Shown piece after piece: positions 1-64,000 of a stretch of 64,000 bases of DNA. The DNA comes from an uncultured Bacteroidaceae bacterium. Lineage in GTDB: Bacteria > Bacteroidota > Bacteroidia > Bacteroidales > Bacteroidaceae. A program made the position numbers and the translations under genes. The notes below the pieces were generated by a model. That model searched no databases, was not told where the DNA came from, and was given only the letters and a program-made list of their open reading frames with translations. The stretch covers positions 62,001 through 126,000 of the forward strand of contig CAJODY010000001.1 of NCBI GenBank assembly GCA_905233285.1, given 5' to 3'. Within the stretch, counting starts at the first letter, position 1; every line of letters begins with the position of its first letter.

Positions 1-1384
1 CGTAGAACTCGTTGGGATCCAACGTACGTGAGCTGTTGATGGCATACGAATAGGGGTTGATATCGAAATCACGTCCTACGGCACCACTGACTACGTCGAC
101 GCTCTGGTTCGATGTACCAGGAGCTTCCTGCTTACGATAGCTGGTGTTACCAATCAGGTTCAGCGAAACTCTCTTGTTCAGATTGTAGTTAGCATTGATG
201 TTGGCGGTATAGCGTTCCACCTTACCACGCTCACTCCAACCTGGGTCGTTCATGATGGAGAACGAGGTATAATACTGTGCCTTGTCAGTACCCGAACTCA
301 TAGAAATAGAGTGGTTATGCTGAATAGCGTTCGAGAACAACTCCTCAAACCAGTTGGTATTACGCATTTCTGCCAGACGCAGGTAGTCGTACATAGCTTC
401 CTGAGTGTTGGCCAACTTAAAGTCACCTGTAGAAGCGTCATACTCGTTCATCAAGTGATACATCTTACCAAAGACACCACTGGAGCTGGCACGATAGCTG
501 CTCATGAACGACAGGAAACCGTTATTCTGCATCTCGCGATAGACAGACATCTGTTCCTGAGAGTTCATAATATTGAATTGTGAGTAGCTGGGGCGCAGAC
601 GCATCGTATACTCACCGGTATAGCTGATTTTTGACGTACCAGACTTACCACGTTTGGTGGTAACGACAATCACACCAGCCATAGCACGAGCACCGTAAAT
701 TGATGTTGCACTACCGTCTTTCAGAATCTGGAATGATTCAATATCGTCAGCGTTCAAGCCGGCAATGGCGCTCGAAATCAGCGTTGCAGCATCACCCGAC
801 GACAACTGATCGGCGTCAACTTCTGTCACATCTTCCATGATAACGCCATCCACCACCCATAGGGGCTTCGAGCTACCATAGATGGACGTAGCACCACGTA
901 CACGGATCTTCGGTGCAGTACCAAAAGTTCCTGACACATTCTGAACCGACACACCAGCAGCACGGCCTTCCAGTGAGCGGGAGATATCGGCAACACCATC
1001 AAGCTTGGCTTTCTCAGCATCCACCTTCGTGGTAGCACCGGTAAACAAGCGCTTGTCCTGCTTCATCATACCTACAGCGACAACTTCGCCAAGGGTCTGA
1101 GCATCAGGCTGCAGCGTAATCGTCATGCCATCTTTGGCCTTTACTGTCTGCGTGGTCATACCCACATAGCTTATCACAAGCTTCTTTCCTGCAGGTACGT
1201 TAATGGTGAAATGGCCGTCCAAGTCGGTTTTTGTGCCTTGCTTGGTTCCCTGAATCATCACAGTAGCCCCAATACATGGTTCTCCATTGTCTTCAAAAAC
1301 AGTACCTGTAATCTTGTTCTGTGCAAAAGCCAGTCCCATAGAAAGGACCAGACCGAACAAAATCAGCGTAATCTTTTTTCTCAT
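1..1384 (-). CDS. SusC/RagA-family TonB-linked outer-membrane receptor, N-terminal part
   Basis: The frame is open on the minus strand from an ATG at 1384 to the window edge, so the C-terminus is missing. The N-terminus is a signal peptide (MRKK, then a hydrophobic run ending in AQ). It is followed by a carboxypeptidase-regulatory-like domain (GTVFEDNGEPCIGATV, then the DLDGHF pattern) and the TonB plug, with the SusC hallmark segment around IQILKDGSATSIYGARA-type residues (here FQILKDGSATSIYGARA). SusC proteins are outer-membrane channels that import glycans or peptides with a SusD lipoprotein, powered by TonB. Any SusD partner would lie outside the window. The substrate cannot be inferred. 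Confidence 0.9.
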   Translation of the reverse strand, partial: MRKKITLILFGLVLSMGLAFAQNKITGTVFEDNGEPCIGATVMIQGTKQGTKTDLDGHFTINVPAGKKLVISYVGMTTQTVKAKDGMTITLQPDAQTLGEVVAVGMMKQDKRLFTGATTKVDAEKAKLDGVADISRSLEGRAAGVSVQNVSGTFGTAPKIRVRGATSIYGSSKPLWVVDGVIMEDVTEVDADQLSSGDAATLISSAIAGLNADDIESFQILKDGSATSIYGARAMAGVIVVTTKRGKSGTSKISYTGEYTMRLRPSYSQFNIMNSQEQMSVYREMQNNGFLSFMSSYRASSSGVFGKMYHLMNEYDASTGDFKLANTQEAMYDYLRLAEMRNTNWFEELFSNAIQHNHSISMSSGTDKAQYYTSFSIMNDPGWSERGKVERYTANINANYNLNKRVSLNLIGNTSYRKQEAPGTSNQSVDVVSGAVGRDFDINPYSYAINSSRTLDPNEFY

Positions 1385-1463
1385 ATACTAAATCTATTTT
1401 TAATGATTCACCTATTATTATATACGCGCGCATAGACGAGCGGACATACGGCAAAATAACGTG

Positions 1464-1494
1464 CAAATATACTACATATTTATGAAAACACAAA
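1464..1494 (-). promoter_or_regulatory. Bacteroidota sigma-70-type promoter for the SusC gene
   Basis: On the minus strand a -7 box TATATTTG (1471-1464) lies exactly 19 nt downstream of a -33 TTTG (1494-1491). This is the consensus arrangement for Bacteroidota primary-sigma promoters. It is about 80 nt upstream of the SusC start codon. Confidence 0.75.
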
Positions 1495-1585
1495 TAAATT
1501 TAATTAAAAACGTACATTTTTAAGCAAAAATTTAACGCTTTTGTTGTTTTTGCAACAAAAAAGCACGTTTTTAATTAAATTTATT
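1493..1585. terminator. Large nested stem-loop between the lipoprotein and SusC genes
   Basis: Arms 1493-1513 and 1565-1585 are perfect 21-bp reverse complements, AT-rich and ending in ACGT. An inner TTTTGTTG/CAACAAAA hairpin lies inside the 51-nt loop. It sits just past the stop of the lipoprotein gene, so a terminator is the simplest reading. Its left arm also abuts the -33 box of the SusC promoter. Together with that promoter it accounts for the 227-bp gap at 1385-1611. Confidence 0.6.
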
Positions 1586-1611
1586 AGCGCTTAGCTAAAA
1601 ACGCTGCGAGT

Positions 1612-2457
1612 TTATTTTACCAAGATAACCAAATACTTGCTGGTCGACCAGAACTTCGAAGGATTCTCAATGCGCAGCACATACTGTTTATTGGCATCCT
1701 GTTCCAGTTTATAGCTTGATGCGGGGTGATCAGTCAACAGTTTAGCTGAACGGGAATACAATTTAATTTCTTTGTCGACGCGGATGTCAATTTTAGTAAA
1801 GTAGTCCTGATTGAAGTTAGAACGGAGTATCTCACCATCCTCGATGATATGCTGCTCCTTCAACTCTTTCTTCGTACCAAACACGAACCATGCTGTATTC
1901 AACTGCTTATCCTGCTGAGAGATGGTCTGCGACTTCTCGTTGCTCTCCTCCTTCAGATTGCTCACGTTAGTGGACAAGTCGGAAACCTGCTCTGTCAACT
2001 CTTCAATCTGAATATTCTTGGCCTGAAGCTCAGCCTGCAAAGCCTTCAACTGAGCATCTTTCTCTTCCATCTGCTGAGTCAGAGATTCCAGCGTACGACG
2101 CAACTGGTCACCCTTCACAGAACTCTGACGCAACTGATTACGCAGCTTATTAATCAACTCACGATTCTGCTGCATAGTCTGCTTGATGAACTGCATATTC
2201 TCCTGAATACGCTCTTTGGCACTAGATCCTTCTCCCTGACGAGCAACACTGACGCGATCCTCGGCTGCATTGATGGCACGGAAGCCTTCCTCAATGTCGT
2301 TCATCGTACCAATCATGTCGTTAATCTCGTTGTCCTTCTGGGCAATAATACGATTCAAGGAGTCTGCCTGCTGAACAAGTTTCGACTCACCTTCATTTTT
2401 CTGGTTGCAAGCTGTCAATGACAGCAGAGCAACAACAAACAATAATACTTTTTTCAT
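1612..2457 (-). CDS. Coiled-coil lipoprotein, function unknown
   Basis: The start at 2457 gives 281 aa beginning MKKVLLFVVALLSLTAC, a lipoprotein signal peptide with lipobox LTAC; the longer upstream reading overlaps rsmI and looks non-coding. Residues about 20-190 are rich in Q, E, K, L and N with heptad-like spacing, suggesting a long coiled coil. The last ~90 residues look globular (an FGTKKEL stretch, then IRVDKEIKLYS). It is probably a periplasm-facing lipid-anchored protein. It is separated from rsmI by 13 nt and probably co-transcribed with it. No enzymatic motif is visible. Confidence 0.75.
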   Translation of the reverse strand: MKKVLLFVVALLSLTACNQKNEGESKLVQQADSLNRIIAQKDNEINDMIGTMNDIEEGFRAINAAEDRVSVARQGEGSSAKERIQENMQFIKQTMQQNRELINKLRNQLRQSSVKGDQLRRTLESLTQQMEEKDAQLKALQAELQAKNIQIEELTEQVSDLSTNVSNLKEESNEKSQTISQQDKQLNTAWFVFGTKKELKEQHIIEDGEILRSNFNQDYFTKIDIRVDKEIKLYSRSAKLLTDHPASSYKLEQDANKQYVLRIENPSKFWSTSKYLVILVK

Positions 2458-2470
2458 CTTCTTGTATTTT

Positions 2471-3169
2471 TTATTTATCTTTATTATTCTCTTTTTTATT
2501 TTCATTTCCAGCCAATACGATGACGAATTCTCCACGTGGCTCGTGTTCAGTAAAATGAGCGATAGCTTCTGCAAGGGAACCGCGCACACTCTCTTCATGA
2601 ATCTTCGAGATTTCACGACACACACTGACTTGTCGTTCACCTCCAAACACCTCCGCAAACTGCTGAAGGGTCTTCAATACACGATAGGGTGATTCGTAGA
2701 ACACCATCGTACGCTCTTCGTCAACCAGACTCTGTATCTTAGTCTGACGTCCCTTCTTCTGGGGCAAGAAACCTTCGAAACAAAAACGGTCGCAGGGCAA
2801 TCCGCTCGACACCAACGCAGGAACAAATGCCGTAGCACCTGGTAATGTCTGTACCTCAATGCCAGCACGTACAGCCTCCCGAACCAAGAAAAAACCCGGA
2901 TCGGAGATGCCCGGTGTACCAGCATCACTGATCAAGGCCACCGTCTGGCCTGCCTGAAGACGCTCAACAATTGAGGCACTCGTGCCATGTTCGTTGAACT
3001 TATGGTGAGACAAAAGGTGTTGCTGAATGCCGAAATGTTTCAGCAAGATGCCCGACGTACGCGTATCCTCTGCCAACACTAAATCGGCCTCCTTTAGGAT
3101 CCGAATGGCACGCAGCGTCATGTCCTCCATATTGCCCACAGGCGTGGGTACTATATACAATATGCCCAT
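2471..3169 (-). CDS. rsmI: 16S rRNA (cytidine-2'-O)-methyltransferase RsmI
   Basis: The start at 3169 (MGILYIVPTPVGNMEDMTLRA) gives 232 aa, normal for the family; a longer reading upstream is hydrophobic translation of a low-complexity repeat. Family motifs are the N-terminal PTPVGN, the AEDTR motif, ISDAGTPGISDPG, and LPGATAFVPALVSSG. RsmI methylates the ribose of C1402 in 16S rRNA using S-adenosylmethionine. A -7-like TACCTTTG (3185-3178) lies only about 10 nt before the start codon, so the mRNA leader is very short or absent. Confidence 0.93.
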   Translation of the reverse strand: MGILYIVPTPVGNMEDMTLRAIRILKEADLVLAEDTRTSGILLKHFGIQQHLLSHHKFNEHGTSASIVERLQAGQTVALISDAGTPGISDPGFFLVREAVRAGIEVQTLPGATAFVPALVSSGLPCDRFCFEGFLPQKKGRQTKIQSLVDEERTMVFYESPYRVLKTLQQFAEVFGGERQVSVCREISKIHEESVRGSLAEAIAHFTEHEPRGEFVIVLAGNENKKENNKDK

Positions 3170-3192
3170 TTCGGCTGCAAAGGTAAGAAAAA

Positions 3193-3222
3193 AAATGAGA
3201 AATGAGAAATGAGAAATGAGAA
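3193..3222. repeat. 7-bp tandem repeat (AAATGAG)n
   Basis: About four head-to-tail copies of AAATGAG lie between the divergent rsmI and tdk genes, followed by related AAATG-rich sequence to about 3247. This is the kind of simple repeat that can vary in copy number between strains. There is no evidence for a function. Confidence 0.7.
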
Positions 3223-3302
3223 ATGTAAATGAAAAAATGAAAAATGTTGATGGCGGTAGCAAATTTTTCACTTTTCATTATTCACTTTTCACTTAAATTG
3301 AT

Positions 3303-3310
3303 TATCTTTG
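3303..3310 (+). promoter_or_regulatory. -7 box of the tdk promoter
   Basis: TATCTTTG matches TAnnTTTG and is 4 nt upstream of the tdk ATG, implying an essentially leaderless transcript. No clear TTTG was found at the -33 position. Confidence 0.5.
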
Positions 3311-3314
3311 CACC

Positions 3315-3923
3315 ATGATTACTTATCCTACATCGGGCGAGGCACGTCGCCCAGGCAGAATAGAAGTGGTATGCGGTTCCATGTTCTCAGGTAAGACAGA
3401 GGAACTCATCCGCCGTTTACGCCGTGCACAGTTTGCCAAACAAAAGGTGGAAATCTTCAAACCCGCCATCGACACCCGCTATAGTGACGAGGAAGTGGTG
3501 AGTCATGACCACAATGCCATTCCCTCCACCCCACTCGACTCCTCTGCCAGCATCTTGCTATTATCCTCCGACATTGACGTAGTGGGCATTGACGAGGCTC
3601 AATTCTTCGACGAAGGACTCGTCGATGTTTGTAATCAGCTGGCTTATAGGGGAGTACGAGTTATCATCGCTGGACTCGACATGGATTTCCGAGGTATTCC
3701 CTTTGGCCCAATGCCCGCCCTGTGTGCCATAGCAGACGACGTCACGAAGGTACATGCCATCTGTGTCAAGTGTGGTTCTTTGGCTTATGTCAGCCATCGT
3801 ACTGTCAAAAACGACAAGCGTGTTCTTTTGGGAGAAACACAGGAATACGAGCCATTATGTCGCGACTGCTACCAGCGCGCCATAGAGGAAGAAAAGGAGA
3901 ATGATGAAAAAACATCCCAATAA
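3315..3923 (+). CDS. tdk: Thymidine kinase (type II, TK1-like)
   Basis: At 202 aa it has the usual length. A Walker A loop [10 protein letters not shown] is at residues ~22-31. [10 protein letters not shown] is the Walker B/catalytic-glutamate segment, and two Cys pairs (CVKC and CRDC) form the structural zinc site. The enzyme phosphorylates thymidine with ATP in the pyrimidine salvage pathway. It lies on the host side of the tRNA attachment site, so it is chromosomal rather than phage-encoded. The C-terminus is a short charged tail. Confidence 0.93.
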
Positions 3924-3924
3924 A

Positions 3925-3956
3925 TTTGGCTGTTTCATCAAAAAGTCGTACCTTTG
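3925..3956 (+). promoter_or_regulatory. Promoter of tRNA-Lys
   Basis: -33 TTTG at 3925-3928 and -7 TACCTTTG at 3949-3956, separated by 20 nt, about 30 nt upstream of the tRNA 5' end. Confidence 0.7.
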
Positions 3957-3989
3957 CAGCCGATTTCGATGAAATCGCCTTTAATGGCT

Positions 3990-4062
3990 GATCCGCTAGC
4001 TCAGTCGGTAGAGCACAACACTTTTAATGTTGGGGTCTTGGGTTCGAGCCCCAAGCGGGTCA
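3990..4062 (+). tRNA. tRNA-Lys (TTT anticodon); likely prophage attachment site
   Basis: A complete cloverleaf is visible: acceptor GATCCGC/GCGGGTC (one G-T pair), D-arm GCTC..GAGC, anticodon stem CAACA/TGTTG with loop CTTTTAA giving anticodon TTT, T-arm TTGGG/CCCAA with TTCGAGC loop, and discriminator A at 4062; CCA is not encoded. An integrase gene starts 220 bp downstream pointing away from the tRNA. In established phage biology this layout means integration at the tRNA 3' end. The expected duplicate of the tRNA 3' end (attR) is not in the window. Confidence 0.95.
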
Positions 4063-4082
4063 CACAAAGAAGTGAAGAAATG

Positions 4083-4110
4083 GGCATCAAGAGTGATGCC
4101 TTTCTTCTTT
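4083..4110 (+). terminator. Terminator after tRNA-Lys
   Basis: GGCATC (4083-4088) and GATGCC (4095-4100) form a 6-bp stem followed by TTTCTTCTTT. It lies 20 nt beyond the tRNA. Confidence 0.65.
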
Positions 4111-4168
4111 AAGTCAAGACAATCAATAAGTTATAGTTTCATAGACGTGCGATAACGAGTTAATTTTT

Positions 4169-4256
4169 GTGTACCACGCAAATACGCAAGGAAACGCAAT
4201 ACTGCGCACTACTACGCAAAGTTTGTGAACCAGAGTCGTACCAAACGTGTGTACCA
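4169..4256 (+). repeat. Direct repeats upstream of int, possible integrase arm-type sites
   Basis: ACGCAA followed by A/G/A/T-type ends occurs four times in the same orientation (4176, 4184, 4194, 4214). GTGTACCA occurs twice (4169 and 4249). Clusters of short direct repeats between attL and int are typical of arm-type integrase or excisionase sites. Assignment here is by position only. Confidence 0.4.
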
Positions 4257-4282
4257 TTATCGTGAAACTTAATTTATTGGAT

Positions 4283-5419
4283 ATGAAAATAGCAAAAACG
4301 AGAGTTGTCTTTGACAGACACAACACAGCGACCAAGAAGGTTGCAGCAGCAATTTACATCGAAGTATCGTATGACCGTGTTCGTAACTTCTACAACACTG
4401 GCATCAAGGTTTGTTCCAACCAGTTCAAGGATGGGAATGTCGTAAACTGCGGTCAGATGGCAGAGTACCAGGAACGCATCAACGACATTCGCAACACCAT
4501 TGAGAACTATATCAATGACAGGATGAAAGCAAAGGAAACATTCAGTCTCGACAATCTAAAGAAGTTCATGGAGAATCAGGTGTTTGGCTCAACAGATTCA
4601 TTTCTGAGATTCATGTATCAGAGAATCTTTGACCGTCCTATTGCCGAATCTACGCGCAAAGCCCATATCTCACTTTACCACACACTGAAGAACTGGGGGC
4701 ATATCAGACAATTCTCAGACGTGACAGAAGCCAATATCAAACTCTGGGATGAACTGTCTCATAAGAATGCGACAAAAGCAAAGTCTGTCTGGAACTACCA
4801 CAAAATACTCAAAATATATCTCAGAGAGGCAAAGCGTTTCGGGTACATCAGGGAGAATCCTTATGACAATATGAAGTTCAAGCGCAACGAATCGCCCGGA
4901 CACCGATTCATAACAGCGGAAGAACTTGACAAGATCAAGGCTCTCAAACTGACTGACAAAGCACTGAAAGAAGCACGTATATGCTTTCTCTTCCAGTGCT
5001 ATACCAGTCTATCCTATGCCGACATGAGACAGTTCGATTACGATTTTGTCAAAGAGGTCAACGGCAAACTCAGACTGAGAAGTTGCAGGGTTAAGACGAA
5101 TGAAATGTATAATATAACGCTTCTGAAGGCGGCTGTTGAGATTCTGGAACAATGCGACTACACTTTGCCGATACAGGATTTGCATTTCTATAATCGTAAC
5201 CTCCAGACCATCCAACTCAGGGCTGGCATAAAGACGCATCTGACATCACACGTCGCTCGACACACGTTCGCAACGTCGATTGCTCTCAGGAACAAAATGC
5301 CTATTGAGGTGCTGCAAAAGGTCATGGGGCATGAAAGCATCAGAACAACACAAATTTATGCAAAGGTGCTTCAGGAATCGGTTGATGAAGAATTTGACAG
5401 GCTCGACAATATCATATAA
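4283..5419 (+). CDS. int: Tyrosine recombinase (phage integrase)
   Basis: The start at 4283 (MKIAKTRVVFDRHNTATKK) gives 378 aa; the ATG 36 nt upstream is less likely. Residues ~1-95 form the arm-binding region of Bacteroidota integrases, ~100-195 the SAM-like core-binding domain, and ~210-378 the catalytic domain. Catalytic residues visible are H323-x-x-R326, H350 and nucleophile Y359. At the usual first-arginine position the sequence reads TSLSYAD, with Ser instead of Arg, as is known for IntDOT-type Bacteroidota recombinases. It should integrate and excise the prophage at tRNA-Lys. Confidence 0.92.
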   Translation: MKIAKTRVVFDRHNTATKKVAAAIYIEVSYDRVRNFYNTGIKVCSNQFKDGNVVNCGQMAEYQERINDIRNTIENYINDRMKAKETFSLDNLKKFMENQVFGSTDSFLRFMYQRIFDRPIAESTRKAHISLYHTLKNWGHIRQFSDVTEANIKLWDELSHKNATKAKSVWNYHKILKIYLREAKRFGYIRENPYDNMKFKRNESPGHRFITAEELDKIKALKLTDKALKEARICFLFQCYTSLSYADMRQFDYDFVKEVNGKLRLRSCRVKTNEMYNITLLKAAVEILEQCDYTLPIQDLHFYNRNLQTIQLRAGIKTHLTSHVARHTFATSIALRNKMPIEVLQKVMGHESIRTTQIYAKVLQESVDEEFDRLDNII

Positions 5420-5422
5420 GGT

Positions 5423-5454
5423 AAAAGGGGTAGGAAATGAAGCCTACCCCTTTT
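5423..5454. terminator. Bidirectional terminator between int and the leftward genes
   Basis: Perfect 12-bp arms (5423-5434 and 5443-5454) of the type AAAAGGGGTAGG/CCTACCCCTTTT have A-runs and T-runs on both sides. They separate the convergent integrase and leftward small-gene transcripts; the last codons of the 83-aa gene overlap the right arm. Confidence 0.85.
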
Positions 5455-5695
5455 TATATGGATTCTTGATTTCATTCTCTGCCAGAACCTTTGCGTAGAA
5501 GTCGTTTTCCTCTTCTAAATCTTTGATAATGCTTTTAAGCCGCTCAACTTCTTTTCGGTACGATTCCCGCTCAAAACTGGCAAAGGACGTGGGATGGCAG
5601 GTGCAACGCTCTAAATCGTTGGTGACGGCTACTGCCATACAGCCCGGTATCAGAACGCGACCGACACCTTTTATATTCTCGTAATGGCATTTCAT
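5444..5695 (-). CDS. Small phage protein with C-terminal coiled coil, unknown
   Basis: 83 aa. The N-terminal ~35 residues contain three Cys and are rich in small residues; residues ~40-75 (YRKEVERLKSIIKDLEEEN) are a strongly heptad-like helix. It overlaps the upstream gene by 4 nt (start in the stop of the 107-aa reading frame), so the two are translationally coupled. The position next to int, read leftward, fits an early lysogeny or accessory role, but no family is recognised. Its C-terminus runs into the shared terminator. Confidence 0.6.
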   Translation of the reverse strand: MKCHYENIKGVGRVLIPGCMAVAVTNDLERCTCHPTSFASFERESYRKEVERLKSIIKDLEEENDFYAKVLAENEIKNPYKKG

Positions 5696-6015
5696 TTCAA
5701 CTCACTCATTTTACTATGGAATGAGGTAACGATATTGTCATATCTGACTTTGACCTTTCTCAATTCGTTCAGCAGCTCCGCTTTTTTCTGAGCATTGCCG
5801 ACACCCATCATCACAAACTCCATGTTGTTAAAGCAGTCCTGCAACTTCAAAAGGTCAGAGTGCGCTTTCTGGAGAACGGATTTGTCTTTGTCGGTCTTCA
5901 CTTTGCCCTGATACAGACGCATAACAACCTCTTTGTAGAAATCCTTGGTTCCATCGTCAATGTCTTCACAATCGTTGACTGCATCAAGAAACTCATTGAA
6001 ACGCTCTTCCATCAT
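5692..6015 (-). CDS. Small helical phage protein, downstream part of an interrupted frame
   Basis: 107 aa from MMEERF, mostly acidic and helical, ending FHSKMSELK. The same frame stays open and protein-like well upstream of this ATG (see the neighbouring entry for 6016-6216), so this ATG may be internal to a 174-codon gene that carries a TAA at codon 8. Translation could restart here or at a non-ATG codon. No conserved domain is recognised. It precedes the 83-aa gene with a 4-nt overlap. Confidence 0.5.
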   Translation of the reverse strand: MMEERFNEFLDAVNDCEDIDDGTKDFYKEVVMRLYQGKVKTDKDKSVLQKAHSDLLKLQDCFNNMEFVMMGVGNAQKKAELLNELRKVKVRYDNIVTSFHSKMSELK

Positions 6016-6216
6016 TTCGTAGTTCTTCTCGAAACGGTGGTAGTATGTCTTACGCTCTTCATCGTATTTCTTGAACTTCTCAATGGCTGCATTTTTCTCG
6101 TCAATGACTTTTCTCAGCCTTTTTATCTCAGCAGCCTGTGTAAGTTCCAGATGCAGGTTCGGAATATAGGCTTTTACCTCTTCTTCTGTTAATTATTGAC
6201 CAAATTTTGATTCCAT
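6016..6216 (-). pseudogene. 5' part of the same gene, interrupted by an in-frame TAA
   Basis: An ATG at 6216 opens MESKFGQ, then TAA at 6195-6193, then LTEEEVKAYIPNLHLELTQ continuing in the same frame without a break into the 107-aa reading frame. The post-stop segment is charged, helical and lacks further stops, so it reads as coding sequence. Either a nonsense mutation has truncated the gene or it starts at a non-ATG codon after the TAA. A sequencing error is also possible. Confidence 0.5.
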
Positions 6217-6335
6217 AATACCTTAATTTATTAATATTCAAAAAAAAAATCATGCCATCAGCCAACGGAGGAGGAGCGAAGTAGAGAGGGTTTGCCCTAC
6301 CCACTTGATTGCTCAAGCAGTGGCCTCTCTAAGAT

Positions 6336-6548
6336 TCAGCCTGACGTGATCGTCGCTTCGTCTTCGGCAGTTAAGAGGATTAATCTCTCACTTGCTGTCT
6401 GGTTTTCAGAATTATCTCTGCCGTGCTCGCATCCAGACTTAGGTCTTACGATTTCCCATGCACTCCCACTTGGTAAATACAGGACGTGGTGTTTCGTTGC
6501 CGTCTCTTCCTGTAAGTTCGGGTATGCTATAAAAGCAAAACCCCGCAA
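6336..6548 (-). CDS. Doubtful 70-aa ORF within the structured leader
   Basis: An open frame from ATG 6548 to TGA 6336 (MRGFAFIAYPNLQEETATK...). Amino-acid composition is plausible, but the start codon lies inside the hairpin and the region has clear RNA structure. No family recognised. It is listed because it is the only frame covering this stretch. Confidence 0.25.
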   Translation of the reverse strand: MRGFAFIAYPNLQEETATKHHVLYLPSGSAWEIVRPKSGCEHGRDNSENQTASERLILLTAEDEATITSG

Positions 6549-6595
6549 AAGCGGGAAGTCTTTTGCAGGGTCTCTATATCGTAAGCCGAAGCCAT
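6527..6595 (-). CDS. Possible 22-aa leader peptide overlapping a terminator hairpin
   Basis: ATG at 6595, TAG at 6529-6527, peptide MASAYDIETLQKTSRFCGVL plus LL. The second half of the frame is the CCCGC-TTTT-GCGGG hairpin with its T-rich tail, and the stop codon follows the T-tract. This is the geometry of an attenuator leader peptide, but translation is not shown. Confidence 0.35.
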   Translation of the reverse strand: MASAYDIETLQKTSRFCGVLLL

Positions 6596-6637
6596 GATAC
6601 TCATTTTTGTTTGCATCGCTTCCCGACGATTGCGCTG

Positions 6638-6664
6638 CAAAGATAAGACAAATATCTGAATATC
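6638..6664 (-). promoter_or_regulatory. Leftward promoter with 16-bp operator
   Basis: -7 box TATCTTTG on the minus strand (6645-6638). The operator GATATTCAGATATTTG (minus strand, 6664-6649) fills the same part of the spacer as in the opposing rightward promoter. The -33 position reads CTCA rather than TTTG, so this promoter may be weaker or activator-dependent. Confidence 0.6.
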
Positions 6665-6788
6665 TGAGATTTTGTTTTGAATTATTAACTTCAGCGAAAA
6701 TGCCTATTTACTCTGTAAATAGAAAAATTTGCGGTCACATTATGTTTGCTAAACTATTCAAACAATATTGACTTTTATCTGAAATTAT

Positions 6789-6819
6789 TTTGGATATTCA
6801 GATATTTGCCCTACATTTG
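6789..6819 (+). promoter_or_regulatory. Rightward promoter of the accessory operon with 16-bp operator
   Basis: -33 TTTG (6789-6792), a 19-nt spacer, -7 TACATTTG (6812-6819): a consensus Bacteroidota promoter. The operator GATATTCAGATATTTG occupies 6793-6808, immediately after the -33 box, where a bound protein would block sigma contact. It should drive the operon beginning at 6946. The rest of the 6665-6788 gap is AT-rich and holds nothing else recognisable. Confidence 0.75.
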
Positions 6820-6945
6820 CAAGCGAAATCAAGCCTCTTAGGTGGAACTCAGAGGTCGTAATAAGAAATAATGAGGACATTGGAAGAAGTAGTAGAGTTC
6901 CACAATATACTACCGATTCCTTTGCCCTCACTTTTATTAAAAGAT

Positions 6946-7299
6946 ATGAGTAAGGTAATTATTAACGGTAGGTCTTACAACATCAAAGGCAGTTTCTCCA
7001 TCATTAACGGGCGCATCGTTATTGACGGCAAGGCAATGTCTGAGAAAGAACTTGAAGAACTGAGCCAGAACACCAAGGTTATCAACATCAGCATTGAGGG
7101 TAATCTGGAGAAACTTGACGTTGACTGCTGTGAGACAATTCATGTCAATGGTAACGTAGGTAAGATAAAGACTACCAGTGGCGATATTGATATTGACGGT
7201 GATGTAAGCGGTGACGTTCAGACCGTCAGTGGTGACATTGACTGCGGAAACATCGGTGGTGACGCATCAACAGTGAGTGGTGACATCAGACGTAAATAA
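6946..7299 (+). CDS. Small beta-repeat (polymer-forming-like) protein
   Basis: Start at 6946 (MSKVIINGRSYNIKGSFS), 117 aa; an in-frame ATG at 6871 would add 25 less convincing residues. The C-terminal half is a Gly/Asp/Ser/Val repeat with a period of about 14-17 residues (VSGDVQTVSGDIDCGNIGG...), the pattern of a right-handed beta-helix as in bactofilin- or DUF4097-like proteins. It is the first gene of the rightward operon, about 120 nt after the predicted transcription start. The role is unknown; a multimeric structural or anti-host protein is possible. Confidence 0.65.
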   Translation: MSKVIINGRSYNIKGSFSIINGRIVIDGKAMSEKELEELSQNTKVINISIEGNLEKLDVDCCETIHVNGNVGKIKTTSGDIDIDGDVSGDVQTVSGDIDCGNIGGDASTVSGDIRRK

Positions 7300-7308
7300 T
7301 TATCTACT

Positions 7309-8085
7309 ATGAATAAGAAAGACGAAAACCTTTTCAAGCGGTTCTTGCAGATTCACGGCATGAACACGATGTTTGCTGGAATGTATAACCAGTATAAGTA
7401 CGAAGACAACCCTGAGACTGTTCAGGAGTTCTTGGCACAAGTGCCTCGAAACTTGGCTATCGCCTATGCCTTTGACGTAACACAAATCAGCCCTGAGAAT
7501 CCTCATGGGGCAAAGTTCTGGAACGACCTCGATCAGCAATGGCGAACATTCATCAACAAAAGTGATGTACGGAAGAGTTTTGAGGTTCCAGAAATGGAAC
7601 GTCAGGAGAGAGCCGTCAAAAGAGAGGAAAAAGCACAGAGACAGGAATCCCTCATGGCTAACAACTGGTCTGGTTTGGACTTGCTCAATGTCGATGTCAA
7701 TAACGTGCGTAAGGTTGCAATGCCAGACGAGAACGAAGTCCGCATCAATAATAATAATAAGAAGAATGTATGCGTCCTCAATGCCAATCTTGTTCAGATA
7801 CTCGACAATGCTGGCTTTGACACGATGGCAGTCAATGTTGACCGCAATACGAACAGAATGGTATTGGTGTTCGGAACAAATCTGAAGTTCAATGTATCGA
7901 AGTACAGTACCGATGTGAAGTGCATCAACTCAAAGTCATTCATTGAGTCTCTGGAAAAGTATCTTGAAATAAAGTTCAACCCGGAAATGCACTATTACAT
8001 AAAGATTGCACAGAGAGTTTGGAACAACACCCATACACAGTTTGCAATAGTTCTGTCTCAACGATTCACGGCAAAAGAACGATAA
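7309..8085 (+). CDS. Hypothetical phage protein, 258 aa
   Basis: Not recognised. The N-terminal ~90 residues are helical (FKRFLQIHGMNTMFAGMYNQYKY), residues ~95-125 are a charged coiled-coil-like linker (MERQERAVKREEKAQRQE), and a run of asparagines precedes a mixed alpha/beta C-terminal half with alternating hydrophobics (VCVLNANLVQILDNAG). It follows the beta-repeat gene by 9 nt and the next gene by 3 nt, so it is within the operon. No signal peptide or membrane segment. Confidence 0.75.
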   Translation: MNKKDENLFKRFLQIHGMNTMFAGMYNQYKYEDNPETVQEFLAQVPRNLAIAYAFDVTQISPENPHGAKFWNDLDQQWRTFINKSDVRKSFEVPEMERQERAVKREEKAQRQESLMANNWSGLDLLNVDVNNVRKVAMPDENEVRINNNNKKNVCVLNANLVQILDNAGFDTMAVNVDRNTNRMVLVFGTNLKFNVSKYSTDVKCINSKSFIESLEKYLEIKFNPEMHYYIKIAQRVWNNTHTQFAIVLSQRFTAKER

Positions 8086-8088
8086 GGT

Positions 8089-8421
8089 ATGATAATCAAG
8101 CCGACTTACGAAAAGTCCTATCTGATTAGGTTCAGTCGTGGAAAGGACGTACAGACTACAGAAGTTGTTGATGCAACAGCAGAAGATGTCCGAGTCCTGA
8201 TCTGCAACGCTCTCAAAGGACACTTCGCCCATCCACAGGCAAAGGTAGCGGCTACGAAGATAGTAGTTCTGGAAGTTGACCATGTTCGCAAAAAGTCAAG
8301 CATCAGCAAGTTCATCTATCAAAATAAAGAACGTGTCATTGAGAAAGACTTTGCACTGGTCTTCAACCTCAGTCCGAGACAGGTCAGAATAGAAATTGAA
8401 AAAGCGATAAGACAATGTTAG
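8089..8421 (+). CDS. Hypothetical phage protein, 110 aa
   Basis: A small basic alpha/beta protein with no recognised family. It begins MIIKPTYEKSYLIRFSRGKDV, alternates strands and helices, and is Lys/Arg/Val-rich at the C-terminus, which could suit nucleic-acid binding. Its stop codon overlaps the start of the downstream nuclease-like gene, so the two are likely coupled. Confidence 0.7.
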   Translation: MIIKPTYEKSYLIRFSRGKDVQTTEVVDATAEDVRVLICNALKGHFAHPQAKVAATKIVVLEVDHVRKKSSISKFIYQNKERVIEKDFALVFNLSPRQVRIEIEKAIRQC

Positions 8422-9002
8422 ATACAACACTTACAATAGAGCAGATACAGTCCAGACTCGCACACATTGACAACTTCAATCTGCGTCGGAATATCGTAGT
8501 GCCGAATGTGTCATGGGGGCTTCTGAGTTACGAGGCTGATTTTGTCTCTCTGTCAAAGTCTGGCTATCTGACTGAAGTCGAAATCAAACGGTCGTGGGAA
8601 GACTTTCAAAAAGACTTCAAGAAAGACCACAAGCATGATGATCCTCGCGTCGCTTATTTCTATTATTGTGTGCCAAAGTCTATCGCTTGCAGGGTGCTGC
8701 ATACTTTGTATGTCGTAGAACCATCTGAGAATAATTTCCGTAAATACAAAATCACGGGTATCAAAGATGGTGTTCCTGCAAATGTCGGTCTCATATCTTA
8801 TGATAACCATGACTGGCAAGGTAACGAATGTGACTGGATAGGCATTGACTTTGTGACAATGGCAGGACGAAGAAAGTGGGCGTGTAAACTCACAGACCAG
8901 GAACAACTAAAACTTGCTCACTTGGGCTGCATGAGACTCTGGGATTTGAAGAAAAAGATTGCGAAACTACAAGAATATGATTTGTTTAACACCAAAAAGT
9001 AA
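8415..9002 (+). CDS. PD-(D/E)XK-like nuclease (MmcB-like)
   Basis: 195 aa. The segment SYEADFVSLSKSGYLTEVEIK contains an acidic residue D42 followed by E56-x-K58, the core D...(E)xK arrangement of PD-(D/E)XK nucleases. The following RSWEDFQKDFKKDHKH resembles the EIK-x-S-x-x-DF signature of MmcB-like proteins. Family members process DNA, for example in repair; substrate here is unknown. A role in host takeover or phage DNA processing is inferred only. The start overlaps the previous stop by 7 nt. Confidence 0.65.
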   Translation: MLDTTLTIEQIQSRLAHIDNFNLRRNIVVPNVSWGLLSYEADFVSLSKSGYLTEVEIKRSWEDFQKDFKKDHKHDDPRVAYFYYCVPKSIACRVLHTLYVVEPSENNFRKYKITGIKDGVPANVGLISYDNHDWQGNECDWIGIDFVTMAGRRKWACKLTDQEQLKLAHLGCMRLWDLKKKIAKLQEYDLFNTKK

Positions 9003-9007
9003 AAGAC

Positions 9008-11128
9008 ATGGAACAATTAGAATCAAAGATGCTGCAAGAGCAGTTTGCGAAGATGTGTGCCACAGGCAAACTCTTCCGTAGTAAAGTTTCAGGCGACCAA
9101 ATCTGGGAAGCCTACATGAGAGGTTTCGGTGAAGACCCGATTTTCCGTGACCCTGAATCGTCAGTGCATAACTGTAACCAGTGTAAGCACTTCTTCCATC
9201 GTTACGGCAATATCGTTGCCATTGCTGAAGATAACTCTATTATGACGATGTACGATGGTGAGACCACCGACGAATACCGCGAGTCTTTCCGTTTGATGTC
9301 GGAACTGCTGAAGTCTGCACCTATTGAAGACGTGTTCGTAGAGACATTCACATATCTCAATCAGGCTGTTTACGCTCATGTCACAAAGAATGATGCCATG
9401 TTTGCGCTCAACCTCGACCACACCGTGAAGCGTTACACGAAAGAAGAGGCTGAAAAGTTTGGAGTTGTTAAGCCTAACGAAACCAGAACTTTCAATCACT
9501 TCTGCGTCAATGTGCCGAAACAGTTTATCTATTTCGGGAATGAGTCAGCCGATGCCGTAGCAGCCCGCAAGCGTGATGATCATAAAATCTTCAAGCGCGG
9601 TCTTGACGAGATTCCTACCGACACGCTGCAACTGGTTCTTGACCTTATCGACCAAGGCTCTCTCCTGAATGGTGACGCACATCGGTTCAAGGTAAAGGAC
9701 TTTATGCTCATGTCGAAGACTTATGCGAAACTGTCAGAGGCAGAGAAGGACAACTGGTGTTGGAAGTTTGCGAGTGATTATCCCTATGCCCGTTTCAAGA
9801 ATGAACTTATCGGTAAGTTCTGTACGGAACTGGCAGAAGGCAGGGAGTTGAACGCTGCATGTCAGGACTGGAATGTTCGCATCGACCCCAAGAACTATAT
9901 GAAGGCTACTGCACCGATAACCCGCCAGATGATTGACAATGCGAAGGCTTTCATTGCTGAAAACGGCTATGAGGATAGTTTCACCCGTCGCTGTGCAACA
10001 ATGGATGATATTCGCGTCTGTGACATTCTCCATGCCAATGTAGGTGACGGCAATATCAAGCCTGTTTCGGTACTCGACGGTCTGAAGCCGACTTCGACAC
10101 GTCACAAGCGTAGTGAGTTTGATGGCGTGGAAGTTGTGAGCATTGAGAAGTTCATGCGCGACATTTTGCCTGGTTGTTCATCGGTGGAGGTGTTCCTCCT
10201 TAACTCTCACGAAAATAACTTTGTCACGCTCACTACTCCTGTCAACAAAGACAGCAAGCCTATCTTCAAATGGGGCAACAACTTTGGTTGGACTTACAAC
10301 GGCAACCTTGCAGGAAAGTCCGAAATCAAAGAGGCTGTCAAGGCAGCAGGTGGTTTCGTAAATGCACCATTCCGATTCTCTATCATGTGGAATGAGGACG
10401 GACGTTCTATCGTTGACCTCGACGCACATGCCATTGAGCCGACTGGTACGGAAATCTACTACGGCTCGTTCAAAGGTCATAAGACCCCGGTATGTGGTGG
10501 TATGCTTGATGTTGATATGATTGCCCCAAGAGAGACAGGTGTTGAAAACATCTTCTGGGATGAACCAGAGCGTATCAAGGATGGTAAGTACCGCTTCTTC
10601 ATCGTCAATTTTGATGGTGGTCGTAACAGCGGCGCAAAGGCTGAGATTGCTTTCGGTGATGAAGTCTTCACCTATCTCGTTGACCATGAGATTACGAAGT
10701 ATAACGATGTTGACATTGCCACCGTACATATCAAGAACGGTGCAATCGACCACATTGAACAGTCGAAGTATCTGGTTGACAGCAACGCCACCTCTAAGGA
10801 GATATACGGTCTCGAAACCAACATGTTCCATAAGGTCAACTTGGTTTGCCTCTCTCCGAATCATTGGGATGGTAAGGTAGGCAACAAGCACTACTTCTTC
10901 ATGCTCGACGGGGCAAAGGCTCCTGAATCCATCCGAGGCTTCCACAACGAGTTTCTGATTCCAGAACTGCTTGAGCACCGTAAGGTGATGGAAGTTCTTG
11001 GTGCAACTCTGAAGGTTGAGTCAACTGACAAGCAACTCTCTGGTATCGGCTTCAATGCCACCGTCCGCGACGAGGTTGTACTGCGTCTGCAAGGCTCTCA
11101 TAAGCGTGTTATCAAAGTTCAATTCTGA
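9008..11128 (+). CDS. Large accessory protein with DUF2135/YfaP-like domain
   Basis: 706 aa. Residues ~1-330 are helical and not recognised; one early cysteine pair (CNQC, ~55-58) is present. Residues ~455-560 contain the pattern MWNEDGRSIVDLDAHAIEP, then IYYG, MLDVDMIAP, GVENIFWDE and DGKYRFFIVNF. These are the hallmarks of DUF2135/YfaP domains, which have an immunoglobulin-like fold and an acidic, possibly metal-binding face. The last ~150 residues are another alpha/beta region. Such domains are often found with vWA proteins, and a vWA gene is present three kilobases downstream. The specific function is unknown. Confidence 0.65.
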   Translation: MEQLESKMLQEQFAKMCATGKLFRSKVSGDQIWEAYMRGFGEDPIFRDPESSVHNCNQCKHFFHRYGNIVAIAEDNSIMTMYDGETTDEYRESFRLMSELLKSAPIEDVFVETFTYLNQAVYAHVTKNDAMFALNLDHTVKRYTKEEAEKFGVVKPNETRTFNHFCVNVPKQFIYFGNESADAVAARKRDDHKIFKRGLDEIPTDTLQLVLDLIDQGSLLNGDAHRFKVKDFMLMSKTYAKLSEAEKDNWCWKFASDYPYARFKNELIGKFCTELAEGRELNAACQDWNVRIDPKNYMKATAPITRQMIDNAKAFIAENGYEDSFTRRCATMDDIRVCDILHANVGDGNIKPVSVLDGLKPTSTRHKRSEFDGVEVVSIEKFMRDILPGCSSVEVFLLNSHENNFVTLTTPVNKDSKPIFKWGNNFGWTYNGNLAGKSEIKEAVKAAGGFVNAPFRFSIMWNEDGRSIVDLDAHAIEPTGTEIYYGSFKGHKTPVCGGMLDVDMIAPRETGVENIFWDEPERIKDGKYRFFIVNFDGGRNSGAKAEIAFGDEVFTYLVDHEITKYNDVDIATVHIKNGAIDHIEQSKYLVDSNATSKEIYGLETNMFHKVNLVCLSPNHWDGKVGNKHYFFMLDGAKAPESIRGFHNEFLIPELLEHRKVMEVLGATLKVESTDKQLSGIGFNATVRDEVVLRLQGSHKRVIKVQF

Positions 11129-11136
11129 TCAGAAAT

Positions 11137-11259
11137 GGTGTCGTGGTGGAATCGGTAAACACTAACAACAGTCTTAAATAGGATGCCACTAAATTGAGAT
11201 AGTATCATTGACTGATAAGCCCTGTGGCGGGCTTGCGACTTCGAGAATCGCCGACACCA
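11137..11259 (+). tRNA. Class II tRNA-like element (Leu-like) with an expanded anticodon arm
   Basis: Acceptor arms GGTGTCG (11137-11143) and CGACACC (11252-11258) pair perfectly with discriminator A. The D-arm GTGGAATCGGTAAACAC (11146-11162) is of the tRNA-Leu type. The T-arm GCGAC-TTCGAGA-ATCGC has one mismatch, and AGCCC/GGGCT (11218-11233) forms a long variable arm. The region expected to hold a 17-nt anticodon arm is about 55 nt. CAGTC (11170-11174 region) and GACTG (11210-11214) can close it, but no standard 7-nt anticodon loop is obvious. It may be a degenerate tRNA or a tRNA-like regulatory element inside the operon mRNA. Confidence 0.45.
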
Positions 11260-11273
11260 GTTTTTATACAACT

Positions 11274-11753
11274 ATGAGTAGAGAAGAGGTATTTGAACGT
11301 ATAGCGAATCAGGTTGGCAGACACAACGTGTCATGCAACTGTGAGAAATGCAAGCAGATGTGCCAACGCACACCATGTCTGGGGACACCCCATGACATAC
11401 TTGCTCTGATAGATGCTGGATATGCAGATAAGGTCTGTTACACGGAATGGGCTGCGGGAATCCTATTAGGTCATATCTCACAACCTATCCCGATGGTACA
11501 GATAAAAAGTACCAACAACGCCAAACATGACGGTTGCTGTGTCTTCTTCCATGATGGAAAGTGTGATCTGCATGACAACGGACTGAAGCCGACCGAGGGC
11601 AAACTTTCTCACCACGATGTTTCCATCAAAGAACTTCGGAAAGAATACAATCTTACCTACCAAGTTGCAATAGAATGGGTAAAGGAAGAGAACTTTGGAA
11701 TTATCAAGGAGATTGCAGACAAACTCTGTGACTACATGAATAAAAAGAAATAG
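11274..11753 (+). CDS. Cys-cluster protein, YkgJ-like
   Basis: The start at 11274 (MSREEVFERIANQVG) gives 159 aa; a longer reading would overlap the tRNA-like element. The cysteine clusters C21-x-C23-x2-C26-x3-C30-x4-C35, then GCCVFFHDGKCDLHD near residues 83-97 and a KPxxGK turn, resemble the zinc/iron-chelating YkgJ family. It may bind a metal or an iron-sulfur cluster. Function is unknown; it sits 14 nt after the tRNA-like element. Confidence 0.6.
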   Translation: MSREEVFERIANQVGRHNVSCNCEKCKQMCQRTPCLGTPHDILALIDAGYADKVCYTEWAAGILLGHISQPIPMVQIKSTNNAKHDGCCVFFHDGKCDLHDNGLKPTEGKLSHHDVSIKELRKEYNLTYQVAIEWVKEENFGIIKEIADKLCDYMNKKK

Positions 11754-11755
11754 TT

Positions 11756-12226
11756 ATGATATTAAAAGTAGAAATAGATTTAGAAGACCTCACCCAAGAC
11801 CTCTTCAATGATGAAGAGTATAGTCTGAAAGAAGGTGTAATATCTTCAATACGCCACGATGTCGTAATGAAGATTAAGGAAAATTGCAAAGAACAAATTC
11901 AAACACAAATTCATAGCATCGTTGAGGCGAAAGTAGGTGTTTTGATTCGTGAAACATTCTTAGAATGGTTCAAGACTGGCAAGGTGAAAATCAACAGTAA
12001 GGATGAATTGTCTTTGGATGAATACCTGACTCACTATTTCACTGAGAAAACAGGATATACTTACACTACTACAGCCAAGTCCTATGTGGAAGACTTTGCT
12101 AAGAAGTTTGCGAAAGAACTCAGAGATAGATACGACGTTGCGTTTGCTGCAATGATTGTTAGGAATCTCAAAGACCAAAAGTTACTTGCAGACGACAGAC
12201 TGGAAGAACTTGTTAAACAACAATAG
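11756..12226 (+). CDS. Hypothetical acidic helical phage protein, 156 aa
   Basis: Unrecognised. MILKVEIDLEDLTQDLF... then long amphipathic helices with Lys/Glu alternation; no Cys, no membrane segment. Starts 2 nt after the previous stop. Phage tail or structural homology is not evident. Confidence 0.65.
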   Translation: MILKVEIDLEDLTQDLFNDEEYSLKEGVISSIRHDVVMKIKENCKEQIQTQIHSIVEAKVGVLIRETFLEWFKTGKVKINSKDELSLDEYLTHYFTEKTGYTYTTTAKSYVEDFAKKFAKELRDRYDVAFAAMIVRNLKDQKLLADDRLEELVKQQ

Positions 12227-12254
12227 TTATAAAACTCTCAAAACTTTTAGGATT

Positions 12255-12674
12255 ATGGAAATTTACAAGAAAGCAGCGAAAAAGAAACTCCGTTTCTCCA
12301 CCAATCGTGGTTCTTTACCAGTCGAACAACTCTTTGACCTTCCAAAAGAGGAAATTCGCCAACTTGTGATCAAAGCCCGTGAAGCCGCCAAGAAGTCTTC
12401 CGGCGAGGTGAATGACAGCGAACTCTCGTTCCTGGACTCTCCCGCAAAGGTAAAGGCTACCGACGATGAACTGCGCTTTGAAATCCTCAAAGACATCTAT
12501 CTCACGAAGAAGACTGCCGAGGAAAAGGCTCAGAAACGTGCCGAGGTCAAGGCAAACAACAAGAAGATTCTCGAACTCATTGCCCGCAAGCAAGACGAGG
12601 CTCTGGAGAAGAAGTCTATCAAAGACTTGGAGAAACTTCTTGAGTCTGAGGACGAAGACGACGATGAAGAATAA
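12255..12674 (+). CDS. Hypothetical charged phage protein, 139 aa
   Basis: Start chosen at 12255 (MEIYKKAAKKKLRFSTNRG); upstream in-frame codons overlap the previous gene. The N-terminus is very basic and the C-terminus extremely acidic (ESEDEDDDEE), with predicted helices between. Such charge polarity is common in small DNA- or protein-binding phage proteins. No family recognised. Confidence 0.7.
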   Translation: MEIYKKAAKKKLRFSTNRGSLPVEQLFDLPKEEIRQLVIKAREAAKKSSGEVNDSELSFLDSPAKVKATDDELRFEILKDIYLTKKTAEEKAQKRAEVKANNKKILELIARKQDEALEKKSIKDLEKLLESEDEDDDEE

Positions 12675-12694
12675 CCCTTTAATATCTTACAATT

Positions 12695-13108
12695 ATGGAA
12701 GAAAAGAAAACAACGGGTATCTTAGGTACTACCCTTAAACAGACCTTCAAGCAGATTAAGGATTCGCGCATTGATTCAATGCTCGAAGACTCCGAACTGA
12801 AGTATCGCCGCATGATTGAAGACACAAGCGCAAAGATTCGTCAGTGTGACCGCGACCTCGAAGATGCCATCCTCGACATCTTACCAACCAATGCAGGACA
12901 GGGTATCAGCCCAAGTCAGTTTGATGCTGACAGACTAATGAGCACCCGTGTCAGCACCCTTATCACACGCCGTGAGCAGTCCGTCCGTCTTGGCATCCTT
13001 GTCAACGACTACGAGACGTTGTTTGGCGAATATCCAGACATGAGCAAGGTCAAACCGTACCTCCTGCCTGAATGGAAGTCCAACATCAGTAAATCCAAGG
13101 AGGGATAA
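12695..13108 (+). CDS. Hypothetical helical phage protein, 137 aa
   Basis: MEEKKTTGILGTTLKQTFKQIKDSR..., two or three long helices with a central segment (DRDLEDAILDILPTNAG) and an acidic/aromatic C-terminus. It sits 2 nt upstream of the vWA gene, so a partner role for the vWA protein is plausible but unproven. Confidence 0.65.
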   Translation: MEEKKTTGILGTTLKQTFKQIKDSRIDSMLEDSELKYRRMIEDTSAKIRQCDRDLEDAILDILPTNAGQGISPSQFDADRLMSTRVSTLITRREQSVRLGILVNDYETLFGEYPDMSKVKPYLLPEWKSNISKSKEG

Positions 13109-13110
13109 TT

Positions 13111-14007
13111 ATGGGTGGCGGTAGTTATTCTTACATGTCGGCTCACGCCCGTAGTACCGAAAGAGTGGCTGCTTATTCCGTTTTGACGGAATCTGCGGCC
13201 ATGGAACGGGCGTTCACACAGAAGCACATTGATTCAGAAATGATTATCAATGGTAAAGTCCGTGAAAGCCGTGATTCTGAGGAACACCCCAATTCGTTCC
13301 CCATCATCATTGCGCTTGACACTACTGGCAGTATGGGGCATATACCTATGGACTTAATCAAAGGCTCATTCCCTGAGATTATGAAGTCCATCATTGACGC
13401 TGGTGTTCCCGATCCGCAAGTATGTTTCATCGGTGTCGGCGACTGCTACTTTGACAATGCACCTATCCAGTGCGGGCAGTTTGAGAGCAGCGACGAACTC
13501 ATGGAGAAGTGGTTTCAGAAGGTCTATCTCGAAGGTGGTGGCGGTAATAACCCCGGTGAGAGTTACAACCTCGCATGGTATTTCGCAAGCCGACACACCG
13601 TTACTGACTCATGGGAGAAACGCCACAAGAAAGGTGTGCTGATTACTATTGGTGACGAGCCTTGTCTGGCAGAGATACCTCAGAGCAACATCGTCGGTTT
13701 GTTCGGTGATGGTACTCAGTCTGGCATACTGTCTTCTACCCTCATTGAAGAGGCAAGTGAGCAGTGGGAACTCTATCACATTCACATGGGCGACCTGCCT
13801 ATCTACAGTTCCACTATCAATAAGTGGCGCGGGCTGATTGGCAATGACCGCTTGGTTGTTCTTCCTCGAAAGAACTACAACCTTGTTCCTGTCGTTTCGT
13901 CCATTATCTGCAATGTCTATAACGAAAGTTCAAACACCGTTAGCCAGTCTAACGGCAATGCGAACAACGTTGGTGAAGTAAAACCAGAACAAAAGATAAC
14001 TCTGTGA
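13111..14007 (+). CDS. von Willebrand factor A domain protein
   Basis: 298 aa. The vWA fold is shown by the MIDAS motif D70-T-T-G-S74 in IIIALDTTGSMGHIPMDL, then a conserved hydrophobic strand FIGVGDCYFDN and LITIGDEPC later. vWA domains bind a metal ion and mediate protein-protein contacts. Lacking a signal peptide, it is probably cytoplasmic. The neighbours (the 137-aa protein, the DUF2135 protein) suggest a multi-protein assembly. Its TGA overlaps the ATG of the PurA-like gene (TGATG). Confidence 0.85.
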   Translation: MGGGSYSYMSAHARSTERVAAYSVLTESAAMERAFTQKHIDSEMIINGKVRESRDSEEHPNSFPIIIALDTTGSMGHIPMDLIKGSFPEIMKSIIDAGVPDPQVCFIGVGDCYFDNAPIQCGQFESSDELMEKWFQKVYLEGGGGNNPGESYNLAWYFASRHTVTDSWEKRHKKGVLITIGDEPCLAEIPQSNIVGLFGDGTQSGILSSTLIEEASEQWELYHIHMGDLPIYSSTINKWRGLIGNDRLVVLPRKNYNLVPVVSSIICNVYNESSNTVSQSNGNANNVGEVKPEQKITL

Positions 14008-15143
14008 TGAAGACGCAAGTAGTTCTTGGTACATTCTTCGGCGACGAAGGCAAAGGCTCTACGGTTCAATGGCTCTGCAAAGAGTCCATTGGACGTGGAG
14101 AAAAGCCTTTGGTTATCCGATACTCTGGCGGTTCACAAGCAGGACACCGTATCATCTGCAATGGCATCGAACATGTATGCAGTTCCTTTGGTGGCGGTAC
14201 TTTGCTTGGTGTTCCGACATTTCTCAATGAGAATGTGATGATCGACCCGATTTCAACTAAGATCGAGTTTGAGCAGTTGCAGAAGCAAGGTATCACACCG
14301 AAACTTTACTTACACCCCAATTTGAGTATCATTACTCACTATGACGTTGCAGCAAACCAGGCAGATAAGAAAGTCCTTTCTCATGGCTCATGTGGTGAAG
14401 GTATCTATCATACGTTCCTGCGCGGGAAAAAAGGTAGAAAACTTACCTATATTGTAGCCAATACAGACCCTGTAGAATCTTTAAACATGGTACGCTCTTA
14501 TTACGAGACTGACATGAATGAAGATTTGGATAAGAAGTTTATCGAAGCCGTTGCATGGCTAAATAAGTTTGCAGTAATCACATATCTGCCTCCAGTTGGC
14601 TATGACTGCTACATCTTTGAGGGTTCTCAAGGTCTTCTGCTTGACATGGATTGTGGATTTATGCCACATTGCACACCGTCACGGGTTGGTTTGAACGGTA
14701 TGACAGGAACTTACCTGAAGGATGCAGAGGTATTCATGGTAATGCGGGCGTATCTTACACGGCACGGAAATGGCTATAATCCATCAAGAGCCGATATGGT
14801 ACGAGAGTATTTCGATGTCGAAGAGCCGACAAATCGTGATGACGGATTCCAAGGAGTTTTCAAATATGGACTGTTTGAGGAAAATATGCTGAGACGTGTC
14901 TTTGACAGACACCACATCGACAACTGGAAAAATCAGTACGGACTTACCATCAATGGTGTTGTGACGCATCTTGATTGCCAGATTGAGGATTGTATTCCAT
15001 TCTACGATAAGAATCAGGAGTACGTAAGATACAGCGAAGATTCTTTCCTCAGAAAGTTATCGACATATTTTGATAACATCTACGGCTCTTATAGCCCAGA
15101 ACTTAGTGATGAACAATTCAAACAATTTACACCAGATTTTTAG
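14007..15143 (+). CDS. Adenylosuccinate synthetase-like enzyme (PurA/PurZ superfamily)
   Basis: 378 aa from the ATG at 14007. Superfamily motifs: N-terminal GTFFGDEGKGS (P-loop-like; D13 aligns by eye with the PurA catalytic Asp), RYSGGSQAGH (H47 at the PurA catalytic-His position), FEGSQGLLLDMDCGFMPH, THLD near the C-terminus, and a GFQGVFKYG segment where PurA has its Arg-rich aspartate loop. It is shorter than cellular PurA (~430 aa), like viral homologues. PurA makes adenylosuccinate from IMP and aspartate; phage PurZ makes the 2-aminoadenine precursor from dGMP. The substrate here is undetermined, and the retained Asp13 favours PurA-like chemistry. Neither companion Z-genome genes nor a polymerase are in the window. 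Confidence 0.8.
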   Translation: MKTQVVLGTFFGDEGKGSTVQWLCKESIGRGEKPLVIRYSGGSQAGHRIICNGIEHVCSSFGGGTLLGVPTFLNENVMIDPISTKIEFEQLQKQGITPKLYLHPNLSIITHYDVAANQADKKVLSHGSCGEGIYHTFLRGKKGRKLTYIVANTDPVESLNMVRSYYETDMNEDLDKKFIEAVAWLNKFAVITYLPPVGYDCYIFEGSQGLLLDMDCGFMPHCTPSRVGLNGMTGTYLKDAEVFMVMRAYLTRHGNGYNPSRADMVREYFDVEEPTNRDDGFQGVFKYGLFEENMLRRVFDRHHIDNWKNQYGLTINGVVTHLDCQIEDCIPFYDKNQEYVRYSEDSFLRKLSTYFDNIYGSYSPELSDEQFKQFTPDF

Positions 15144-15147
15144 AATT

Positions 15148-15393
15148 ATGAACAAAGAAGAAATTAAAAACAAAGTGAAAGACATCATCGTTGAGAAGAA
15201 TGACGTTGATGCCTCAGAAGTGACAGACACAGCAAACTTCGAGACTGATCTTGGTATGGATAGCCTCGACCGTGTAGAACTCTTGATGGAAGTCGAAAAG
15301 GAATTTTCAATAAAAATCCCTGACGATGAAGCCGAGAAAGTTTACACTCTTGCTGACTGTGTTGAACTCGTAGAGAAGCACAAGAATGGCTAA
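15148..15393 (+). CDS. Acyl carrier protein
   Basis: The start at 15148 (MNKEEIKNKVKDIIVEKND) gives 81 aa, the canonical ACP length. The phosphopantetheine attachment motif is D38-S39-L40 within DLGMDSLDRVELLMEVE. ACP carries acyl chains on a 4'-phosphopantetheine arm in fatty-acid or related synthesis. A phage copy could redirect host acyl transfer, for example to modify a protein or lipid; this is inference. It begins 4 nt after the PurA-like gene and overlaps the next gene by 8 nt. Confidence 0.9.
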   Translation: MNKEEIKNKVKDIIVEKNDVDASEVTDTANFETDLGMDSLDRVELLMEVEKEFSIKIPDDEAEKVYTLADCVELVEKHKNG

Positions 15394-15664
15394 GGTTCGG
15401 ATTCTCGCTACTGGTGAAGTGATGGACTTTGCACCAAACTCTCTCGTTGGGGTGCATCGTCCAGACACTCCAGACACGGACGTACTGGAATACTCAATCG
15501 ACGAGGTTGAAATCATAGCCGATGGAAGTTCCAGTGACCGTATAGAGTTTGCAAAGACGGCAATGCAAGCACTTCTATTACGTGGTGGCATTGCCAGCGA
15601 AAGATTGGCAAAACGCGCCTTTGAGATTGCAGATGCAATGATGAAACAATTTAATAAGGTATGA
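15386..15664 (+). CDS. Hypothetical small phage protein, 92 aa
   Basis: MAKVRILATGEVMDFAPNSLVG... with a short beta-rich N-terminal half and a helical C-terminal half rich in Ala (FAKTAMQALLLRGGIASERLAKRAFEIAD). Overlaps the ACP stop by 8 nt and the next start by 4 nt, so expression is coupled. No family recognised. Confidence 0.7.
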   Translation: MAKVRILATGEVMDFAPNSLVGVHRPDTPDTDVLEYSIDEVEIIADGSSSDRIEFAKTAMQALLLRGGIASERLAKRAFEIADAMMKQFNKV

Positions 15665-16026
15665 AAAAATTTAAGAAAAGTTTTTGGGGCAGGATAGGAT
15701 TTGAAGGAATCTGCCTGCTTGTGTTAATTGTAGTTGTGAGTGTCAGCACTTACGTCCAGTACACGAAGGAGGATACCTTGACAGCCACGGTGCAGTCGAT
15801 AAACACACAGCAGAGTGTCAGTGGCACTGACGGCAGTGTCATCACGTCGTACACCTACCTCGTAGGCACCGACAAAGGTACGATGCAGATACAGCCCGAC
15901 GGCATCATGTCGTCAACGGCTTTTGGTCAGTTGAAGGAGGGTAAGACCTATCGTTTGCATACTCGCGGTTTCTCATTCCCTTTGTTTGGACTATACCCAT
16001 ATATTGTAGATGCAAAGGAGGAATAA
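15661..16026 (+). CDS. DUF1523-like membrane protein
   Basis: 121 aa. One N-terminal transmembrane helix (residues ~13-32, FEGICLLVLIVVVSVSTYV), then an extracytoplasmic beta domain with TYLVGTDKGTM and YRLHTRGFSFPLFGLYPYI. This is similar to DUF1523, whose members are small inner-membrane proteins of unknown function in phages and bacteria. Probably anchored with the C-terminus in the periplasm. Confidence 0.65.
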   Translation: MKKFKKSFWGRIGFEGICLLVLIVVVSVSTYVQYTKEDTLTATVQSINTQQSVSGTDGSVITSYTYLVGTDKGTMQIQPDGIMSSTAFGQLKEGKTYRLHTRGFSFPLFGLYPYIVDAKEE

Positions 16027-16029
16027 GTC

Positions 16030-16218
16030 ATGGCTTCTATCAAGGATATGGCTTTTGACTATTCTTTGCAGCGATGTCACGGCAAGAAATCGTATGAGCA
16101 CTACATGGCTGGTGCCCGTGCCGTCATCCGCAAGATACAGGAAGCCTACAACATCAGTGGTATCGAAACGATGGTTGACCAAATCAACAGTTTTATAGAA
16201 GAACTAAAAGAAAAATAA
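16030..16218 (+). CDS. Hypothetical small phage protein, 62 aa
   Basis: MASIKDMAFDYSLQRCHGKK... helical, no motif recognised. Fits tightly between its neighbours (3-nt gap before, 2 nt after), so it is almost certainly expressed. Confidence 0.65.
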   Translation: MASIKDMAFDYSLQRCHGKKSYEHYMAGARAVIRKIQEAYNISGIETMVDQINSFIEELKEK

Positions 16219-16220
16219 TT

Positions 16221-16964
16221 ATGGCTACGAAAATTTCATGGACAGAAGTCACTTGGTCGCCCGTTACGGGCTGCACCAAGGTAAGTGAGGCTTGCCAGAA
16301 CTGCTATGCCGAGGTAATGGCAAAGCGTCTGAGCGGTATGCCTGCATCGAAGGAGAAATACAAAAACGGCTTCAATCCTACAATCCATCCTGAATGTCTC
16401 AATGAGCCTTACGGATGGAAGAAGCCTACGATGTGCTTTGTCGTTTCAATGGGCGACCTGTTCCACAAGCATGTTTCCGTTGAGTTCCTTGACAAAGTGT
16501 TCGACGTGATAGAGAATACCCCACAACACACCTATCAAGTCCTGACAAAGCGGGCTATGCGTATGGCATGGTATTTCTCAGAACACAGACATATCCCTAA
16601 GAATGTCTGGCTTGGTGTTACCTGTGAGAATGGAAAATACTACGACCGTGTTTGCCATCTGCGAGGTGTCAAAGATGCTACCGTCCGTTTCCTCTCTTGC
16701 GAACCTCTTCTTGGTGATATGGCAGACATTGATCTGACACACATTGATTGGGTTATTACTGGTGGCGAAAGCGGTGTCAATGCCCGCCATACACCTGTTC
16801 AGTGGTTTAGAAATCTACGTGATGCCTGTATGCGTTGGAACACTCCGTTTTTCTTCAAGCAGTGGGGAGCGTGGGGTGAAGACGGTGTGAAGCGTTCAAA
16901 GTACCTCAACGGCTCAATGCTCGACGGTGAAGAGTTTAAGATGATGCCCGGCGATTCTTGGTAA
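16221..16964 (+). CDS. Phage Gp37/Gp68 (DUF5131) family radical-SAM-like protein
   Basis: 247 aa. The N-terminus SWTEVTWSPVTGCTKVSEACQNCYAE holds cysteines C18-x6-C25-x2-C28, arranged as in the 4Fe-4S site of Gp37/Gp68 proteins (radical SAM-like). Typical later family segments are NVWLGVTCEN, RFLSCEPLLGD, WVITGGESG and FFFKQWGAWGE. The chemical reaction of this phage family is not established. A Cys-rich mini-protein is encoded next. Confidence 0.9.
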   Translation: MATKISWTEVTWSPVTGCTKVSEACQNCYAEVMAKRLSGMPASKEKYKNGFNPTIHPECLNEPYGWKKPTMCFVVSMGDLFHKHVSVEFLDKVFDVIENTPQHTYQVLTKRAMRMAWYFSEHRHIPKNVWLGVTCENGKYYDRVCHLRGVKDATVRFLSCEPLLGDMADIDLTHIDWVITGGESGVNARHTPVQWFRNLRDACMRWNTPFFFKQWGAWGEDGVKRSKYLNGSMLDGEEFKMMPGDSW

Positions 16965-16981
16965 TATATATAATAAGGTGT

Positions 16982-17152
16982 ATGGATATTGAAAAAATCT
17001 GTGAAAACTGTGAGCATGACAGAGGGCAGGATGGTTGTGAAATCTGTGGCTACAACACTGCAAGATGTGGTGAAGAAGCACGATTCTTCTCTGCAAGCAA
17101 ACAAGCATTTGATAGAGCGTATAACCAACAATTGAGAAACTATAATAAATAA
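16982..17152 (+). CDS. Small Cys-rich zinc-ribbon-like protein, 56 aa
   Basis: Start at 16982 (MDIEKICENCEHDRGQDGCE). Cysteines in CENC...C-x2-C...C could bind one zinc ion. It is 17 nt after the radical-SAM-like gene and may be a partner. No precise family recognised. Confidence 0.6.
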   Translation: MDIEKICENCEHDRGQDGCEICGYNTARCGEEARFFSASKQAFDRAYNQQLRNYNK

Positions 17153-17156
17153 AGTT

Positions 17157-17549
17157 ATGAAAGCAACAGAATTAATGATAGGTGATTGGATTCAAGTTCC
17201 TCCTTCTGGAAGACGAAAGATGAAGATTACACAACTATGTGAAGATTGGGGAGATATAGATGATATTGAACCTGTTCCTCTTACTTGCGATTTTCTCAAG
17301 AAGAATGGTTTTAAACTTTCACCGAACAAACACTATTACGAGTACAGAGGTTATCCATCAAATAACTTTGATGTTGTAAATAAGTGTACCATTTTCTTGA
17401 ATCAGGAACATAAGCCATTTATGTTACAGGTTATCCGTCTGAAGGAACTTACTAATGAAGAGAAGATTAATATCCACATTCAGTACGTCCATCAGATACA
17501 ACAGGCTTTTCGTCTTTTAGGTATTGAGAAAGAATTTGTAGTTGATTAA
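17157..17549 (+). CDS. Paralogue 1 of a three-gene tandem family
   Basis: 130 aa. Begins MKATELMIGDW and ends with a YVHQIQQAFRLLGIEKEF segment; the middle contains PVPLTCDFLKKNGFK. The same landmarks recur in the next two genes, which shows tandem duplication. A compact beta/alpha domain without a catalytic motif is likely. Function unknown. Confidence 0.7.
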   Translation: MKATELMIGDWIQVPPSGRRKMKITQLCEDWGDIDDIEPVPLTCDFLKKNGFKLSPNKHYYEYRGYPSNNFDVVNKCTIFLNQEHKPFMLQVIRLKELTNEEKINIHIQYVHQIQQAFRLLGIEKEFVVD

Positions 17550-17561
17550 CAGATTTGATGT

Positions 17562-17957
17562 ATGAAAGCAACGGAATTGATGATCGGGAACTGGGTTAAG
17601 ATAAAAGGCGACTACGGAAAACCTTTGAAGATTACCACAATAGATGATACCTACAATAGTATCAACTACTTCGATGGTGATGCTGAAGGTGAACTGACGT
17701 TGCAACTTAACGAAATAGAGCCTATCCCTCTCACAAACGAGATTCTTGAAAAGAGTGGATTTAGTTGTAAAGGTCACGACCACTATCATTTTGAGTGGCG
17801 CGATTATTATGTCTTAGCAGCATATCCACGTTTGGGCGGTTCTACTGAGATATTCTTTCAGAGTTACAAAATGAAGTATAGAGGCGTTATACGTTTCGTT
17901 CATCAACTTCAGCAAGCACTCATGTTTTGTGAAATCGAAAAAGAAATAGTGTTATGA
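17562..17957 (+). CDS. Paralogue 2 of a three-gene tandem family
   Basis: 131 aa. MKATELMIGNWVKI, then PIPLTNEILEKSGF and FVHQLQQALMFCEIEKEI align with paralogue 1, with which it shares the first seven residues MKATELM. The stop overlaps the next start by 4 nt. Function unknown. Confidence 0.7.
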   Translation: MKATELMIGNWVKIKGDYGKPLKITTIDDTYNSINYFDGDAEGELTLQLNEIEPIPLTNEILEKSGFSCKGHDHYHFEWRDYYVLAAYPRLGGSTEIFFQSYKMKYRGVIRFVHQLQQALMFCEIEKEIVL

Positions 17958-18406
17958 GAAATATCAGGGAACTTAGTATCGGCAGCATCGTGTCAATGCT
18001 TGAAGAAAACAGAATAATCAGGCATTTTGAGGTTATGCAGATTTCCTCAAACGGTGAGATTGAGTTGCAGGAGTTATTTGGTGAGCACAAAAGATTCTGC
18101 ACAGATATTTCAGAAATCGAAGGTGCATTTCTTCACGCCGAAACTCTGAAAAAGATAGGGTTCATTGAATCTGACGAAAAGTCGTGGCAGTTGATGTACT
18201 ATTGTGGTGACATGAGGCTTTACTACAAATACTATAAGGCAGGTCGATTTGTGCGATTCAAGTTTAAGCCTGATTTCACTCAGAAACAATGGGTAAGAAT
18301 AGATTGCCACTACGTCCATCAATTACAGAATGTTATGCGCTTCCTTACTGGTGGTGAACTTGAGTTTGAATATAAAAGTATGAGCAATGGTAAAGATAGC
18401 ACTTAA
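17954..18406 (+). CDS. Paralogue 3 of a three-gene tandem family
   Basis: 150 aa. The most diverged copy: LSIGSIVSMLEEN at the N-terminus, HAETLKKIGFIE in the middle and YVHQLQNVMRFL near the C-terminus correspond to the landmarks of paralogues 1 and 2. It has a longer tail. Its end overlaps the following gene by 20 nt. Confidence 0.7.
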   Translation: MRNIRELSIGSIVSMLEENRIIRHFEVMQISSNGEIELQELFGEHKRFCTDISEIEGAFLHAETLKKIGFIESDEKSWQLMYYCGDMRLYYKYYKAGRFVRFKFKPDFTQKQWVRIDCHYVHQLQNVMRFLTGGELEFEYKSMSNGKDST

Positions 18407-18836
18407 TGGATTCGGAAGACTTGGTAGATTGGCTTTCATGTCTTCAATAGGTGCTGACTCACTCAGTTATGCAGACCTGAAAGAAACGGCTGAAAAACTG
18501 ATGCAGCCGACATTGCCAACTGTGTTCATCCCAAGAGGAATTTTCGAGTTAATACCACCTAAGATTATCTCAGAACAAGAGACAGTTCATCATTGCATAA
18601 TAAAGCCAGCGGAACGCATAGATATGCCATTTCCTATTGATGAAAGATTGTTCATATTTGGAAAATTTAAGGAGTTTATTAGTCGAACACCTCTAAAAGT
18701 AGAAAAAGTAGAAGTTGACACGGAAGATTTACCAAAAGAGAGGTATCACGATCGGACGTTTCCAAAGGACTACTGGAAGAAGAAAAAGGCAAAGCGTAGA
18801 ATACAAAAGAAATCTCGAAGACAAAAGTTTTTATAA
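18387..18836 (+). CDS. Hypothetical protein with a GAPDH-like N-terminal motif
   Basis: 149 aa. The first 17 residues, MVKIALNGFGRLGRLAF, closely match the N-terminal NAD-binding loop of glyceraldehyde-3-phosphate dehydrogenase, but the rest does not: residues ~20-110 are an unrelated mixed region and the C-terminus is very basic (KKKKAKRRIQKKSRR), suiting nucleic-acid binding. An internal ATG at 18438 could be the true start, leaving the GAPDH-like stretch untranslated as part of this gene. Function unknown. Confidence 0.55.
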   Translation: MVKIALNGFGRLGRLAFMSSIGADSLSYADLKETAEKLMQPTLPTVFIPRGIFELIPPKIISEQETVHHCIIKPAERIDMPFPIDERLFIFGKFKEFISRTPLKVEKVEVDTEDLPKERYHDRTFPKDYWKKKKAKRRIQKKSRRQKFL

Positions 18837-18855
18837 CATTTATCATTTAAACATT

Positions 18856-19458
18856 ATGAAAGAAATCAAAATCAAGGTGCCTGACAACCAGGCTGAACTT
18901 TTTGCAGAGAAACTTTCTGCATTGGTGAAAGAGTGTGGAGGTAGCACCTCTGAAGCAGAAAACAAGGTTGACATCTTTGATTCAAGCATCCCTATCTGGG
19001 ATAGAATCAAGACCGTTGAAGATGCCATTGCCTACACAGGAATGACATTGCCTGACAATATCGGTGAACTACCTCTTGACGTACAGGCAATGCTCAAACT
19101 GCGTATCATCTGTGCCGCCTACAACGAACTGAAGGCAGACCAACTCGACCAGTTTCCGAAGTTCACCACTGACGAGTACCGCTACTATCCTTGGTGCATT
19201 CTCTACACTCAGGAAGAGATTGACGCAATGAATGAGGAAGACCGTAGCCGCGTGTTGGGGCGTTCGTACAGCTTCGCGTACGCGTACGCGGGTGTCGCTT
19301 ATTCGCTCTCGAGTTTCGCCGCGTCGTACTCGCACTCGAACCTCGGCGGTCGGCTCTGCTTCAAGACAAGAGATTTAGCAATCGAGTGCGGAAAGCGTTT
19401 CCTGAAACTTTGGGGTCAGTTCTACGGATTCCTTGGTGAAGAGGTCAAAACATTTTAG
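18856..19458 (+). CDS. DGR target protein 1 (contains VR1)
   Basis: 200 aa from MKEIKIKVPDNQAELFAEK. Residues ~131-168 are the variable repeat VR1, whose randomised positions sit between a constant RVLGRS and a constant GGRLC. The following LCFKTRDLAIECGKRFL and YRYYPW before VR1 match a protein type I recall from Bacteroidota phages and mobile elements, with the variable part inside rather than at the C-terminus. It has no signal peptide. A C-type-lectin-like fold is likely for a DGR target. As the last gene of the accessory operon, it is not obviously a tail protein; binding to a host or competitor ligand is speculative. Confidence 0.8.
   Translation: MKEIKIKVPDNQAELFAEKLSALVKECGGSTSEAENKVDIFDSSIPIWDRIKTVEDAIAYTGMTLPDNIGELPLDVQAMLKLRIICAAYNELKADQLDQFPKFTTDEYRYYPWCILYTQEEIDAMNEEDRSRVLGRSYSFAYAYAGVAYSLSSFAASYSHSNLGGRLCFKTRDLAIECGKRFLKLWGQFYGFLGEEVKTF
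19247..19360 (+). repeat. DGR variable repeat VR1
   Basis: 114 nt matching the TR (24399-24286, minus strand) over its full length. All 18 differences are at TR adenines (28 in the TR). The last 16 nt, GGCGGTCGGCTCTGCT, are invariant and end at the TR/VR homology border, as expected for the IMH. Lies 5 kb from the TR on the opposite strand. Confidence 0.93.
19390..19402 (+). other. Short hairpin downstream of VR1
   Basis: GGAAA-GCG-TTTCC, 30 nt after the end of VR1. DGR VRs commonly need a hairpin or cruciform just beyond the IMH. The match is by position and is weak. Confidence 0.3.
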
Positions 19459-19500
19459 GGAAATTCCCCTCTAATTTCCCTTGATTTCCCGCGAAGATAA

Positions 19501-19541
19501 AAATCCGCTGATAGTCAAACAATTATACTATCAGCGGATTT
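19501..19541. terminator. Bidirectional terminator between the convergent accessory and lysis operons
   Basis: Perfect 15-bp arms AAATCCGCTGATAGT (19501-19515) and its complement (19527-19541), loop 11 nt, flanked by A and T runs. It separates the DGR target gene (stop 19458) from the leftward gene ending at 19557. Confidence 0.88.
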
Positions 19542-19556
19542 ACTCTGCAAATAAGA

Positions 19557-20117
19557 TCAGAAGATACTAATGGTTAGTCCGAATCCTACAAACGGCTCAA
19601 ACTCTTTTGACTTGAAGCCATAGCCGTAACCTCCAATCACACCAACATTCCATCGTCGGAATTGTTTCGTTGGAACTGTTCTGGTCTCGATAATACTATG
19701 TTCTATAATCTTTTGACGGACAAAGATACTATCAAGACGAGGCTCATAGCCACTAACATAAGCCGTGTACGATGAATCGGAATAGACTTTCTGTGTCCTC
19801 GGCACTTCAATAGAATCTGGAATATCGGAAAGATTATCGGAAAATCCTACTGAATCCAAGGCGTTTTCGGAAAGATTATCGGAAAATAGAGGATCCTGAT
19901 TCGGTTTGGGAACAGGAATCTTTATCGTTCCAACAACCTTCTCCGTTTTCGGCTCCGGCATAGAATCTTTCTTCTCCTTATACTTCACTACAATCTTTTC
20001 CTGAATCTTCGTCGGCTGCTCCTGCAAATCCCGAAACTGTTTGTAGTTCCAGAACAGAGACAGACCAAGCCCGACCAGAAGTCCTAACACGATGTAAGTA
20101 AGAGTTTTTTTCTTCAT
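19557..20117 (-). CDS. Membrane-anchored DUF6808-like protein
   Basis: 186 aa, with the start in the ATGA overlap with the upstream gene. One N-terminal transmembrane helix (~residues 7-24), then a Lys/Glu-rich coiled coil and a Pro/Ser-rich stalk, and a C-terminal Gly-rich beta segment (VGVIGGYGYGFK). The family occurs beside phage lysis genes. A spanin-like role is possible but not shown. Confidence 0.65.
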   Translation of the reverse strand: MKKKTLTYIVLGLLVGLGLSLFWNYKQFRDLQEQPTKIQEKIVVKYKEKKDSMPEPKTEKVVGTIKIPVPKPNQDPLFSDNLSENALDSVGFSDNLSDIPDSIEVPRTQKVYSDSSYTAYVSGYEPRLDSIFVRQKIIEHSIIETRTVPTKQFRRWNVGVIGGYGYGFKSKEFEPFVGFGLTISIF

Positions 20118-20392
20118 ACCCAAATAATTTTGTTTTCTCTGATATAGAAATGAGCCTTATAGGGGCAGTCGTTAGCAATGGACGGCGATAACGTCACAAG
20201 CCCGTCATGCTCTTCGTAGTCCCATCCGTTAGGTTTTGGCTTCAACGGCATCACACATTCATAGCCACAACCGTCAGGACACATACAGATAGCCAAGTTA
20301 AAACGCAAACTCACATAGAGCACACCCCATACCTTTATATGGGGCATATACTCTACAAACTCTACTCTATCAAACTCTTCAAGTCTATCCAT
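20114..20392 (-). CDS. DUF6527-like small Cys-rich phage protein
   Basis: 92 aa. CMCPDGCGYEC followed by VTLSPSIANDCPYKAHFYI resembles the Cys/His pattern of DUF6527 (probable zinc finger). It is translationally coupled (ATGA) to the DUF6808-like gene and lies 5 nt after the amidase gene. Function unknown. Confidence 0.7.
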   Translation of the reverse strand: MDRLEEFDRVEFVEYMPHIKVWGVLYVSLRFNLAICMCPDGCGYECVMPLKPKPNGWDYEEHDGLVTLSPSIANDCPYKAHFYIRENKIIWV

Positions 20393-20397
20393 GGCCG

Positions 20398-21039
20398 TTA
20401 AAGTTTTGAGTATTCTTTTGTTGCGTCAAACGACGGACACGCTTTGTTGGCAAAGTCACGGTGTCCTCTGATTCTCGCTTTCGGATAGAGTTTCCTCAAC
20501 TCCTGCAGCAATCCAATCAAAGACTTTTTCTGTGCCTCTGTCCTCGTATCTTTCGGTGTCCTGCCATCACTTGCCTCACAACCACCGACATAGCAGATAC
20601 CGATGCTGTGACTGTTATGACCTACGCAATGAGCACCTGCAACATTCACGTCACGTCCTTTGTTGACAGAGCCATCACGGTATATGATATAGTGATAACC
20701 GATGTCACTCCAACCGCGACCACCTTTGCTGACAGGTGTGGTATGCCATTTCTTGATGTCGGCAACGGTATAATCTCTTCCTTCTCTCGTTGCAGAGCAA
20801 TGAACGATAATCTCGTTTATGACCCTGCGACTCTTTGAGAGAGTGCTTTCACCACTTGGGAAAAGTTTCGCCCAAGTCTTATCTCCAACGATACCATCTA
20901 CAGGCTTCAGCCCATTCTCACGTTGGAACTCCTTGACGGCTTCTTCTGTGAGTTTACCGAAGATGCCATCAACATAGAGGTGCAAGGCTCCTTGGAGAGC
21001 CTTGACCTCATTACCTTTACTTCCTTTTCTCAATAACAT
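20398..21039 (-). CDS. Endolysin: PG-binding domain plus N-acetylmuramoyl-L-alanine amidase
   Basis: 213 aa. Residues ~1-62 form a peptidoglycan-binding (PG_binding_1) domain (KGSKGNEVKALQGAL, then DGIFGKLTEEAVKEFQ). Residues ~75-213 are an Amidase_2 domain with zinc ligands H80 (IIVHCSAT), H193 (GHRDF) and C201 (KACPSFD). It cleaves the bond between MurNAc and L-Ala of the host cell wall and releases progeny at lysis. Without a signal peptide it relies on the adjacent membrane proteins to reach the periplasm. Confidence 0.93.
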   Translation of the reverse strand: MLLRKGSKGNEVKALQGALHLYVDGIFGKLTEEAVKEFQRENGLKPVDGIVGDKTWAKLFPSGESTLSKSRRVINEIIVHCSATREGRDYTVADIKKWHTTPVSKGGRGWSDIGYHYIIYRDGSVNKGRDVNVAGAHCVGHNSHSIGICYVGGCEASDGRTPKDTRTEAQKKSLIGLLQELRKLYPKARIRGHRDFANKACPSFDATKEYSKL

Positions 21040-21050
21040 AACTGTTCTGA

Positions 21051-21392
21051 TTAAAAGTTGTCATTGTCAAGAATAGTGTGACCAGTGTTACTATCCTTCT
21101 TCTCTCGTTTGCCAACTGGCTCACCGTCTTTGCCGTAGGTCTGCGTGAACTTCGCTACGAAAGCAGCACCCGCTGGAATACCAAGAAGATAGGGATAGAT
21201 TTCGTTCCACCACTCATGGGTGATACCGCCACCAGCAACGATGGCGGTATTCACCGCAAGGGCAGTACCACTTATAAGTGCGCAAATGCACAGAATTACC
21301 TTAAAGAACTTTGGCATGGTGTTCGACCAACGCTCTCGCATAATGTCAAACCAACGCCACCGTCTTCGCGGTCTTCTCATTTCGTGTCTCAT
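21051..21392 (-). CDS. Holin-like membrane protein
   Basis: 113 aa from 21392 (MRHEMRRPRRRWRW), 4 nt after the upstream stop. A very basic N-terminus precedes a hydrophobic region with two possible helices (ILCICALISGTALAV and YLLGIPAGAAFVAKF). Size and location beside the endolysin fit a holin; the alternative is a small accessory membrane protein. Confidence 0.6.
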   Translation of the reverse strand: MRHEMRRPRRRWRWFDIMRERWSNTMPKFFKVILCICALISGTALAVNTAIVAGGGITHEWWNEIYPYLLGIPAGAAFVAKFTQTYGKDGEPVGKREKKDSNTGHTILDNDNF

Positions 21393-21396
21393 AAGC

Positions 21397-21696
21397 CTAT
21401 GTTTTTTTGTGTTCAACAATGTCAAGAACAGCGGCTATCCTCGCAAGTTTTTCACGAATGTCAGAAATGTCTTCCTGAATCTTGTCAAACTGTTCAGATT
21501 TCTTGTCAACGCGCTTATCGACACGCTGAACCTCGTTCTCAACTTTCATAACCTGACTCTCCAAAACTGCGACTTTTACGCGCAATTTATGAATGAATCC
21601 AACGTAGGTTGAAATCGTCGCAATGACGATTGAGACCAATGCCGTAATGATTGCTGTAACCAGTATCGGCCAAACATTTATTACTTCTGCTCCCAT
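21397..21696 (-). CDS. Membrane protein with coiled coil, holin/spanin-like
   Basis: 99 aa from 21696 (MGAEVINVWPILVTAII...). One N-terminal transmembrane helix (~9-30) followed by an uninterrupted coiled coil (VAVLESQVMKVENEVQRVDKR). The topology resembles XhlA-type or Rz-like lysis proteins. Confidence 0.65.
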   Translation of the reverse strand: MGAEVINVWPILVTAIITALVSIVIATISTYVGFIHKLRVKVAVLESQVMKVENEVQRVDKRVDKKSEQFDKIQEDISDIREKLARIAAVLDIVEHKKT

Positions 21697-21708
21697 AGGC
21701 AAAAAGTT

Positions 21709-22182
21709 TTAGAGGGTTAGACATAAAGCAAAGATGTTCAGCGTACTCAGAATTTCAACCCAGAACACATTCCTGCTAACATCTTTCGCCAACAGAGTAT
21801 AGCCGATATACAAGAACCATAACAGCAGCAGCAGAGGTTGGTTAAGGGCTACCAACAACTGTGACGCTATCCCTGCATCTACGGCTCCGACATAGTGAAC
21901 GGTGTTCTTCGCTTTCGGAACCAAGGGCGCGGCTCCGACAAAGCAGACACCACCAATCATCAGGAAAGCAATGAACTGAGTTTGCTCAGAAACTTTTTCC
22001 ATCAAAACGGGCATCAGCATGAATCCTACCATCCACATCACAATAGTAAACACCCACTGACCCTTGCGAGGCAGTAGGAAAACGGTCTGAGAGATACTTT
22101 CAGGTATCTTTCGACCTGTGTAAACCATTGCCCCCACGTAGAGAGCAATGGTTGTAATCGAGGCAATCACCAGTCCGATCAT
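21709..22182 (-). CDS. Multi-spanning membrane protein of the lysis module
   Basis: 157 aa with about four or five hydrophobic helices (starting MIGLVIASITTIALYVGAMV, then FTIVMWMVGFMLMPV, a Gly/Ala-rich segment, and LLLLLWFLYIGYTLL). It overlaps the upstream start by 4 nt. A holin or antiholin is possible; no signature is decisive. Confidence 0.65.
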   Translation of the reverse strand: MIGLVIASITTIALYVGAMVYTGRKIPESISQTVFLLPRKGQWVFTIVMWMVGFMLMPVLMEKVSEQTQFIAFLMIGGVCFVGAAPLVPKAKNTVHYVGAVDAGIASQLLVALNQPLLLLLWFLYIGYTLLAKDVSRNVFWVEILSTLNIFALCLTL

Positions 22183-22661
22183 AGTCCGAACGTTGTCATG
22201 TCAATACCGTCTTTCTCAGCCCAACCCTCATTGAGAGTTGTGTTCACAAAGGCGATTGCCTTGGTGTAGAAATCCGTAAACTCTGACAGTTCCGTGAATG
22301 TGTGATAGACGGGATTGCCGTTTCCATCCTCACCTAATTTGAACTTCACAGGAAGAGTTGCGCCTCCAGTCTGAACCGCAAGGTCATACGCTGCCTTGAA
22401 GTTAAACTCATTCTCAGTCGAAAGCCAGACTTGCTTTTCCTGCCAGACAAAGCCTGTCAGAATCTTTGCGTCGGTGTTGGCATTGATCTGAGCAATGATA
22501 ACGTCTCGAATCTCCTGTTCCGTAGGCTTGTGGTCAAAGGTGTGACGATAGTCGTAACCCTGACCATCATCTTCACCATAACCGTAAATCAGCACTGCAC
22601 GCTCCGTACCGAATACCAGTAGTTGGTCGTGCCTCTCCGTTGCTCCAAAAATTTTCTCCAT
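22179..22661 (-). CDS. Hypothetical tail-associated protein (DUF4376-like)
   Basis: 160 aa. Contains EQEIRDVIIAQINANTDAKILTGFVWQEKQVWLSTENEFNFKAAY, the sort of pattern found in phage DUF4376 / fibre-assembly proteins. It lies directly downstream of the RT. Its sequence does not suggest the small basic helical bundle of Avd. Confidence 0.6.
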   Translation of the reverse strand: MEKIFGATERHDQLLVFGTERAVLIYGYGEDDGQGYDYRHTFDHKPTEQEIRDVIIAQINANTDAKILTGFVWQEKQVWLSTENEFNFKAAYDLAVQTGGATLPVKFKLGEDGNGNPVYHTFTELSEFTDFYTKAIAFVNTTLNEGWAEKDGIDMTTFGL

Positions 22662-22674
22662 AACTCTATGATTT

Positions 22675-24030
22675 TTAAGTGAACATATATCTTACCTTAC
22701 CCTGACCGAAATACTGAGGGGTTATCTTGCAGTCGAATGGAATGTTGTTTCTGTTACGAAACTCATCCAGCCAGAACTTCTGTTCGGAATCGTTCGTAAG
22801 ATACTTTCCAATAGTTCCATCGTCTCTCTGAAACTGAACCACATAACGTGGGCCGTTCTTTGTAGGTACGTCTGGCTCATAGTCCAGAACAACAATGTGC
22901 ATATTCACAAGCGTCCTGAGAGAAACCTCCTGTCCTGTAAGCATACGCTTACCGTCTTTGCCTGTGTAATCTACACCATCTTTCTTCATCTGTTTAACTT
23001 TGTCAGCAAATGATTCCATATTCTTTCCTGTTAATGTTTTGTATAAATGTTTGCAATCTCCCCATTTAGCCATACCTTTCAGACTTCCAATTATCTCCTG
23101 TCTGCGTTTGCGACTCTTAATCTTAGAAAGTTTTCGGGCGGCTTTCTGTTTGGTACGTTTCCTTAACCTTGCCTTGAAACCGTCGTAAACAAATCCGAGA
23201 AAGTCTATACCGTCACTAATCGGTCTCACACATTCATTCGGCTTCACTTCAAGTTTCAACATACCTGCCTGTTCGTGCATCATGTCACGGAACAGCCAGA
23301 GTTTACGCTTGCTCGAACCAAGAATGACTATATCATCACAATAGCGATAGTAATACCTCACTCCCAACACATCTTTGAAGTAGTGGTCGATGCAACTGAG
23401 GAAGATATTGCCGTAACATTGTGACGAGCGGAGTCCAATGGAAAGTCCTTTCTCCATCATCGTCACAAAGTTGTGAAGTATCGGCAAAAGTATCGGGTCT
23501 TTGATCTTGTCTTTGACACATTCCCACATCAGGTCTTGGTCAACACTCTCAAAGAACTTCCTGATATCGCATTTGTAGAAATAACGTGTTCCTTCAGGGT
23601 CATTTTCAATATCATGCCGCATCTTCGCAAACAAACGGTGCATACCGCGACCGGGGATGCTTGCGGCAGAAGTCTTGATAACACTTGGATATAACACGTC
23701 TTCCACAATGCGCATAATGGCATTACACCCTATCCTGTGTTCTACGCACGGACTTTGAACCCTACGGATTTTAGGCCCCTCCGTAACCCACATTTCCCGA
23801 TAGTGCGTGACACGAAAACTACCGTCGCTGATACTTTTCGTCAGATTGGCAATAATCTCTTCGCGCTGGTTGCGATAGTTTGTGCGTCTGCCTGGTAGTT
23901 CCACAGCAACACCTTTGCGATAGACTATTCTTGGATTGTCTGGCAATTGGTCAACGACTTCATCAAACGCGCGATCCATGTTCTCGCGTTCGATTATTTT
24001 CTGTATCAGGAAGCCATATCTCTTAGACAT
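22675..24030 (-). CDS. DGR reverse transcriptase
   Basis: 451 aa from MSKRYGFLIQKIIEREN (24030); an open upstream extension to 24150 lies in the TR-RT spacer. The catalytic motif YCDD is at residues 230-233. Just before it is IGLRSSQCYGN, the SQ motif distinctive of DGR RTs, and the thumb follows. It copies the TR RNA with adenine-specific misincorporation, and the mutagenised cDNA replaces VR sequences. It is on the same strand as the TR and the tail-fibre gene, in the usual DGR order. Confidence 0.95.
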   Translation of the reverse strand: MSKRYGFLIQKIIERENMDRAFDEVVDQLPDNPRIVYRKGVAVELPGRRTNYRNQREEIIANLTKSISDGSFRVTHYREMWVTEGPKIRRVQSPCVEHRIGCNAIMRIVEDVLYPSVIKTSAASIPGRGMHRLFAKMRHDIENDPEGTRYFYKCDIRKFFESVDQDLMWECVKDKIKDPILLPILHNFVTMMEKGLSIGLRSSQCYGNIFLSCIDHYFKDVLGVRYYYRYCDDIVILGSSKRKLWLFRDMMHEQAGMLKLEVKPNECVRPISDGIDFLGFVYDGFKARLRKRTKQKAARKLSKIKSRKRRQEIIGSLKGMAKWGDCKHLYKTLTGKNMESFADKVKQMKKDGVDYTGKDGKRMLTGQEVSLRTLVNMHIVVLDYEPDVPTKNGPRYVVQFQRDDGTIGKYLTNDSEQKFWLDEFRNRNNIPFDCKITPQYFGQGKVRYMFT

Positions 24031-24285
24031 AATCTTAAATTGTTTACTTCTTCGTTTCATGTGGTCATAGGGCTTTCGACATCTTGCGATACTACTTGAC
24101 CATAATCGACCACACCCTGTGATTTTCCGACTTTCCAAACTCTTTCTCAAGAAGTTTGCTGTTGCCGAGGCTCGAATCCCTCGCTGACAGCCGTCACCTA
24201 TCCCGTAGGTGTTCGCCGTAGCAACGATTAGTTCTGAATGTCAGCCCATCCCGTGAGCAACTTTCCAGAAGCAGAGTTCCGATTT
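24031..24285 (-). ncRNA. DGR TR-RT spacer, probable part of the TR RNA
   Basis: 255 nt between TR and RT with no accepted gene. On the minus strand it holds short helices (CCTA-CGGGA-TAGG; GAGG-GATTCGA-GCCTC). In characterised DGRs the RNA needed for cDNA priming extends from the TR into this spacer. That it does so here is inferred. Confidence 0.55.
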
Positions 24286-24399
24286 AGCAGAGCCGACCGC
24301 CGTTGTTCGTGTTCGAGTTCGACGCGGCGTTATTCGTGTTCGAATAAGCGACTCCCGCGTTCGCGTTCGCGTTGTTGTTCGAACGCCCCAACACGCGGC
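24286..24399 (-). repeat. DGR template repeat (TR)
   Basis: 114 nt. Read on the minus strand in the VR frame it would encode R-V-L-G-R-S then a series dominated by AAC/AAT (Asn) codons, the typical DGR design. It has 28 adenines in the sense strand. It is identical to both VRs in its terminal 16 nt. Upstream is the tail-fibre gene, downstream the RT. Confidence 0.95.
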
Positions 24400-24467
24400 T
24401 CGATGGGATTCTCTACCTTTTACGCATTACGTCTGGCGTTGACGTTCTGCGTTATACGTTAAGACGG

Positions 24468-24497
24468 GGAGGAGAGACGGCTTTTCAAGCCGCCTCC
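24468..24497 (-). other. Hairpin between VR2 and TR
   Basis: Outer arms GGAGG/CCTCC and inner GGCTT/AAGCC (24479-24491) lie just past the stop of the tail-fibre gene, about 50 nt after VR2. It may be the gene's terminator or the DGR hairpin needed for VR retrohoming. Confidence 0.45.
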
Positions 24498-24509
24498 GCT
24501 CCACGCTTT

Positions 24510-27500
24510 TCAAAGTACGTCTTCTTCGTTCTCGATTTTTCCGAAGAAGCAGAGCCGACCGCCGTTGCTCGTGTACGAGCCCGACGCGGCGTTACTCGTG
24601 CTCGAATAAGCGTCCCCCGCGCTCGCGTGCGCGTCGTAGCCCGAACGCCCCAACACGCGGCCTTTACCACTACTTGTTGACTGATAGCAGGCATAACAGG
24701 TGGCATATACAGCATCACCAGCGTATGCAGATGCAACAATGTCACAGAATCGACCGAAGCGGACACGCGCAACATTCGATGCCTGATTTGTCGTTGCTGC
24801 TTTGACACGACGTTCGTTACCGTCCTGCTGCTTGATGTTATAGGTGTAGTCAACAACCCATGTGCTCAGTTCCTTACGCTGTGCCTTCAGGAATGCAGCA
24901 AACGACGGTGCATTGAGACAGCCTTTATCCATCCATTCATACATGGTAGCCGTCCAAGCCTCAAGACCCCACATCTTGTTAAGTCCTGCCTGTAGGCTGT
25001 CACCCATACCAAGGCTGTTACGTTGACCAGTGGTATAAGATGCACCTGAACCGACACCGACGATGCTTTCAACGTCTCTCGTACCAAACCAAGCCATCAT
25101 CAGGTTTGCCATATCCTTTGAAGTCTCGTAAGGAACGGTAGTGTATTCACCATCATCGACATTAGTCTGTGCCGTTCTGATACGGGCAAGGTTATAGAAG
25201 TCCTGTGCCGTACCATTCAACGTATTGGATGGTAGTGAGCCAATGGGATTGCCGTCAACGTCATACGTCCAGTTATTGTTGTATTCAGACGTTCCGTTAC
25301 CTCTTGAATTGGCTTTACCACTCAGAGAGCGAAGTCCAGACGTGGCAATACCTCCTTCGGTAACACCTTCGGCAAAGCCCTGATAAATACCTATCAGTTC
25401 TGATTGGTGCTCAACCCAATACGGCTCTATTGCTTCAATCTCTTTTGAATCTGTCAGCAATACAGCGGCATATCCTGTGATAGTTCCCTGCTCGTTCAGA
25501 ATTGGCATAGCACCAAAAGCACTACCGTTTGTAAACAGAGCCTCATTCGTAGCGACCATGCTGAAATAGAGATAAACGGCATTTTCTGGAATATCACAGA
25601 AGATGTAGTCACCAATCTCGTTGTCGAAGTCGCCGGGGTTTCCTGCGTAATCGGTCATGGTGAAACTCTGTGCGCTGATACATTTGCCGTCGGCATCTGC
25701 AAAAACGAAACCTGCATAGGTATGTCTGAGACCGGGGAAGCGCACTTGTTTGTAGCCGCCACTCACTGCAACACGATAGGTGTTATAGAGTGAGGCAGAA
25801 CCCATCCAGTCCTCAATATCATCACCTTCGCCTATCGCTGTGTTCACGGAAAGATCGAGCCAGTCGCCGCTGATGTCAAGACACTGCCCTGCAAACTTTG
25901 TCATTTCAGAGATTTGCACAAGGCTCTGCTTCGTGTAACTTGCTGACGGAACAGTTGTCAGACCAGAGAGGAACAGGTGTTTCTTAGCCAGTCTATAGTT
26001 GTTCACACCTTTATAGAAATACTTTGGCACGTAGAGGAAAGCATCCTGACCAATACCTTCGTTATCGGTTATAGCGTTCACAGCACTTGTGCCGTCTTCG
26101 TAAAGGGTGTAGTTGTCCTTTGACAGCGGTGTAAGGTGCATACGTCTCTTTGTCGCACCATTCTCAGTAACATTCTTCACAAGACCAAGAACGGGAACAC
26201 ACTTGTCATGGATAACTTTGACGTGACCAGATTTCTGATAGCCGTTGGGATTGGTCACAGCATACTCCTGACCACTTACGCGATAGTCGTAACCTGTCTG
26301 GTTATCTTCGTTTGTGACATTGGCGGGGTCGGTCTCAACGTCATTGAATACGTATTCGGTGTATTGAGCCTCTTCCAAATCCAAGCCGCACTGAGCGAAG
26401 AAAGTCTTGAGAGTGTCGAAATCGTCAACAACGTCTATCAACTGGACTTTTCCGATAAGAGCGGGATAGGTCTGCTCCGTACCCGATGCGGTCAAGCCTC
26501 GGAAGCCAGTCATGAAAGGTCTCAACATTGAAGAGCGTACTCTTCCAGTCATACCCTCGATGCGGACGTGATCGATGTTCGGACACATCGTCATAAGAGT
26601 TTGCCATGACAGATTCGGACACTCGGCAAAGTTCAGAGCCGTAATGTTCGACGTGCCTTGCAATGTCAGTCCTGAGTGAGTCAGTTTCGGCAAGTATCTC
26701 AGCGTAAGAGTTTGCAAGGTCGATGGCATCACCAAAGTCTGCAAAGGAGCACCCTCTGGCAGATTGATACGTGTCAGACTTGTGCCACCTGCAAGCAATG
26801 TCGTGAGACGGGTATGCTTGCTGATGTCGAATACTCCTGCCGTACCTGTGTGTACTGCGGTCTGACCAGTAATGTCAACATACTCTAACTTTGCGGTGTT
26901 ACCGAACGTGAGAGGCGCATTGCTGACACCGTATGTCGTAACAGGCATCACAAGTTTAGACAGCATCGTACACAGCGAAAGTCCTACAGTACCGTTGAGT
27001 TGTGAACCCATATTCGACAGGTCAAGTTCTGAGATACAACTTGCACCACCCAGCATAAGTGGGTCGTTGGTTGCGAGTGTGTTCGTGAATGTCAGCGTCA
27101 AACTCTCTCCAGCATCGGCTCTTGACGGACCTTGTAGCCACTGACCGTTAAGTTTGTAGCCGAAATAGTACAAATCACCACTCTTCAGCGTGAGACTGGA
27201 AACGGTATCGCCAGAGTTTCTAACAACGGTAAAGGTGATAACGTCACCATTGTAGTTTCCGGCACCGTAACGTGCGTCAAGCAGACGGGCGCGGTCGGTC
27301 AAGAACTGTGTACGGTGAAGTTCACGGTTTCCTGTAAGAGTATAGACATAGTTTAGATCGTTGATAGTGTCGATATACTTCAACTTTCCAGACTTGTTAT
27401 ACTGTCTCTCACTCCAGTTGTCCTGCATGATGCTGTTGAACTCATTCAGCATAACTTCTGTTGTGAGTTGGTTTCGGAGATTTGCAGCGCACTCTCTCAG

Positions 27501-30500
27501 TTCTTCCTCAAAGTTTGCCAGTACCAAGCACCAGAGCCAACTATTGTGACCCTCGAAAGCATACTTGGCTCGCTCTGAGTCGTAGGTGTCTCTCGTCACA
27601 TTATACAGATAAGCCATGAATGCGTCGTTACGGATAGACATTGCGGTATCGCCGTCGTAGAACGTAGCCCACCAGATTACGCCATCCCAAGTTCTCCAGA
27701 TAATGTTCTTGGCACGTTGGTCAACGCTTGCCCAATAGTCGGTGAAGAGATAGTATGTCAGAAGGTGACTGACATTGAAGTATTGGCTGGCCTCAGTCTT
27801 GAACTTGTTTGAAGTCCACTTTGCCTTTGACACGTCTGACCAACCTTGCTGTGTGCCGTAGTCAGGATTCGTGCGCATTGCAGATGGAACACAGTCATAA
27901 ATCCAACCCATCCAACGCTTGATAGCAGCCTGTGCGTCACCCCAATCAGCGTAAGAGCCTGTACCGATGGTAGCCCACGTTGCATCTTCGGGATGGTTGA
28001 ACTCGAAGCCAGCATCAAACTCTGCTGCAAGTTGCTGACTAAGAGCGGTGCTGCCATTAGTTCCTGCGGCTTGGAACAGAGTCATAGGTGAAGAGTTTGT
28101 CAGTGCTTCGAGCGAAATAGGCTTTGTGTCGAAGACAGGACTTCCATTCTCGTACTTACGGAAGTCAACTTCGTCACCATTGCCGTCTTTCACACCTTCC
28201 ATACCGAAAATCTTTCCAGACTTTGACTTCTCGTTGTTCAATACGAATTGTCCTGCGTATGTCAACGTACCTGTCTCGCTCGTTCCTGCATAGATGTCAC
28301 AGGGCAGACCGTCGATAGCCTGTCTTACGCGGGCATCGTATTCCTGCGGCGGCGTGTCAAGGTCAAGTTGGTGCATGATATTATTGAATAGGTGTGCGCC
28401 ACCAGTATTCATTACCAGAGAAGAGTCAACAAAGTCGGTCTTCGCACAAAGTACGGCTTGCTCGATGCTGTTACCGCTACCTCTCATGGCATAGCCTTTG
28501 GCAGTGGCGGTAACATCTACGCCACCGATAATGAATACGCGGGCTACGTCGCCTTGCTGTGTCGTGAGGTAGATACGGATATTTTTGTACGGGTACTTCA
28601 CAGACGATGTACCTTGGATCCTGACGCGGACATTACGCACTTCAAAGCCCTCGCCAATAGGATTGCCGTTCTCGTCAAGAGGTGGCTCCCACCGTACCAA
28701 GTCTGCCTTAAAGTTCTGCTTCTTGTCTTTGCAACGGAACAACTCGCTAAGTCCTGTACCTGTTCCTGCGGCTGCTCCGTCGGCAATAGTATCTGTAGAG
28801 CGGATAATGGTCAAAACACCACGTCCTTTGCTGATAAGGGCATCGTGATTGATGGCAATATTGCCGTCGGTATCGGTCGTATTGTTGCTGTCACCAACAG
28901 CATTCTTTGTGTGAGCACTCTGAATCTGCAATGCCGTAGGACGGTCGATGATGTAGTTGGAAAGAACTTCATCGGCACTCAACGGTGTGCGGTAGTATCT
29001 CAGTGAGCGAACTTTCACGTCGGCCTTGTCTGAATCAATAGTGATACCAACAGGCGTGTTCTGACGCAAATGGTCGGTATAGGTGTTTGCTCTTGACAGA
29101 ACACCATTGATGAAGAGCATAGCAATTCCTATGTTGTTCGTCACGGGCTGAACAACGAATGACAGATGTACCCAGCGGTCAACAGCAATGTTCATGGCAA
29201 TACTGTGAGGCCGTCTTACAATCAGAGGCACTTTGTTGGATTCGTCAACGATGTTGCCTTCATAGTCGATGTAGTTGCCGTTTTCGTCAACCAAATCTTC
29301 AGCGGTGGTGATTTCTTCAACGCCACCGAAATACAATCCTGCTTCCTCAGTCGTAACCTTGATACCCATTGGATAGCCCTGACCACCGTTGTCACAAAGA
29401 CTGCTAATGACGGTTGCGCCACGTTCCATGACCTGACTGATCATCACTTCCATTTCGAGTGTCATGCCTCGGTTCTGGATGGAGTAGTCACCATCGGTTT
29501 CATCCTGTATGAATGGCTTGATGTCAATGACGGCTTTTGCTCCGTTCGTCAGAAGCAGAGCGTCAACACCGTCACTGCCACGATTCCAACCGTTCGTGCG
29601 CCAGTCAACACCAGAGAAAGATGTGATACCTCCCCAATCTGCGGGGTCGGCTTCACTATTGCTACGACCTAATGCAGTCAGTTTCTTTCTGTAACCAACT
29701 GTCTCGGACTCGGTAACACCTGCTGCAGCAGTGACCTCAACGGCAAATGTCCTGACAGAACTGCCATTGCTGATAGTCATGGTGTGTGTTCCTGCGGTGT
29801 CGAAACGCTGTGTCACAGACTGCATCGACCTGTCAGCACTCAATGTCTGAGTTACAACGCCGTCAACGGCAATCTCAATCGTACTTGTCAGTCCTGAGTT
29901 GTTCCAAGCCGCAAGGTCAAGGCTCAACTCTTCAAACTGAGCCACCGACAGAGGCAGTGCCGTTGCACCGTAACTGTAAGGCAAAGGCATGTCTGAGATT
30001 TGGCTGACATCGGTATTCAGTCTCAATCCAAGATAGTTCGTAGTACCACCTGCTTTGAGCAAGTCAACACTAATAGCGTTCGAGAGCAAGCCAGCACTCT
30101 CGGCTATCAACTGTACGTTGTGACGGCCTGCACTGAGGTTGGCAGCAGTGAGATAGACGTAGTTACGTCCTGTACCTGTGATGGTGGTCGTAGAATCCAG
30201 AACACCATCAACCCACACTCTCAGAGTTGTGCCAGTAGGAACGGTGTAGGTGTACGGAATAGAAATGGCTGCTCCGTCGGTATAACCATTCGTCAATGCC
30301 AACTGTGAAGCAGGGTCAAAGGTCGTAGCCAAATCCATCGTTATCACGGTAACAGACTTAGAGCCTCGGCTGGTCTTCGTCTCTTCGTCAATCATAGTAG
30401 TAGCAACTACGCTGATGCTCACAGTACCAGGCGACGTGATAATGTCGGGTCCAAGGGTCAGAGTACGGGTAGTGCCGACAGCAACCTGCGCATTGGTCTC

Positions 30501-31139
30501 GCTATACACAGTCACAGAACCTATCTTGACAGTGATAGCAACGGTCTGAGCGGGATAGTTCACGCTCTCGCTTGCACCCTCGAAAGTTCTGATACAGTCA
30601 TAGTTCCACGTCATAGCGATGCTGTCACCCAACTTCATTCGTGCCGGAGTCAGCAGTGTCGTAGTGATTTTCGGGGAAATGACCTCACCGATTTCCTGTG
30701 CCGCTGGTATTGATGCTTCAAAGACGGGATCACCTGCACCGTTGCTGAACACCAATGGAACCATGCCATTCTCTTCACGGGTAGGGTCGATAGCAGCACT
30801 TACGGGAAGGTTGCTGTTGATGCCGTTAATCTCTTGTGAGACTACGCCGTTCTGAATAGCATTGGCACTTGAGTTGTTCAAGGCGGTGTCAACGGTCGGG
30901 ATATTAAGATTCACCTTTCCGTTGGCATCCTTCTGAACCTCAGTGTTGTTGACAACGACACCATCAACCTTGTTACCGATTGCTGTTTCCATCGTCGCTA
31001 CTTTCTCCTTGATAACACGCTCGACCTCGCCTCGCGTCTTACCCCATTCCTTACCCGCGTTCTGTCCGCTTTGGTAAGTACCGCCCCAATCATCCTCAAA
31101 GTTTTGGATAGGGGTGTTGTCAGTAATCTTTTTTGCCAT
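24510..31139 (-). CDS. Giant tail fibre, DGR target 2 (contains VR2)
   Basis: 2209 aa. The N-terminus (MAKKITDNTPIQNFEDDWGG) attaches to the tail. Residues ~160-480 are beta-rich Ig-like segments; ~490-730 a LamG/concanavalin-like region. An unassigned domain with QGTSSVKYPYKNIRI lies at ~840 and LRR-like repeats at ~1370-1530. The C-terminal ~220 residues form a formylglycine-enzyme/C-type-lectin-like domain ending with VR2 (~2160-2197). It is the probable receptor-binding protein, whose ligand-contact residues are diversified by the DGR. Confidence 0.9.
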   Translation of the reverse strand: MAKKITDNTPIQNFEDDWGGTYQSGQNAGKEWGKTRGEVERVIKEKVATMETAIGNKVDGVVVNNTEVQKDANGKVNLNIPTVDTALNNSSANAIQNGVVSQEINGINSNLPVSAAIDPTREENGMVPLVFSNGAGDPVFEASIPAAQEIGEVISPKITTTLLTPARMKLGDSIAMTWNYDCIRTFEGASESVNYPAQTVAITVKIGSVTVYSETNAQVAVGTTRTLTLGPDIITSPGTVSISVVATTMIDEETKTSRGSKSVTVITMDLATTFDPASQLALTNGYTDGAAISIPYTYTVPTGTTLRVWVDGVLDSTTTITGTGRNYVYLTAANLSAGRHNVQLIAESAGLLSNAISVDLLKAGGTTNYLGLRLNTDVSQISDMPLPYSYGATALPLSVAQFEELSLDLAAWNNSGLTSTIEIAVDGVVTQTLSADRSMQSVTQRFDTAGTHTMTISNGSSVRTFAVEVTAAAGVTESETVGYRKKLTALGRSNSEADPADWGGITSFSGVDWRTNGWNRGSDGVDALLLTNGAKAVIDIKPFIQDETDGDYSIQNRGMTLEMEVMISQVMERGATVISSLCDNGGQGYPMGIKVTTEEAGLYFGGVEEITTAEDLVDENGNYIDYEGNIVDESNKVPLIVRRPHSIAMNIAVDRWVHLSFVVQPVTNNIGIAMLFINGVLSRANTYTDHLRQNTPVGITIDSDKADVKVRSLRYYRTPLSADEVLSNYIIDRPTALQIQSAHTKNAVGDSNNTTDTDGNIAINHDALISKGRGVLTIIRSTDTIADGAAAGTGTGLSELFRCKDKKQNFKADLVRWEPPLDENGNPIGEGFEVRNVRVRIQGTSSVKYPYKNIRIYLTTQQGDVARVFIIGGVDVTATAKGYAMRGSGNSIEQAVLCAKTDFVDSSLVMNTGGAHLFNNIMHQLDLDTPPQEYDARVRQAIDGLPCDIYAGTSETGTLTYAGQFVLNNEKSKSGKIFGMEGVKDGNGDEVDFRKYENGSPVFDTKPISLEALTNSSPMTLFQAAGTNGSTALSQQLAAEFDAGFEFNHPEDATWATIGTGSYADWGDAQAAIKRWMGWIYDCVPSAMRTNPDYGTQQGWSDVSKAKWTSNKFKTEASQYFNVSHLLTYYLFTDYWASVDQRAKNIIWRTWDGVIWWATFYDGDTAMSIRNDAFMAYLYNVTRDTYDSERAKYAFEGHNSWLWCLVLANFEEELRECAANLRNQLTTEVMLNEFNSIMQDNWSERQYNKSGKLKYIDTINDLNYVYTLTGNRELHRTQFLTDRARLLDARYGAGNYNGDVITFTVVRNSGDTVSSLTLKSGDLYYFGYKLNGQWLQGPSRADAGESLTLTFTNTLATNDPLMLGGASCISELDLSNMGSQLNGTVGLSLCTMLSKLVMPVTTYGVSNAPLTFGNTAKLEYVDITGQTAVHTGTAGVFDISKHTRLTTLLAGGTSLTRINLPEGAPLQTLVMPSTLQTLTLRYLPKLTHSGLTLQGTSNITALNFAECPNLSWQTLMTMCPNIDHVRIEGMTGRVRSSMLRPFMTGFRGLTASGTEQTYPALIGKVQLIDVVDDFDTLKTFFAQCGLDLEEAQYTEYVFNDVETDPANVTNEDNQTGYDYRVSGQEYAVTNPNGYQKSGHVKVIHDKCVPVLGLVKNVTENGATKRRMHLTPLSKDNYTLYEDGTSAVNAITDNEGIGQDAFLYVPKYFYKGVNNYRLAKKHLFLSGLTTVPSASYTKQSLVQISEMTKFAGQCLDISGDWLDLSVNTAIGEGDDIEDWMGSASLYNTYRVAVSGGYKQVRFPGLRHTYAGFVFADADGKCISAQSFTMTDYAGNPGDFDNEIGDYIFCDIPENAVYLYFSMVATNEALFTNGSAFGAMPILNEQGTITGYAAVLLTDSKEIEAIEPYWVEHQSELIGIYQGFAEGVTEGGIATSGLRSLSGKANSRGNGTSEYNNNWTYDVDGNPIGSLPSNTLNGTAQDFYNLARIRTAQTNVDDGEYTTVPYETSKDMANLMMAWFGTRDVESIVGVGSGASYTTGQRNSLGMGDSLQAGLNKMWGLEAWTATMYEWMDKGCLNAPSFAAFLKAQRKELSTWVVDYTYNIKQQDGNERRVKAATTNQASNVARVRFGRFCDIVASAYAGDAVYATCYACYQSTSSGKGRVLGRSGYDAHASAGDAYSSTSNAASGSYTSNGGRLCFFGKIENEEDVL
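24548..24661 (-). repeat. DGR variable repeat VR2
   Basis: 114 nt aligned without gaps to the TR; 14 differences. Thirteen are at TR adenines and one (24613) is a T-to-A change relative to TR sense. It ends with the same 16-nt invariant segment as VR1, then diverges. It encodes the penultimate part of the tail fibre. Confidence 0.95.
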
Positions 31140-31289
31140 AAACTTTTTGTGTTTGTGTTGTTATGAAAAGTTTTATATAATCTCTACCAAGGGTCTGAAC
31201 GATGCCAGCCCTCAGTCCTGAACCATGCCGATAGTGCTTGCATTGCTGTCTGCATCACCATCATTATTCTGCGTCTGAATGTACTCATA
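31140..31289 (-). other. Gap between tail-fibre genes, with in-frame extension of the upstream gene
   Basis: After the TAG of the 851-aa gene, 25 further codons (YEYIQTQNNDGDADSNASTI plus GMVQD) run in frame to TGA at 31214-31212. The rest is AT-rich sequence preceding the next ATG. No promoter or hairpin was recognised. Confidence 0.5.
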
Positions 31290-33845
31290 CTACACTGCGG
31301 CCTCCCATCCCGCGTAGATTGCTAAGTTGTCAACAATGGAAATCTGATAGGTATATCCGGGCTGTGGCTCGATTTCGTCACCGTTAGCCCATCGTACACC
31401 AACAGGAAGAGTCAGGACTGTTGCGGAATCGGACGGACAGGTAAACTCTATCATGTATTCGTTGTCGTAGCCTGTCACAGCCGTTCCGAATACGATAGTG
31501 ATAGCAGGCATCGGATTCGTCCAGATATTCTTTACGTTGGGAAGGATCTCAACGGTTGCCGCCGTCTGCTGAACCTGTCTCGTACTGGTCTTGTCTGCAA
31601 TGGCTTGCCTTACCTCTGCCTCCATGTCTTCAACAGCACCGTCTAACTGCTCCTGGTATTCTTCGTGCTTTGCCTGAATAGCAGGTGCAATCTGAGCAAT
31701 GGCATCAGAAACTCTTTGCTCACGGCTGGTCTCAGCACGTTCACGATTGGTCTCTGCTGTCTCGCGTAGGTTTTCTGCGCTTGCTCTTGAAGATTCGTTT
31801 TGAACACGTCTCTGCTCTGCCTGAGCACGTAACTGTTCGGTCTCAGAGATTGCCGCGTCATGCTGTTGGCGCAAAGTCTCAGCACCATCACGTTGTAGTT
31901 CTGCCTCTGCTCTGTCTGATTCTGCACTGTCACGACTACGTTCCGCGCTTTGTCTGGCTAACTCCTGACTTTGGCGGGTAGTTTCCTGTTGCTGTCTCTG
32001 TGTTTCCTTGTTCCTACGGATAGTTTCGTAGTCACTGCGCTCTGTCTCGGACTGAACTCGAAGAGTTTCTGCGTCGTCTCTGTCCGACTCAGCACTTGCA
32101 CGGTTACGCTCTGCCTGTGCTCTCAAAGTCTCAGCATCGGCACGACCTCGCTCTGCGGTTGCTCTTCTACCCTCGGCAGTGGTACGACCTTGCTCCGAAC
32201 TTTGACGGGTCGCTTCTGCATCAGAGCGCGAAGTCTCGTTCTGTTGCCTCTGCTCTTCATTTCTTGCACGGATAGTTTCAGCACTGGCACGACCTTGCTC
32301 TGCCTCGCCACGTCCAGTTTCAGCCTGACCTCTCTGGGATTCAGCATTGGCACGATTCTGTTCTGCCTGTTGTCTCAGAGTTTCTGCTTCGGCAATCTCA
32401 GAACTTTGTGTCTGTCTCAGAGTTTCTGCTTCGGCACGTTCTGACTCTGCCTCGGCTCGGTCTGATTCAGCCTCAGAACGTAAGGTCTCGGCTTGGGAAC
32501 GGCTTTGCTCGGCTTCAGAACGGGATTGTTCAGCCTCAGAACGGCTTTGCTCGTTCTGACCGCGCTGTGTCTCACTCTGCTGTCTCTCCTGTTCCTTCTG
32601 TTGACGTAAGGTCTCAGCATTACCGCGATTGGTCTCTGCTTCTGAACGGACTTGCTCGGCTTGGTTTATAACAGAAATAGCATCGTTAGTGTCCGATGAA
32701 CGCTGCTGTTCATTGGACTCAAAAGTCTGCTGTCTCTGCTGCTCACTCTCTTCAAAAGTTTCTGTGCGTTGCTGTTCAGAAGAAGTGAAAGTCTGTGACC
32801 TTTGCTGTTCTGCCAAAATTCTGTTCCGCTCGTTCTCAACACGCAACGACTCTGCTTCCCCTCTGAGAGTTTCAGCATTTTCAACCGTTCTGATAACTTG
32901 TGCTACAGCACCAGTCCTGACCTCTTCGTGCTCTTTAAAAGTTTGCTGACGGGCTTGCTCGGACTCAGCAAAAGAACGATTCCTTTCCGATTCATTCTCA
33001 GAAGCGGTCTCAGATAACGCGGTCTGTGACTGCTGGAATGTTTCGTTACGGCTCTGCTCTGACTCTGCAAAAGTCTGCTGTTGCTGCTCCTGCTGTCTCT
33101 CGAAAGCAGATTGGTTATCGGACTGGCTCTGAGAGAAAGTTTGCTGCCTCTGCTGCTCGTTCTGAACTCTCTGCTGTTCGTTCTCGGAACGGACGGTCTC
33201 GGCTTCTGCCCTGAGAGTTTCCGCGTCTGCCCTGCCTTGCTCTGCCTCACTCCTGAGAGTTTCGGCTTCAGAACGGCTCTGTTCAGAAGCATCTATCTCA
33301 GAAAGACCATTGCGAAGTTCAGTGGCTTCCTGTAACAGAGCATCGGCTTTCTCAACTGCTGCTGCTATGATCTGCGTAGAACTCAGGACGGTGTTAAACT
33401 CGGACATCCATTGTTCCTCAGAACCTTCATAGCCGTATCTGACAGCAATCTCGTATGCACTCTCACCGTAGATGCCAACGACCATATCCGTAGAATCCAA
33501 TGGCAATTCTTCTTCTGCCATATCGTCGGGTATGTCACAACTATGCGCTACAAGTTTGAAGGCATAGCAGTAGTCGCAACAAGTCTGATGGGTCTGCCCC
33601 TCATTCTCGAAAAGAGTGAGTCGGTAGATGCCAGTCTTGAACTGTTCCGAAGCAAGGAATGTGAAGACTACGACATTTCCTTCAGTACCAAAGTTCTCGA
33701 TACGACGGTCATTGCCCCACTGGTCACTCAGATAAAGACTAAGGCTGCGACCATCCAAGGTCTGTTCCTCACCATTCGTCAGTATCGGCCACTTTATCTG
33801 AATCACGTTACCGATTCTGAAAGTTTTCATTTGTTCCTGTGCCAT
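31290..33845 (-). CDS. Tail-fibre protein with very long heptad-like coiled coil
   Basis: 851 aa. Residues ~1-110 are a beta-rich head; ~110-150 contain a GIYGESAYEIAVRYGYEGSE-type turn common in phage fibres. Residues ~190-720 are hundreds of repeats of a seven-residue pattern such as ETLRSEA / QSRSEAE / QQRQQTF, low in hydrophobics and rich in R, E, Q, S. The last ~90 residues are a globular domain shared with the next gene. It is probably an extended shaft or collar fibre. The stop is TAG with an open extension beyond. Confidence 0.8.
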   Translation of the reverse strand: MAQEQMKTFRIGNVIQIKWPILTNGEEQTLDGRSLSLYLSDQWGNDRRIENFGTEGNVVVFTFLASEQFKTGIYRLTLFENEGQTHQTCCDYCYAFKLVAHSCDIPDDMAEEELPLDSTDMVVGIYGESAYEIAVRYGYEGSEEQWMSEFNTVLSSTQIIAAAVEKADALLQEATELRNGLSEIDASEQSRSEAETLRSEAEQGRADAETLRAEAETVRSENEQQRVQNEQQRQQTFSQSQSDNQSAFERQQEQQQQTFAESEQSRNETFQQSQTALSETASENESERNRSFAESEQARQQTFKEHEEVRTGAVAQVIRTVENAETLRGEAESLRVENERNRILAEQQRSQTFTSSEQQRTETFEESEQQRQQTFESNEQQRSSDTNDAISVINQAEQVRSEAETNRGNAETLRQQKEQERQQSETQRGQNEQSRSEAEQSRSEAEQSRSQAETLRSEAESDRAEAESERAEAETLRQTQSSEIAEAETLRQQAEQNRANAESQRGQAETGRGEAEQGRASAETIRARNEEQRQQNETSRSDAEATRQSSEQGRTTAEGRRATAERGRADAETLRAQAERNRASAESDRDDAETLRVQSETERSDYETIRRNKETQRQQQETTRQSQELARQSAERSRDSAESDRAEAELQRDGAETLRQQHDAAISETEQLRAQAEQRRVQNESSRASAENLRETAETNRERAETSREQRVSDAIAQIAPAIQAKHEEYQEQLDGAVEDMEAEVRQAIADKTSTRQVQQTAATVEILPNVKNIWTNPMPAITIVFGTAVTGYDNEYMIEFTCPSDSATVLTLPVGVRWANGDEIEPQPGYTYQISIVDNLAIYAGWEAAV

Positions 33846-33850
33846 AACTT

Positions 33851-34372
33851 TTACGAATTAGAGTTTTCCCACCCTGCATAGATGGCAAGGTTGTTGATAA
33901 TACTGATTTGGTAAGTCCAGCCCGCTTCTGTCTCAATAGGCTCGTCGTTAGCCCATTTCACAGAACTTGGTAATGCGACGGTCGTAGCGTGATTCGACGG
34001 ACACGTAAACTGAATCTTGAACTCGTTTTCGCGTCCAGATGCGCCGTCGTTGAGAGTGATAGCGAGAGAGCGAACCTCCCCCCAAACATTCAGAACATTC
34101 GGGTCAATAGCAACCGTTGTATCAGTCTGCTCAACGATTGTCGTAGAGTTTGCCATGACCGTCGTTTTTACACCGCCGATATAGAAGTAGCCGTCATTCC
34201 CAATCGTAACCTCGAAGCCACGATTGAGATAAGCCCTCAGTAACTCGGCTGTGATTTTCGTTGCTGATACAGTGCCGTTCTGATTAGCGGTAATCAGAAG
34301 AATCTGGTCACTGTTCTTAATCGCTGAAACCTGATTAAACAGGTCTAATACTTCTGCCTGTGTTAGTGCCAT
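33851..34372 (-). CDS. Small fibre-associated protein sharing a C-terminal domain
   Basis: 173 aa. The N-terminal ~70 residues (MALTQAEVLDLFNQVSAIKN) precede a short segment. The C-terminal ~90 (NEFKIQFTCPSNHATTVALP to YQISIINNLAIYAGWE) match the end of the 851-aa fibre, so the domain was duplicated or exchanged. Five nt separate the two genes. Role unknown. Confidence 0.75.
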   Translation of the reverse strand: MALTQAEVLDLFNQVSAIKNSDQILLITANQNGTVSATKITAELLRAYLNRGFEVTIGNDGYFYIGGVKTTVMANSTTIVEQTDTTVAIDPNVLNVWGEVRSLAITLNDGASGRENEFKIQFTCPSNHATTVALPSSVKWANDEPIETEAGWTYQISIINNLAIYAGWENSNS

Positions 34373-34373
34373 A

Positions 34374-34637
34374 TTACTCCGTCATTTTGTTTATTGCGTC
34401 TATCAGAGAGGGCGAACACCATTGTTCTGCGAACTGCTTGATGATTTTCACCTCTTCGTCACTATACTCTACCTCACCACTGGAGTTGTAGATTTTGAAA
34501 GCGAGAGCATGGGCTTTCAAGCCAACACTTTGTGAATAGATGGCATCGGCAAAAGCCTCACGAATGTCCTGAACAAAACAGGTCTTCTTTGCAACACCTG
34601 TGTAAATCTCTACTTGTGTAAAATTGATTTTCTTCAT
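34374..34637 (-). CDS. Hypothetical small phage protein, 87 aa
   Basis: MKKINFTQVEIYTGVAKK..., compact alpha/beta, no motif recognised. It lies 11 nt after the tail-tip gene and 1 nt before the next. Probably a fibre or tail-tip accessory factor. Confidence 0.65.
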   Translation of the reverse strand: MKKINFTQVEIYTGVAKKTCFVQDIREAFADAIYSQSVGLKAHALAFKIYNSSGEVEYSDEEVKIIKQFAEQWCSPSLIDAINKMTE

Positions 34638-34648
34638 ATTCCCTACTT

Positions 34649-37600
34649 TTAGTTTCTAATATTTGTCAGTTGTATGTAATAGCCAGTTGTTGCGGTATAG
34701 CACAGGATAAATTCTATTACGTCGCCACTTGCCATTGTAACATCAGAATTTTCCCATCCTGCATTTCCGTTATTATCAACAAACTTTCCACCCTCAGCAT
34801 CGGAAGGAGGATTTGATGCAACGTTTATTTGGGATGATATTCTGAAATTGTTAGTGTCTTTTCTGGCAATAATTTTTATCGGCACGGCAAATTCATCGGT
34901 TGTGCTGACACCAAGTTGCCGCCTTACCTCCGTCAATGTCGGAATGAAGAATTGAGGCTCAGTTGACAATGTTGTGCCAAGAATGAACGTCGTGCCAAAA
35001 CTCAAATCGAGCACATTAGTTTTTTTTGTATCGGTAATTTCAAGGCGATACCCTTTTTCTATTAGTCCACCCCAAACTTGAAGACCACCAACTAATCTCA
35101 TGGCAATATTACGGTTGATGGTATTTTCTGATATAATCTTCACTGCGGGGTGATACCTAAGTGTTTCATCAATAGTGGTCATGTTTCGATATATATACAG
35201 AGCCGTATTGCAATATGCGTCGGTGTTACTTACCGTTGGATCTGCATTTCTACCAATGAAAACTTTAAGACTTGCTATATCTCCTGCCTCAAAATATCCT
35301 ACTTGCTGACCTAACTTTATAGAAGAAGAATGAATATAGACAAAATCATTCTTTTCTGAAGCCATATTCGTTATGTTTCCACAATACAAACCGCTGCTTC
35401 CTATTATGAATGGGCCAACCTGCCCTTCTGTTGCAGTTATCTTTCCAGATATTTCAGCACCAGTAGCATACAACTTTCCTGTCCGCGTAACTCTGAATGG
35501 TGCGGTAGAAGGATTGCTCCCACCTACCCACAAAGGTACGGTAGTATTTGCCAAGCCCGCCACAACCGTTCCGTTCGTCTCAGCAATCGTAAACTGCGCT
35601 GAAGACAGAACCTTTATATTGGCGTTCTTAGCAATCAGATAGGTAAAGAATGCACTGGCTACATTGATATTCACCTCACTCCAATACTGAGAATCATCAT
35701 TGAATGTAGAGGCTGCAACGTGTGTCTCAGTACACATATAAACACGGTAGCCACTTGTGTAAGTATCATCCTCAACAGCAAGGAAATCAACATATCTTAT
35801 ACCTGATTTTTCGGTATTCTCTTCGTTGTAGTAAGTCTGTCCGGCCGTGAACACCTCAAATACACGCTCATGGCAACCTGAAAGCCCTGCCTGTTCCGTG
35901 ATAATGGGAATAGAAAGTGTGGCATAAGTCTTAGTACCTTTAACTAATTCCACCTCCAACCTGTCAACGTATGAATAAGGCTGTGCGCAAGTCAGAACAC
36001 CCGTTGTACTTGTATTGGTATAAGCAACGGTATTACCATTCATTTCGTAGGCATTGATAGTCATGCCCTCTGCGACAACACCATTTCCATCAACAATATC
36101 CGCAAGTCTGACAGCATCGTTATCACCTTCTTTTCTCCAAGCAGTGATAGTAGGTCTGGCAGTTCCATCATAACTACCAGTGTGTGTTCTTATAATAGAA
36201 TTAACGTCTGCTGTCAAATAGTAGTTGATTGCAGATTCGCCGTCAATGGTTACACCTATACCTAATTCTGCAACAGGTGTGGCATCACCGTATGTTACAG
36301 GAGGTGTAGATGCAAAGGCACAAACGATATACTGTGTAATCGTCTTGTCACTGGCAACAACAACGGATATTCCACTTGCTTTTGAGTTAAGAACTTGCGC
36401 CCGTGTATAGGTTGAGCCAGACAAACGATAAACAGCAAGATAGAAGTCTGAGCAACGAACAGCAGCGTCCTCACCCTTCTTCTTCATAAGATAGACAGGG
36501 AAAGAGGTAAACTTTCTGTTACCGTCCTCGTCAAGAGGGATGGAATTGACATCAGACTCAAACCAGTATGAAGTCGAATCATTTCCCCCCGGAATCACCT
36601 CAACGCCCTCGGTGTCATAAGTAACCCATTCACCGCCGCTTTCTCCTACGACGTATCTCTGTACGCGAAGCCATACCGAACCAGTAGTGACAGAAGAATA
36701 TATTGAACTGCCAATAGTTTTGCCGCTGCTATAACCCGTGATAGTGTTCCAACTCGAACCGTTATTGACAGAGTATTGCAGCCTGACATCACCATCGGTA
36801 TTCGTGTTGGTATCGGCAACAGGCAGACTTGTCATAAGATGTCTGTCCTCTTCCTGAGTCGTAAGATAGACATAGACATTGAATGACGATGGGGTATGTG
36901 TGCCTGTGTTGGGGTCGTAGTTGATAGAAACAGGCTCTGTGACTATCTCGTACTTATCCAAACCATAGAGTTTCTTGATAGTATGAACAACCTTAAACTC
37001 CTTTGCCTTGTAGCGGACTTTTGCCGTAACCCTTGCAACATCATCGGTAACAGCAGTCACATTGAATCGCTTACCCTTATCGGTAGAATCCAATGCCGTC
37101 ACCCATTCTGCGGTACAATTCTCACACTCCAGAGTTTGCCATGCACTTGCAGCAAGCGACTCATTAACCATGTCGTTACCGTCGTTCAGGAAAACTTTCG
37201 CGTATGGTAACGTACTGGCTATGACCGTGCCATCCTCCAAGCACAGAACACTGTCGTTGGCATTGTCAATAATGAGTTGGATGGTATTCTCTCCCCCCGG
37301 AATCACCTCAACGCCCTCGGTGTCATGCACGGTCGTTCTGTCAACGCTATTATTGGCATAACCATAGAGATAGAAACGAATCTCCTTAACGCTCGTCGTG
37401 ACAGAGATAGCGGTATTTTCATACAATGTTTCATCCTCATCACTCGTTCCGTCGGTATAGAACTTCTTATAGTACATCACTATACCGTGCGTAGCGAAGT
37501 CTGCATAGGCAACTTCATAGTGCTTATCGTCTGAGGAATCGCAAATCACCTTGCAAGTGATACTGTTCTCACTGAGCGTATTCTTATTCTTATCCAGAAC

Positions 37601-40600
37601 TATCTCGTTCACCGACGGCAACAGCGAATAGACATTGGTATCGGTGGTCTTGTTGATGGTGTGTACCAGTGTCCGTTCGTAGGTAACTCCTGCATAGACA
37701 GCGGAAGTCGTTACGTTGATGTCTGTCACCAAAGGAACATCTGCACCAAGAGCCGTTATCTGAATACGGGCTACCTTATAAGAGTATTCGTTTACCGTAC
37801 CCGCATTCTTCGTAATAGTCTCAATGCTCTTCGTGTAGTAGATACTCGTAGCGGCTGGAGTGGCAGGGGCAGTATCGTTCACAAGAGTTACGCCCGACGT
37901 TGCAGCCTCAAGACTGACATTGTTCACATTCGTTATGTCGAGGAACTGATCATCATGCCACATCGTCATGTCGAAACTGATAGGCAGTCCTATGTAACGC
38001 TGTGTCTTGGTATTCCATGACACACCGCTGAACTCATTGCTGATGTCGGCACTGACAAAAGGCTGTGAGTCGTGCTTTATCGTAATCGGGAAACTCTTAA
38101 CAAGTGTCTTCTTACCCTCGCAATCAATGGTAATATCGACACAGCAGTTATCCATCTGCCTCATAGCGGCATAGTCGAAGTTGGCATCATCTGGAGTACC
38201 AGCAACGCCATCCTTGATATTGTCTATTGAGGTAATGAAGATGGTGGAATCCTCGATAACACAAGTGCATCCTCTGGGCTGAACATGAAGTTTGTAGTAA
38301 CCCTCAGAGGCTTTGACAGAGTTGGACGTGTCAATAGTAAGCAAGTCCTGTCCTAAACGGACACTGATTGCACTATGAATCCTATAACTGCGATATTCGT
38401 TGTTCTCACCAGAGACCGTGTAGAGACCGCCTATTACGTTACCGACATCATCAACAGTGATAACATCTACGTGGTCGGAAAACTCTACCGTATAAGGTGA
38501 AACCGTATAACGATTCCATTCCTTAACGTCACCGAAAGAAGTCCAGACACCGCCAATCTTCTTTCGCATCGAATAGTATTCGTATTTGCAATCTTCCCTT
38601 ACTCCAGACGGGTTGTCCGTCCACTGCTTTGTCTTGAACTCGTCAGTGTACGGGCAATAATCATCATTCTGTAATTTATCGGCTTCTTCGTAAATCGTCG
38701 GCAATGGCAGTTCCTCATTCTGCAAGAAGAAGATATATTCAACACCTTTTCCGTCAACACCCACTGCAAGCACGGGAACACCTTGCTTGTCATGTATGAG
38801 ATTCTTGTCAACGACACCGCTTGAATCCAATCCATAGAGAATGAATCGGATTTCAGAGAGGTTGGCATCTGTCTCTATAGCACCAGTGTACCTTGCTTCG
38901 TCGGTATGTGTGCCGTCAACATAGTATATCTGATAAAAGAGAGCAACCTTGTGGGCGGCAAAGTCAGCACTGTCAACGACGTAATGCTTATCATCGGAAC
39001 TGTCACAGAAGACATCACACGAAACATAGTCCTCACTCAGTTCTTGTGCGGCATTGGCATTGAGATTCGTGATAACTTCTGGAACGGATGGCTGCAATGA
39101 ATAAACATTCGTGTCCGTACTCTTGTGAAGGGTATGGGTAAAGGTACGTTCATACGACACACCTGAATAGTTTGCCGTAGCCGTTATGTTGAAGTTCGTA
39201 ACCAGTGCTATATCCTGCGCGAGACTATCTATCAAGATATGTGCGGACAAAGCATGATTGGAGTCTTCTACGAGAGAAGTATGTAAGGTGATACCGTTTA
39301 CAACAATATCTTTTTCTTTCTGAGCGGTCGTTGCACCGACGATTCCGTTCACCGCAACACTTGTGACATCAAGAAACTCGTTGTTGTGCCACATATTCAG
39401 GTTGACCTCAATCGGTAGCCCGATATATCGCTGAAGTTTCGTGTTCCAACTGACAGCGGAAAACTCGTTGTCAAGATTTGCACCGATAAACGGTTGGGAA
39501 TCGTGCTTGATGCGTATAGGGAAACTTTTCTGGATAGAGCCTTTGCCCTCACAGTCAATGATAATGTCAACACTACACTCTGACATCAAGCGCATGGCAT
39601 CATAGTCAAAGTTTGCATCGTCATCTGAACCAGCAATGCCATCTTTGATATTCTCAATAGACGTGATAAAGAGAGTGGAGTTTTCAAGCATACACGTACA
39701 ACCTTTGGGCTGTATGTAAATCTTGTAAGTTCCCTCGCCTGCATCTTCGCCGTCCTCTGCAATCACAAGAGGAACATCGTTTCTGCGAACACTGATAGCG
39801 GACTGGATTCTATACTCTCGGTATTGATTGCCACTACCACTGACCGTATAAAGACCGCCAATGACGTTTCCAACATCATCGACCGTTATGACATTGACGT
39901 ACTCAGAAAAGTCTATCGCGTAGCTCTTCAGTTGGTCTTCAATGTCTTTCAAAGTTTCAGGATCCAACTGAACAACGGCATTACCGAAATAGACGTTATC
40001 CTGTACGTAGAGTCCGTAACCTTGCAACTGCGCTTCCTTGCCGTTTTTCAACGTCACAAACATATTGCCAAGATAGCCCTTGCGGTAAACGACGTTTGCA
40101 CTGTTAATCTTCCATGTGCTAACACCGTCAAGAACCATTTCGTAGTAGTGTCCGATACTCGTTGAGTATGAACTGCTGCGACGGTCTTTGTTCGTAAACG
40201 AGCCGTATTGAGCAAACTTCATAAACTCACACGGATGCGGAGTTTTGGCATTTCTCAGTTCGTAGAGGAAACGGCACTCACCCTTCTCGTTCTTGATAAA
40301 CTCTTTTACCCAAAAGTACGAGGTAAAGAATCCCTCTTTTGCACTGAAGCCGAAAGTCCTACGCTCAATAGTTTCTTCCTCAGTCTCTCCCTCTGTAACT
40401 TCCTGCTCTTCCTCCTCTTCTTCATCATCATAGAGTTCGCTATCATCGTCAAGGGTCTTGGTCTCGTATTGGTGGGCGACATCGTTATAGATACCACGAC
40501 AAATATCTCCTACCTGAATACTCGTATAGTCGTTCTCTTCAAGTTTGAGATCGATATATCCAGTGGTATCGTCGATAATATCTACATTCAGAATAGTTCC

Positions 40601-43501
40601 AAAGCCGTTAGTACACCAGTTCTCGCCCTCGGTCACATTGACACGGTTGAAGCGAAACTCAGGTGTCGAGATAAAGTTACGGCTGTAGATGCTGTTAAAC
40701 TCTGCATTACCTTCTTCGTCAATCAAAGCACCACTGCCTAAAAGTCCTGACTGGAAACGACCGACAAAAACGCCCTTTCTCGCTCTCGTAGGCTCGTCAA
40801 AGGTTACAACGTCTTGGAAAGTTATCTTTCCTGCGGCGGTATCATCCTTTGTACGTGACAGGAAAATCTTCTCGCCCTCACTCTGTAAGATACTGAGGAT
40901 GGCTGCTGCAACAGCACCAGAAGCACCATTGCCCGCAACAGAACTGTTACCGAATATAGAGCCGTTGTAGATTCTGTCAACAGACGTAGTAAGTTTCTGA
41001 ATAGTGCCTTGCTGAACATCATCGTTAAGGGTGATGTCAACTTTCGGGGTCAAACCCTCACCCATCGAGATTGTGACTTTCTCAATCGTAATCTCTGCCA
41101 AAGGTGCGGGGTCTGTATCGTTCGCGGGGATGCCTCTGAACGTGAACTTTAGTCCTGCGTACAAACGCCAGAAGATGCTATCGGATTCTCTGCTTTCCTT
41201 ACGCATCCTGTCTAAGTTCCTCTGCAAGTAAATATCGTCGATGCTCGGCTGATACGTAAACTTTGTCTCACAGTTGTCTGCGAGGTAGTCAGTAGCCGCT
41301 CTCAACAAACGGACTTCTGCCATCTTAACGTAAGTATCGGGCATCTGGATTCCCAACAGGACAAACTGATCACCTGCTGCAATGGGGTCTGTCTGACTCG
41401 GATAATACGTGTTCAAACTCGAATCTTGGTCACGTTTCAGAGTCAGCATATAGCCTTTCTTGCCGTTGTATGTGACTTTCTCAACGTCACTGCCAATCTC
41501 AAACTCACGTCCGACACAACGACCGCTCTTCATCACCATCTTAGGAGTTTCGTCACTCCAACAGGCTTCAAAGTCAAAGCCCATATCCTGAACAAAGGCA
41601 TGGAAAGTATCGGTCAAAGTATCGGAGTCGGACACAGGAAACCATGTGTATTCCGGCTCTGCCGTGACTGAATTGTCAATACGTGACTTACCAACCTGAT
41701 AGTTGATGCTGAAATTGTCTGTGAATCCAGACGGTACGGATATGTTTTGAATGACAGGCGTGAACGTGACGATAATATCCGAAAGGGCATAGACGCGAAT
41801 CTGTGACACTCTCGGAGTATCTTCTTTCAGGTCTGGCAGTTCTGGCAATTCCAGTTCCTTGATACCGCCACCTCGCGTTATGTCTAAGAAGTCTGAGGTG
41901 TAAGTGGCAATAGTCGTAGTGATATCGGTCTGGACGTTTCTTGCCTTGACTGTCAGGATAAAACCTACGTCACAACTGCAACCGTCTCTATAACAAGACA
42001 TACTGAAGCCGTACCTGACTGCACCGATGGTAGGAGCCATGGCATACAAACCTGCAGCAACACCCTGAATTTTGAACAATGTCTTTTCCGTACCACGATA
42101 TAAACCACCTGAATACTGGAAATTACCGTTGTTCTTGGTGTTGTAGTTGAGGTAGGTCATACCGATGCTTGCAGAACGCACAACACCTGTTGAGGCAATA
42201 CCGCTCTCAGGCAGTATGCCGTTGTCTTTGTTCGCATCATCAACCAATGTCTCGTTATCGAGATACCCTACTGCAAGGAGTTTATCAATGCGCTCGTCAT
42301 TGCCATAGCCAGAGAAAGAGCCTGAACCTGTTATGCCGTCCTGGTCTTGAACCAAAGCAGAACGGAGTTCACCGTATGTGGCTTCTTCAATGGTCGGATA
42401 TATCTCTGGCAGGTCAGAATTAGAACCGTCGAATCTTACGCTGTCTTCTCTGATACCTTCTTGGCAGGTCTCAGCATCATTGTTCTTGTCAATGTATGCG
42501 TCGTTGGAATCTCCTTTGACGTGTGCCAGAGACGGATCACGCTGCGCATTGTTCTGTGCTTTGACAGCGGGAGTTGCAAAAGTATCGGGCAGTTGCAAGT
42601 TCGTTGGAAACAAAGACTGAGAAAGTCCGTACTTCTTGTTATAGAATCGGTACGGCATATTCTTTGTTGAACCCATTACTCTCAGACGTGTCACTATCTG
42701 CTGCTGACTATTGGCATTACGCTTTATCTGGAACAAGCCATGATTCATGTCCTCACGGGTGTTGTAGCCTTTGCCGTAACCGAAAGCAAACGTCTCTTCG
42801 GCTTGGTCACTCGTCAGGTTACTCATGTTGTAACCGATATAGATGTTACGACCTCGGATGCAATAGTCAAGGTCAAACGTGTTATGGACTTCTGACAATG
42901 CCTGTGCAACACTGGTATTGTCAAAACTCAGCACCTTGTCCTCGGTATGCGTAACAAGAACCGTTGAGCCTGAGCCTGTGATGTATGTCGAAGTCGTATC
43001 TACAAAAATCTTCCAGCCATTCGTCGGAAACATACGATCAAGGTTGGCTTGCATCTTTGCAGCCAAAGCACATACTGGAGTGAGAGTTGAACCTCCGTAA
43101 CTGGTCTCGCCACAGAACAACGTGAACTTGCTGCTCCCCGTGTAATTCGTACCCAAGGCCGCTATGTAGTCACCCGTCGTAGGCGTTATGTCAAGCATCA
43201 AACAACGTGTCAGTTCCTCTTGATAGGAGTTGAATTTCACGTTTTCGTAGGTGTAGGCATCACCGCGCTCACCTGTTCCTGCTTTCTGCGTCACACTCGG
43301 AACGTAGTTCAAAGTATAGGTCTCGCCCCTGAACTGGCAGAAATCTCCTACAGCCCAATCAATAGGTGTCTCAGAACTGATAGTGAACGTCAAATACTGC
43401 TCGCCCATCATAGCGTCCTGAAACTTCCACTTATTGACAATGCAACGAAGTTTCGTTACGTTACCTTCTTTGTAAAATATGCGTAGTTCTACCCTGTTCA
43501 T
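34649..43501 (-). CDS. Giant tail-tip/central fibre protein (Tal-like)
   Basis: 2950 aa, one of the largest proteins here. The N-terminal ~900 residues look like the phage tail-tip (Tal/gp44-like) platform. An acidic spacer follows (EDDEEEEEEQ-type, residues ~1015-1045). Residues ~1190-2070 contain two tandem copies of a ~400-480-aa module. Ig-like beta domains continue to ~2500. The C-terminus has the central-fibre pattern LYATGAEISGKITATEG found in phage tip attachment proteins. It starts 2 nt after the distal tail protein, the usual order in siphophages. Confidence 0.8.
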   Translation of the reverse strand: MNRVELRIFYKEGNVTKLRCIVNKWKFQDAMMGEQYLTFTISSETPIDWAVGDFCQFRGETYTLNYVPSVTQKAGTGERGDAYTYENVKFNSYQEELTRCLMLDITPTTGDYIAALGTNYTGSSKFTLFCGETSYGGSTLTPVCALAAKMQANLDRMFPTNGWKIFVDTTSTYITGSGSTVLVTHTEDKVLSFDNTSVAQALSEVHNTFDLDYCIRGRNIYIGYNMSNLTSDQAEETFAFGYGKGYNTREDMNHGLFQIKRNANSQQQIVTRLRVMGSTKNMPYRFYNKKYGLSQSLFPTNLQLPDTFATPAVKAQNNAQRDPSLAHVKGDSNDAYIDKNNDAETCQEGIREDSVRFDGSNSDLPEIYPTIEEATYGELRSALVQDQDGITGSGSFSGYGNDERIDKLLAVGYLDNETLVDDANKDNGILPESGIASTGVVRSASIGMTYLNYNTKNNGNFQYSGGLYRGTEKTLFKIQGVAAGLYAMAPTIGAVRYGFSMSCYRDGCSCDVGFILTVKARNVQTDITTTIATYTSDFLDITRGGGIKELELPELPDLKEDTPRVSQIRVYALSDIIVTFTPVIQNISVPSGFTDNFSINYQVGKSRIDNSVTAEPEYTWFPVSDSDTLTDTFHAFVQDMGFDFEACWSDETPKMVMKSGRCVGREFEIGSDVEKVTYNGKKGYMLTLKRDQDSSLNTYYPSQTDPIAAGDQFVLLGIQMPDTYVKMAEVRLLRAATDYLADNCETKFTYQPSIDDIYLQRNLDRMRKESRESDSIFWRLYAGLKFTFRGIPANDTDPAPLAEITIEKVTISMGEGLTPKVDITLNDDVQQGTIQKLTTSVDRIYNGSIFGNSSVAGNGASGAVAAAILSILQSEGEKIFLSRTKDDTAAGKITFQDVVTFDEPTRARKGVFVGRFQSGLLGSGALIDEEGNAEFNSIYSRNFISTPEFRFNRVNVTEGENWCTNGFGTILNVDIIDDTTGYIDLKLEENDYTSIQVGDICRGIYNDVAHQYETKTLDDDSELYDDEEEEEEQEVTEGETEEETIERRTFGFSAKEGFFTSYFWVKEFIKNEKGECRFLYELRNAKTPHPCEFMKFAQYGSFTNKDRRSSSYSTSIGHYYEMVLDGVSTWKINSANVVYRKGYLGNMFVTLKNGKEAQLQGYGLYVQDNVYFGNAVVQLDPETLKDIEDQLKSYAIDFSEYVNVITVDDVGNVIGGLYTVSGSGNQYREYRIQSAISVRRNDVPLVIAEDGEDAGEGTYKIYIQPKGCTCMLENSTLFITSIENIKDGIAGSDDDANFDYDAMRLMSECSVDIIIDCEGKGSIQKSFPIRIKHDSQPFIGANLDNEFSAVSWNTKLQRYIGLPIEVNLNMWHNNEFLDVTSVAVNGIVGATTAQKEKDIVVNGITLHTSLVEDSNHALSAHILIDSLAQDIALVTNFNITATANYSGVSYERTFTHTLHKSTDTNVYSLQPSVPEVITNLNANAAQELSEDYVSCDVFCDSSDDKHYVVDSADFAAHKVALFYQIYYVDGTHTDEARYTGAIETDANLSEIRFILYGLDSSGVVDKNLIHDKQGVPVLAVGVDGKGVEYIFFLQNEELPLPTIYEEADKLQNDDYCPYTDEFKTKQWTDNPSGVREDCKYEYYSMRKKIGGVWTSFGDVKEWNRYTVSPYTVEFSDHVDVITVDDVGNVIGGLYTVSGENNEYRSYRIHSAISVRLGQDLLTIDTSNSVKASEGYYKLHVQPRGCTCVIEDSTIFITSIDNIKDGVAGTPDDANFDYAAMRQMDNCCVDITIDCEGKKTLVKSFPITIKHDSQPFVSADISNEFSGVSWNTKTQRYIGLPISFDMTMWHDDQFLDITNVNNVSLEAATSGVTLVNDTAPATPAATSIYYTKSIETITKNAGTVNEYSYKVARIQITALGADVPLVTDINVTTSAVYAGVTYERTLVHTINKTTDTNVYSLLPSVNEIVLDKNKNTLSENSITCKVICDSSDDKHYEVAYADFATHGIVMYYKKFYTDGTSDEDETLYENTAISVTTSVKEIRFYLYGYANNSVDRTTVHDTEGVEVIPGGENTIQLIIDNANDSVLCLEDGTVIASTLPYAKVFLNDGNDMVNESLAASAWQTLECENCTAEWVTALDSTDKGKRFNVTAVTDDVARVTAKVRYKAKEFKVVHTIKKLYGLDKYEIVTEPVSINYDPNTGTHTPSSFNVYVYLTTQEEDRHLMTSLPVADTNTNTDGDVRLQYSVNNGSSWNTITGYSSGKTIGSSIYSSVTTGSVWLRVQRYVVGESGGEWVTYDTEGVEVIPGGNDSTSYWFESDVNSIPLDEDGNRKFTSFPVYLMKKKGEDAAVRCSDFYLAVYRLSGSTYTRAQVLNSKASGISVVVASDKTITQYIVCAFASTPPVTYGDATPVAELGIGVTIDGESAINYYLTADVNSIIRTHTGSYDGTARPTITAWRKEGDNDAVRLADIVDGNGVVAEGMTINAYEMNGNTVAYTNTSTTGVLTCAQPYSYVDRLEVELVKGTKTYATLSIPIITEQAGLSGCHERVFEVFTAGQTYYNEENTEKSGIRYVDFLAVEDDTYTSGYRVYMCTETHVAASTFNDDSQYWSEVNINVASAFFTYLIAKNANIKVLSSAQFTIAETNGTVVAGLANTTVPLWVGGSNPSTAPFRVTRTGKLYATGAEISGKITATEGQVGPFIIGSSGLYCGNITNMASEKNDFVYIHSSSIKLGQQVGYFEAGDIASLKVFIGRNADPTVSNTDAYCNTALYIYRNMTTIDETLRYHPAVKIISENTINRNIAMRLVGGLQVWGGLIEKGYRLEITDTKKTNVLDLSFGTTFILGTTLSTEPQFFIPTLTEVRRQLGVSTTDEFAVPIKIIARKDTNNFRISSQINVASNPPSDAEGGKFVDNNGNAGWENSDVTMASGDVIEFILCYTATTGYYIQLTNIRN

Positions 43502-43503
43502 AA

Positions 43504-44052
43504 TCAGTCAAAATTTAGTTCTGTGCAACGCTGTTCACCGTCGTAAGTGCCGTATGTCGGAGTGACATCGGTAGTCGGGTCATAGACTGTGAATCTCACT
43601 TTGAACTTTGCAACGGCATCGGGGTCATACTCTGAGCAATAGAAGATTTCGTTGTCAACGTCTGAAACAACAATATCCTTACGACCAATGCCAACGTGTT
43701 CGTTGTAGATAGCAAGGCGACCACTCTTGAAAGCACCGTTAGCACCAACGCGACCATAGATGTAATCAAGAAAGTTTCCGACATCTGTTCTGATGTTCTG
43801 TTCATCACCGACATAGAGGAAAGTAACGTCAATGTCGTAATTCTTCATCGGAATCTTTTCAGGAACATACACGTCAAGACCATCCTCGCCAGCCCAATCC
43901 CGCGTAGGGAGGTCTTTCGGCTTCGGATTCTTCTTGAAAGGAAAGTCTTGGCTGATAATGTTGAATGTTTCCAGTAAATCAACCACCGTTCCCTTTGTGT
44001 AGGTTGTTCCGTCAAAACTTATCTGCTGAACGTATGTATTGTAAACTGCCAT
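43504..44052 (-). CDS. Distal tail (Dit)-like protein
   Basis: 182 aa. MAVYNTYVQQISFDGTTYTKG..., beta-rich with WAGEDGLDVYVPE and FYCSEYDPDAVAKFKVRFTVYDP. Between tape measure and tail-tip gene the expected product is the distal tail protein that connects the tube to the tip. Confidence comes mainly from gene order. Confidence 0.6.
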   Translation of the reverse strand: MAVYNTYVQQISFDGTTYTKGTVVDLLETFNIISQDFPFKKNPKPKDLPTRDWAGEDGLDVYVPEKIPMKNYDIDVTFLYVGDEQNIRTDVGNFLDYIYGRVGANGAFKSGRLAIYNEHVGIGRKDIVVSDVDNEIFYCSEYDPDAVAKFKVRFTVYDPTTDVTPTYGTYDGEQRCTELNFD

Positions 44053-44059
44053 TGTAATA

Positions 44060-44076
44060 ATTTTTCGGCAAATATA
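44060..44076 (-). promoter_or_regulatory. Leftward promoter for distal tail/tip genes with 14-bp operator
   Basis: -7 TATATTTG (44076-44069) overlaps ATTTGCCGAAAAAT (44073-44060, minus strand). The same 14-mer overlaps the opposing promoter in opposite orientation. No -33 TTTG recognised. The remainder of the 148-bp gap 44053-44200 holds only these elements. Confidence 0.5.
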
Positions 44077-44174
44077 TTCATAAATCTTTACAATTATCTA
44101 TGCCTTGATTGGAAATCAAGTCTGTTTATCTTAATTTATACCACGCTTTATCTGATTTTTATGGAAACTTTATC

Positions 44175-44197
44175 TAAATTTGCCGAAAAATATCTGA
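44175..44197 (+). promoter_or_regulatory. Rightward promoter of the moron gene, two operator motifs
   Basis: -7 TAAATTTG (44175-44182) overlaps ATTTGCCGAAAAAT (44178-44191), and the 10-mer AAATATCTGA follows (44188-44197), just before the ATG at 44201. A repressor bound here would cover the transcription start. Confidence 0.55.
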
Positions 44198-44200
44198 GAC

Positions 44201-44710
44201 ATGAACGATTTGAATAAGGAATTACGCAATCAGGCTGTCGCACTCGGTCTCTGCCAGCCTTGGCAAGATTCATGGAAAAAAGACTGGTCGAGGGAAAAGT
44301 TGGTCGAAAGAATGTATAAAGGATTGGACTTCTGCCTGAAGTATCACTATCCGTCAAACGACTACATTCTGAAGCACTTTGACCAAGAGTTTCGCAGAAA
44401 GAGCAACGTGTATGTCAATGACAAATACAGCGTATGCAATCCAAAGCAAAGTCTTGTCTTGGGCACTTCTGAAGTCACTTTCAGATATAACGCATGGTGG
44501 AACGGCTCTATCAACGTCCGCGACAACTCCCGTACTAAAATCCATGCCCGAAACAGGAGTTTCGTAATCGTTCACCTCTTCGAGAATGCTTATGTCGAAG
44601 CCGAACAAATTGACAAAGCGACAATCGTTCTGATAAAGCATTCAAAGAATGTAACGGTCGTAGCTGACTCAAAGATAAAGGTCAAAGAAGAATATGACTA
44701 CTTGAAATGA
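44201..44710 (+). CDS. Moron-like rightward gene inside the tail operon
   Basis: 169 aa, opposite in direction to all flanking tail genes, with its own promoter and terminator, which defines a moron. The N-terminal ~95 residues are a helical domain (SREKLVERMYKGLDFCLKYHYPSNDY). The C-terminal ~75 are a beta-repeat (VRDNSRTKIHARNRSFVIVH ...), consistent with a small beta-helix like the product of the gene at 6946. Lysogenic expression and a host-benefit or immunity role are inferred. Confidence 0.75.
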   Translation: MNDLNKELRNQAVALGLCQPWQDSWKKDWSREKLVERMYKGLDFCLKYHYPSNDYILKHFDQEFRRKSNVYVNDKYSVCNPKQSLVLGTSEVTFRYNAWWNGSINVRDNSRTKIHARNRSFVIVHLFENAYVEAEQIDKATIVLIKHSKNVTVVADSKIKVKEEYDYLK

Positions 44711-44774
44711 CGTTTTTGGTGTTTTTCATATTGATTATGGTTTAGGTTAGTAAAAGGTATTTTAGTTTAAAAAG

Positions 44775-44807
44775 AAAGCGGCTGTCCGTGATGGGTCGCC
44801 GCTTTCA
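44775..44807. terminator. Terminator between the moron gene and tape measure
   Basis: 9-bp arms GAAAGCGGC (44775-44783) and GCCGCTTTC (44799-44807), preceded by AAAA and followed by ATCTTATTT. Serves the convergent ends of both genes. Confidence 0.8.
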
Positions 44808-44809
44808 TC

Positions 44810-47800
44810 TTATTTGACTGATACCTCTTCATTTCCGTTGGTGATATTGTCTAAGTGACTTCTCATACTGTCAAGCATGACATAGATAGCACCGTTCTCA
44901 CTGAGCAATGTCCGTATGATAGCAACATTCGCATCAATATTGCCGACACCTTTCACTATCGTTGTGACTTGCTCGATATAGGCCGGCCACAACTCCGAAA
45001 CAAACTGCGAAAGAAGAATACGTTTTATAGCCACGTCTTGACGTAGGCTGTTGACATATCCTGCAAACAGGTCACTTGTTTCCTCAGACGTACCCTGTAC
45101 GCTACTGCTCAACGAATTAAAGTCGTTGTTCCTCAGTCCATTCACGTAGCCCATCTGTTCCATGAGGTCGTTGATGCCATAGAGCATTTCCTGTGCCGCC
45201 GTTACCATATTTGAACCTTCGCCACCGGGCTTGAAGTAGTCAGCGATTACAGCCAATACTTTCTTCGACTCGCCCATAGGGTCAGCAGCGAGTTTATCAG
45301 TAGTGGTAACACCGTTCTCACCAAAGAGTTTATCGCGCAAACGCTCCATCATAGGCTCGATGATACCTACTTTCAGCATTTCACTGACTACGTTCTGCAT
45401 AATGCTCTTAACGGTATCGTCAAATGCTTTGACAGCACTCTCTCCGTTCTCGAAAGCCGTCATAATAGCATCACTGATTTGGTCAGCCCAACCCTTGATG
45501 TCTATGCCCCATAATTCGTTGGCAATGTCCTCGGCAAAGTAACGAATCTGATCATCCAACTCGGCAATCTTAGACTTGTATTCTTCGAGGGCTTCACCAG
45601 AACTGTTTTTCTTATCCTGCTCTGCATCGTACATTCTCATGTAGTCCTCACGCTCTGATTTCAGATTCGCAAGTTCCTGTTGGTAGCCAGTGCCAGCACT
45701 ATTCTTATTATAGTATTCGTACATGGCTCTCTGGGCTTCAGAATCGAATCCCTTGCCCCAAGTAGTATTCTTGAGTATCTTACCCCACCATCCGTATTTT
45801 GACAAATCTCTATTAGTCGGCGCATACTGTTCGGAATAGGTACGACGCAAATCACCTGTGTCATAACCTAACGTCCTTTTACGGGCTTGCACTATCAGTT
45901 CGGTATTGGCTTCAATGGCTTGCACGTCCTCGCGCAAACGGCTAATCTCTCTCTCCAATGCTTTGTCATGTGTGGCAAAGATACCGCTAACAAGTCCAAG
46001 TCCTGCGCCCGCCGCCATTCCCCATGGCCCAAGAGCGGACAAAGACTGCGCACCTTGCATAGCACTACCCATCACACCAGCGGCATCACCAACGGCATTA
46101 GCCATACCCTCGTTACCCATTGACTCAAAGAGGTTGGTAACAAGGTCGAGACCACTCTGCAAAGTAGAGAAAGCGGTAACGACATCTTTTGCGGCATCCG
46201 ACAACTTTGACATCTTCTTGAAGAGATCGCCGTAATGGTCGGCTTCTTTCTGAGCATCTTTCTGCTCTTTGCTGCCTTCCTTTGATTTATTGGCAGTCTG
46301 TTGAGCCGCATCACGTCGCCTTGCATAGTAGTTCATCAGTCCGTCGTAGCCGCCACTGATAAACTGACCTACCGCACCACGCTCACCTAAGAAGCCAGTA
46401 GTGCCATATTCTACCTTTGCCTTGTCTAACTTCTGCTGTTCCTGGATGGCTTGCTCTGGAGTAATCAATCCCAACTCTTTCAGACGGGCAATCATCTTCT
46501 CAACGGCAGTCGTAGCCGCCTCAAACTCCTGCCTTGACATGGCAATAGCATTGTTATACAGGTTAGCGTATTGTGCGCTTAACTGCATCTTCTCCCAATC
46601 TGCCTGTGTCTCGGCAATGTTATCGGCTTTCTGACGTTCTGCCTCAGTGATAGTGCCATTGGCAACGAGATTAGCATTGGCTTCTTTCTGCTTTTTCAGA
46701 TTGTCGTTAATCTTTCGTATCTGAGCATCGTAGTTGGCAACGAGACCAAGCAACTTTGTGTAACTCTGAATATCGTCTTTTACGACCTGCTTCTGAAGTT
46801 TCTGCCATTCCTTGAAAGCCAGAACTAAACCGTCTATCTTGTCTTTGGCATCGTCGGGAACAATGTTCTGGAACATTTTTCGCACTTTGTCTTCATCAAG
46901 ATTGGTGCTAAACTCAATGTCAAGAAGACCACCCATGCCGTAGAACCTGTTTTCGATGTCTTTCTTCAAAGCATCGGCAGAATTTCTAAAGTCTCTCTCG
47001 TAGCCTTCTATTCCTGCCACGTTCATAGCCAACTCTGCATTGCCCGTTGCATTACGGACAGTGTTGAACACCTCCCAACGGGTATTCATAGTTTCAATGG
47101 CTTGCTCGATATACGACTTGAATTGTTCACCAGCCCTTGTAAAGTTATCAAACTTGATGTCGTTCAGAAGAGCAACAGCCTGACGATAGACACGCAAAGC
47201 CTCTTCGCCATTCTTCTTCGTCTTGTCATTCTTCTGCGACTGGTAACGAGCCAATGCAGCATCCCGAATCTGTTCAACATACTTCTGATAGTCGGCAATC
47301 TTTGTCACATCAAAATTCATCGGCAAAACTTTGTCCGTGCGCCATTCTTTGAAGATGTCACCGTACTTAGAGTTTGTTTCTTCTATTGCGCTGTCATTGC
47401 CAACTTTCTTTTCCCACTTATCATACCAAGAGTAGGCTTCTTTCATTATGCGGATGCGTTCATCCCAACGCTTCGCAAACTCGTCTTTGTATGCCTTCTG
47501 ACCACTGCCTTTAGGTTTCTTCTTCTCGTCTTCAAGACTGAAACCACCGTGCTTGCTTGCGGTCATTGCCTGATTGTAAACTCTTGTGGCTTCATTAACA
47601 CCTTGCAATGCCTGACGAACAAAGTCACGGGCTTGCGGGTCGGCTTTCGCTACAGCGGCTTCAATCTGTTCCTGCGTCAACTCAGTACCCATTTCAAACT
47701 CTACACCAAGTTTGAGCATAATGGGCTTAACCTTTTCAAAGTATTCCTTTGCGGCTTTGTACTGCTTGCGGGCTTCGTCGATAACGTCTTTGACATTGGT

Positions 47801-50800
47801 GGCAAAGTTCATTTCTACGTTCCAGTCGCTTTCGGAAAGTTGTTTCAGAAGACGCTTTATCTCGCTCTCCTTTACTCTGAACTTTTCATCATCAACATCA
47901 ATCTCAATACCGAATCTCTTTGCAAACTCTTTCATCAAGAAGTTTGCAGTTTCCTCGGACAAACCTTGTATGGAACTGAGTTTGTCTTTATACCCAAGAA
48001 GCAATGCCTGTTGCTGTGCCTCAGACATTGAGCCAATCTTGATGCCTTTCGTTTCCAATTCAGCCTCTAACTGAACATAGAAAGTTTCAAGATCAGTCAT
48101 CATTGTCTCTTTCTGTTTCTCAATACGGAAAACGTCTGTACCACCCATACTGAGGTTTGTAAGACCAGAGAAGACAGAACTTGCATTAGGGCTTGAACCC
48201 TTGAAAGCATTGACAGCCGTTTGATAACTCTCTTGATTCTTTAGCAGGAAATCAAACTGCTGGGCGTAAGTACCCATTCCCGCAACTGCCTTGTCAAACT
48301 CTTTGCTTTGCTGACGGGCTGCTGCGATACCAACATCAATATTCTCTCTGTAATTTTTGTAAACCTTGGAAAGACTTGCATCAAACTTTTTCAGTTCCTT
48401 ATCATAGTCGCTGATATTTGTGAGAACACTATCATCAAACCAGCCATCATCTGTTGCATTAACAGCGTTCTCAAAAGCATCACCAAGACCCTTCAAGACA
48501 TCTTGCGACTTTGCTATTTCCTCAACCGCAACTTTTAGATTGTCAAATTGCTCTTTGAGAGAGCGGACATTTCCTGCTTCGTCAAACAATGCTTCATTCA
48601 GTATGCGATTAGGAGTTGCTGCGTAGTCTCTAATATACTGAGACCAACGCTCAATACTTTCCTCTGCTTCGGAAGTATCAAAAGATGGTAATACAAAACG
48701 TCTTTGACCGCCAAGTTGACCGCCAAAGTTTCCTGTCACATCAGAGAAATCATCATCTGAGTTACGTCGCCACTCTACTTTGATACCCGTATCTTGCATC
48801 ATCTGACGGGTATTCTTCAACGCTTCCTGAGAGTGTTCGTAGATTTTGTTTGACAACTCTTCTGCGGCTTCCAACTCCCTGCTGTTGCGCATCCACAACT
48901 CCATAATAGCAGTAACACCCGCCATCATAAGTGTTGCAGGATTGAATACCATTGCTTTCAAAGCCCGTCCAAGTTTTAGAGCGGCATCACCAGTCGTAAG
49001 TAATGCCATACGGAAATAGCCGTAACGTGTAGTATTCTTTACGGCTTCGATTCCTGCAACTCTCTCTGCTACTGTAAGGTCTGCAAGTCTTAGTATCTGC
49101 CTCGCCTGTGCTTTTGAAAGTTTGCCAAGTGCTACCTGGCGGGCAATGTCTTCAGTAGTAAGTTTCTTTGAAGACAGAGCCAAAGCCAAGTCCATCACCT
49201 GTTGCTGACGGCCAAGGGCAAGGTTACGCATACGAGTGGCTGACAGATTTTTGCCGACGGCAATCTTCATACGCTCCCACGTAGTCAGTTGTTTCGAGAT
49301 TGCGATCTGCTGTTGCTCTGCTGCTGTCAATACACGATACATAGAGGCAGTACGCAACTGCTGAACCTCCTGCGCACGGAAAGCGGCGATATTCTTCAAA
49401 GTCTCGGCATTGTGCTGACCCAAGGTTGCTATGTTTGCAATGACCGCTACCCTGTGCAAAGCCCACATAGCAGTACCAGTACCGATAACGGTGGCGGCAT
49501 CTTTCCAGTTCCTCGTAACGTCCATCAACACATCAGCAACTTCTTTCAGAGCGTCACCGATGCTGCCTTCTGCCATTTCACCGTACATAATATCCATAGC
49601 GTCGCGCACGTTCTTGAACTTCGCTTTGACACTCTGGCTTATGACTTCCTGCATGTTATGGAACATACCGCCCTCGTCGGTCAAGTCTTTCAATACGCCT
49701 ACAACATCATCGTAGGAGATCTGCTTTGCCCTCACCATCTTTCGGATTTCCTCAGTGGTCTTACCAAGTTTCTCCGAAAGTTTCTGAAGCATAGGAACAT
49801 TACCCATAGCAAACTGCCTCAAAGTGTAACCACTAAGAGCGGCTTCTGAACGGACATGACCCAAAGCCAGAGCCAGACGGTCAACACCTGTACCAGTCGC
49901 TGCTGAAATATCAGCAAGGCGTTTCGTCATGTCAAACAATTCGTTGTACTTGAATCCGTAAGCCGTCAACTGCTTCGTCATTTGGTCGAGTTCAACGACA
50001 CCGAAAGGCGACTGCGTAGCCAATCCCTTAATCTTGTTGAAGAGTTCGTTGGCTTGTGCCTGGTTCTGGAGAATAGCACCGATTGACAGACGTTGCATTT
50101 CCAACTGACCGCCAATCTGAATGATATTGTTCAGGAATTGCTGACCGCCCCACACACCAAGGTACTGAGTAGCAAGCGATTTCAAATCACTCAATACCTG
50201 CGACTGACCATGAAGTTTCTGTGTCGATGTCTCAAGTGCCTGTTGTAAACGCTGTTGCTCGGCAGACAGTTGGTTGGTGGCTGTCGCTGCTGAATTGGCT
50301 TCTTTTGTCAGGGCTTTCAACGCTGCTGCCTGTATGTTTAGGTCGTTGGAGGCATTGCGATAGCCGACGCTCTGAGTGATTCTGTCCGCGTCGTGACCGC
50401 CATTCTTTGCTATGTACTCCAGCACCCGACGATACCGTTCCATTCTTTCTACGGCTTTGTCGTATGCAGTGGTATCTACTTTGGCATCAACGGCATTTGC
50501 GCGAATCTTTGCAATCTCTAACTTGTCGAACTTTGCCGCCAAGTCAGAAACGGCAATGCCGGCGCGTCGCATACTCTCTATAAGATGCGCATTGTCTCTC
50601 GCGCTCTGACGCGATTCTGCCGATACTTTTGAAATCAATCCAACGGCTTCGGTAATCTGTTGACGATAGGCTTCACTATTCAGAGTTTGCATTGCATCCC
50701 TCGCATCCTGACGTGCTAACAAGCCTTCTCTCAAATCAAGTCCTGCAATGGCATTGTTGATGTCACCACGATATGCCGTTGTCGTATTCGTCGAAAGTAT

Positions 50801-51661
50801 TGAAGTGAGGGTGCTGCGAATCTTTGAGATACGATCCAACTCATTACCGATGTTCTTGTAGTAACTGAGTTCGGTCTTCAGCAAAGAAACGACACGGCTA
50901 ACGTCCTCACTACTCATGTATTGTGATGCGGTAAGTCCAGAGATAGGATGAACACCACCATTGTTCTGAATCAGTCGAAGATTCTCACGGACGTTTATCA
51001 GTTCGTTCTTGTATCGCTCCAATGCCGCTACGTTAAAACCTTTGTCACCAAAAGTTTCTATCACTCTCTGGGCGCGTACCAAATCGTTATTCAGCCTCTC
51101 AGTCTCATGCCTTGCAACTTTCACACTACGAGACATCGCATCGGGCGTTGCACTCGCTCCTTGCATACCGCCATTGAGCATACCCATAGTATTACGGACG
51201 TTACGGATAACCTCGCCCAAGCCCGTCATAAAGTTACGCATACCTTCGTCCTGACCAATGGTGACATGGAACTTCTTGAAAGCGGCATCAAGGGTGTCAA
51301 CGGCTTCTGCGCATTTCGTGATACGGGTGGAGAAAGCAGTAAAATTGTCGTGCTGTATCGCTTCTTTGACCGCTACAAGGTCTTTGGCTAAGTTTCCAAG
51401 TGAAGTACGAATAGCATCCTGAGCCTCTTTCTGCAAATTCTTTGTCGCCTCATTGATGGCACTGCCTACGTTCTTTCCCAAGTCCGAAACCTGTTGATGT
51501 TGGAGAGCGGACAAAAGTTGCTGCAAATCTTCAAGGCCATTAACTTTTACGGTAATGGTCTTGTCTTTGAGTTTGTCAAACTCTTGCTCAATCTTATTTA
51601 ACTGCCCCGTAGCCTCGTCTTGAATGGCCACCGCGAACTTTAGGGGATTCAAATCACTCAT
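44810..51661 (-). CDS. Tape measure protein
   Basis: 2283 aa. It begins MSDLNPLKFAVAIQDEATGQ and is dominated by helix and coiled coil. The tape measure domain at ~515-720 contains LSIGAILQNQAQANELFNKIKGLATQSPFG and the usual LAD(I/L)SAATG and ALGHVRSEAALSGYTLRQFA features of TIGR02675-like proteins. A short hydrophobic region (MGSAMQGAQSLSALGPWG ... AGAGLGLVSGIF) is near residue ~1880. It sets tail length; by the usual ~1.5 A per residue, the tail would be very long. Confidence 0.92.
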   Translation of the reverse strand: MSDLNPLKFAVAIQDEATGQLNKIEQEFDKLKDKTITVKVNGLEDLQQLLSALQHQQVSDLGKNVGSAINEATKNLQKEAQDAIRTSLGNLAKDLVAVKEAIQHDNFTAFSTRITKCAEAVDTLDAAFKKFHVTIGQDEGMRNFMTGLGEVIRNVRNTMGMLNGGMQGASATPDAMSRSVKVARHETERLNNDLVRAQRVIETFGDKGFNVAALERYKNELINVRENLRLIQNNGGVHPISGLTASQYMSSEDVSRVVSLLKTELSYYKNIGNELDRISKIRSTLTSILSTNTTTAYRGDINNAIAGLDLREGLLARQDARDAMQTLNSEAYRQQITEAVGLISKVSAESRQSARDNAHLIESMRRAGIAVSDLAAKFDKLEIAKIRANAVDAKVDTTAYDKAVERMERYRRVLEYIAKNGGHDADRITQSVGYRNASNDLNIQAAALKALTKEANSAATATNQLSAEQQRLQQALETSTQKLHGQSQVLSDLKSLATQYLGVWGGQQFLNNIIQIGGQLEMQRLSIGAILQNQAQANELFNKIKGLATQSPFGVVELDQMTKQLTAYGFKYNELFDMTKRLADISAATGTGVDRLALALGHVRSEAALSGYTLRQFAMGNVPMLQKLSEKLGKTTEEIRKMVRAKQISYDDVVGVLKDLTDEGGMFHNMQEVISQSVKAKFKNVRDAMDIMYGEMAEGSIGDALKEVADVLMDVTRNWKDAATVIGTGTAMWALHRVAVIANIATLGQHNAETLKNIAAFRAQEVQQLRTASMYRVLTAAEQQQIAISKQLTTWERMKIAVGKNLSATRMRNLALGRQQQVMDLALALSSKKLTTEDIARQVALGKLSKAQARQILRLADLTVAERVAGIEAVKNTTRYGYFRMALLTTGDAALKLGRALKAMVFNPATLMMAGVTAIMELWMRNSRELEAAEELSNKIYEHSQEALKNTRQMMQDTGIKVEWRRNSDDDFSDVTGNFGGQLGGQRRFVLPSFDTSEAEESIERWSQYIRDYAATPNRILNEALFDEAGNVRSLKEQFDNLKVAVEEIAKSQDVLKGLGDAFENAVNATDDGWFDDSVLTNISDYDKELKKFDASLSKVYKNYRENIDVGIAAARQQSKEFDKAVAGMGTYAQQFDFLLKNQESYQTAVNAFKGSSPNASSVFSGLTNLSMGGTDVFRIEKQKETMMTDLETFYVQLEAELETKGIKIGSMSEAQQQALLLGYKDKLSSIQGLSEETANFLMKEFAKRFGIEIDVDDEKFRVKESEIKRLLKQLSESDWNVEMNFATNVKDVIDEARKQYKAAKEYFEKVKPIMLKLGVEFEMGTELTQEQIEAAVAKADPQARDFVRQALQGVNEATRVYNQAMTASKHGGFSLEDEKKKPKGSGQKAYKDEFAKRWDERIRIMKEAYSWYDKWEKKVGNDSAIEETNSKYGDIFKEWRTDKVLPMNFDVTKIADYQKYVEQIRDAALARYQSQKNDKTKKNGEEALRVYRQAVALLNDIKFDNFTRAGEQFKSYIEQAIETMNTRWEVFNTVRNATGNAELAMNVAGIEGYERDFRNSADALKKDIENRFYGMGGLLDIEFSTNLDEDKVRKMFQNIVPDDAKDKIDGLVLAFKEWQKLQKQVVKDDIQSYTKLLGLVANYDAQIRKINDNLKKQKEANANLVANGTITEAERQKADNIAETQADWEKMQLSAQYANLYNNAIAMSRQEFEAATTAVEKMIARLKELGLITPEQAIQEQQKLDKAKVEYGTTGFLGERGAVGQFISGGYDGLMNYYARRRDAAQQTANKSKEGSKEQKDAQKEADHYGDLFKKMSKLSDAAKDVVTAFSTLQSGLDLVTNLFESMGNEGMANAVGDAAGVMGSAMQGAQSLSALGPWGMAAGAGLGLVSGIFATHDKALEREISRLREDVQAIEANTELIVQARKRTLGYDTGDLRRTYSEQYAPTNRDLSKYGWWGKILKNTTWGKGFDSEAQRAMYEYYNKNSAGTGYQQELANLKSEREDYMRMYDAEQDKKNSSGEALEEYKSKIAELDDQIRYFAEDIANELWGIDIKGWADQISDAIMTAFENGESAVKAFDDTVKSIMQNVVSEMLKVGIIEPMMERLRDKLFGENGVTTTDKLAADPMGESKKVLAVIADYFKPGGEGSNMVTAAQEMLYGINDLMEQMGYVNGLRNNDFNSLSSSVQGTSEETSDLFAGYVNSLRQDVAIKRILLSQFVSELWPAYIEQVTTIVKGVGNIDANVAIIRTLLSENGAIYVMLDSMRSHLDNITNGNEEVSVK

Positions 51662-51675
51662 AATATTCTACGTTT

Positions 51676-51981
51676 TTACGTTTGTGTTGTATCGTTATCA
51701 ACAGGAACTTTCTCGCCTGTCTTCAAAAGTTGGTCGAGTTTGAAGCCGCGCTTTTCTCTTTCGGCCTTGCGCTTCTTCCACCGCTCAACACTCTTTTCAA
51801 GTTTCTTCGCATTGGGCTTCCAACCCTTGTCACCTGGCTTCAAACCTTCGTTCGGGTCACGACGCTTGTAAACTGTCAGAGGTTGGTCAATATCTATCAA
51901 CTGAATCTGTGCGGCTGTATGACCCCAATACCATTCGTACATCTGGACTCTAACCAAACCGAAGAGGAAATAACGAGGCAT
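51676..51981 (-). CDS. Tail assembly-type small protein, 101 aa
   Basis: MPRYFLFGLVRVQMYEWYWGHTAAQ, then a very basic C-terminus (KRKAEREKRGFKLDQL). It begins in the TAATG overlap with the previous gene. Between tail tube and tape measure this is the slot of the tail assembly chaperone pair. No slippery sequence was found near the junction, so coupling, not frameshift, is the simplest reading. Confidence 0.55.
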   Translation of the reverse strand: MPRYFLFGLVRVQMYEWYWGHTAAQIQLIDIDQPLTVYKRRDPNEGLKPGDKGWKPNAKKLEKSVERWKKRKAEREKRGFKLDQLLKTGEKVPVDNDTTQT

Positions 51982-52526
51982 TACGAGCCACTGTCTTTGC
52001 TTTCGGTCTGAGAATGCGCTGCCATATTTAGTCCGTGAAGGGTAGTTTCTACTTCCTTCGCTCTCATCCTCATCAGCGTATCCTTTGCCTCTGTCAGTGA
52101 CATGATAGTCGCATAGAACTGATTCAGCGGAACTTTTTTTTTGCCAACTTCGAGGATTTCATGCAACTGTATGTTGTCGTACTGGCGCACATAATAGAAC
52201 CAACGCCATAACAGCCAATAACGAAACTTCATCTTCCAGAAACCATCAAGAATGATGATCGCTGCTGCCTTGCAAGCCAGTTTGTTGTCTTCGAGAATGG
52301 CATCCATAACATCACTGCCCGTCGTAGTCTGCTCGTCAATAGTTTTCTTATGCAGTAACAAACGGGTAAGTTTTTCAAGTTGAGCATTTTTCAGCCAACG
52401 TACCTTGTATTTCTTCTTAGTCCGCAAGATTCCAACTTCATCAGCATCGTTATTGATAAGCGACAAATAGATTTGCTGCGCATCCAACGACGGCTGCTCC
52501 AGTTTCTCTTCTTCTTCCTTTTTCAT
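51981..52526 (-). CDS. Putative tail assembly chaperone, 181 aa
   Basis: MKKEEEEKLEQPSLDAQQIYLS..., helical, with WRWFYYVRQYDNIQLHEILEVGKKK. Its location after the major tail protein and before the 101-aa gene and the tape measure matches G-type chaperone genes. Assignment is by gene order only. Confidence 0.55.
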   Translation of the reverse strand: MKKEEEEKLEQPSLDAQQIYLSLINNDADEVGILRTKKKYKVRWLKNAQLEKLTRLLLHKKTIDEQTTTGSDVMDAILEDNKLACKAAAIIILDGFWKMKFRYWLLWRWFYYVRQYDNIQLHEILEVGKKKVPLNQFYATIMSLTEAKDTLMRMRAKEVETTLHGLNMAAHSQTESKDSGS

Positions 52527-52549
52527 AATCTTCTCTTTTAAATTGAAAA

Positions 52550-52581
52550 GGGCAGTGGCAGCATCAAAACTACCACTGCCC
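52550..52581 (-). terminator. Terminator after the major tail protein
   Basis: 9-bp arms (GGGCAGTGG/CCACTGCCC, 52550-52558 and 52573-52581), followed on the minus strand by TTTTC. It would let the tail protein be made in excess over downstream proteins. Confidence 0.8.
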
Positions 52582-52620
52582 CTATGCTATGAGTAATCTT
52601 CAACAGGTGTTGACTGCTGA

Positions 52621-53214
52621 TTATGAACCTGCGGCATCTGCGGCAATGTCGCAAACACCAAAGGCGTTGTCCGTTGCGGCTGCAATAGCACCAGTCAGTA
52701 CCACGCACAGAGGCTTGTTCGAGCCGTCGAAGATTGCCTGTGCCATGAACTTTGCCTTCTGGATGAAGAGAATCTTGTCCTCAGTGTCATTCAGAATAAC
52801 AAGACCAAGATAGACAGCCTTCTGAGCGGCAACGTAGCCCTTACCAGTGGCAGATGTACCCTGACCAACACCAGCAGGAAGGGTCATGGTGATACTCTTA
52901 CCAGTCTGACCAAACACCATATCCATGATGTTAGTCTCATGGCAGGGAATCTCAAGAGTGAGTTCACCGTCACCGGGCGTGAAGGTGTTTACCCAATCGG
53001 AGTTCATACCCTTAACCTTGAAGTGTTCGATACTGGGCTGACCTGTGTCGAAGTTGAAGCCCGAATCGTCAGAAACGGGGAACTCCTGCATGTTAGCAGC
53101 ACTCAGGTCACAGGCGTTACCAGAGAAAGGAAGCCCGCCTGTAACGGCAAAAACAGAAGATATGCCCTCAAACACATCGTTCTGCAACTGAATTTTCTTT
53201 GTTACTGTTCCCAT
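52621..53214 (-). CDS. Major tail (tube) protein
   Basis: 197 aa. MGTVTKKIQLQNDVFEGISSVFAVTGG, beta-rich with EIPCHETNIMDMVFGQTGKSITMTLPAG. Size, position and the private terminator fit the siphophage tail tube protein. Confidence is from order plus the beta composition; no recognisable family signature. Confidence 0.7.
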   Translation of the reverse strand: MGTVTKKIQLQNDVFEGISSVFAVTGGLPFSGNACDLSAANMQEFPVSDDSGFNFDTGQPSIEHFKVKGMNSDWVNTFTPGDGELTLEIPCHETNIMDMVFGQTGKSITMTLPAGVGQGTSATGKGYVAAQKAVYLGLVILNDTEDKILFIQKAKFMAQAIFDGSNKPLCVVLTGAIAAATDNAFGVCDIAADAAGS

Positions 53215-53242
53215 AATCGTAATATGTTAAAGTGTTGTGTTG

Positions 53243-53665
53243 TTACTTTATGTCTCTCGCGTTGATTCGTGTTCTCAATTTGAAAGCAATTTGAGTGACT
53301 TGGTAGCCAGTTTCATCGTAACCGCCCATAAGCACTGTCGGCTTTGTAGCGACGATATGCTTTGCATTGATAGGGAAAACGTCTAAGACTTTCTGGGTTA
53401 AATCGCTCTGGCTGTTGATGTTCAGAGTGCGATCAGTCTTCGCCTTGCAATAGACAGAAAAAGTAGCATAGCAATCTACCGCCATATCGTAACTGCCCTT
53501 AATTCGACCACGTATCTCAGTGGGGATTTCTATTGCGATAAAGTTTGCAACGTCCGTTCCAACGGGTTCAGGGCGACCGAAAAAAGTCTTGTTTCCGATA
53601 CCCTTTACAGCACTGGATAGTTCGTTGTAAATGTGGTAGAGCAATGATTTCTTTGTTTCTGCCAT
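53243..53665 (-). CDS. Tail completion (terminator)-like protein, 140 aa
   Basis: MAETKKSLLYHIYNELSSAVKG..., alpha/beta, with IEIPTEIRGRIKGSYDMAVDCYATFSVYCKAK. Lies between the tube protein and the connectors, the position of tail terminator proteins. No specific motif. Confidence 0.55.
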   Translation of the reverse strand: MAETKKSLLYHIYNELSSAVKGIGNKTFFGRPEPVGTDVANFIAIEIPTEIRGRIKGSYDMAVDCYATFSVYCKAKTDRTLNINSQSDLTQKVLDVFPINAKHIVATKPTVLMGGYDETGYQVTQIAFKLRTRINARDIK

Positions 53666-53669
53666 AGCG

Positions 53670-54215
53670 TTATTTCCTTATCAGTTTCAAGTAGGTTACG
53701 CCAACGGTCTCTGCATGTGAGTAGGCTTGCAGAATACCAGTAGTGCCTCTCTTCGACTCAACCCATTTGCCGTACTCGACGGGATAGGCAACCACAATGT
53801 CAAACAGGTTCTTTCCTTTCGGAACGTAGTCTTGGAAGAAATGACGGGCATCGTCTTCACCCCAACCGCCATTAGTCTGAACTTCTGGCAAATAAGTGCT
53901 TTTGTCACCGTCGTAGTCTGGGTTAAATCGATAACGCTTCCGCTTCCTCAACCGCATCTTTACCTGTATCGCTTTCGGCACATACTGTGCTGCGTAGTAA
54001 GCATTGATAGGCTCTTTGTCTCTGTAAAGGCAAACGACTATAGAGTTAATCAAGTTACCAGTATAGTTGTGCGCTGCCTCATTGTTCTGTCTGGCTTTGA
54101 TAGCCTCCTGACACAAATCAGTGCAAAACTTTCTGCAACGGTTTTCGACTTCATCGAAAATCCCCTTGCGGTAGTCTGCAATGGCTTGGTGTATGATAGA
54201 CTTAGTTCCGGGCAT
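53670..54215 (-). CDS. Head-tail connector (HK97 gp10-like), 181 aa
   Basis: The start is ambiguous: MPGTKSIIHQAIADYR at 54215 gives a 14-nt overlap with the upstream gene; an earlier in-frame start at 54260 gives a 59-nt overlap. The pattern YAAQYVPKAIQ, KMRLRKRKRYRF and VAYPVEYGKWVESKR resembles the gp10-like head-tail joining family by position and basic character. Approximate. Confidence 0.55.
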   Translation of the reverse strand: MPGTKSIIHQAIADYRKGIFDEVENRCRKFCTDLCQEAIKARQNNEAAHNYTGNLINSIVVCLYRDKEPINAYYAAQYVPKAIQVKMRLRKRKRYRFNPDYDGDKSTYLPEVQTNGGWGEDDARHFFQDYVPKGKNLFDIVVAYPVEYGKWVESKRGTTGILQAYSHAETVGVTYLKLIRK

Positions 54216-54624
54216 ACTTCCAGAGTATATGAGTACCAAGATTGCTTGGGCGTTTGTCAACTACAATACCGTATTCTTTGTACCCGAACCGTTGAAGTTC
54301 GATTCTGTCACCCTCCAAAGGAATAGTTTCCTTAGTCCATTCGTCCTGTTTTGTAGGCAATGCGAGCGTTCGGTACGAAACATTAAAGTCTCCATTGTCC
54401 GACGTAACGGCTTTGTTGTCACTCCTGCAAACTCCCTCATAGATAACAGTTCCAACCTGATTCTGATTAGTCTCTTCCGAGTCTTGTTCGTTGACAGAGT
54501 TGTCTTCTGTTTCATCCTGCATCGGATCATCATCGGCAAACTGTTGGTCGTCCATGGGTTCGGAATTTCCGTACCGTATAATCCTGCAAGTGTGAGGAAA
54601 GCGAGGGTTCTTGATTCGAGCCAT
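54202..54624 (-). CDS. Head-tail stopper-like protein, 140 aa
   Basis: MARIKNPRFPHTCRIIRYG..., with an acidic, low-complexity loop (DDQQFADDDPMQDETEDN) and a beta C-terminus with LQRFGYKEYGIVVDKRPSN. In the order capsid-adaptor-stopper-gp10-terminator it fills the stopper slot. Confidence 0.55.
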   Translation of the reverse strand: MARIKNPRFPHTCRIIRYGNSEPMDDQQFADDDPMQDETEDNSVNEQDSEETNQNQVGTVIYEGVCRSDNKAVTSDNGDFNVSYRTLALPTKQDEWTKETIPLEGDRIELQRFGYKEYGIVVDKRPSNLGTHILWKYARN

Positions 54625-54626
54625 AA

Positions 54627-55022
54627 CTATTTCGGGTATCTGCGGATTTTATGAAAGCCAGTACCCTTAAAGCCCCATCTGTTGCTTCCGAGCAAAGGCA
54701 TATCATATTTCTTGTAGATTTCATTCGCCATACGCAAATAGCGATTCAGAGAGGTAGCCGACATCTGTTCACCACCTTCAGAATGTGACCAGTCACCGTC
54801 TTCATCAGAAACTTTTGAGGACTGAGTAGGACTTGTGTAAATCCAAGCATACAAACCTGCCAAAGCAAGGTCTTTCTGCTTCTGACTCAAACTCGAATAC
54901 TCAGTACCATCGGCAATCTCTAATTCAGCAAGTATAGACTGAAGGGCATCGTCCGTAACTTCAATGTTACGGACTTTGCCTCTCAGATAGGTCTCTATTG
55001 TGTAGTTGCAAGCAGTCGGCAT
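54627..55022 (-). CDS. Head-tail adaptor (gp6-like), 131 aa
   Basis: MPTACNYTIETYLRGKVRNIEV..., small and mainly helical, as adaptor proteins of HK97-type phages. Directly after the major capsid gene. The start of the next gene follows its TAG by 2 nt, showing TAG is a normal stop here. Confidence 0.6.
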   Translation of the reverse strand: MPTACNYTIETYLRGKVRNIEVTDDALQSILAELEIADGTEYSSLSQKQKDLALAGLYAWIYTSPTQSSKVSDEDGDWSHSEGGEQMSATSLNRYLRMANEIYKKYDMPLLGSNRWGFKGTGFHKIRRYPK

Positions 55023-55049
55023 AGCATCAAGTCACTTTAGAGTTTAGCC

Positions 55050-56222
55050 CTAAGTGCGGTCTTTCCATACGGTAGCGATACCGTAGTCACGGACGTTGTT
55101 GAACACGGGGCCTGCGTACAGTTCACAGTCAACGATGTTGAGCATCGGGCGATCCTGCCAAACATTCTGAACGGCGATACGACCTTCTACGAAGTGAGTG
55201 CGCACGCTGTCGTTGTGAGCACCTGCCTTATCGCGGTCTTTCAGGATGCTGTTCATGCACTTAATCTCGAACGGACGGTAAGCGCGGCTGGCAGCAACCA
55301 TGTTGTGAATGTCAAAGGCGGGGTCGTCGGCAACAGCCTTGCCGTCTTCCTCATGACGCGACTTGAAGTCTATCTCCTGGAACGGCCATACCTTCATGTC
55401 GTTGTGCATCCAGTTCAGCACGTCGGTGCGAACAACCTTCACATCTTCGGGATGGAAGTAGTTCTTGCTTGCCTTGTAAGCAGTCAAGACAGAGGGATGC
55501 AGGACAATCTTATCCAGCAAGTCCTTTGACAGTTTCCAGTGGTCAACACCGAGACTGAGAGTTTCGGTAAGATACTTCTGGAAGGTCAGAATGTCCTCAA
55601 TCACGTCGGCGTTGGCGTTGGCAACGAGTTTCCAGTTAGGAGCCTGCTCCGTTCCCTGATTCTCCCAAACGTACCAATCCTTACCATCGTCAGGCGAAAG
55701 GAAGTTCTCGTCGGGAATCTGGAACTTGAAGTCGTAACGAGCACCGTCAACGGCAATATCGTGAATCTCACCAGTTGACATAGCCTGCATGACCATGTAG
55801 GTAAGTTCGTTGTGAACACCACCGAGCATAGCATCCGAGTTGAGGATGAAACTGTCGGTCAGTGCCTCACCAAAGGTCATGTCAGCGAGTTTCGCGCTCT
55901 TGCGCAACTCAATCATATCATCCTGAGTGATGTTGAAGCCGTGACCCAACTGAGGCAGCGTACCTCCGTAGAACTCCCATCCGATGGTGCTGCGCTGCGG
56001 CTTCTCAGAATGAGTACCGAGGATGCTGGCACGTACCAGAATCGGGGTCTTCTTGATGCCCTGCTTCCACTCACGATCGTCGGTCGGCTTTCCCCACGAA
56101 GCAAACTGACGCCAGATAGCACGGTTGTACTTGGCGTTTGCGTTGTCGAGAATCAGACCGAAGTTTTCAGCATCCACATACTCATGCAGACCACTGATAC
56201 CATAAAGATTTAAGTCTCTCAT
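55050..56222 (-). CDS. Major capsid protein
   Basis: 390 aa. The position (scaffold, small head protein, then this, then adaptor) and mixed alpha/beta composition fit an HK97-fold capsid protein. Features include WEFYGGTLPQLGHGFNITQDDMIEL and the C-terminal YAGPVFNNVRDYGIATVW. No delta domain or prohead protease is visible in the window, so scaffold function is probably in the separate gene upstream. No family signature is decisive. Confidence 0.75.
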   Translation of the reverse strand: MRDLNLYGISGLHEYVDAENFGLILDNANAKYNRAIWRQFASWGKPTDDREWKQGIKKTPILVRASILGTHSEKPQRSTIGWEFYGGTLPQLGHGFNITQDDMIELRKSAKLADMTFGEALTDSFILNSDAMLGGVHNELTYMVMQAMSTGEIHDIAVDGARYDFKFQIPDENFLSPDDGKDWYVWENQGTEQAPNWKLVANANADVIEDILTFQKYLTETLSLGVDHWKLSKDLLDKIVLHPSVLTAYKASKNYFHPEDVKVVRTDVLNWMHNDMKVWPFQEIDFKSRHEEDGKAVADDPAFDIHNMVAASRAYRPFEIKCMNSILKDRDKAGAHNDSVRTHFVEGRIAVQNVWQDRPMLNIVDCELYAGPVFNNVRDYGIATVWKDRT

Positions 56223-56241
56223 AATCTAATCTCCTTTTAGT

Positions 56242-56910
56242 TTACACACGGGGTGAGAATTTGAAATAGCATCCGTTTTCACGCAATGCCTTCTTCAGAC
56301 TCTCAGTCAGAGGCGGCATACGACGCTCCAGAACAGGGCGAATACAGAAGTAAACGGGGTCGATGTCGATGGCATAAGCATCGGGATCGAGGCGGTTGTC
56401 ACAATAGGTAAGACCATTGGGAATGACCTTAACCGTCTTGTCAGCATCAGACTTGGCTTCTGCCAACACGTCACCCTCTACGATGAAAGGTGTGCTGTCA
56501 GCAGCAACATTGTCAACAGTCAGAACGTCAACGTCACTTGCCGAAGAGTCAACGGCGGTCACGGTGGCTACGTTGTCAGCAGCCTGCGTGAGATCGTCAC
56601 CTACGACAATGAGTTTCATACCAACCTTGGCAATACTGCCAGTCTCAAATTTCTCCACAGTGATAGTGTTGGCACTTGCGTCAACACTCTTCACCTTGAA
56701 AGTGTAGAGGGGAACAAGGTTGCGAGCATCTTTGTTCTCGTCGAAGAAGACGAGAGTGCCAGCGGCCATCGCATTGGGATATGCGGGCATCAGGTCGATG
56801 TCGCACATGAAACCGCCAACGATAATCTCAGGCTTGCCCTCGTAGCACTTGCGGACACCACCAAAGTTCTTACTGAACTTAACGTAGTTGTTGATAGTTC
56901 CTTGTCTCAT
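56242..56910 (-). CDS. Head fibre/decoration-like protein, 222 aa
   Basis: MRQGTINNYVKFSKNFGGVRKCYEGKPEI..., with a central region rich in Ala, Val, Asp and Thr (KVKSVDASANTITVEKF...), like head fibre or decoration domains. It is between the scaffold and the capsid genes. Function by location only. Confidence 0.6.
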   Translation of the reverse strand: MRQGTINNYVKFSKNFGGVRKCYEGKPEIIVGGFMCDIDLMPAYPNAMAAGTLVFFDENKDARNLVPLYTFKVKSVDASANTITVEKFETGSIAKVGMKLIVVGDDLTQAADNVATVTAVDSSASDVDVLTVDNVAADSTPFIVEGDVLAEAKSDADKTVKVIPNGLTYCDNRLDPDAYAIDIDPVYFCIRPVLERRMPPLTESLKKALRENGCYFKFSPRV

Positions 56911-56957
56911 GTTACTTGTGTTTGAGTTGTGAATGTTTCAGTTGTTTTCGACAATCC

Positions 56958-57809
56958 TTAACAGAAAGTCTTCTCCAGTTCGGTGGCGTAGTTCGCGCTG
57001 TCCTGTGCCTCCTGCTTCAACCTCTCAATACGGTCTTTTACGAAGTCACTGCCACCACCAGAGCCGCCAGTGCTGTCACCGCCAAATGGCTTACCACCGT
57101 TGGGATAGCGACGTTTGTACTCTTTCTCGTAGGCAGTCTTCACGGTCGATTTCAACTCGTCATACGTAGGGTTCTCCCCGTATTCCAGATACTTAACCGT
57201 GTCTTCAATCAGAGCCGTAATCTCAGCGGGAATACTACCACCCTTACGTGCAGCAGTTTCCAACTCAGTGAGATAACTCTGGAGTTGAGTCTTTACGCGA
57301 TTCAGCGTTTCGGTTTTCTCCCGTTCCTGCTGTGTCTTGACAAACTGGTTGATGGTTGCAAGAGACTTTCCTAACTCACTGTCCGCGCCAGTCAGACCTG
57401 CCAGTGCATTCTTCACGGCTTCCTGAACTTTCACGTCAATGTCTTTGGGGTCTTCGCCACCTTTGCCACCACCACCTTCCGGGTGTTCCTTCTTGTAGTC
57501 TTCCAATGCCTTTGCTACGGCAGCGTTGATGCGGGTCTCTACATCTTTCTCATGTTGAGCACCGTACTCCTTTGCGTAGTCTGCCTTGAACTTCTCTGTA
57601 AATTCTTTTTCGTCGAAACGCTTCTGACCTGCAAACTGAATCAGTGTTGCAACGGGTAACTTCCACGTCTCGTCGGTAATCTTAGAGTCGTCGGCAAACA
57701 TTGGCAGGACACTTTCGGCAATACCGTCGAATGTCTTGTCACTAATGACCTTTGAGTTGTCTTCTCCAACCTTGGTCTTCAAGTTCTGAATGAGAATGTC
57801 TTTCTCCAT
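56958..57809 (-). CDS. Capsid scaffolding protein
   Basis: Start at 57809 (MEKDILIQNLKTKVG), 283 aa. Glu/Lys/Ala-rich, with coiled coil to ~240 (KVQEAVKNALAGLTGADSEL...), a Gly-rich hinge near ~125 and ~255, and a short basic C-terminus. This is the profile of scaffolds that guide capsid assembly and are then lost or degraded. Confidence 0.75.
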   Translation of the reverse strand: MEKDILIQNLKTKVGEDNSKVISDKTFDGIAESVLPMFADDSKITDETWKLPVATLIQFAGQKRFDEKEFTEKFKADYAKEYGAQHEKDVETRINAAVAKALEDYKKEHPEGGGGKGGEDPKDIDVKVQEAVKNALAGLTGADSELGKSLATINQFVKTQQEREKTETLNRVKTQLQSYLTELETAARKGGSIPAEITALIEDTVKYLEYGENPTYDELKSTVKTAYEKEYKRRYPNGGKPFGGDSTGGSGGGSDFVKDRIERLKQEAQDSANYATELEKTFC

Positions 57810-57872
57810 AACTGTAAAAATTTGTGTTTGTGTTGACGGACGTTTCTCGCCCGCTTTGTAAAGATTTTTGCG

Positions 57873-57880
57873 CAAATATA
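57873..57880 (-). promoter_or_regulatory. Leftward promoter of the head genes
   Basis: -7 TATATTTG on the minus strand. The 10-mer TCAGATATTT (plus strand, 57899-57908) covers the -33 region, which has no TTTG. It is about 65 nt upstream of the scaffold start. Confidence 0.55.
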
Positions 57881-57917
57881 GACGAAAAATGTAAAAAATC
57901 AGATATTTATTTTGGAA

Positions 57918-57946
57918 ATCTTTGTTTTCCAGACAAAAACAAAGAT
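57918..57946. promoter_or_regulatory. Palindrome between the divergent head and packaging promoters
   Basis: Perfect 11-bp arms ATCTTTGTTTT (57918-57928) and AAAACAAAGAT (57936-57946) around a 7-nt centre. It lies between the leftward -7 at 57880-57873 and the rightward -7 at 57965. It looks like a binding site; a terminator is less likely because neither side reads into it. Confidence 0.5.
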
Positions 57947-57964
57947 ATTTAGGTGTTTTATCTC

Positions 57965-57972
57965 TATTTTTG
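57965..57972 (+). promoter_or_regulatory. Rightward -7 box of the packaging operon
   Basis: TATTTTTG matches TAnnTTTG, 29 nt upstream of the TerL start codon. No TTTG at the -33 position. Confidence 0.45.
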
Positions 57973-58001
57973 CGACAAATTGTAAAGATAAACGAAAGAT
58001 T

Positions 58002-60740
58002 ATGGAAGGTTTTACTGGACTTTACACACTTGACGGCAAACCAATATACTCCACTGCGTTCATTGATGAACTAAGAGAAAGGGAGAGCAATAAGAAGACA
58101 TCAAGATATTTCATTGCTCAGAGAGGCGCACAGGAGGTTGGTTTGAGTAGTGTCGTAGATATTACGGTATTCGGTGGCAACCGTGGAGGCGGCAAGGCAA
58201 ATCCGTATTCAACACCTGTTGCAACACCGTCGGGATTCAGACAGATGGGCGACCTTGAAATAGGTGACTTAATCTGTACGCCTTATAACGGGGTGCAGAA
58301 AGTCAGCAATATCTTTGAGCAAGGTGTCAATACGGTCTATAACTTCCACTTCGACGATGGCACAACGGTTTCGTGCATGGATAATCACAGGTTCTGGGCG
58401 CGTACCAACACAACGGAAGACTTTCACGAAATGACGGCACGGGAAATCATGGATTGCTATGTCATTGACCGTCCGTTCCCGCTGTCTCTGAGAAAAGGCA
58501 GAACAAATTTCATAGAGTTTCCGCTTTGTGGAGAGGTTGAACTGAATGAGAAAAGGACAGCCATTGACCTTCCAATCCATCCGTTTGTTCTTGGTTATAT
58601 CAGCGGTACAGGATTCTGGCATTTTGAACGGTCTGGTATCGCCATCAAGAAAGATTACTATATCCGACGCACAATGTACTCGTTGGGGTATAAACTCAAG
58701 ACAAAGGACGAAAACTATTTCTGGCTACGAGGTATCTCCGATGAAAACCGCCGCAAGATAACTTGCAGCAGGACTTTGCAGCCAGCACGTATTCCGCATG
58801 AGTACAAAACGGCTTCAATACAATCAAGATGGGATTTCCTGAGAGGTGTCATGTATGTTAGCGGACGCTCGATGAAGAAGCACCCGCACCTGACTCTTCC
58901 AAACAAAGAATTTATAGAAGATGTAGCAGAACTGGCACGGTCTTTGGGAATATGGGCGAGAGTTTCACAGGTCGAAGATGATCTTGAACGCATCGGATAT
59001 TGGAGAGTTTCGTTCATTGCACCAAGCGACAAAGATTTGTTCATAAAGACAACTCAGAGAGACAGGGCGCATGTCAATGCCGAACTTCCGACGAATCCGA
59101 ATCAGCAGAATGTATTGACAAAGAAACTTCAGTACATCACCAAGAGCAACAAAAAGCAGAATTGCCGTTGCATCACCGTCACTGGACGTGACCACCTGTA
59201 TATGACGGATGCCTACACCATCAATCACAACACCATTACGATGTTGACTGAGCCGCTGTACGACATCACTAACAAACATTTTAACGGTATCATCTTCCGT
59301 AAGAACAAAGACGATTTCGAGAATATCATCAACGAAAGTACGCGCTGGTTCTCGCACCTCGGCAAATACAATAAGTCGAAAGATGATATGACGTGGAACT
59401 TCAAGACTGGAGCAAAACTCGGTCTTTCGCACTATGATATGCCAATGTCTGACTTCGACATAAAGTATCGTGGTCAACAGTTTTGCTCTATCGGTATCGA
59501 CGAATTGCCGCAGATGCCGTTTGAAATGTTCAAGTTCCTAATGACATCATGCCGTAATACAATCGGTGTTCACTCTCGTATTCTCGGAACTTGTAACCCT
59601 GATCCGCTGTCATGGTTGAGAAAGTTTATAGATTGGTGGATTGGTAAGGAAGATACCATTTATGAAGATGGGCTGATGCACCCTGAACGTAAGGGATTCC
59701 CGATTCCAGAGCGTGACGGCGTTGTTCGCTACTGCTATATGCCTGATGATAGCGTTGACAATATCATTTGGGGTGACACGCCAGAAGAAGTTTACGAGCA
59801 GTGCCGTGAGACTATCGACGATGCTTGGGATCCTGAATGGGAACAATACGGATATACAAAGACTTCTTTCTTTGTCAAGTCCGTAACTTTCAAAAAGGCA
59901 GCACTAAATGAGAATAAGGCTCTCATAAAGTCTGACCCCGGTTATATTGCGTCGCTGCTGAATCAACCGCCAGAGGTACGAGCCAGAGAGTTTGACGGAA
60001 ATTGGGATATCATAAAGATGGGCGACGATTTGATTCAAGCCTACCACCTTGACAAGATATTCCAGAACGCACAGATGGTTGGTGACGGTGTTCGCCGCGC
60101 TACTTGCGACGTTGCAGGTGACGGTGGCGATAACTGTGTGACATGGCTCTGGATTGGAAACCACGTCGCTGATGTCTATGTCTGCCGTCGTGACCCATAC
60201 ACAACCGTATCACTACTACGGGCGAAACTTCACGAATGGGGAGTTTTGGAACAGAACTTCGCCTATGACCTCAACGGAATGGGGCAAGTTTTGAAGGGTG
60301 CTTTCCCTCATGCAGTAAAGTTCAACAACCAAGAGGCGGTTGACCCCAAAGACAAATATCTATACGACAACAAGAAATCTCAGTGTGCATATAAGTTTGC
60401 AGAAAATACACAGCAATGCAACTGGAGCATTGAGCCAACTCTTCTCAAACGCAAATTCAAGATTGGTAAAGAAACGAAAACTCTTTATGACATTCTCCAA
60501 CTCGAACGCAAATGTGTCAAGCAGGATATGTCAAAAGAGGACAAGGGCTGGTGTCTCATTCATAAGGAACAAATGAAGAATAAGGCAATCGTCGGACACT
60601 CACCAGACTTTTTCGAGGCTCTGTTTATGCGAGAGATTTTTGATATAAAACATACACAGGCGGTTATTCCGAAATGGCTCAAAAGCAGTAGCGGCCGGAG
60701 CCGTATCAGAACCGTAAGGAAACTTGTTCCCAGACATTAA
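58002..60740 (+). CDS. terL: Terminase large subunit with intein in the Walker A motif
   Basis: The start at 58002 (MEGFTGLYTLDGKPIYS) gives 912 aa before splicing. The Walker A (GGNRGGGK) is interrupted by a 345-aa intein after K65; the continuing T completes GGGKT after splicing, giving a mature protein of 567 aa. Walker B is the IGIDE segment. The nuclease domain begins around TCDVAGDGGDNCVTWLW (conserved Asp). TerL powers packaging with ATP and cuts concatemers. Without splicing the ATPase site is broken. Confidence 0.93.
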   Translation: MEGFTGLYTLDGKPIYSTAFIDELRERESNKKTSRYFIAQRGAQEVGLSSVVDITVFGGNRGGGKANPYSTPVATPSGFRQMGDLEIGDLICTPYNGVQKVSNIFEQGVNTVYNFHFDDGTTVSCMDNHRFWARTNTTEDFHEMTAREIMDCYVIDRPFPLSLRKGRTNFIEFPLCGEVELNEKRTAIDLPIHPFVLGYISGTGFWHFERSGIAIKKDYYIRRTMYSLGYKLKTKDENYFWLRGISDENRRKITCSRTLQPARIPHEYKTASIQSRWDFLRGVMYVSGRSMKKHPHLTLPNKEFIEDVAELARSLGIWARVSQVEDDLERIGYWRVSFIAPSDKDLFIKTTQRDRAHVNAELPTNPNQQNVLTKKLQYITKSNKKQNCRCITVTGRDHLYMTDAYTINHNTITMLTEPLYDITNKHFNGIIFRKNKDDFENIINESTRWFSHLGKYNKSKDDMTWNFKTGAKLGLSHYDMPMSDFDIKYRGQQFCSIGIDELPQMPFEMFKFLMTSCRNTIGVHSRILGTCNPDPLSWLRKFIDWWIGKEDTIYEDGLMHPERKGFPIPERDGVVRYCYMPDDSVDNIIWGDTPEEVYEQCRETIDDAWDPEWEQYGYTKTSFFVKSVTFKKAALNENKALIKSDPGYIASLLNQPPEVRAREFDGNWDIIKMGDDLIQAYHLDKIFQNAQMVGDGVRRATCDVAGDGGDNCVTWLWIGNHVADVYVCRRDPYTTVSLLRAKLHEWGVLEQNFAYDLNGMGQVLKGAFPHAVKFNNQEAVDPKDKYLYDNKKSQCAYKFAENTQQCNWSIEPTLLKRKFKIGKETKTLYDILQLERKCVKQDMSKEDKGWCLIHKEQMKNKAIVGHSPDFFEALFMREIFDIKHTQAVIPKWLKSSSGRSRIRTVRKLVPRH
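58197..59231 (+). other. Intein in TerL, 345 aa, with degenerate LAGLIDADG motifs
   Basis: Starts with Ala (ANPYSTPVATPSGFRQMGDLEIGD, the A-type block A), has block B H in MDNHRFW, and ends DHLYMTDAYTINHN before extein Thr: the terminal His-Asn and +1 Thr are standard. An Ala1 intein uses a non-canonical splicing path, as in known class 2 inteins. Central segments LGYISGTGFW and LRGVMYVSGRS look like LAGLIDADG motifs with the acidic residues lost, so the homing endonuclease is probably dead. Confidence 0.88.
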
Positions 60741-60757
60741 ACACAAAACACAAAAAT

Positions 60758-62530
60758 ATGGATGCAGTTTTAGAACAAACAAACAAAAAGTTAAGAGACC
60801 TTCTTACAAAGAAGCCTTTTACACGAATCCTGCCCGATGGTCACTACGATCACGGTTATGTCTTTAACGAACTTTCCGAAACAGCCGTCACGCATGACAA
60901 ACTGAAACGGAAAATAGTTACTCAGGAGGATTTCTTGCGAGAACTCGACCCAGCAGGACATCTTATCAACGACAAAGAACTCTTTCCAGACATCTGGCAG
61001 GAGAATGAAGAGGATGGACGTTGGTATATCCAAGAGATTCCGCGCTATGCCTTCTCGTATCAACAAATCATTCTCGTTAAGCACCTAACACATCTTTGCG
61101 GTAACGACATTCAGTTTGAACTCTCTGACAAGAGCGTTACAGACGAGACCCGCGAAGTGTTCAATGAGTTTAAGAATGGTTGGGCTAACAAGAATATGGA
61201 GGTTGCCTGGTATCAACTGGCAAAGTCTGTCAAAGCAACGGGTGATGGTGCTTTCGTCGGATTCCTCGACAAAGGAAAGTTCGGTTGGAAAGTTTTGTCT
61301 TTCCTCAACGGCGACAAACTATATCCGCACTACGACCTCAGAACTGGCAAACTCAACACTTTTGCCCGTACCTATTGCAATTATTCTGAGGATGGAAGTG
61401 TCACTAAGCGTTACATTGACGTTTGGGATGATACCAACTACTACCGTTTCGTAGCCGACGGCGATCCAAAGTCTTTGCTCGAAAAGGCGAAAAACGTAAT
61501 CTTCAAACTCTTCAATACGGACGGGTACAGACTGGAATGGATGGAAGCACACGGTTTCGACTCTATTCCTGTTGCATACATGAGAGACGATAATGGTCCA
61601 TGTTGGACGTTCTCGGAAGAAACCATCGAGAATTACGAGGTGGCTTTCTCAAACCTTGCTCACTCCAACCACGATTTCGGTCTTCCCATTATGTACGTCA
61701 AAGGTGAAGGCTCTGAGGAAGTGACTACGAAAGATATGTCATACGCCTCGAAGATTATGCTTTTGCCATCGGACGGCGAAATCGGATTCTTGAACCGTCA
61801 GGATGCTTCCAATGCTTACAAGGCAGAACTTGACAAACTTGAAGAGAATATCTACAAGCAGTCATTCGCTGTGAAGACACCAGAATTGAAGTCAGGTGAT
61901 ACACCGGGCGTTTCCCTCAAAATCATGTATTCGGATGCCTATGAAAAGGCTATGACTGATGCCAATGAGTATGATGGATGCGTTGACAAGATGATTGACA
62001 TATTCACATGGGGATATGGCATAGAGGCAGAAATGCGTCTGGCTTTCATCAACACCAATATCCGTCACTACATCGAGCCTTATATCCACCTCAACCTCAC
62101 CGAACTCACGACTAATCTCAACACTGCTGTTGTAGGCGGTTTTCTCTCTAAGCAGACAGCATCGGAGAAACTTCCGTACTCGACACCGCAGGAATGGGAG
62201 CGTATTCAGGCTGAGAAGAAGGAGGAACAGGCACAGGAGCTGCTGCTTACAGAGCAGAAACTTGAAATCCAGTCCGCAATTACCATCGATCAGGCAGAAG
62301 CACTCGCTGACATCGAATCTCAGTACACCGATGAAACAACGACCACGACATCTGCCGACGGCAAAAAGAAGACACAGGGTAAGTCTCGCACCCGTACCAA
62401 AGGCAGCGTATCCACTGGCAGGGGCAGAAAGAACCATACTGGAAAGTCATGGGATGAAAACGGCAATGAGATTGACCCTACGACTGGACGCGCAAAGTCT
62501 AAGTGGGATAAGTGGAACACAACACACTAA
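60758..62530 (+). CDS. Portal protein
   Basis: 590 aa, directly after terL (17-nt gap). Features include WYQLAKSVKATGDGAFVGFLDKGK and KMIDIFTWGYGIEAEMRLAFINTNIRHYIEP, similar to portal cores, then a helical wing. A C-terminal ~70-residue tail is low complexity and basic (GKSRTRTKGSVSTGRGRKN). The dodecameric portal forms the DNA channel and docks the terminase. Assignment from order and length, with portal-like composition. Confidence 0.8.
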   Translation: MDAVLEQTNKKLRDLLTKKPFTRILPDGHYDHGYVFNELSETAVTHDKLKRKIVTQEDFLRELDPAGHLINDKELFPDIWQENEEDGRWYIQEIPRYAFSYQQIILVKHLTHLCGNDIQFELSDKSVTDETREVFNEFKNGWANKNMEVAWYQLAKSVKATGDGAFVGFLDKGKFGWKVLSFLNGDKLYPHYDLRTGKLNTFARTYCNYSEDGSVTKRYIDVWDDTNYYRFVADGDPKSLLEKAKNVIFKLFNTDGYRLEWMEAHGFDSIPVAYMRDDNGPCWTFSEETIENYEVAFSNLAHSNHDFGLPIMYVKGEGSEEVTTKDMSYASKIMLLPSDGEIGFLNRQDASNAYKAELDKLEENIYKQSFAVKTPELKSGDTPGVSLKIMYSDAYEKAMTDANEYDGCVDKMIDIFTWGYGIEAEMRLAFINTNIRHYIEPYIHLNLTELTTNLNTAVVGGFLSKQTASEKLPYSTPQEWERIQAEKKEEQAQELLLTEQKLEIQSAITIDQAEALADIESQYTDETTTTTSADGKKKTQGKSRTRTKGSVSTGRGRKNHTGKSWDENGNEIDPTTGRAKSKWDKWNTTH

Positions 62531-62533
62531 GCA

Positions 62534-63403
62534 ATGGCTGACTCTATCAAGATAAGACTCGACGGGTCGAAATACATATTGCCGACATCTGATGATATCG
62601 CATCGGCAAAGGCATACGTTTTGAGACGTAACGAGACGGCACGGCTCTTGGAGGCAAAGGTTGATGATTGTCTCGCTGAACTGGCACAGAATATCGTGAC
62701 TATATGCTATAAGTACGAGATTGTTCCAGAAGAGTTTGAGATAAGTAGTCGCTATAATGAGCAGATGATGTCAGAGATTTCGGCTGTCATGGATGATGCC
62801 GAAGAAGAAATCACCAACCTCATTTACGAGTATTCGACACAAGCCACCACAGACCGTGAACGTTCCAAAGTCTTATTGCTATGGATAGCAAGCCTTGGTC
62901 GTAACAACAACAACCTTCAGACAACACTCGACAATTATCTGTTTAAGACGATGAAAGACATTGAAGCGGCTGTCGCTGCTTTGAAAAAGTCGGAGGTTGC
63001 TCTCGCTGCTGCCATTACCAAAGTGAAATCCAACCTACACACCATATATACAATGCCAGAGGTACAGGCTGCTTTCAAAACTGCATCCTCATTCAATGCA
63101 ACCTATATCAGAACCAGAGGCGTTGTTAAGGGAAATGTTGGTCTATCGAACAATGGCAGCACCAACGTCACTAATATGGCGAAGATTACACTCGAAATGG
63201 CTTGGAACAGGTCACAGGCTATGGACTTTCAAGAACAGGGCGCAGTCGGATATTACCAACTCAGAGGCAGTTTATATCCGTGCGAAGCCTGTGACGATGA
63301 AGTAGGATTCCACCTCGGTCTCGAAGAAATCTTTGAACGTCCGATGGTGCATCCGCATTGTTGTTGCTACAGAGTACCGATTTATCAAATAGAAAATCAA
63401 TAA
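62534..63403 (+). CDS. Head morphogenesis protein, MuF-like C-terminus
   Basis: 289 aa. Mostly helical, ending in YPCEACDDEVGFHLGLEE ... MVHPHCCCYRVPIYQ, the Cys/His-rich ending typical of MuF/SPP1 gp7 minor head proteins. It probably sits inside the capsid near the portal. It begins 3 nt after the portal stop. Confidence 0.75.
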   Translation: MADSIKIRLDGSKYILPTSDDIASAKAYVLRRNETARLLEAKVDDCLAELAQNIVTICYKYEIVPEEFEISSRYNEQMMSEISAVMDDAEEEITNLIYEYSTQATTDRERSKVLLLWIASLGRNNNNLQTTLDNYLFKTMKDIEAAVAALKKSEVALAAAITKVKSNLHTIYTMPEVQAAFKTASSFNATYIRTRGVVKGNVGLSNNGSTNVTNMAKITLEMAWNRSQAMDFQEQGAVGYYQLRGSLYPCEACDDEVGFHLGLEEIFERPMVHPHCCCYRVPIYQIENQ

Positions 63404-63405
63404 TT

Positions 63406-63996
63406 ATGGAACTTTCATTATCGAAAACAAAAGAGGCAAAGAAACTCAATGTCACGGTGCAATACCTTGTCTTTGCCGATCTATGCGCACTCAACTACTC
63501 TGAGGAAGATGCTTATGCCATTGCATACCCCGAAAACGAATCGCTGTCTCAGCAGCAGAACAAAAGTATTCGTGATAACATTGTGCAGTCGGCAAAGTTC
63601 AAGAAACTCTTTGAAGAAAGACGGCAACGTATCAAACAGGGTGCTGCTGCAGCAGTCTCTCTTGATGAAGTGGAACTCGTCGGCACAGAAGAAGTCTTGA
63701 AAGAGATTCTTCGATCTGCAAAACAGCAGCCCATCGGCTCCAAGGAACGTGCTGACCTCTACGCAAAGTATAACGACATCAAGAAAGAATCGGAACAGGT
63801 CGCAGAAGACGAAACGGATGCTATCAGTTTCTATTTCCCTGCAAAGTGCAACCAGTGTCCGCTACTCTATGCTTACAATGAGGAAATGAAGAAGTGCAAA
63901 GACGAAAAAGGCAATATCATTCGTCCTGTGGAAATGGGTAGGGTGATAAAACTCTCTCACAAGATTATTCAGGCGGCAAAGGACGCAGAAGAATAA
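63406..63996 (+). CDS. Putative terminase small subunit
   Basis: The start at 63406 (MELSLSKTKEAKKLNVTV) gives 196 aa, 2 nt after the MuF-like stop. FADLCALNYSEEDAYAIAYPE and SVRDNIVQSAKFKKLFEERR-like sequence (here SIRDNIVQSAKFKKLFEERRQ) resemble the helix-turn-helix and linker of TerS proteins. Two Cys-x-x-Cys-like residues near the end (CNQC) may bind a metal. Its position after the portal is unusual for terS, so confidence is moderate. Only about 4 bases remain after its stop. Confidence 0.55.
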   Translation: MELSLSKTKEAKKLNVTVQYLVFADLCALNYSEEDAYAIAYPENESLSQQQNKSIRDNIVQSAKFKKLFEERRQRIKQGAAAAVSLDEVELVGTEEVLKEILRSAKQQPIGSKERADLYAKYNDIKKESEQVAEDETDAISFYFPAKCNQCPLLYAYNEEMKKCKDEKGNIIRPVEMGRVIKLSHKIIQAAKDAEE

Positions 63997-64000
63997 AGGT

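Follow-up and report, generated by a model that had tools for sequence, protein, structure and literature searches.

One template, two targets: a diversity-generating retroelement of a Bacteroidaceae prophage and a conserved family of small target proteins

Two-target retroelements in phages

Phage-borne diversity-generating retroelements (DGRs) with two targets, some of them with a distant variable repeat (VR), have already been published. In the accessible part of Dahlman 2025 (PMC12629997), four species of prophage carry an additional VR at a distal site, and a remark is made on counter-defence in connection with DGR targets. LoVEphage, apparently one of these four species as far as that text allows its assignment, is close to the system described here, which is encoded on a 64,000 nt stretch (hereafter the window) of an uncultured Bacteroidaceae bacterium (GCA_905233285.1, contig CAJODY010000001.1, positions 62,001–126,000, forward strand). 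Both have one template repeat (TR), a VR in a tail gene near the reverse transcriptase (RT) and another VR at a great distance, and the second target of LoVEphage belongs to the same protein family as the small protein of the window. However, the near target of LoVEphage is a tail protein of 438–439 aa, and the annotation of this phage spreads the RT over several reading frames; the structured RNA RT-3, discussed below, was not found in LoVEphage. In the Bacuni phages of Bacteroides uniformis, one DGR likewise has two targets, of which one adjoins the RT and the other is remote, and VRs differ between isolates; in contrast to the window, the available text (PMC8143477) gives both targets as fimbrial-tip-like proteins that end in the VR and reports an Avd gene. 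A single TR also serves two different proteins in the tentaclin phages nd4 and nd12, but there, according to the portion of PMC10743442 at hand, one target has a near-N-terminal VR followed by Ig domains. Hankyphage p00 (BK010646) resembles the window in its RT (43% identity across the full length), a 2245-aa target, an RT-3 RNA and a DUF4376-like gene after the RT, but only one VR was found in it, as in BS-TP4.

Two observations are added here: the distal targets form one conserved family, as heavily mutated as the fibre, and the Rfam RNA RT-3 is placed between TR and RT. Surveys can miss second targets of this kind: where an RT had several VRs, Roux 2021 kept a single one.

The retroelement and its repeats

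The DGR lies on the minus strand at 22675–24661 in a prophage of a gut-type bacterium, in the company of an integrase and other genes of phage type. The tyrosine integrase (4247–5419, plus strand) is located beside a tRNA-Lys gene (3990–4063) and marks the left end of the prophage. No right attachment site could be located, the 20-mer at the 3′ end of the tRNA gene occurring only once in the assembly (2.5 Mb, 110 contigs, approx. 90% complete). Over all 110 contigs, TR, VR1 and VR2 are the only copies of the repeat, and a single RT matches phrog_1423.

The most likely start codon of the RT (P0001, 451 aa, 22675–24030, minus strand) is the ATG at 24030 and not the TTG at 24150. The enzyme carries a C-terminal extension (residues 356–451, phrog_19665). 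It matches RVT_1 in Pfam (E 4e-12), and its best match among PDB sequences is 8ub7 (E 2e-24), which we take to be the Bordetella DGR RT. The YCDD and SQ motifs named in a preliminary description of this DNA are both present, as RYCDD and IGLRSSQ, and the latter agrees with the GxxxSQ rule for DGR-type RTs as worded in the accessible part of PMC12386605. Between TR and RT, the structured RNA RT-3 (RF03068; 24061–24229, minus strand) is recognized with 80.6 bits, compared to a gathering score of 40.5. It probably represents the spacer of the DGR RNA, which would provide a biological setting for this Rfam family; folded alone, the TR–RT spacer is weakly more stable than shuffled sequences (z −1.38). 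Directly after the RT, a gene for a DUF4376 protein (22179–22661, minus strand; Pfam match) follows, and it is kept beside the RT in relatives, with a tblastn match at 13 of 14 other RT loci. A general Pfam scan of the neighboring genes recognized no Avd-like domain. That the DUF4376 protein substitutes for Avd is only a guess, and no literature linking DUF4376 with a retroelement was found.

The TR has a 115-nt core (24286–24400, minus strand) with 29 adenines, 28 of which occupy codon position 1 or 2, and its Asn-rich character is borne out by 12 AAC/AAT (AAY) codons. TR, VR1 and VR2 share the same reading frame, both VRs being inside coding regions, as well as a GC-rich 3′ end. A TAA follows the TR directly, while both VRs have a Phe codon at the same place. 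VR2 (24548–24661, minus strand), whose start is 262 nt from the TR, differs from it at 14 positions, 13 of them TR adenines, as counted before; including the outermost base (24662), and thus over the full core, 14 of 15 mismatches are at TR adenines (hypergeometric p 3e-9), and the sole exception is a change from T to A. VR1 (19246–19360, plus strand) is 4.9 kb off on the opposite strand, and our recount over the core confirmed that all 18 mismatches fall on adenines (18/18; p 7e-14). Thus, the preliminary description of a two-target DGR in a Bacteroidota prophage holds, with one TR and two VRs, adenine-specific differences and neighboring integrase and phage genes, although its interval of 22675–24661 covers RT, TR and VR2 and leaves VR1 outside.

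In BPP-1, a hairpin is located downstream of the VR. In the window, a GC-rich hairpin (24473–24497, minus strand), whose loop of 3 or 5 nt includes GAA, lies approx. 50 nt past VR2, but the sequence following VR1 showed no comparable hairpin. A requirement for hairpins at both targets is unsupported. One hairpin screen missed the window’s own VR2 hairpin because only 4-nt loops were covered.

The two targets and their recurrence

VR2 sits, as described before, in the C-terminus of a 2209-aa protein (24510–31139, minus strand), which matches phrog_14959, a family of unknown function (E 1e-295). Its size, its position and this phage family suggest a tail fibre. The predicted structure of its C-terminal 307 aa has a pLDDT of 31. 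VR1 is inside a 200-aa protein (18856–19458, plus strand) matching phrog_11581 (E 1.2e-31, residues 47–192); Pfam gave no match for it. The VR is followed by approx. 30 conserved residues forming a helix in the predicted model, which has a pLDDT of 62.7 overall and below 50, i.e., unreliable, in the VR part. A Foldseek search of viral models with it produced a single match at E < 0.001, to an uncharacterized siphovirus protein. Profile-based fold searches yielded no usable result, neither target has a lectin match in Pfam or among PDB sequences, and the two models did not confirm a C-type lectin fold. The only part shared by fibre and small protein is the 44-residue VR segment.

The small protein is encoded in nine of ten viral contigs found with this RT, in each case with the VR inside it (9/9), and absent from the tenth. 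Eight of eight further RT-bearing contigs also carry the small gene with a VR; in seven of them, the VR on the RT side forms the end of another, longer frame, whereas one contig has a pair of small genes. L068 has its two VRs in genes of the small family, with no VR seen in a fibre. All eight phage records with the small protein (six LoVEphage-type genomes, BT-TP2 and Versailles) have the VR inside it. A scan of genome contigs gave at least two relatives, and a search of viral contigs with the exact 16-base VR end gave 21 stretches. Among 23 other contigs with the small protein, 15 show no RT, including one of 139,730 bases, but such contigs may be fragments.

TR, VR1 and VR2 were compared over 24 sets, less one VR1 and one VR2. 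Mismatches are at TR adenines in 311 of 326 cases for VR1 and in 319 of 328 for VR2; 53% and 54% of the TR adenines are changed, respectively, and no stops occur at AAY codons. Positions other than adenines account for 29 VR1 mismatches in nine RT contigs, 25 of them at repeat edges and four inside. In the window, VR1 has mostly A to T changes and VR2 mostly A to G, but the 24 sets together bore out neither such a substitution bias (chi-square p 0.09) nor a difference in aromatic residues between VR1 and VR2 (p 0.32).

Possible roles of the small protein and activity of the cassette

In the mechanism we propose, TR RNA held in a TR/RT-3 transcript would be copied by the RT with errors at adenines, and the same RNA would rewrite both the VR2 end of the fibre-like protein and VR1 in the opposite-strand small protein. 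That one TR/RT-3 transcript and the RT diversify both targets is very likely. Phage DGR targets are usually read as surface binders, and the fibre presumably binds host surface structures. A conserved small-protein family varied from the same template suggests that phages may also use a DGR inside the cell. The small protein would, in our reading, work there and bind a variable host partner; that this partner is a defence or other host factor is a tentative proposal for which we claim less than an even case. With one DGR and one template, Bacteroidota phages of a widespread class might vary the fibre and also repeatedly renew the binding face of an early intracellular protein that blocks a variable host defence, which would amount to directed hypermutation of a protein acting against that defence; this is doubtful, though worth considering. 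LoVEphage, BT-TP2 and Versailles are named phages, and the question of intracellular use is therefore directly testable.

Alternatively, the small protein may be a second adhesion or virion component, with both targets serving host attachment, a role put forward for the Bacuni phages and the tentaclins. In the accessible parts of the literature, two-target phage DGRs are read mainly as adhesive or structural, apart from the counter-defence remark of Dahlman. The Versailles copy of the small protein is annotated as a tail protein, the VR part of our model is too unreliable to speak against a virion role, and seven of 33 family members have a 19-residue stretch with a hydrophobicity of at least 1.6. 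However, the tail label can be obtained from the shared VR segment alone, and none of the 33 members reaches a hydrophobicity of 1.8 over the N-terminal 12 residues, a crude test for signal peptides. Further, the small gene is away from tail genes in both named phages whose surroundings were examined: in Versailles it is among recombination and replication genes, approx. 43 kb from the RT, and in the other it is at most 4 kb from a methyltransferase and a restriction-alleviation gene. Attachment by both targets is, on this evidence, conceivable but somewhat improbable.

As a further alternative, the small gene may be a passive hitch-hiker, into which a VR-like sequence was once copied and where retrohoming continues without benefit. 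VR1 does have the 3′ end of TR and VR2, and work on BPP-1, as far as the available text goes, found sequence upstream of the VR dispensable. Nevertheless, the pair persists with RTs as low as 55% identical to that of the window, at varied distances and on either strand, VR1 is as fully mutated as VR2 with AAY codons free of stops, and positions outside the VR are conserved, which makes a hitch-hiker unlikely. We would give equally little credit to an inactive cassette with old VR differences. No near-identical copy of the prophage was found in phage records or in the 45 genomes of the genus that were searched, from which very close records may be absent, leaving no alleles to compare, and VR2 has its one non-adenine change; however, the RT reading frame and motifs are intact, the RT-3 RNA is present, and relatives show clear allele diversity. 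The window’s own copy is probably active as well. VR alleles differing at TR adenines while the TR stays constant, as anticipated in the preliminary description, were seen in the six LoVEphage-type genomes, which have one TR and five VR1 alleles with 22 of 22 variable sites at TR adenines. Among six further contig sets, the VR varies in excess in three, and in the other three no more than the rest of the gene.

Cassette layout and differences at template adenines

On the minus strand, the diversity-generating retroelement (DGR) runs from a 2209-aa fibre-like gene ending in the variable repeat VR2 (24548–24661) through the template repeat (TR, 24286–24400), an RT-3 RNA (RF03068, Rfam; 24061–24229) and the reverse transcriptase gene (RT, 22675–24030) to a DUF4376-like gene (22179–22661). 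At a distance of 4.9 kb from TR, the plus-strand gene P0003 (18856–19458, 200 aa) contains a second repeat, VR1 (19246–19360). Compared with TR across the 115-nt core, VR1 has 18 mismatches and VR2 has 15, of which 18/18 and 14/15, respectively, are at TR adenines. The 29 TR adenines are altered in VR1 only (10), in VR2 only (6), in both (8) or in neither (5). Read as protein, TR contains 12 Asn codons (AAC/AAT); varying the first two bases of AAC was computed to give 15 possible residues and no stop codon, and a TAA in TR is a Phe codon at the same place in both VRs. A TR/VR mismatch at the same 3′ edge was also seen in relatives compared side by side; such a difference is of a type that could keep donor and recipient separate.

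RT residues 356–451 (22675–22965) form a C-terminal extension matching a separate family, phrog_19665, and a comparable stretch was detected in 14/14 other RT loci, weakly in L014 and L037. By similarity, the DUF4376-like gene is present in 13/14 of the other RT loci, while the Pfam model itself detects it in 3/10 contigs only; its product could be an accessory factor of the DGR or take part in tail assembly. The RT region of LoVEphage is annotated in two to three reading frames in 6/6 records (L037, L114–L118); LoVEphage-type VRs are clearly diversified despite this split. RT-3 was found on the RT side of TR in 15/22 other DGR loci searched (L006–L015, L038–L040, L089, L091), with RT-17 in its place in 2/22 (L087, L088) and neither in 5/22. 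Because of this recurrent position beside TR, RT-3 probably represents the spacer segment within the DGR RNA, a reading not found in print in a search of literature other than the original RNA-family description.

A small distal target in related phages

Since several records are near-copies, the co-occurrence counts for RT and small protein are not independent. A search with the RT returned 10 viral contigs; TR and VR2 were found in 10/10 and the small protein in 9/10. TR matches the small gene in 9/9 of the latter, with mismatches mostly at adenines; the 29 non-adenine mismatches in their full-length repeats comprise 25 at the edges (first 12 or last 7 bases) and four internal ones (one in contig L008, three in L014). 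The alignment search with the small protein returned 30 viral contigs. RT is present in 8/23 of those newly added, and all eight carry a VR in the small gene, although the match is short in contig L059 (79 nt, 16/17 mismatches at A). In 7/8 the VR on the RT side forms the end of another, longer reading frame, which continues beyond the retrieved sequence. L068 is the exception: its RT-side VR belongs to a further gene of the small family, and a VR in a fibre gene was not detected; at L068/L085 662–1313, one TR serves two adjacent small-family genes. In the phage collection, eight records (six LoVEphage-type, BT-TP2 and Versailles) encode the family, with a VR in 8/8. Measured linearly, VR1 and TR are 75 kb apart on an 87-kb contig, 55, 53 and 48 kb apart on three others and approx. 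43 kb apart in Versailles, distances which could be shorter if the genomes are circular.

In the six LoVEphage-type genomes, TR is identical over 112 bases, but VR1 occurs as five alleles with 22 variable sites, 22/22 at TR adenines, compared to 17/473 variable sites in the small gene outside VR1 (p 8e-8); the VR2 sequences likewise differ. Six further contig sets were compared for variable sites in the VR versus the rest of the gene. Three gave 14/105 vs 3/756, 13/93 vs 10/426 and 25/105 vs 58/768; two were nearly or fully invariant (0/105 vs 1/480 and 0/105 vs 0/495), and a divergent set showed no significant difference (35/105 vs 184/486). The two targets bear an equal mutation load, with 53% (VR1) and 54% (VR2) of TR adenines changed across 24 TR/VR1/VR2 sets. 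Under ungapped matching, VR1 of L059 and VR2 of one LoVEphage had too many mismatches away from adenines, and these two repeats were excluded. The sets also omit L068 and the duplicate of one LoVEphage VR1 allele.

According to the literature excerpts consulted, DGRs with several VRs are common (271/948 in one survey; PMC6642488). Faecalibacterium phages are described with one large and one small target, and two-target DGRs are also described in Bacuni (PMC8143477) and tentaclin phages (PMC10743442), as is a distal VR in four prophage species (PMC12629997). The accessible part of the LoVEphage description mentions only the RT-adjacent tail gene as a target, and phrog_11581 was not found by name in the literature searched. 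Two-target phage DGRs are already known; what is new is that distal targets are joined into one conserved family.

Properties and possible role of the small protein

P0003 belongs to phrog_11581 (profile match, E 1e-31), and its VR also matches the end of the fibre family phrog_14959; searches of Pfam, NCBIfam, PADLOC and the plasmid collection yielded no match at the thresholds applied. Profile comparison of small protein and fibre aligned 44 residues only, which are the VR itself. Thirty aligned members share ten invariant positions, including P112, W113, R166 and L167; approx. 30 residues follow the VR and form a helix in the predicted model. Lengths range from 157 to 290 aa (window and 32 loci). 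A crude 12-residue test detected no N-terminal hydrophobic stretch in 33 members. In LoVEphage the small gene lies at most 4 kb from genes for a DNA methyltransferase and for restriction alleviation, and in Versailles it is surrounded by recombination genes; its neighbours in the window are mostly uncharacterised, with one upstream DUF5131 gene. Based on the missing hydrophobic stretch and these neighbours, we favour a role inside the cell. A counter-defence link for distal VRs has already been proposed by Dahlman and colleagues (PMC12629997, as excerpted).

If this element works like the DGRs studied so far, RT would copy the TR transcript, including its RT-3 spacer, and introduce errors at adenines; the resulting cDNA would then replace either VR, presumably helped by the GC-rich 3′ end common to TR, VR1 and VR2. 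A GC-rich hairpin downstream of VR2 resembles that of BPP-1, for which an excerpted study reports a homing-aiding effect (PMC3240598). No such hairpin was found after VR1, yet the mutation load of VR1 equals that of VR2; therefore, either another feature serves VR1 or the hairpin is non-essential in this lineage.

Prophage surroundings

Domains such as a TonB receptor plug and a tetrapyrrole methylase make the genes left of 3923 host-like; these are followed by a tRNA-Lys gene, a tyrosine integrase, plus-strand genes up to 19458 and then minus-strand genes including one for a major-head-like protein. A terminase large subunit with an intein-like insert (Intein_splicing match under its cut-off) is encoded at 57912–60740 (plus). 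The right prophage end was not found, the 3′ 20-mer of the tRNA being single-copy in the assembly. The host is likely Prevotella-like, because the cellular relatives of the small protein among the matches listed in a genome scan (at least two) are both Prevotella.

Upstream of the fibre gene, an 851-aa gene contains numerous imperfect repeats (31717–32660). A phage adenylosuccinate-synthetase relative (14004–15143) belongs to phrog_1211, annotated as 2-aminooxy adenylosuccinate synthetase, and reaches 22 bits with the NCBIfam PurZ model (cut-off 300); it adjoins an acyl-carrier-like protein (15145–15393). If this enzyme made a modified adenine, its bearing on adenine mutagenesis by the DGR would be of interest.
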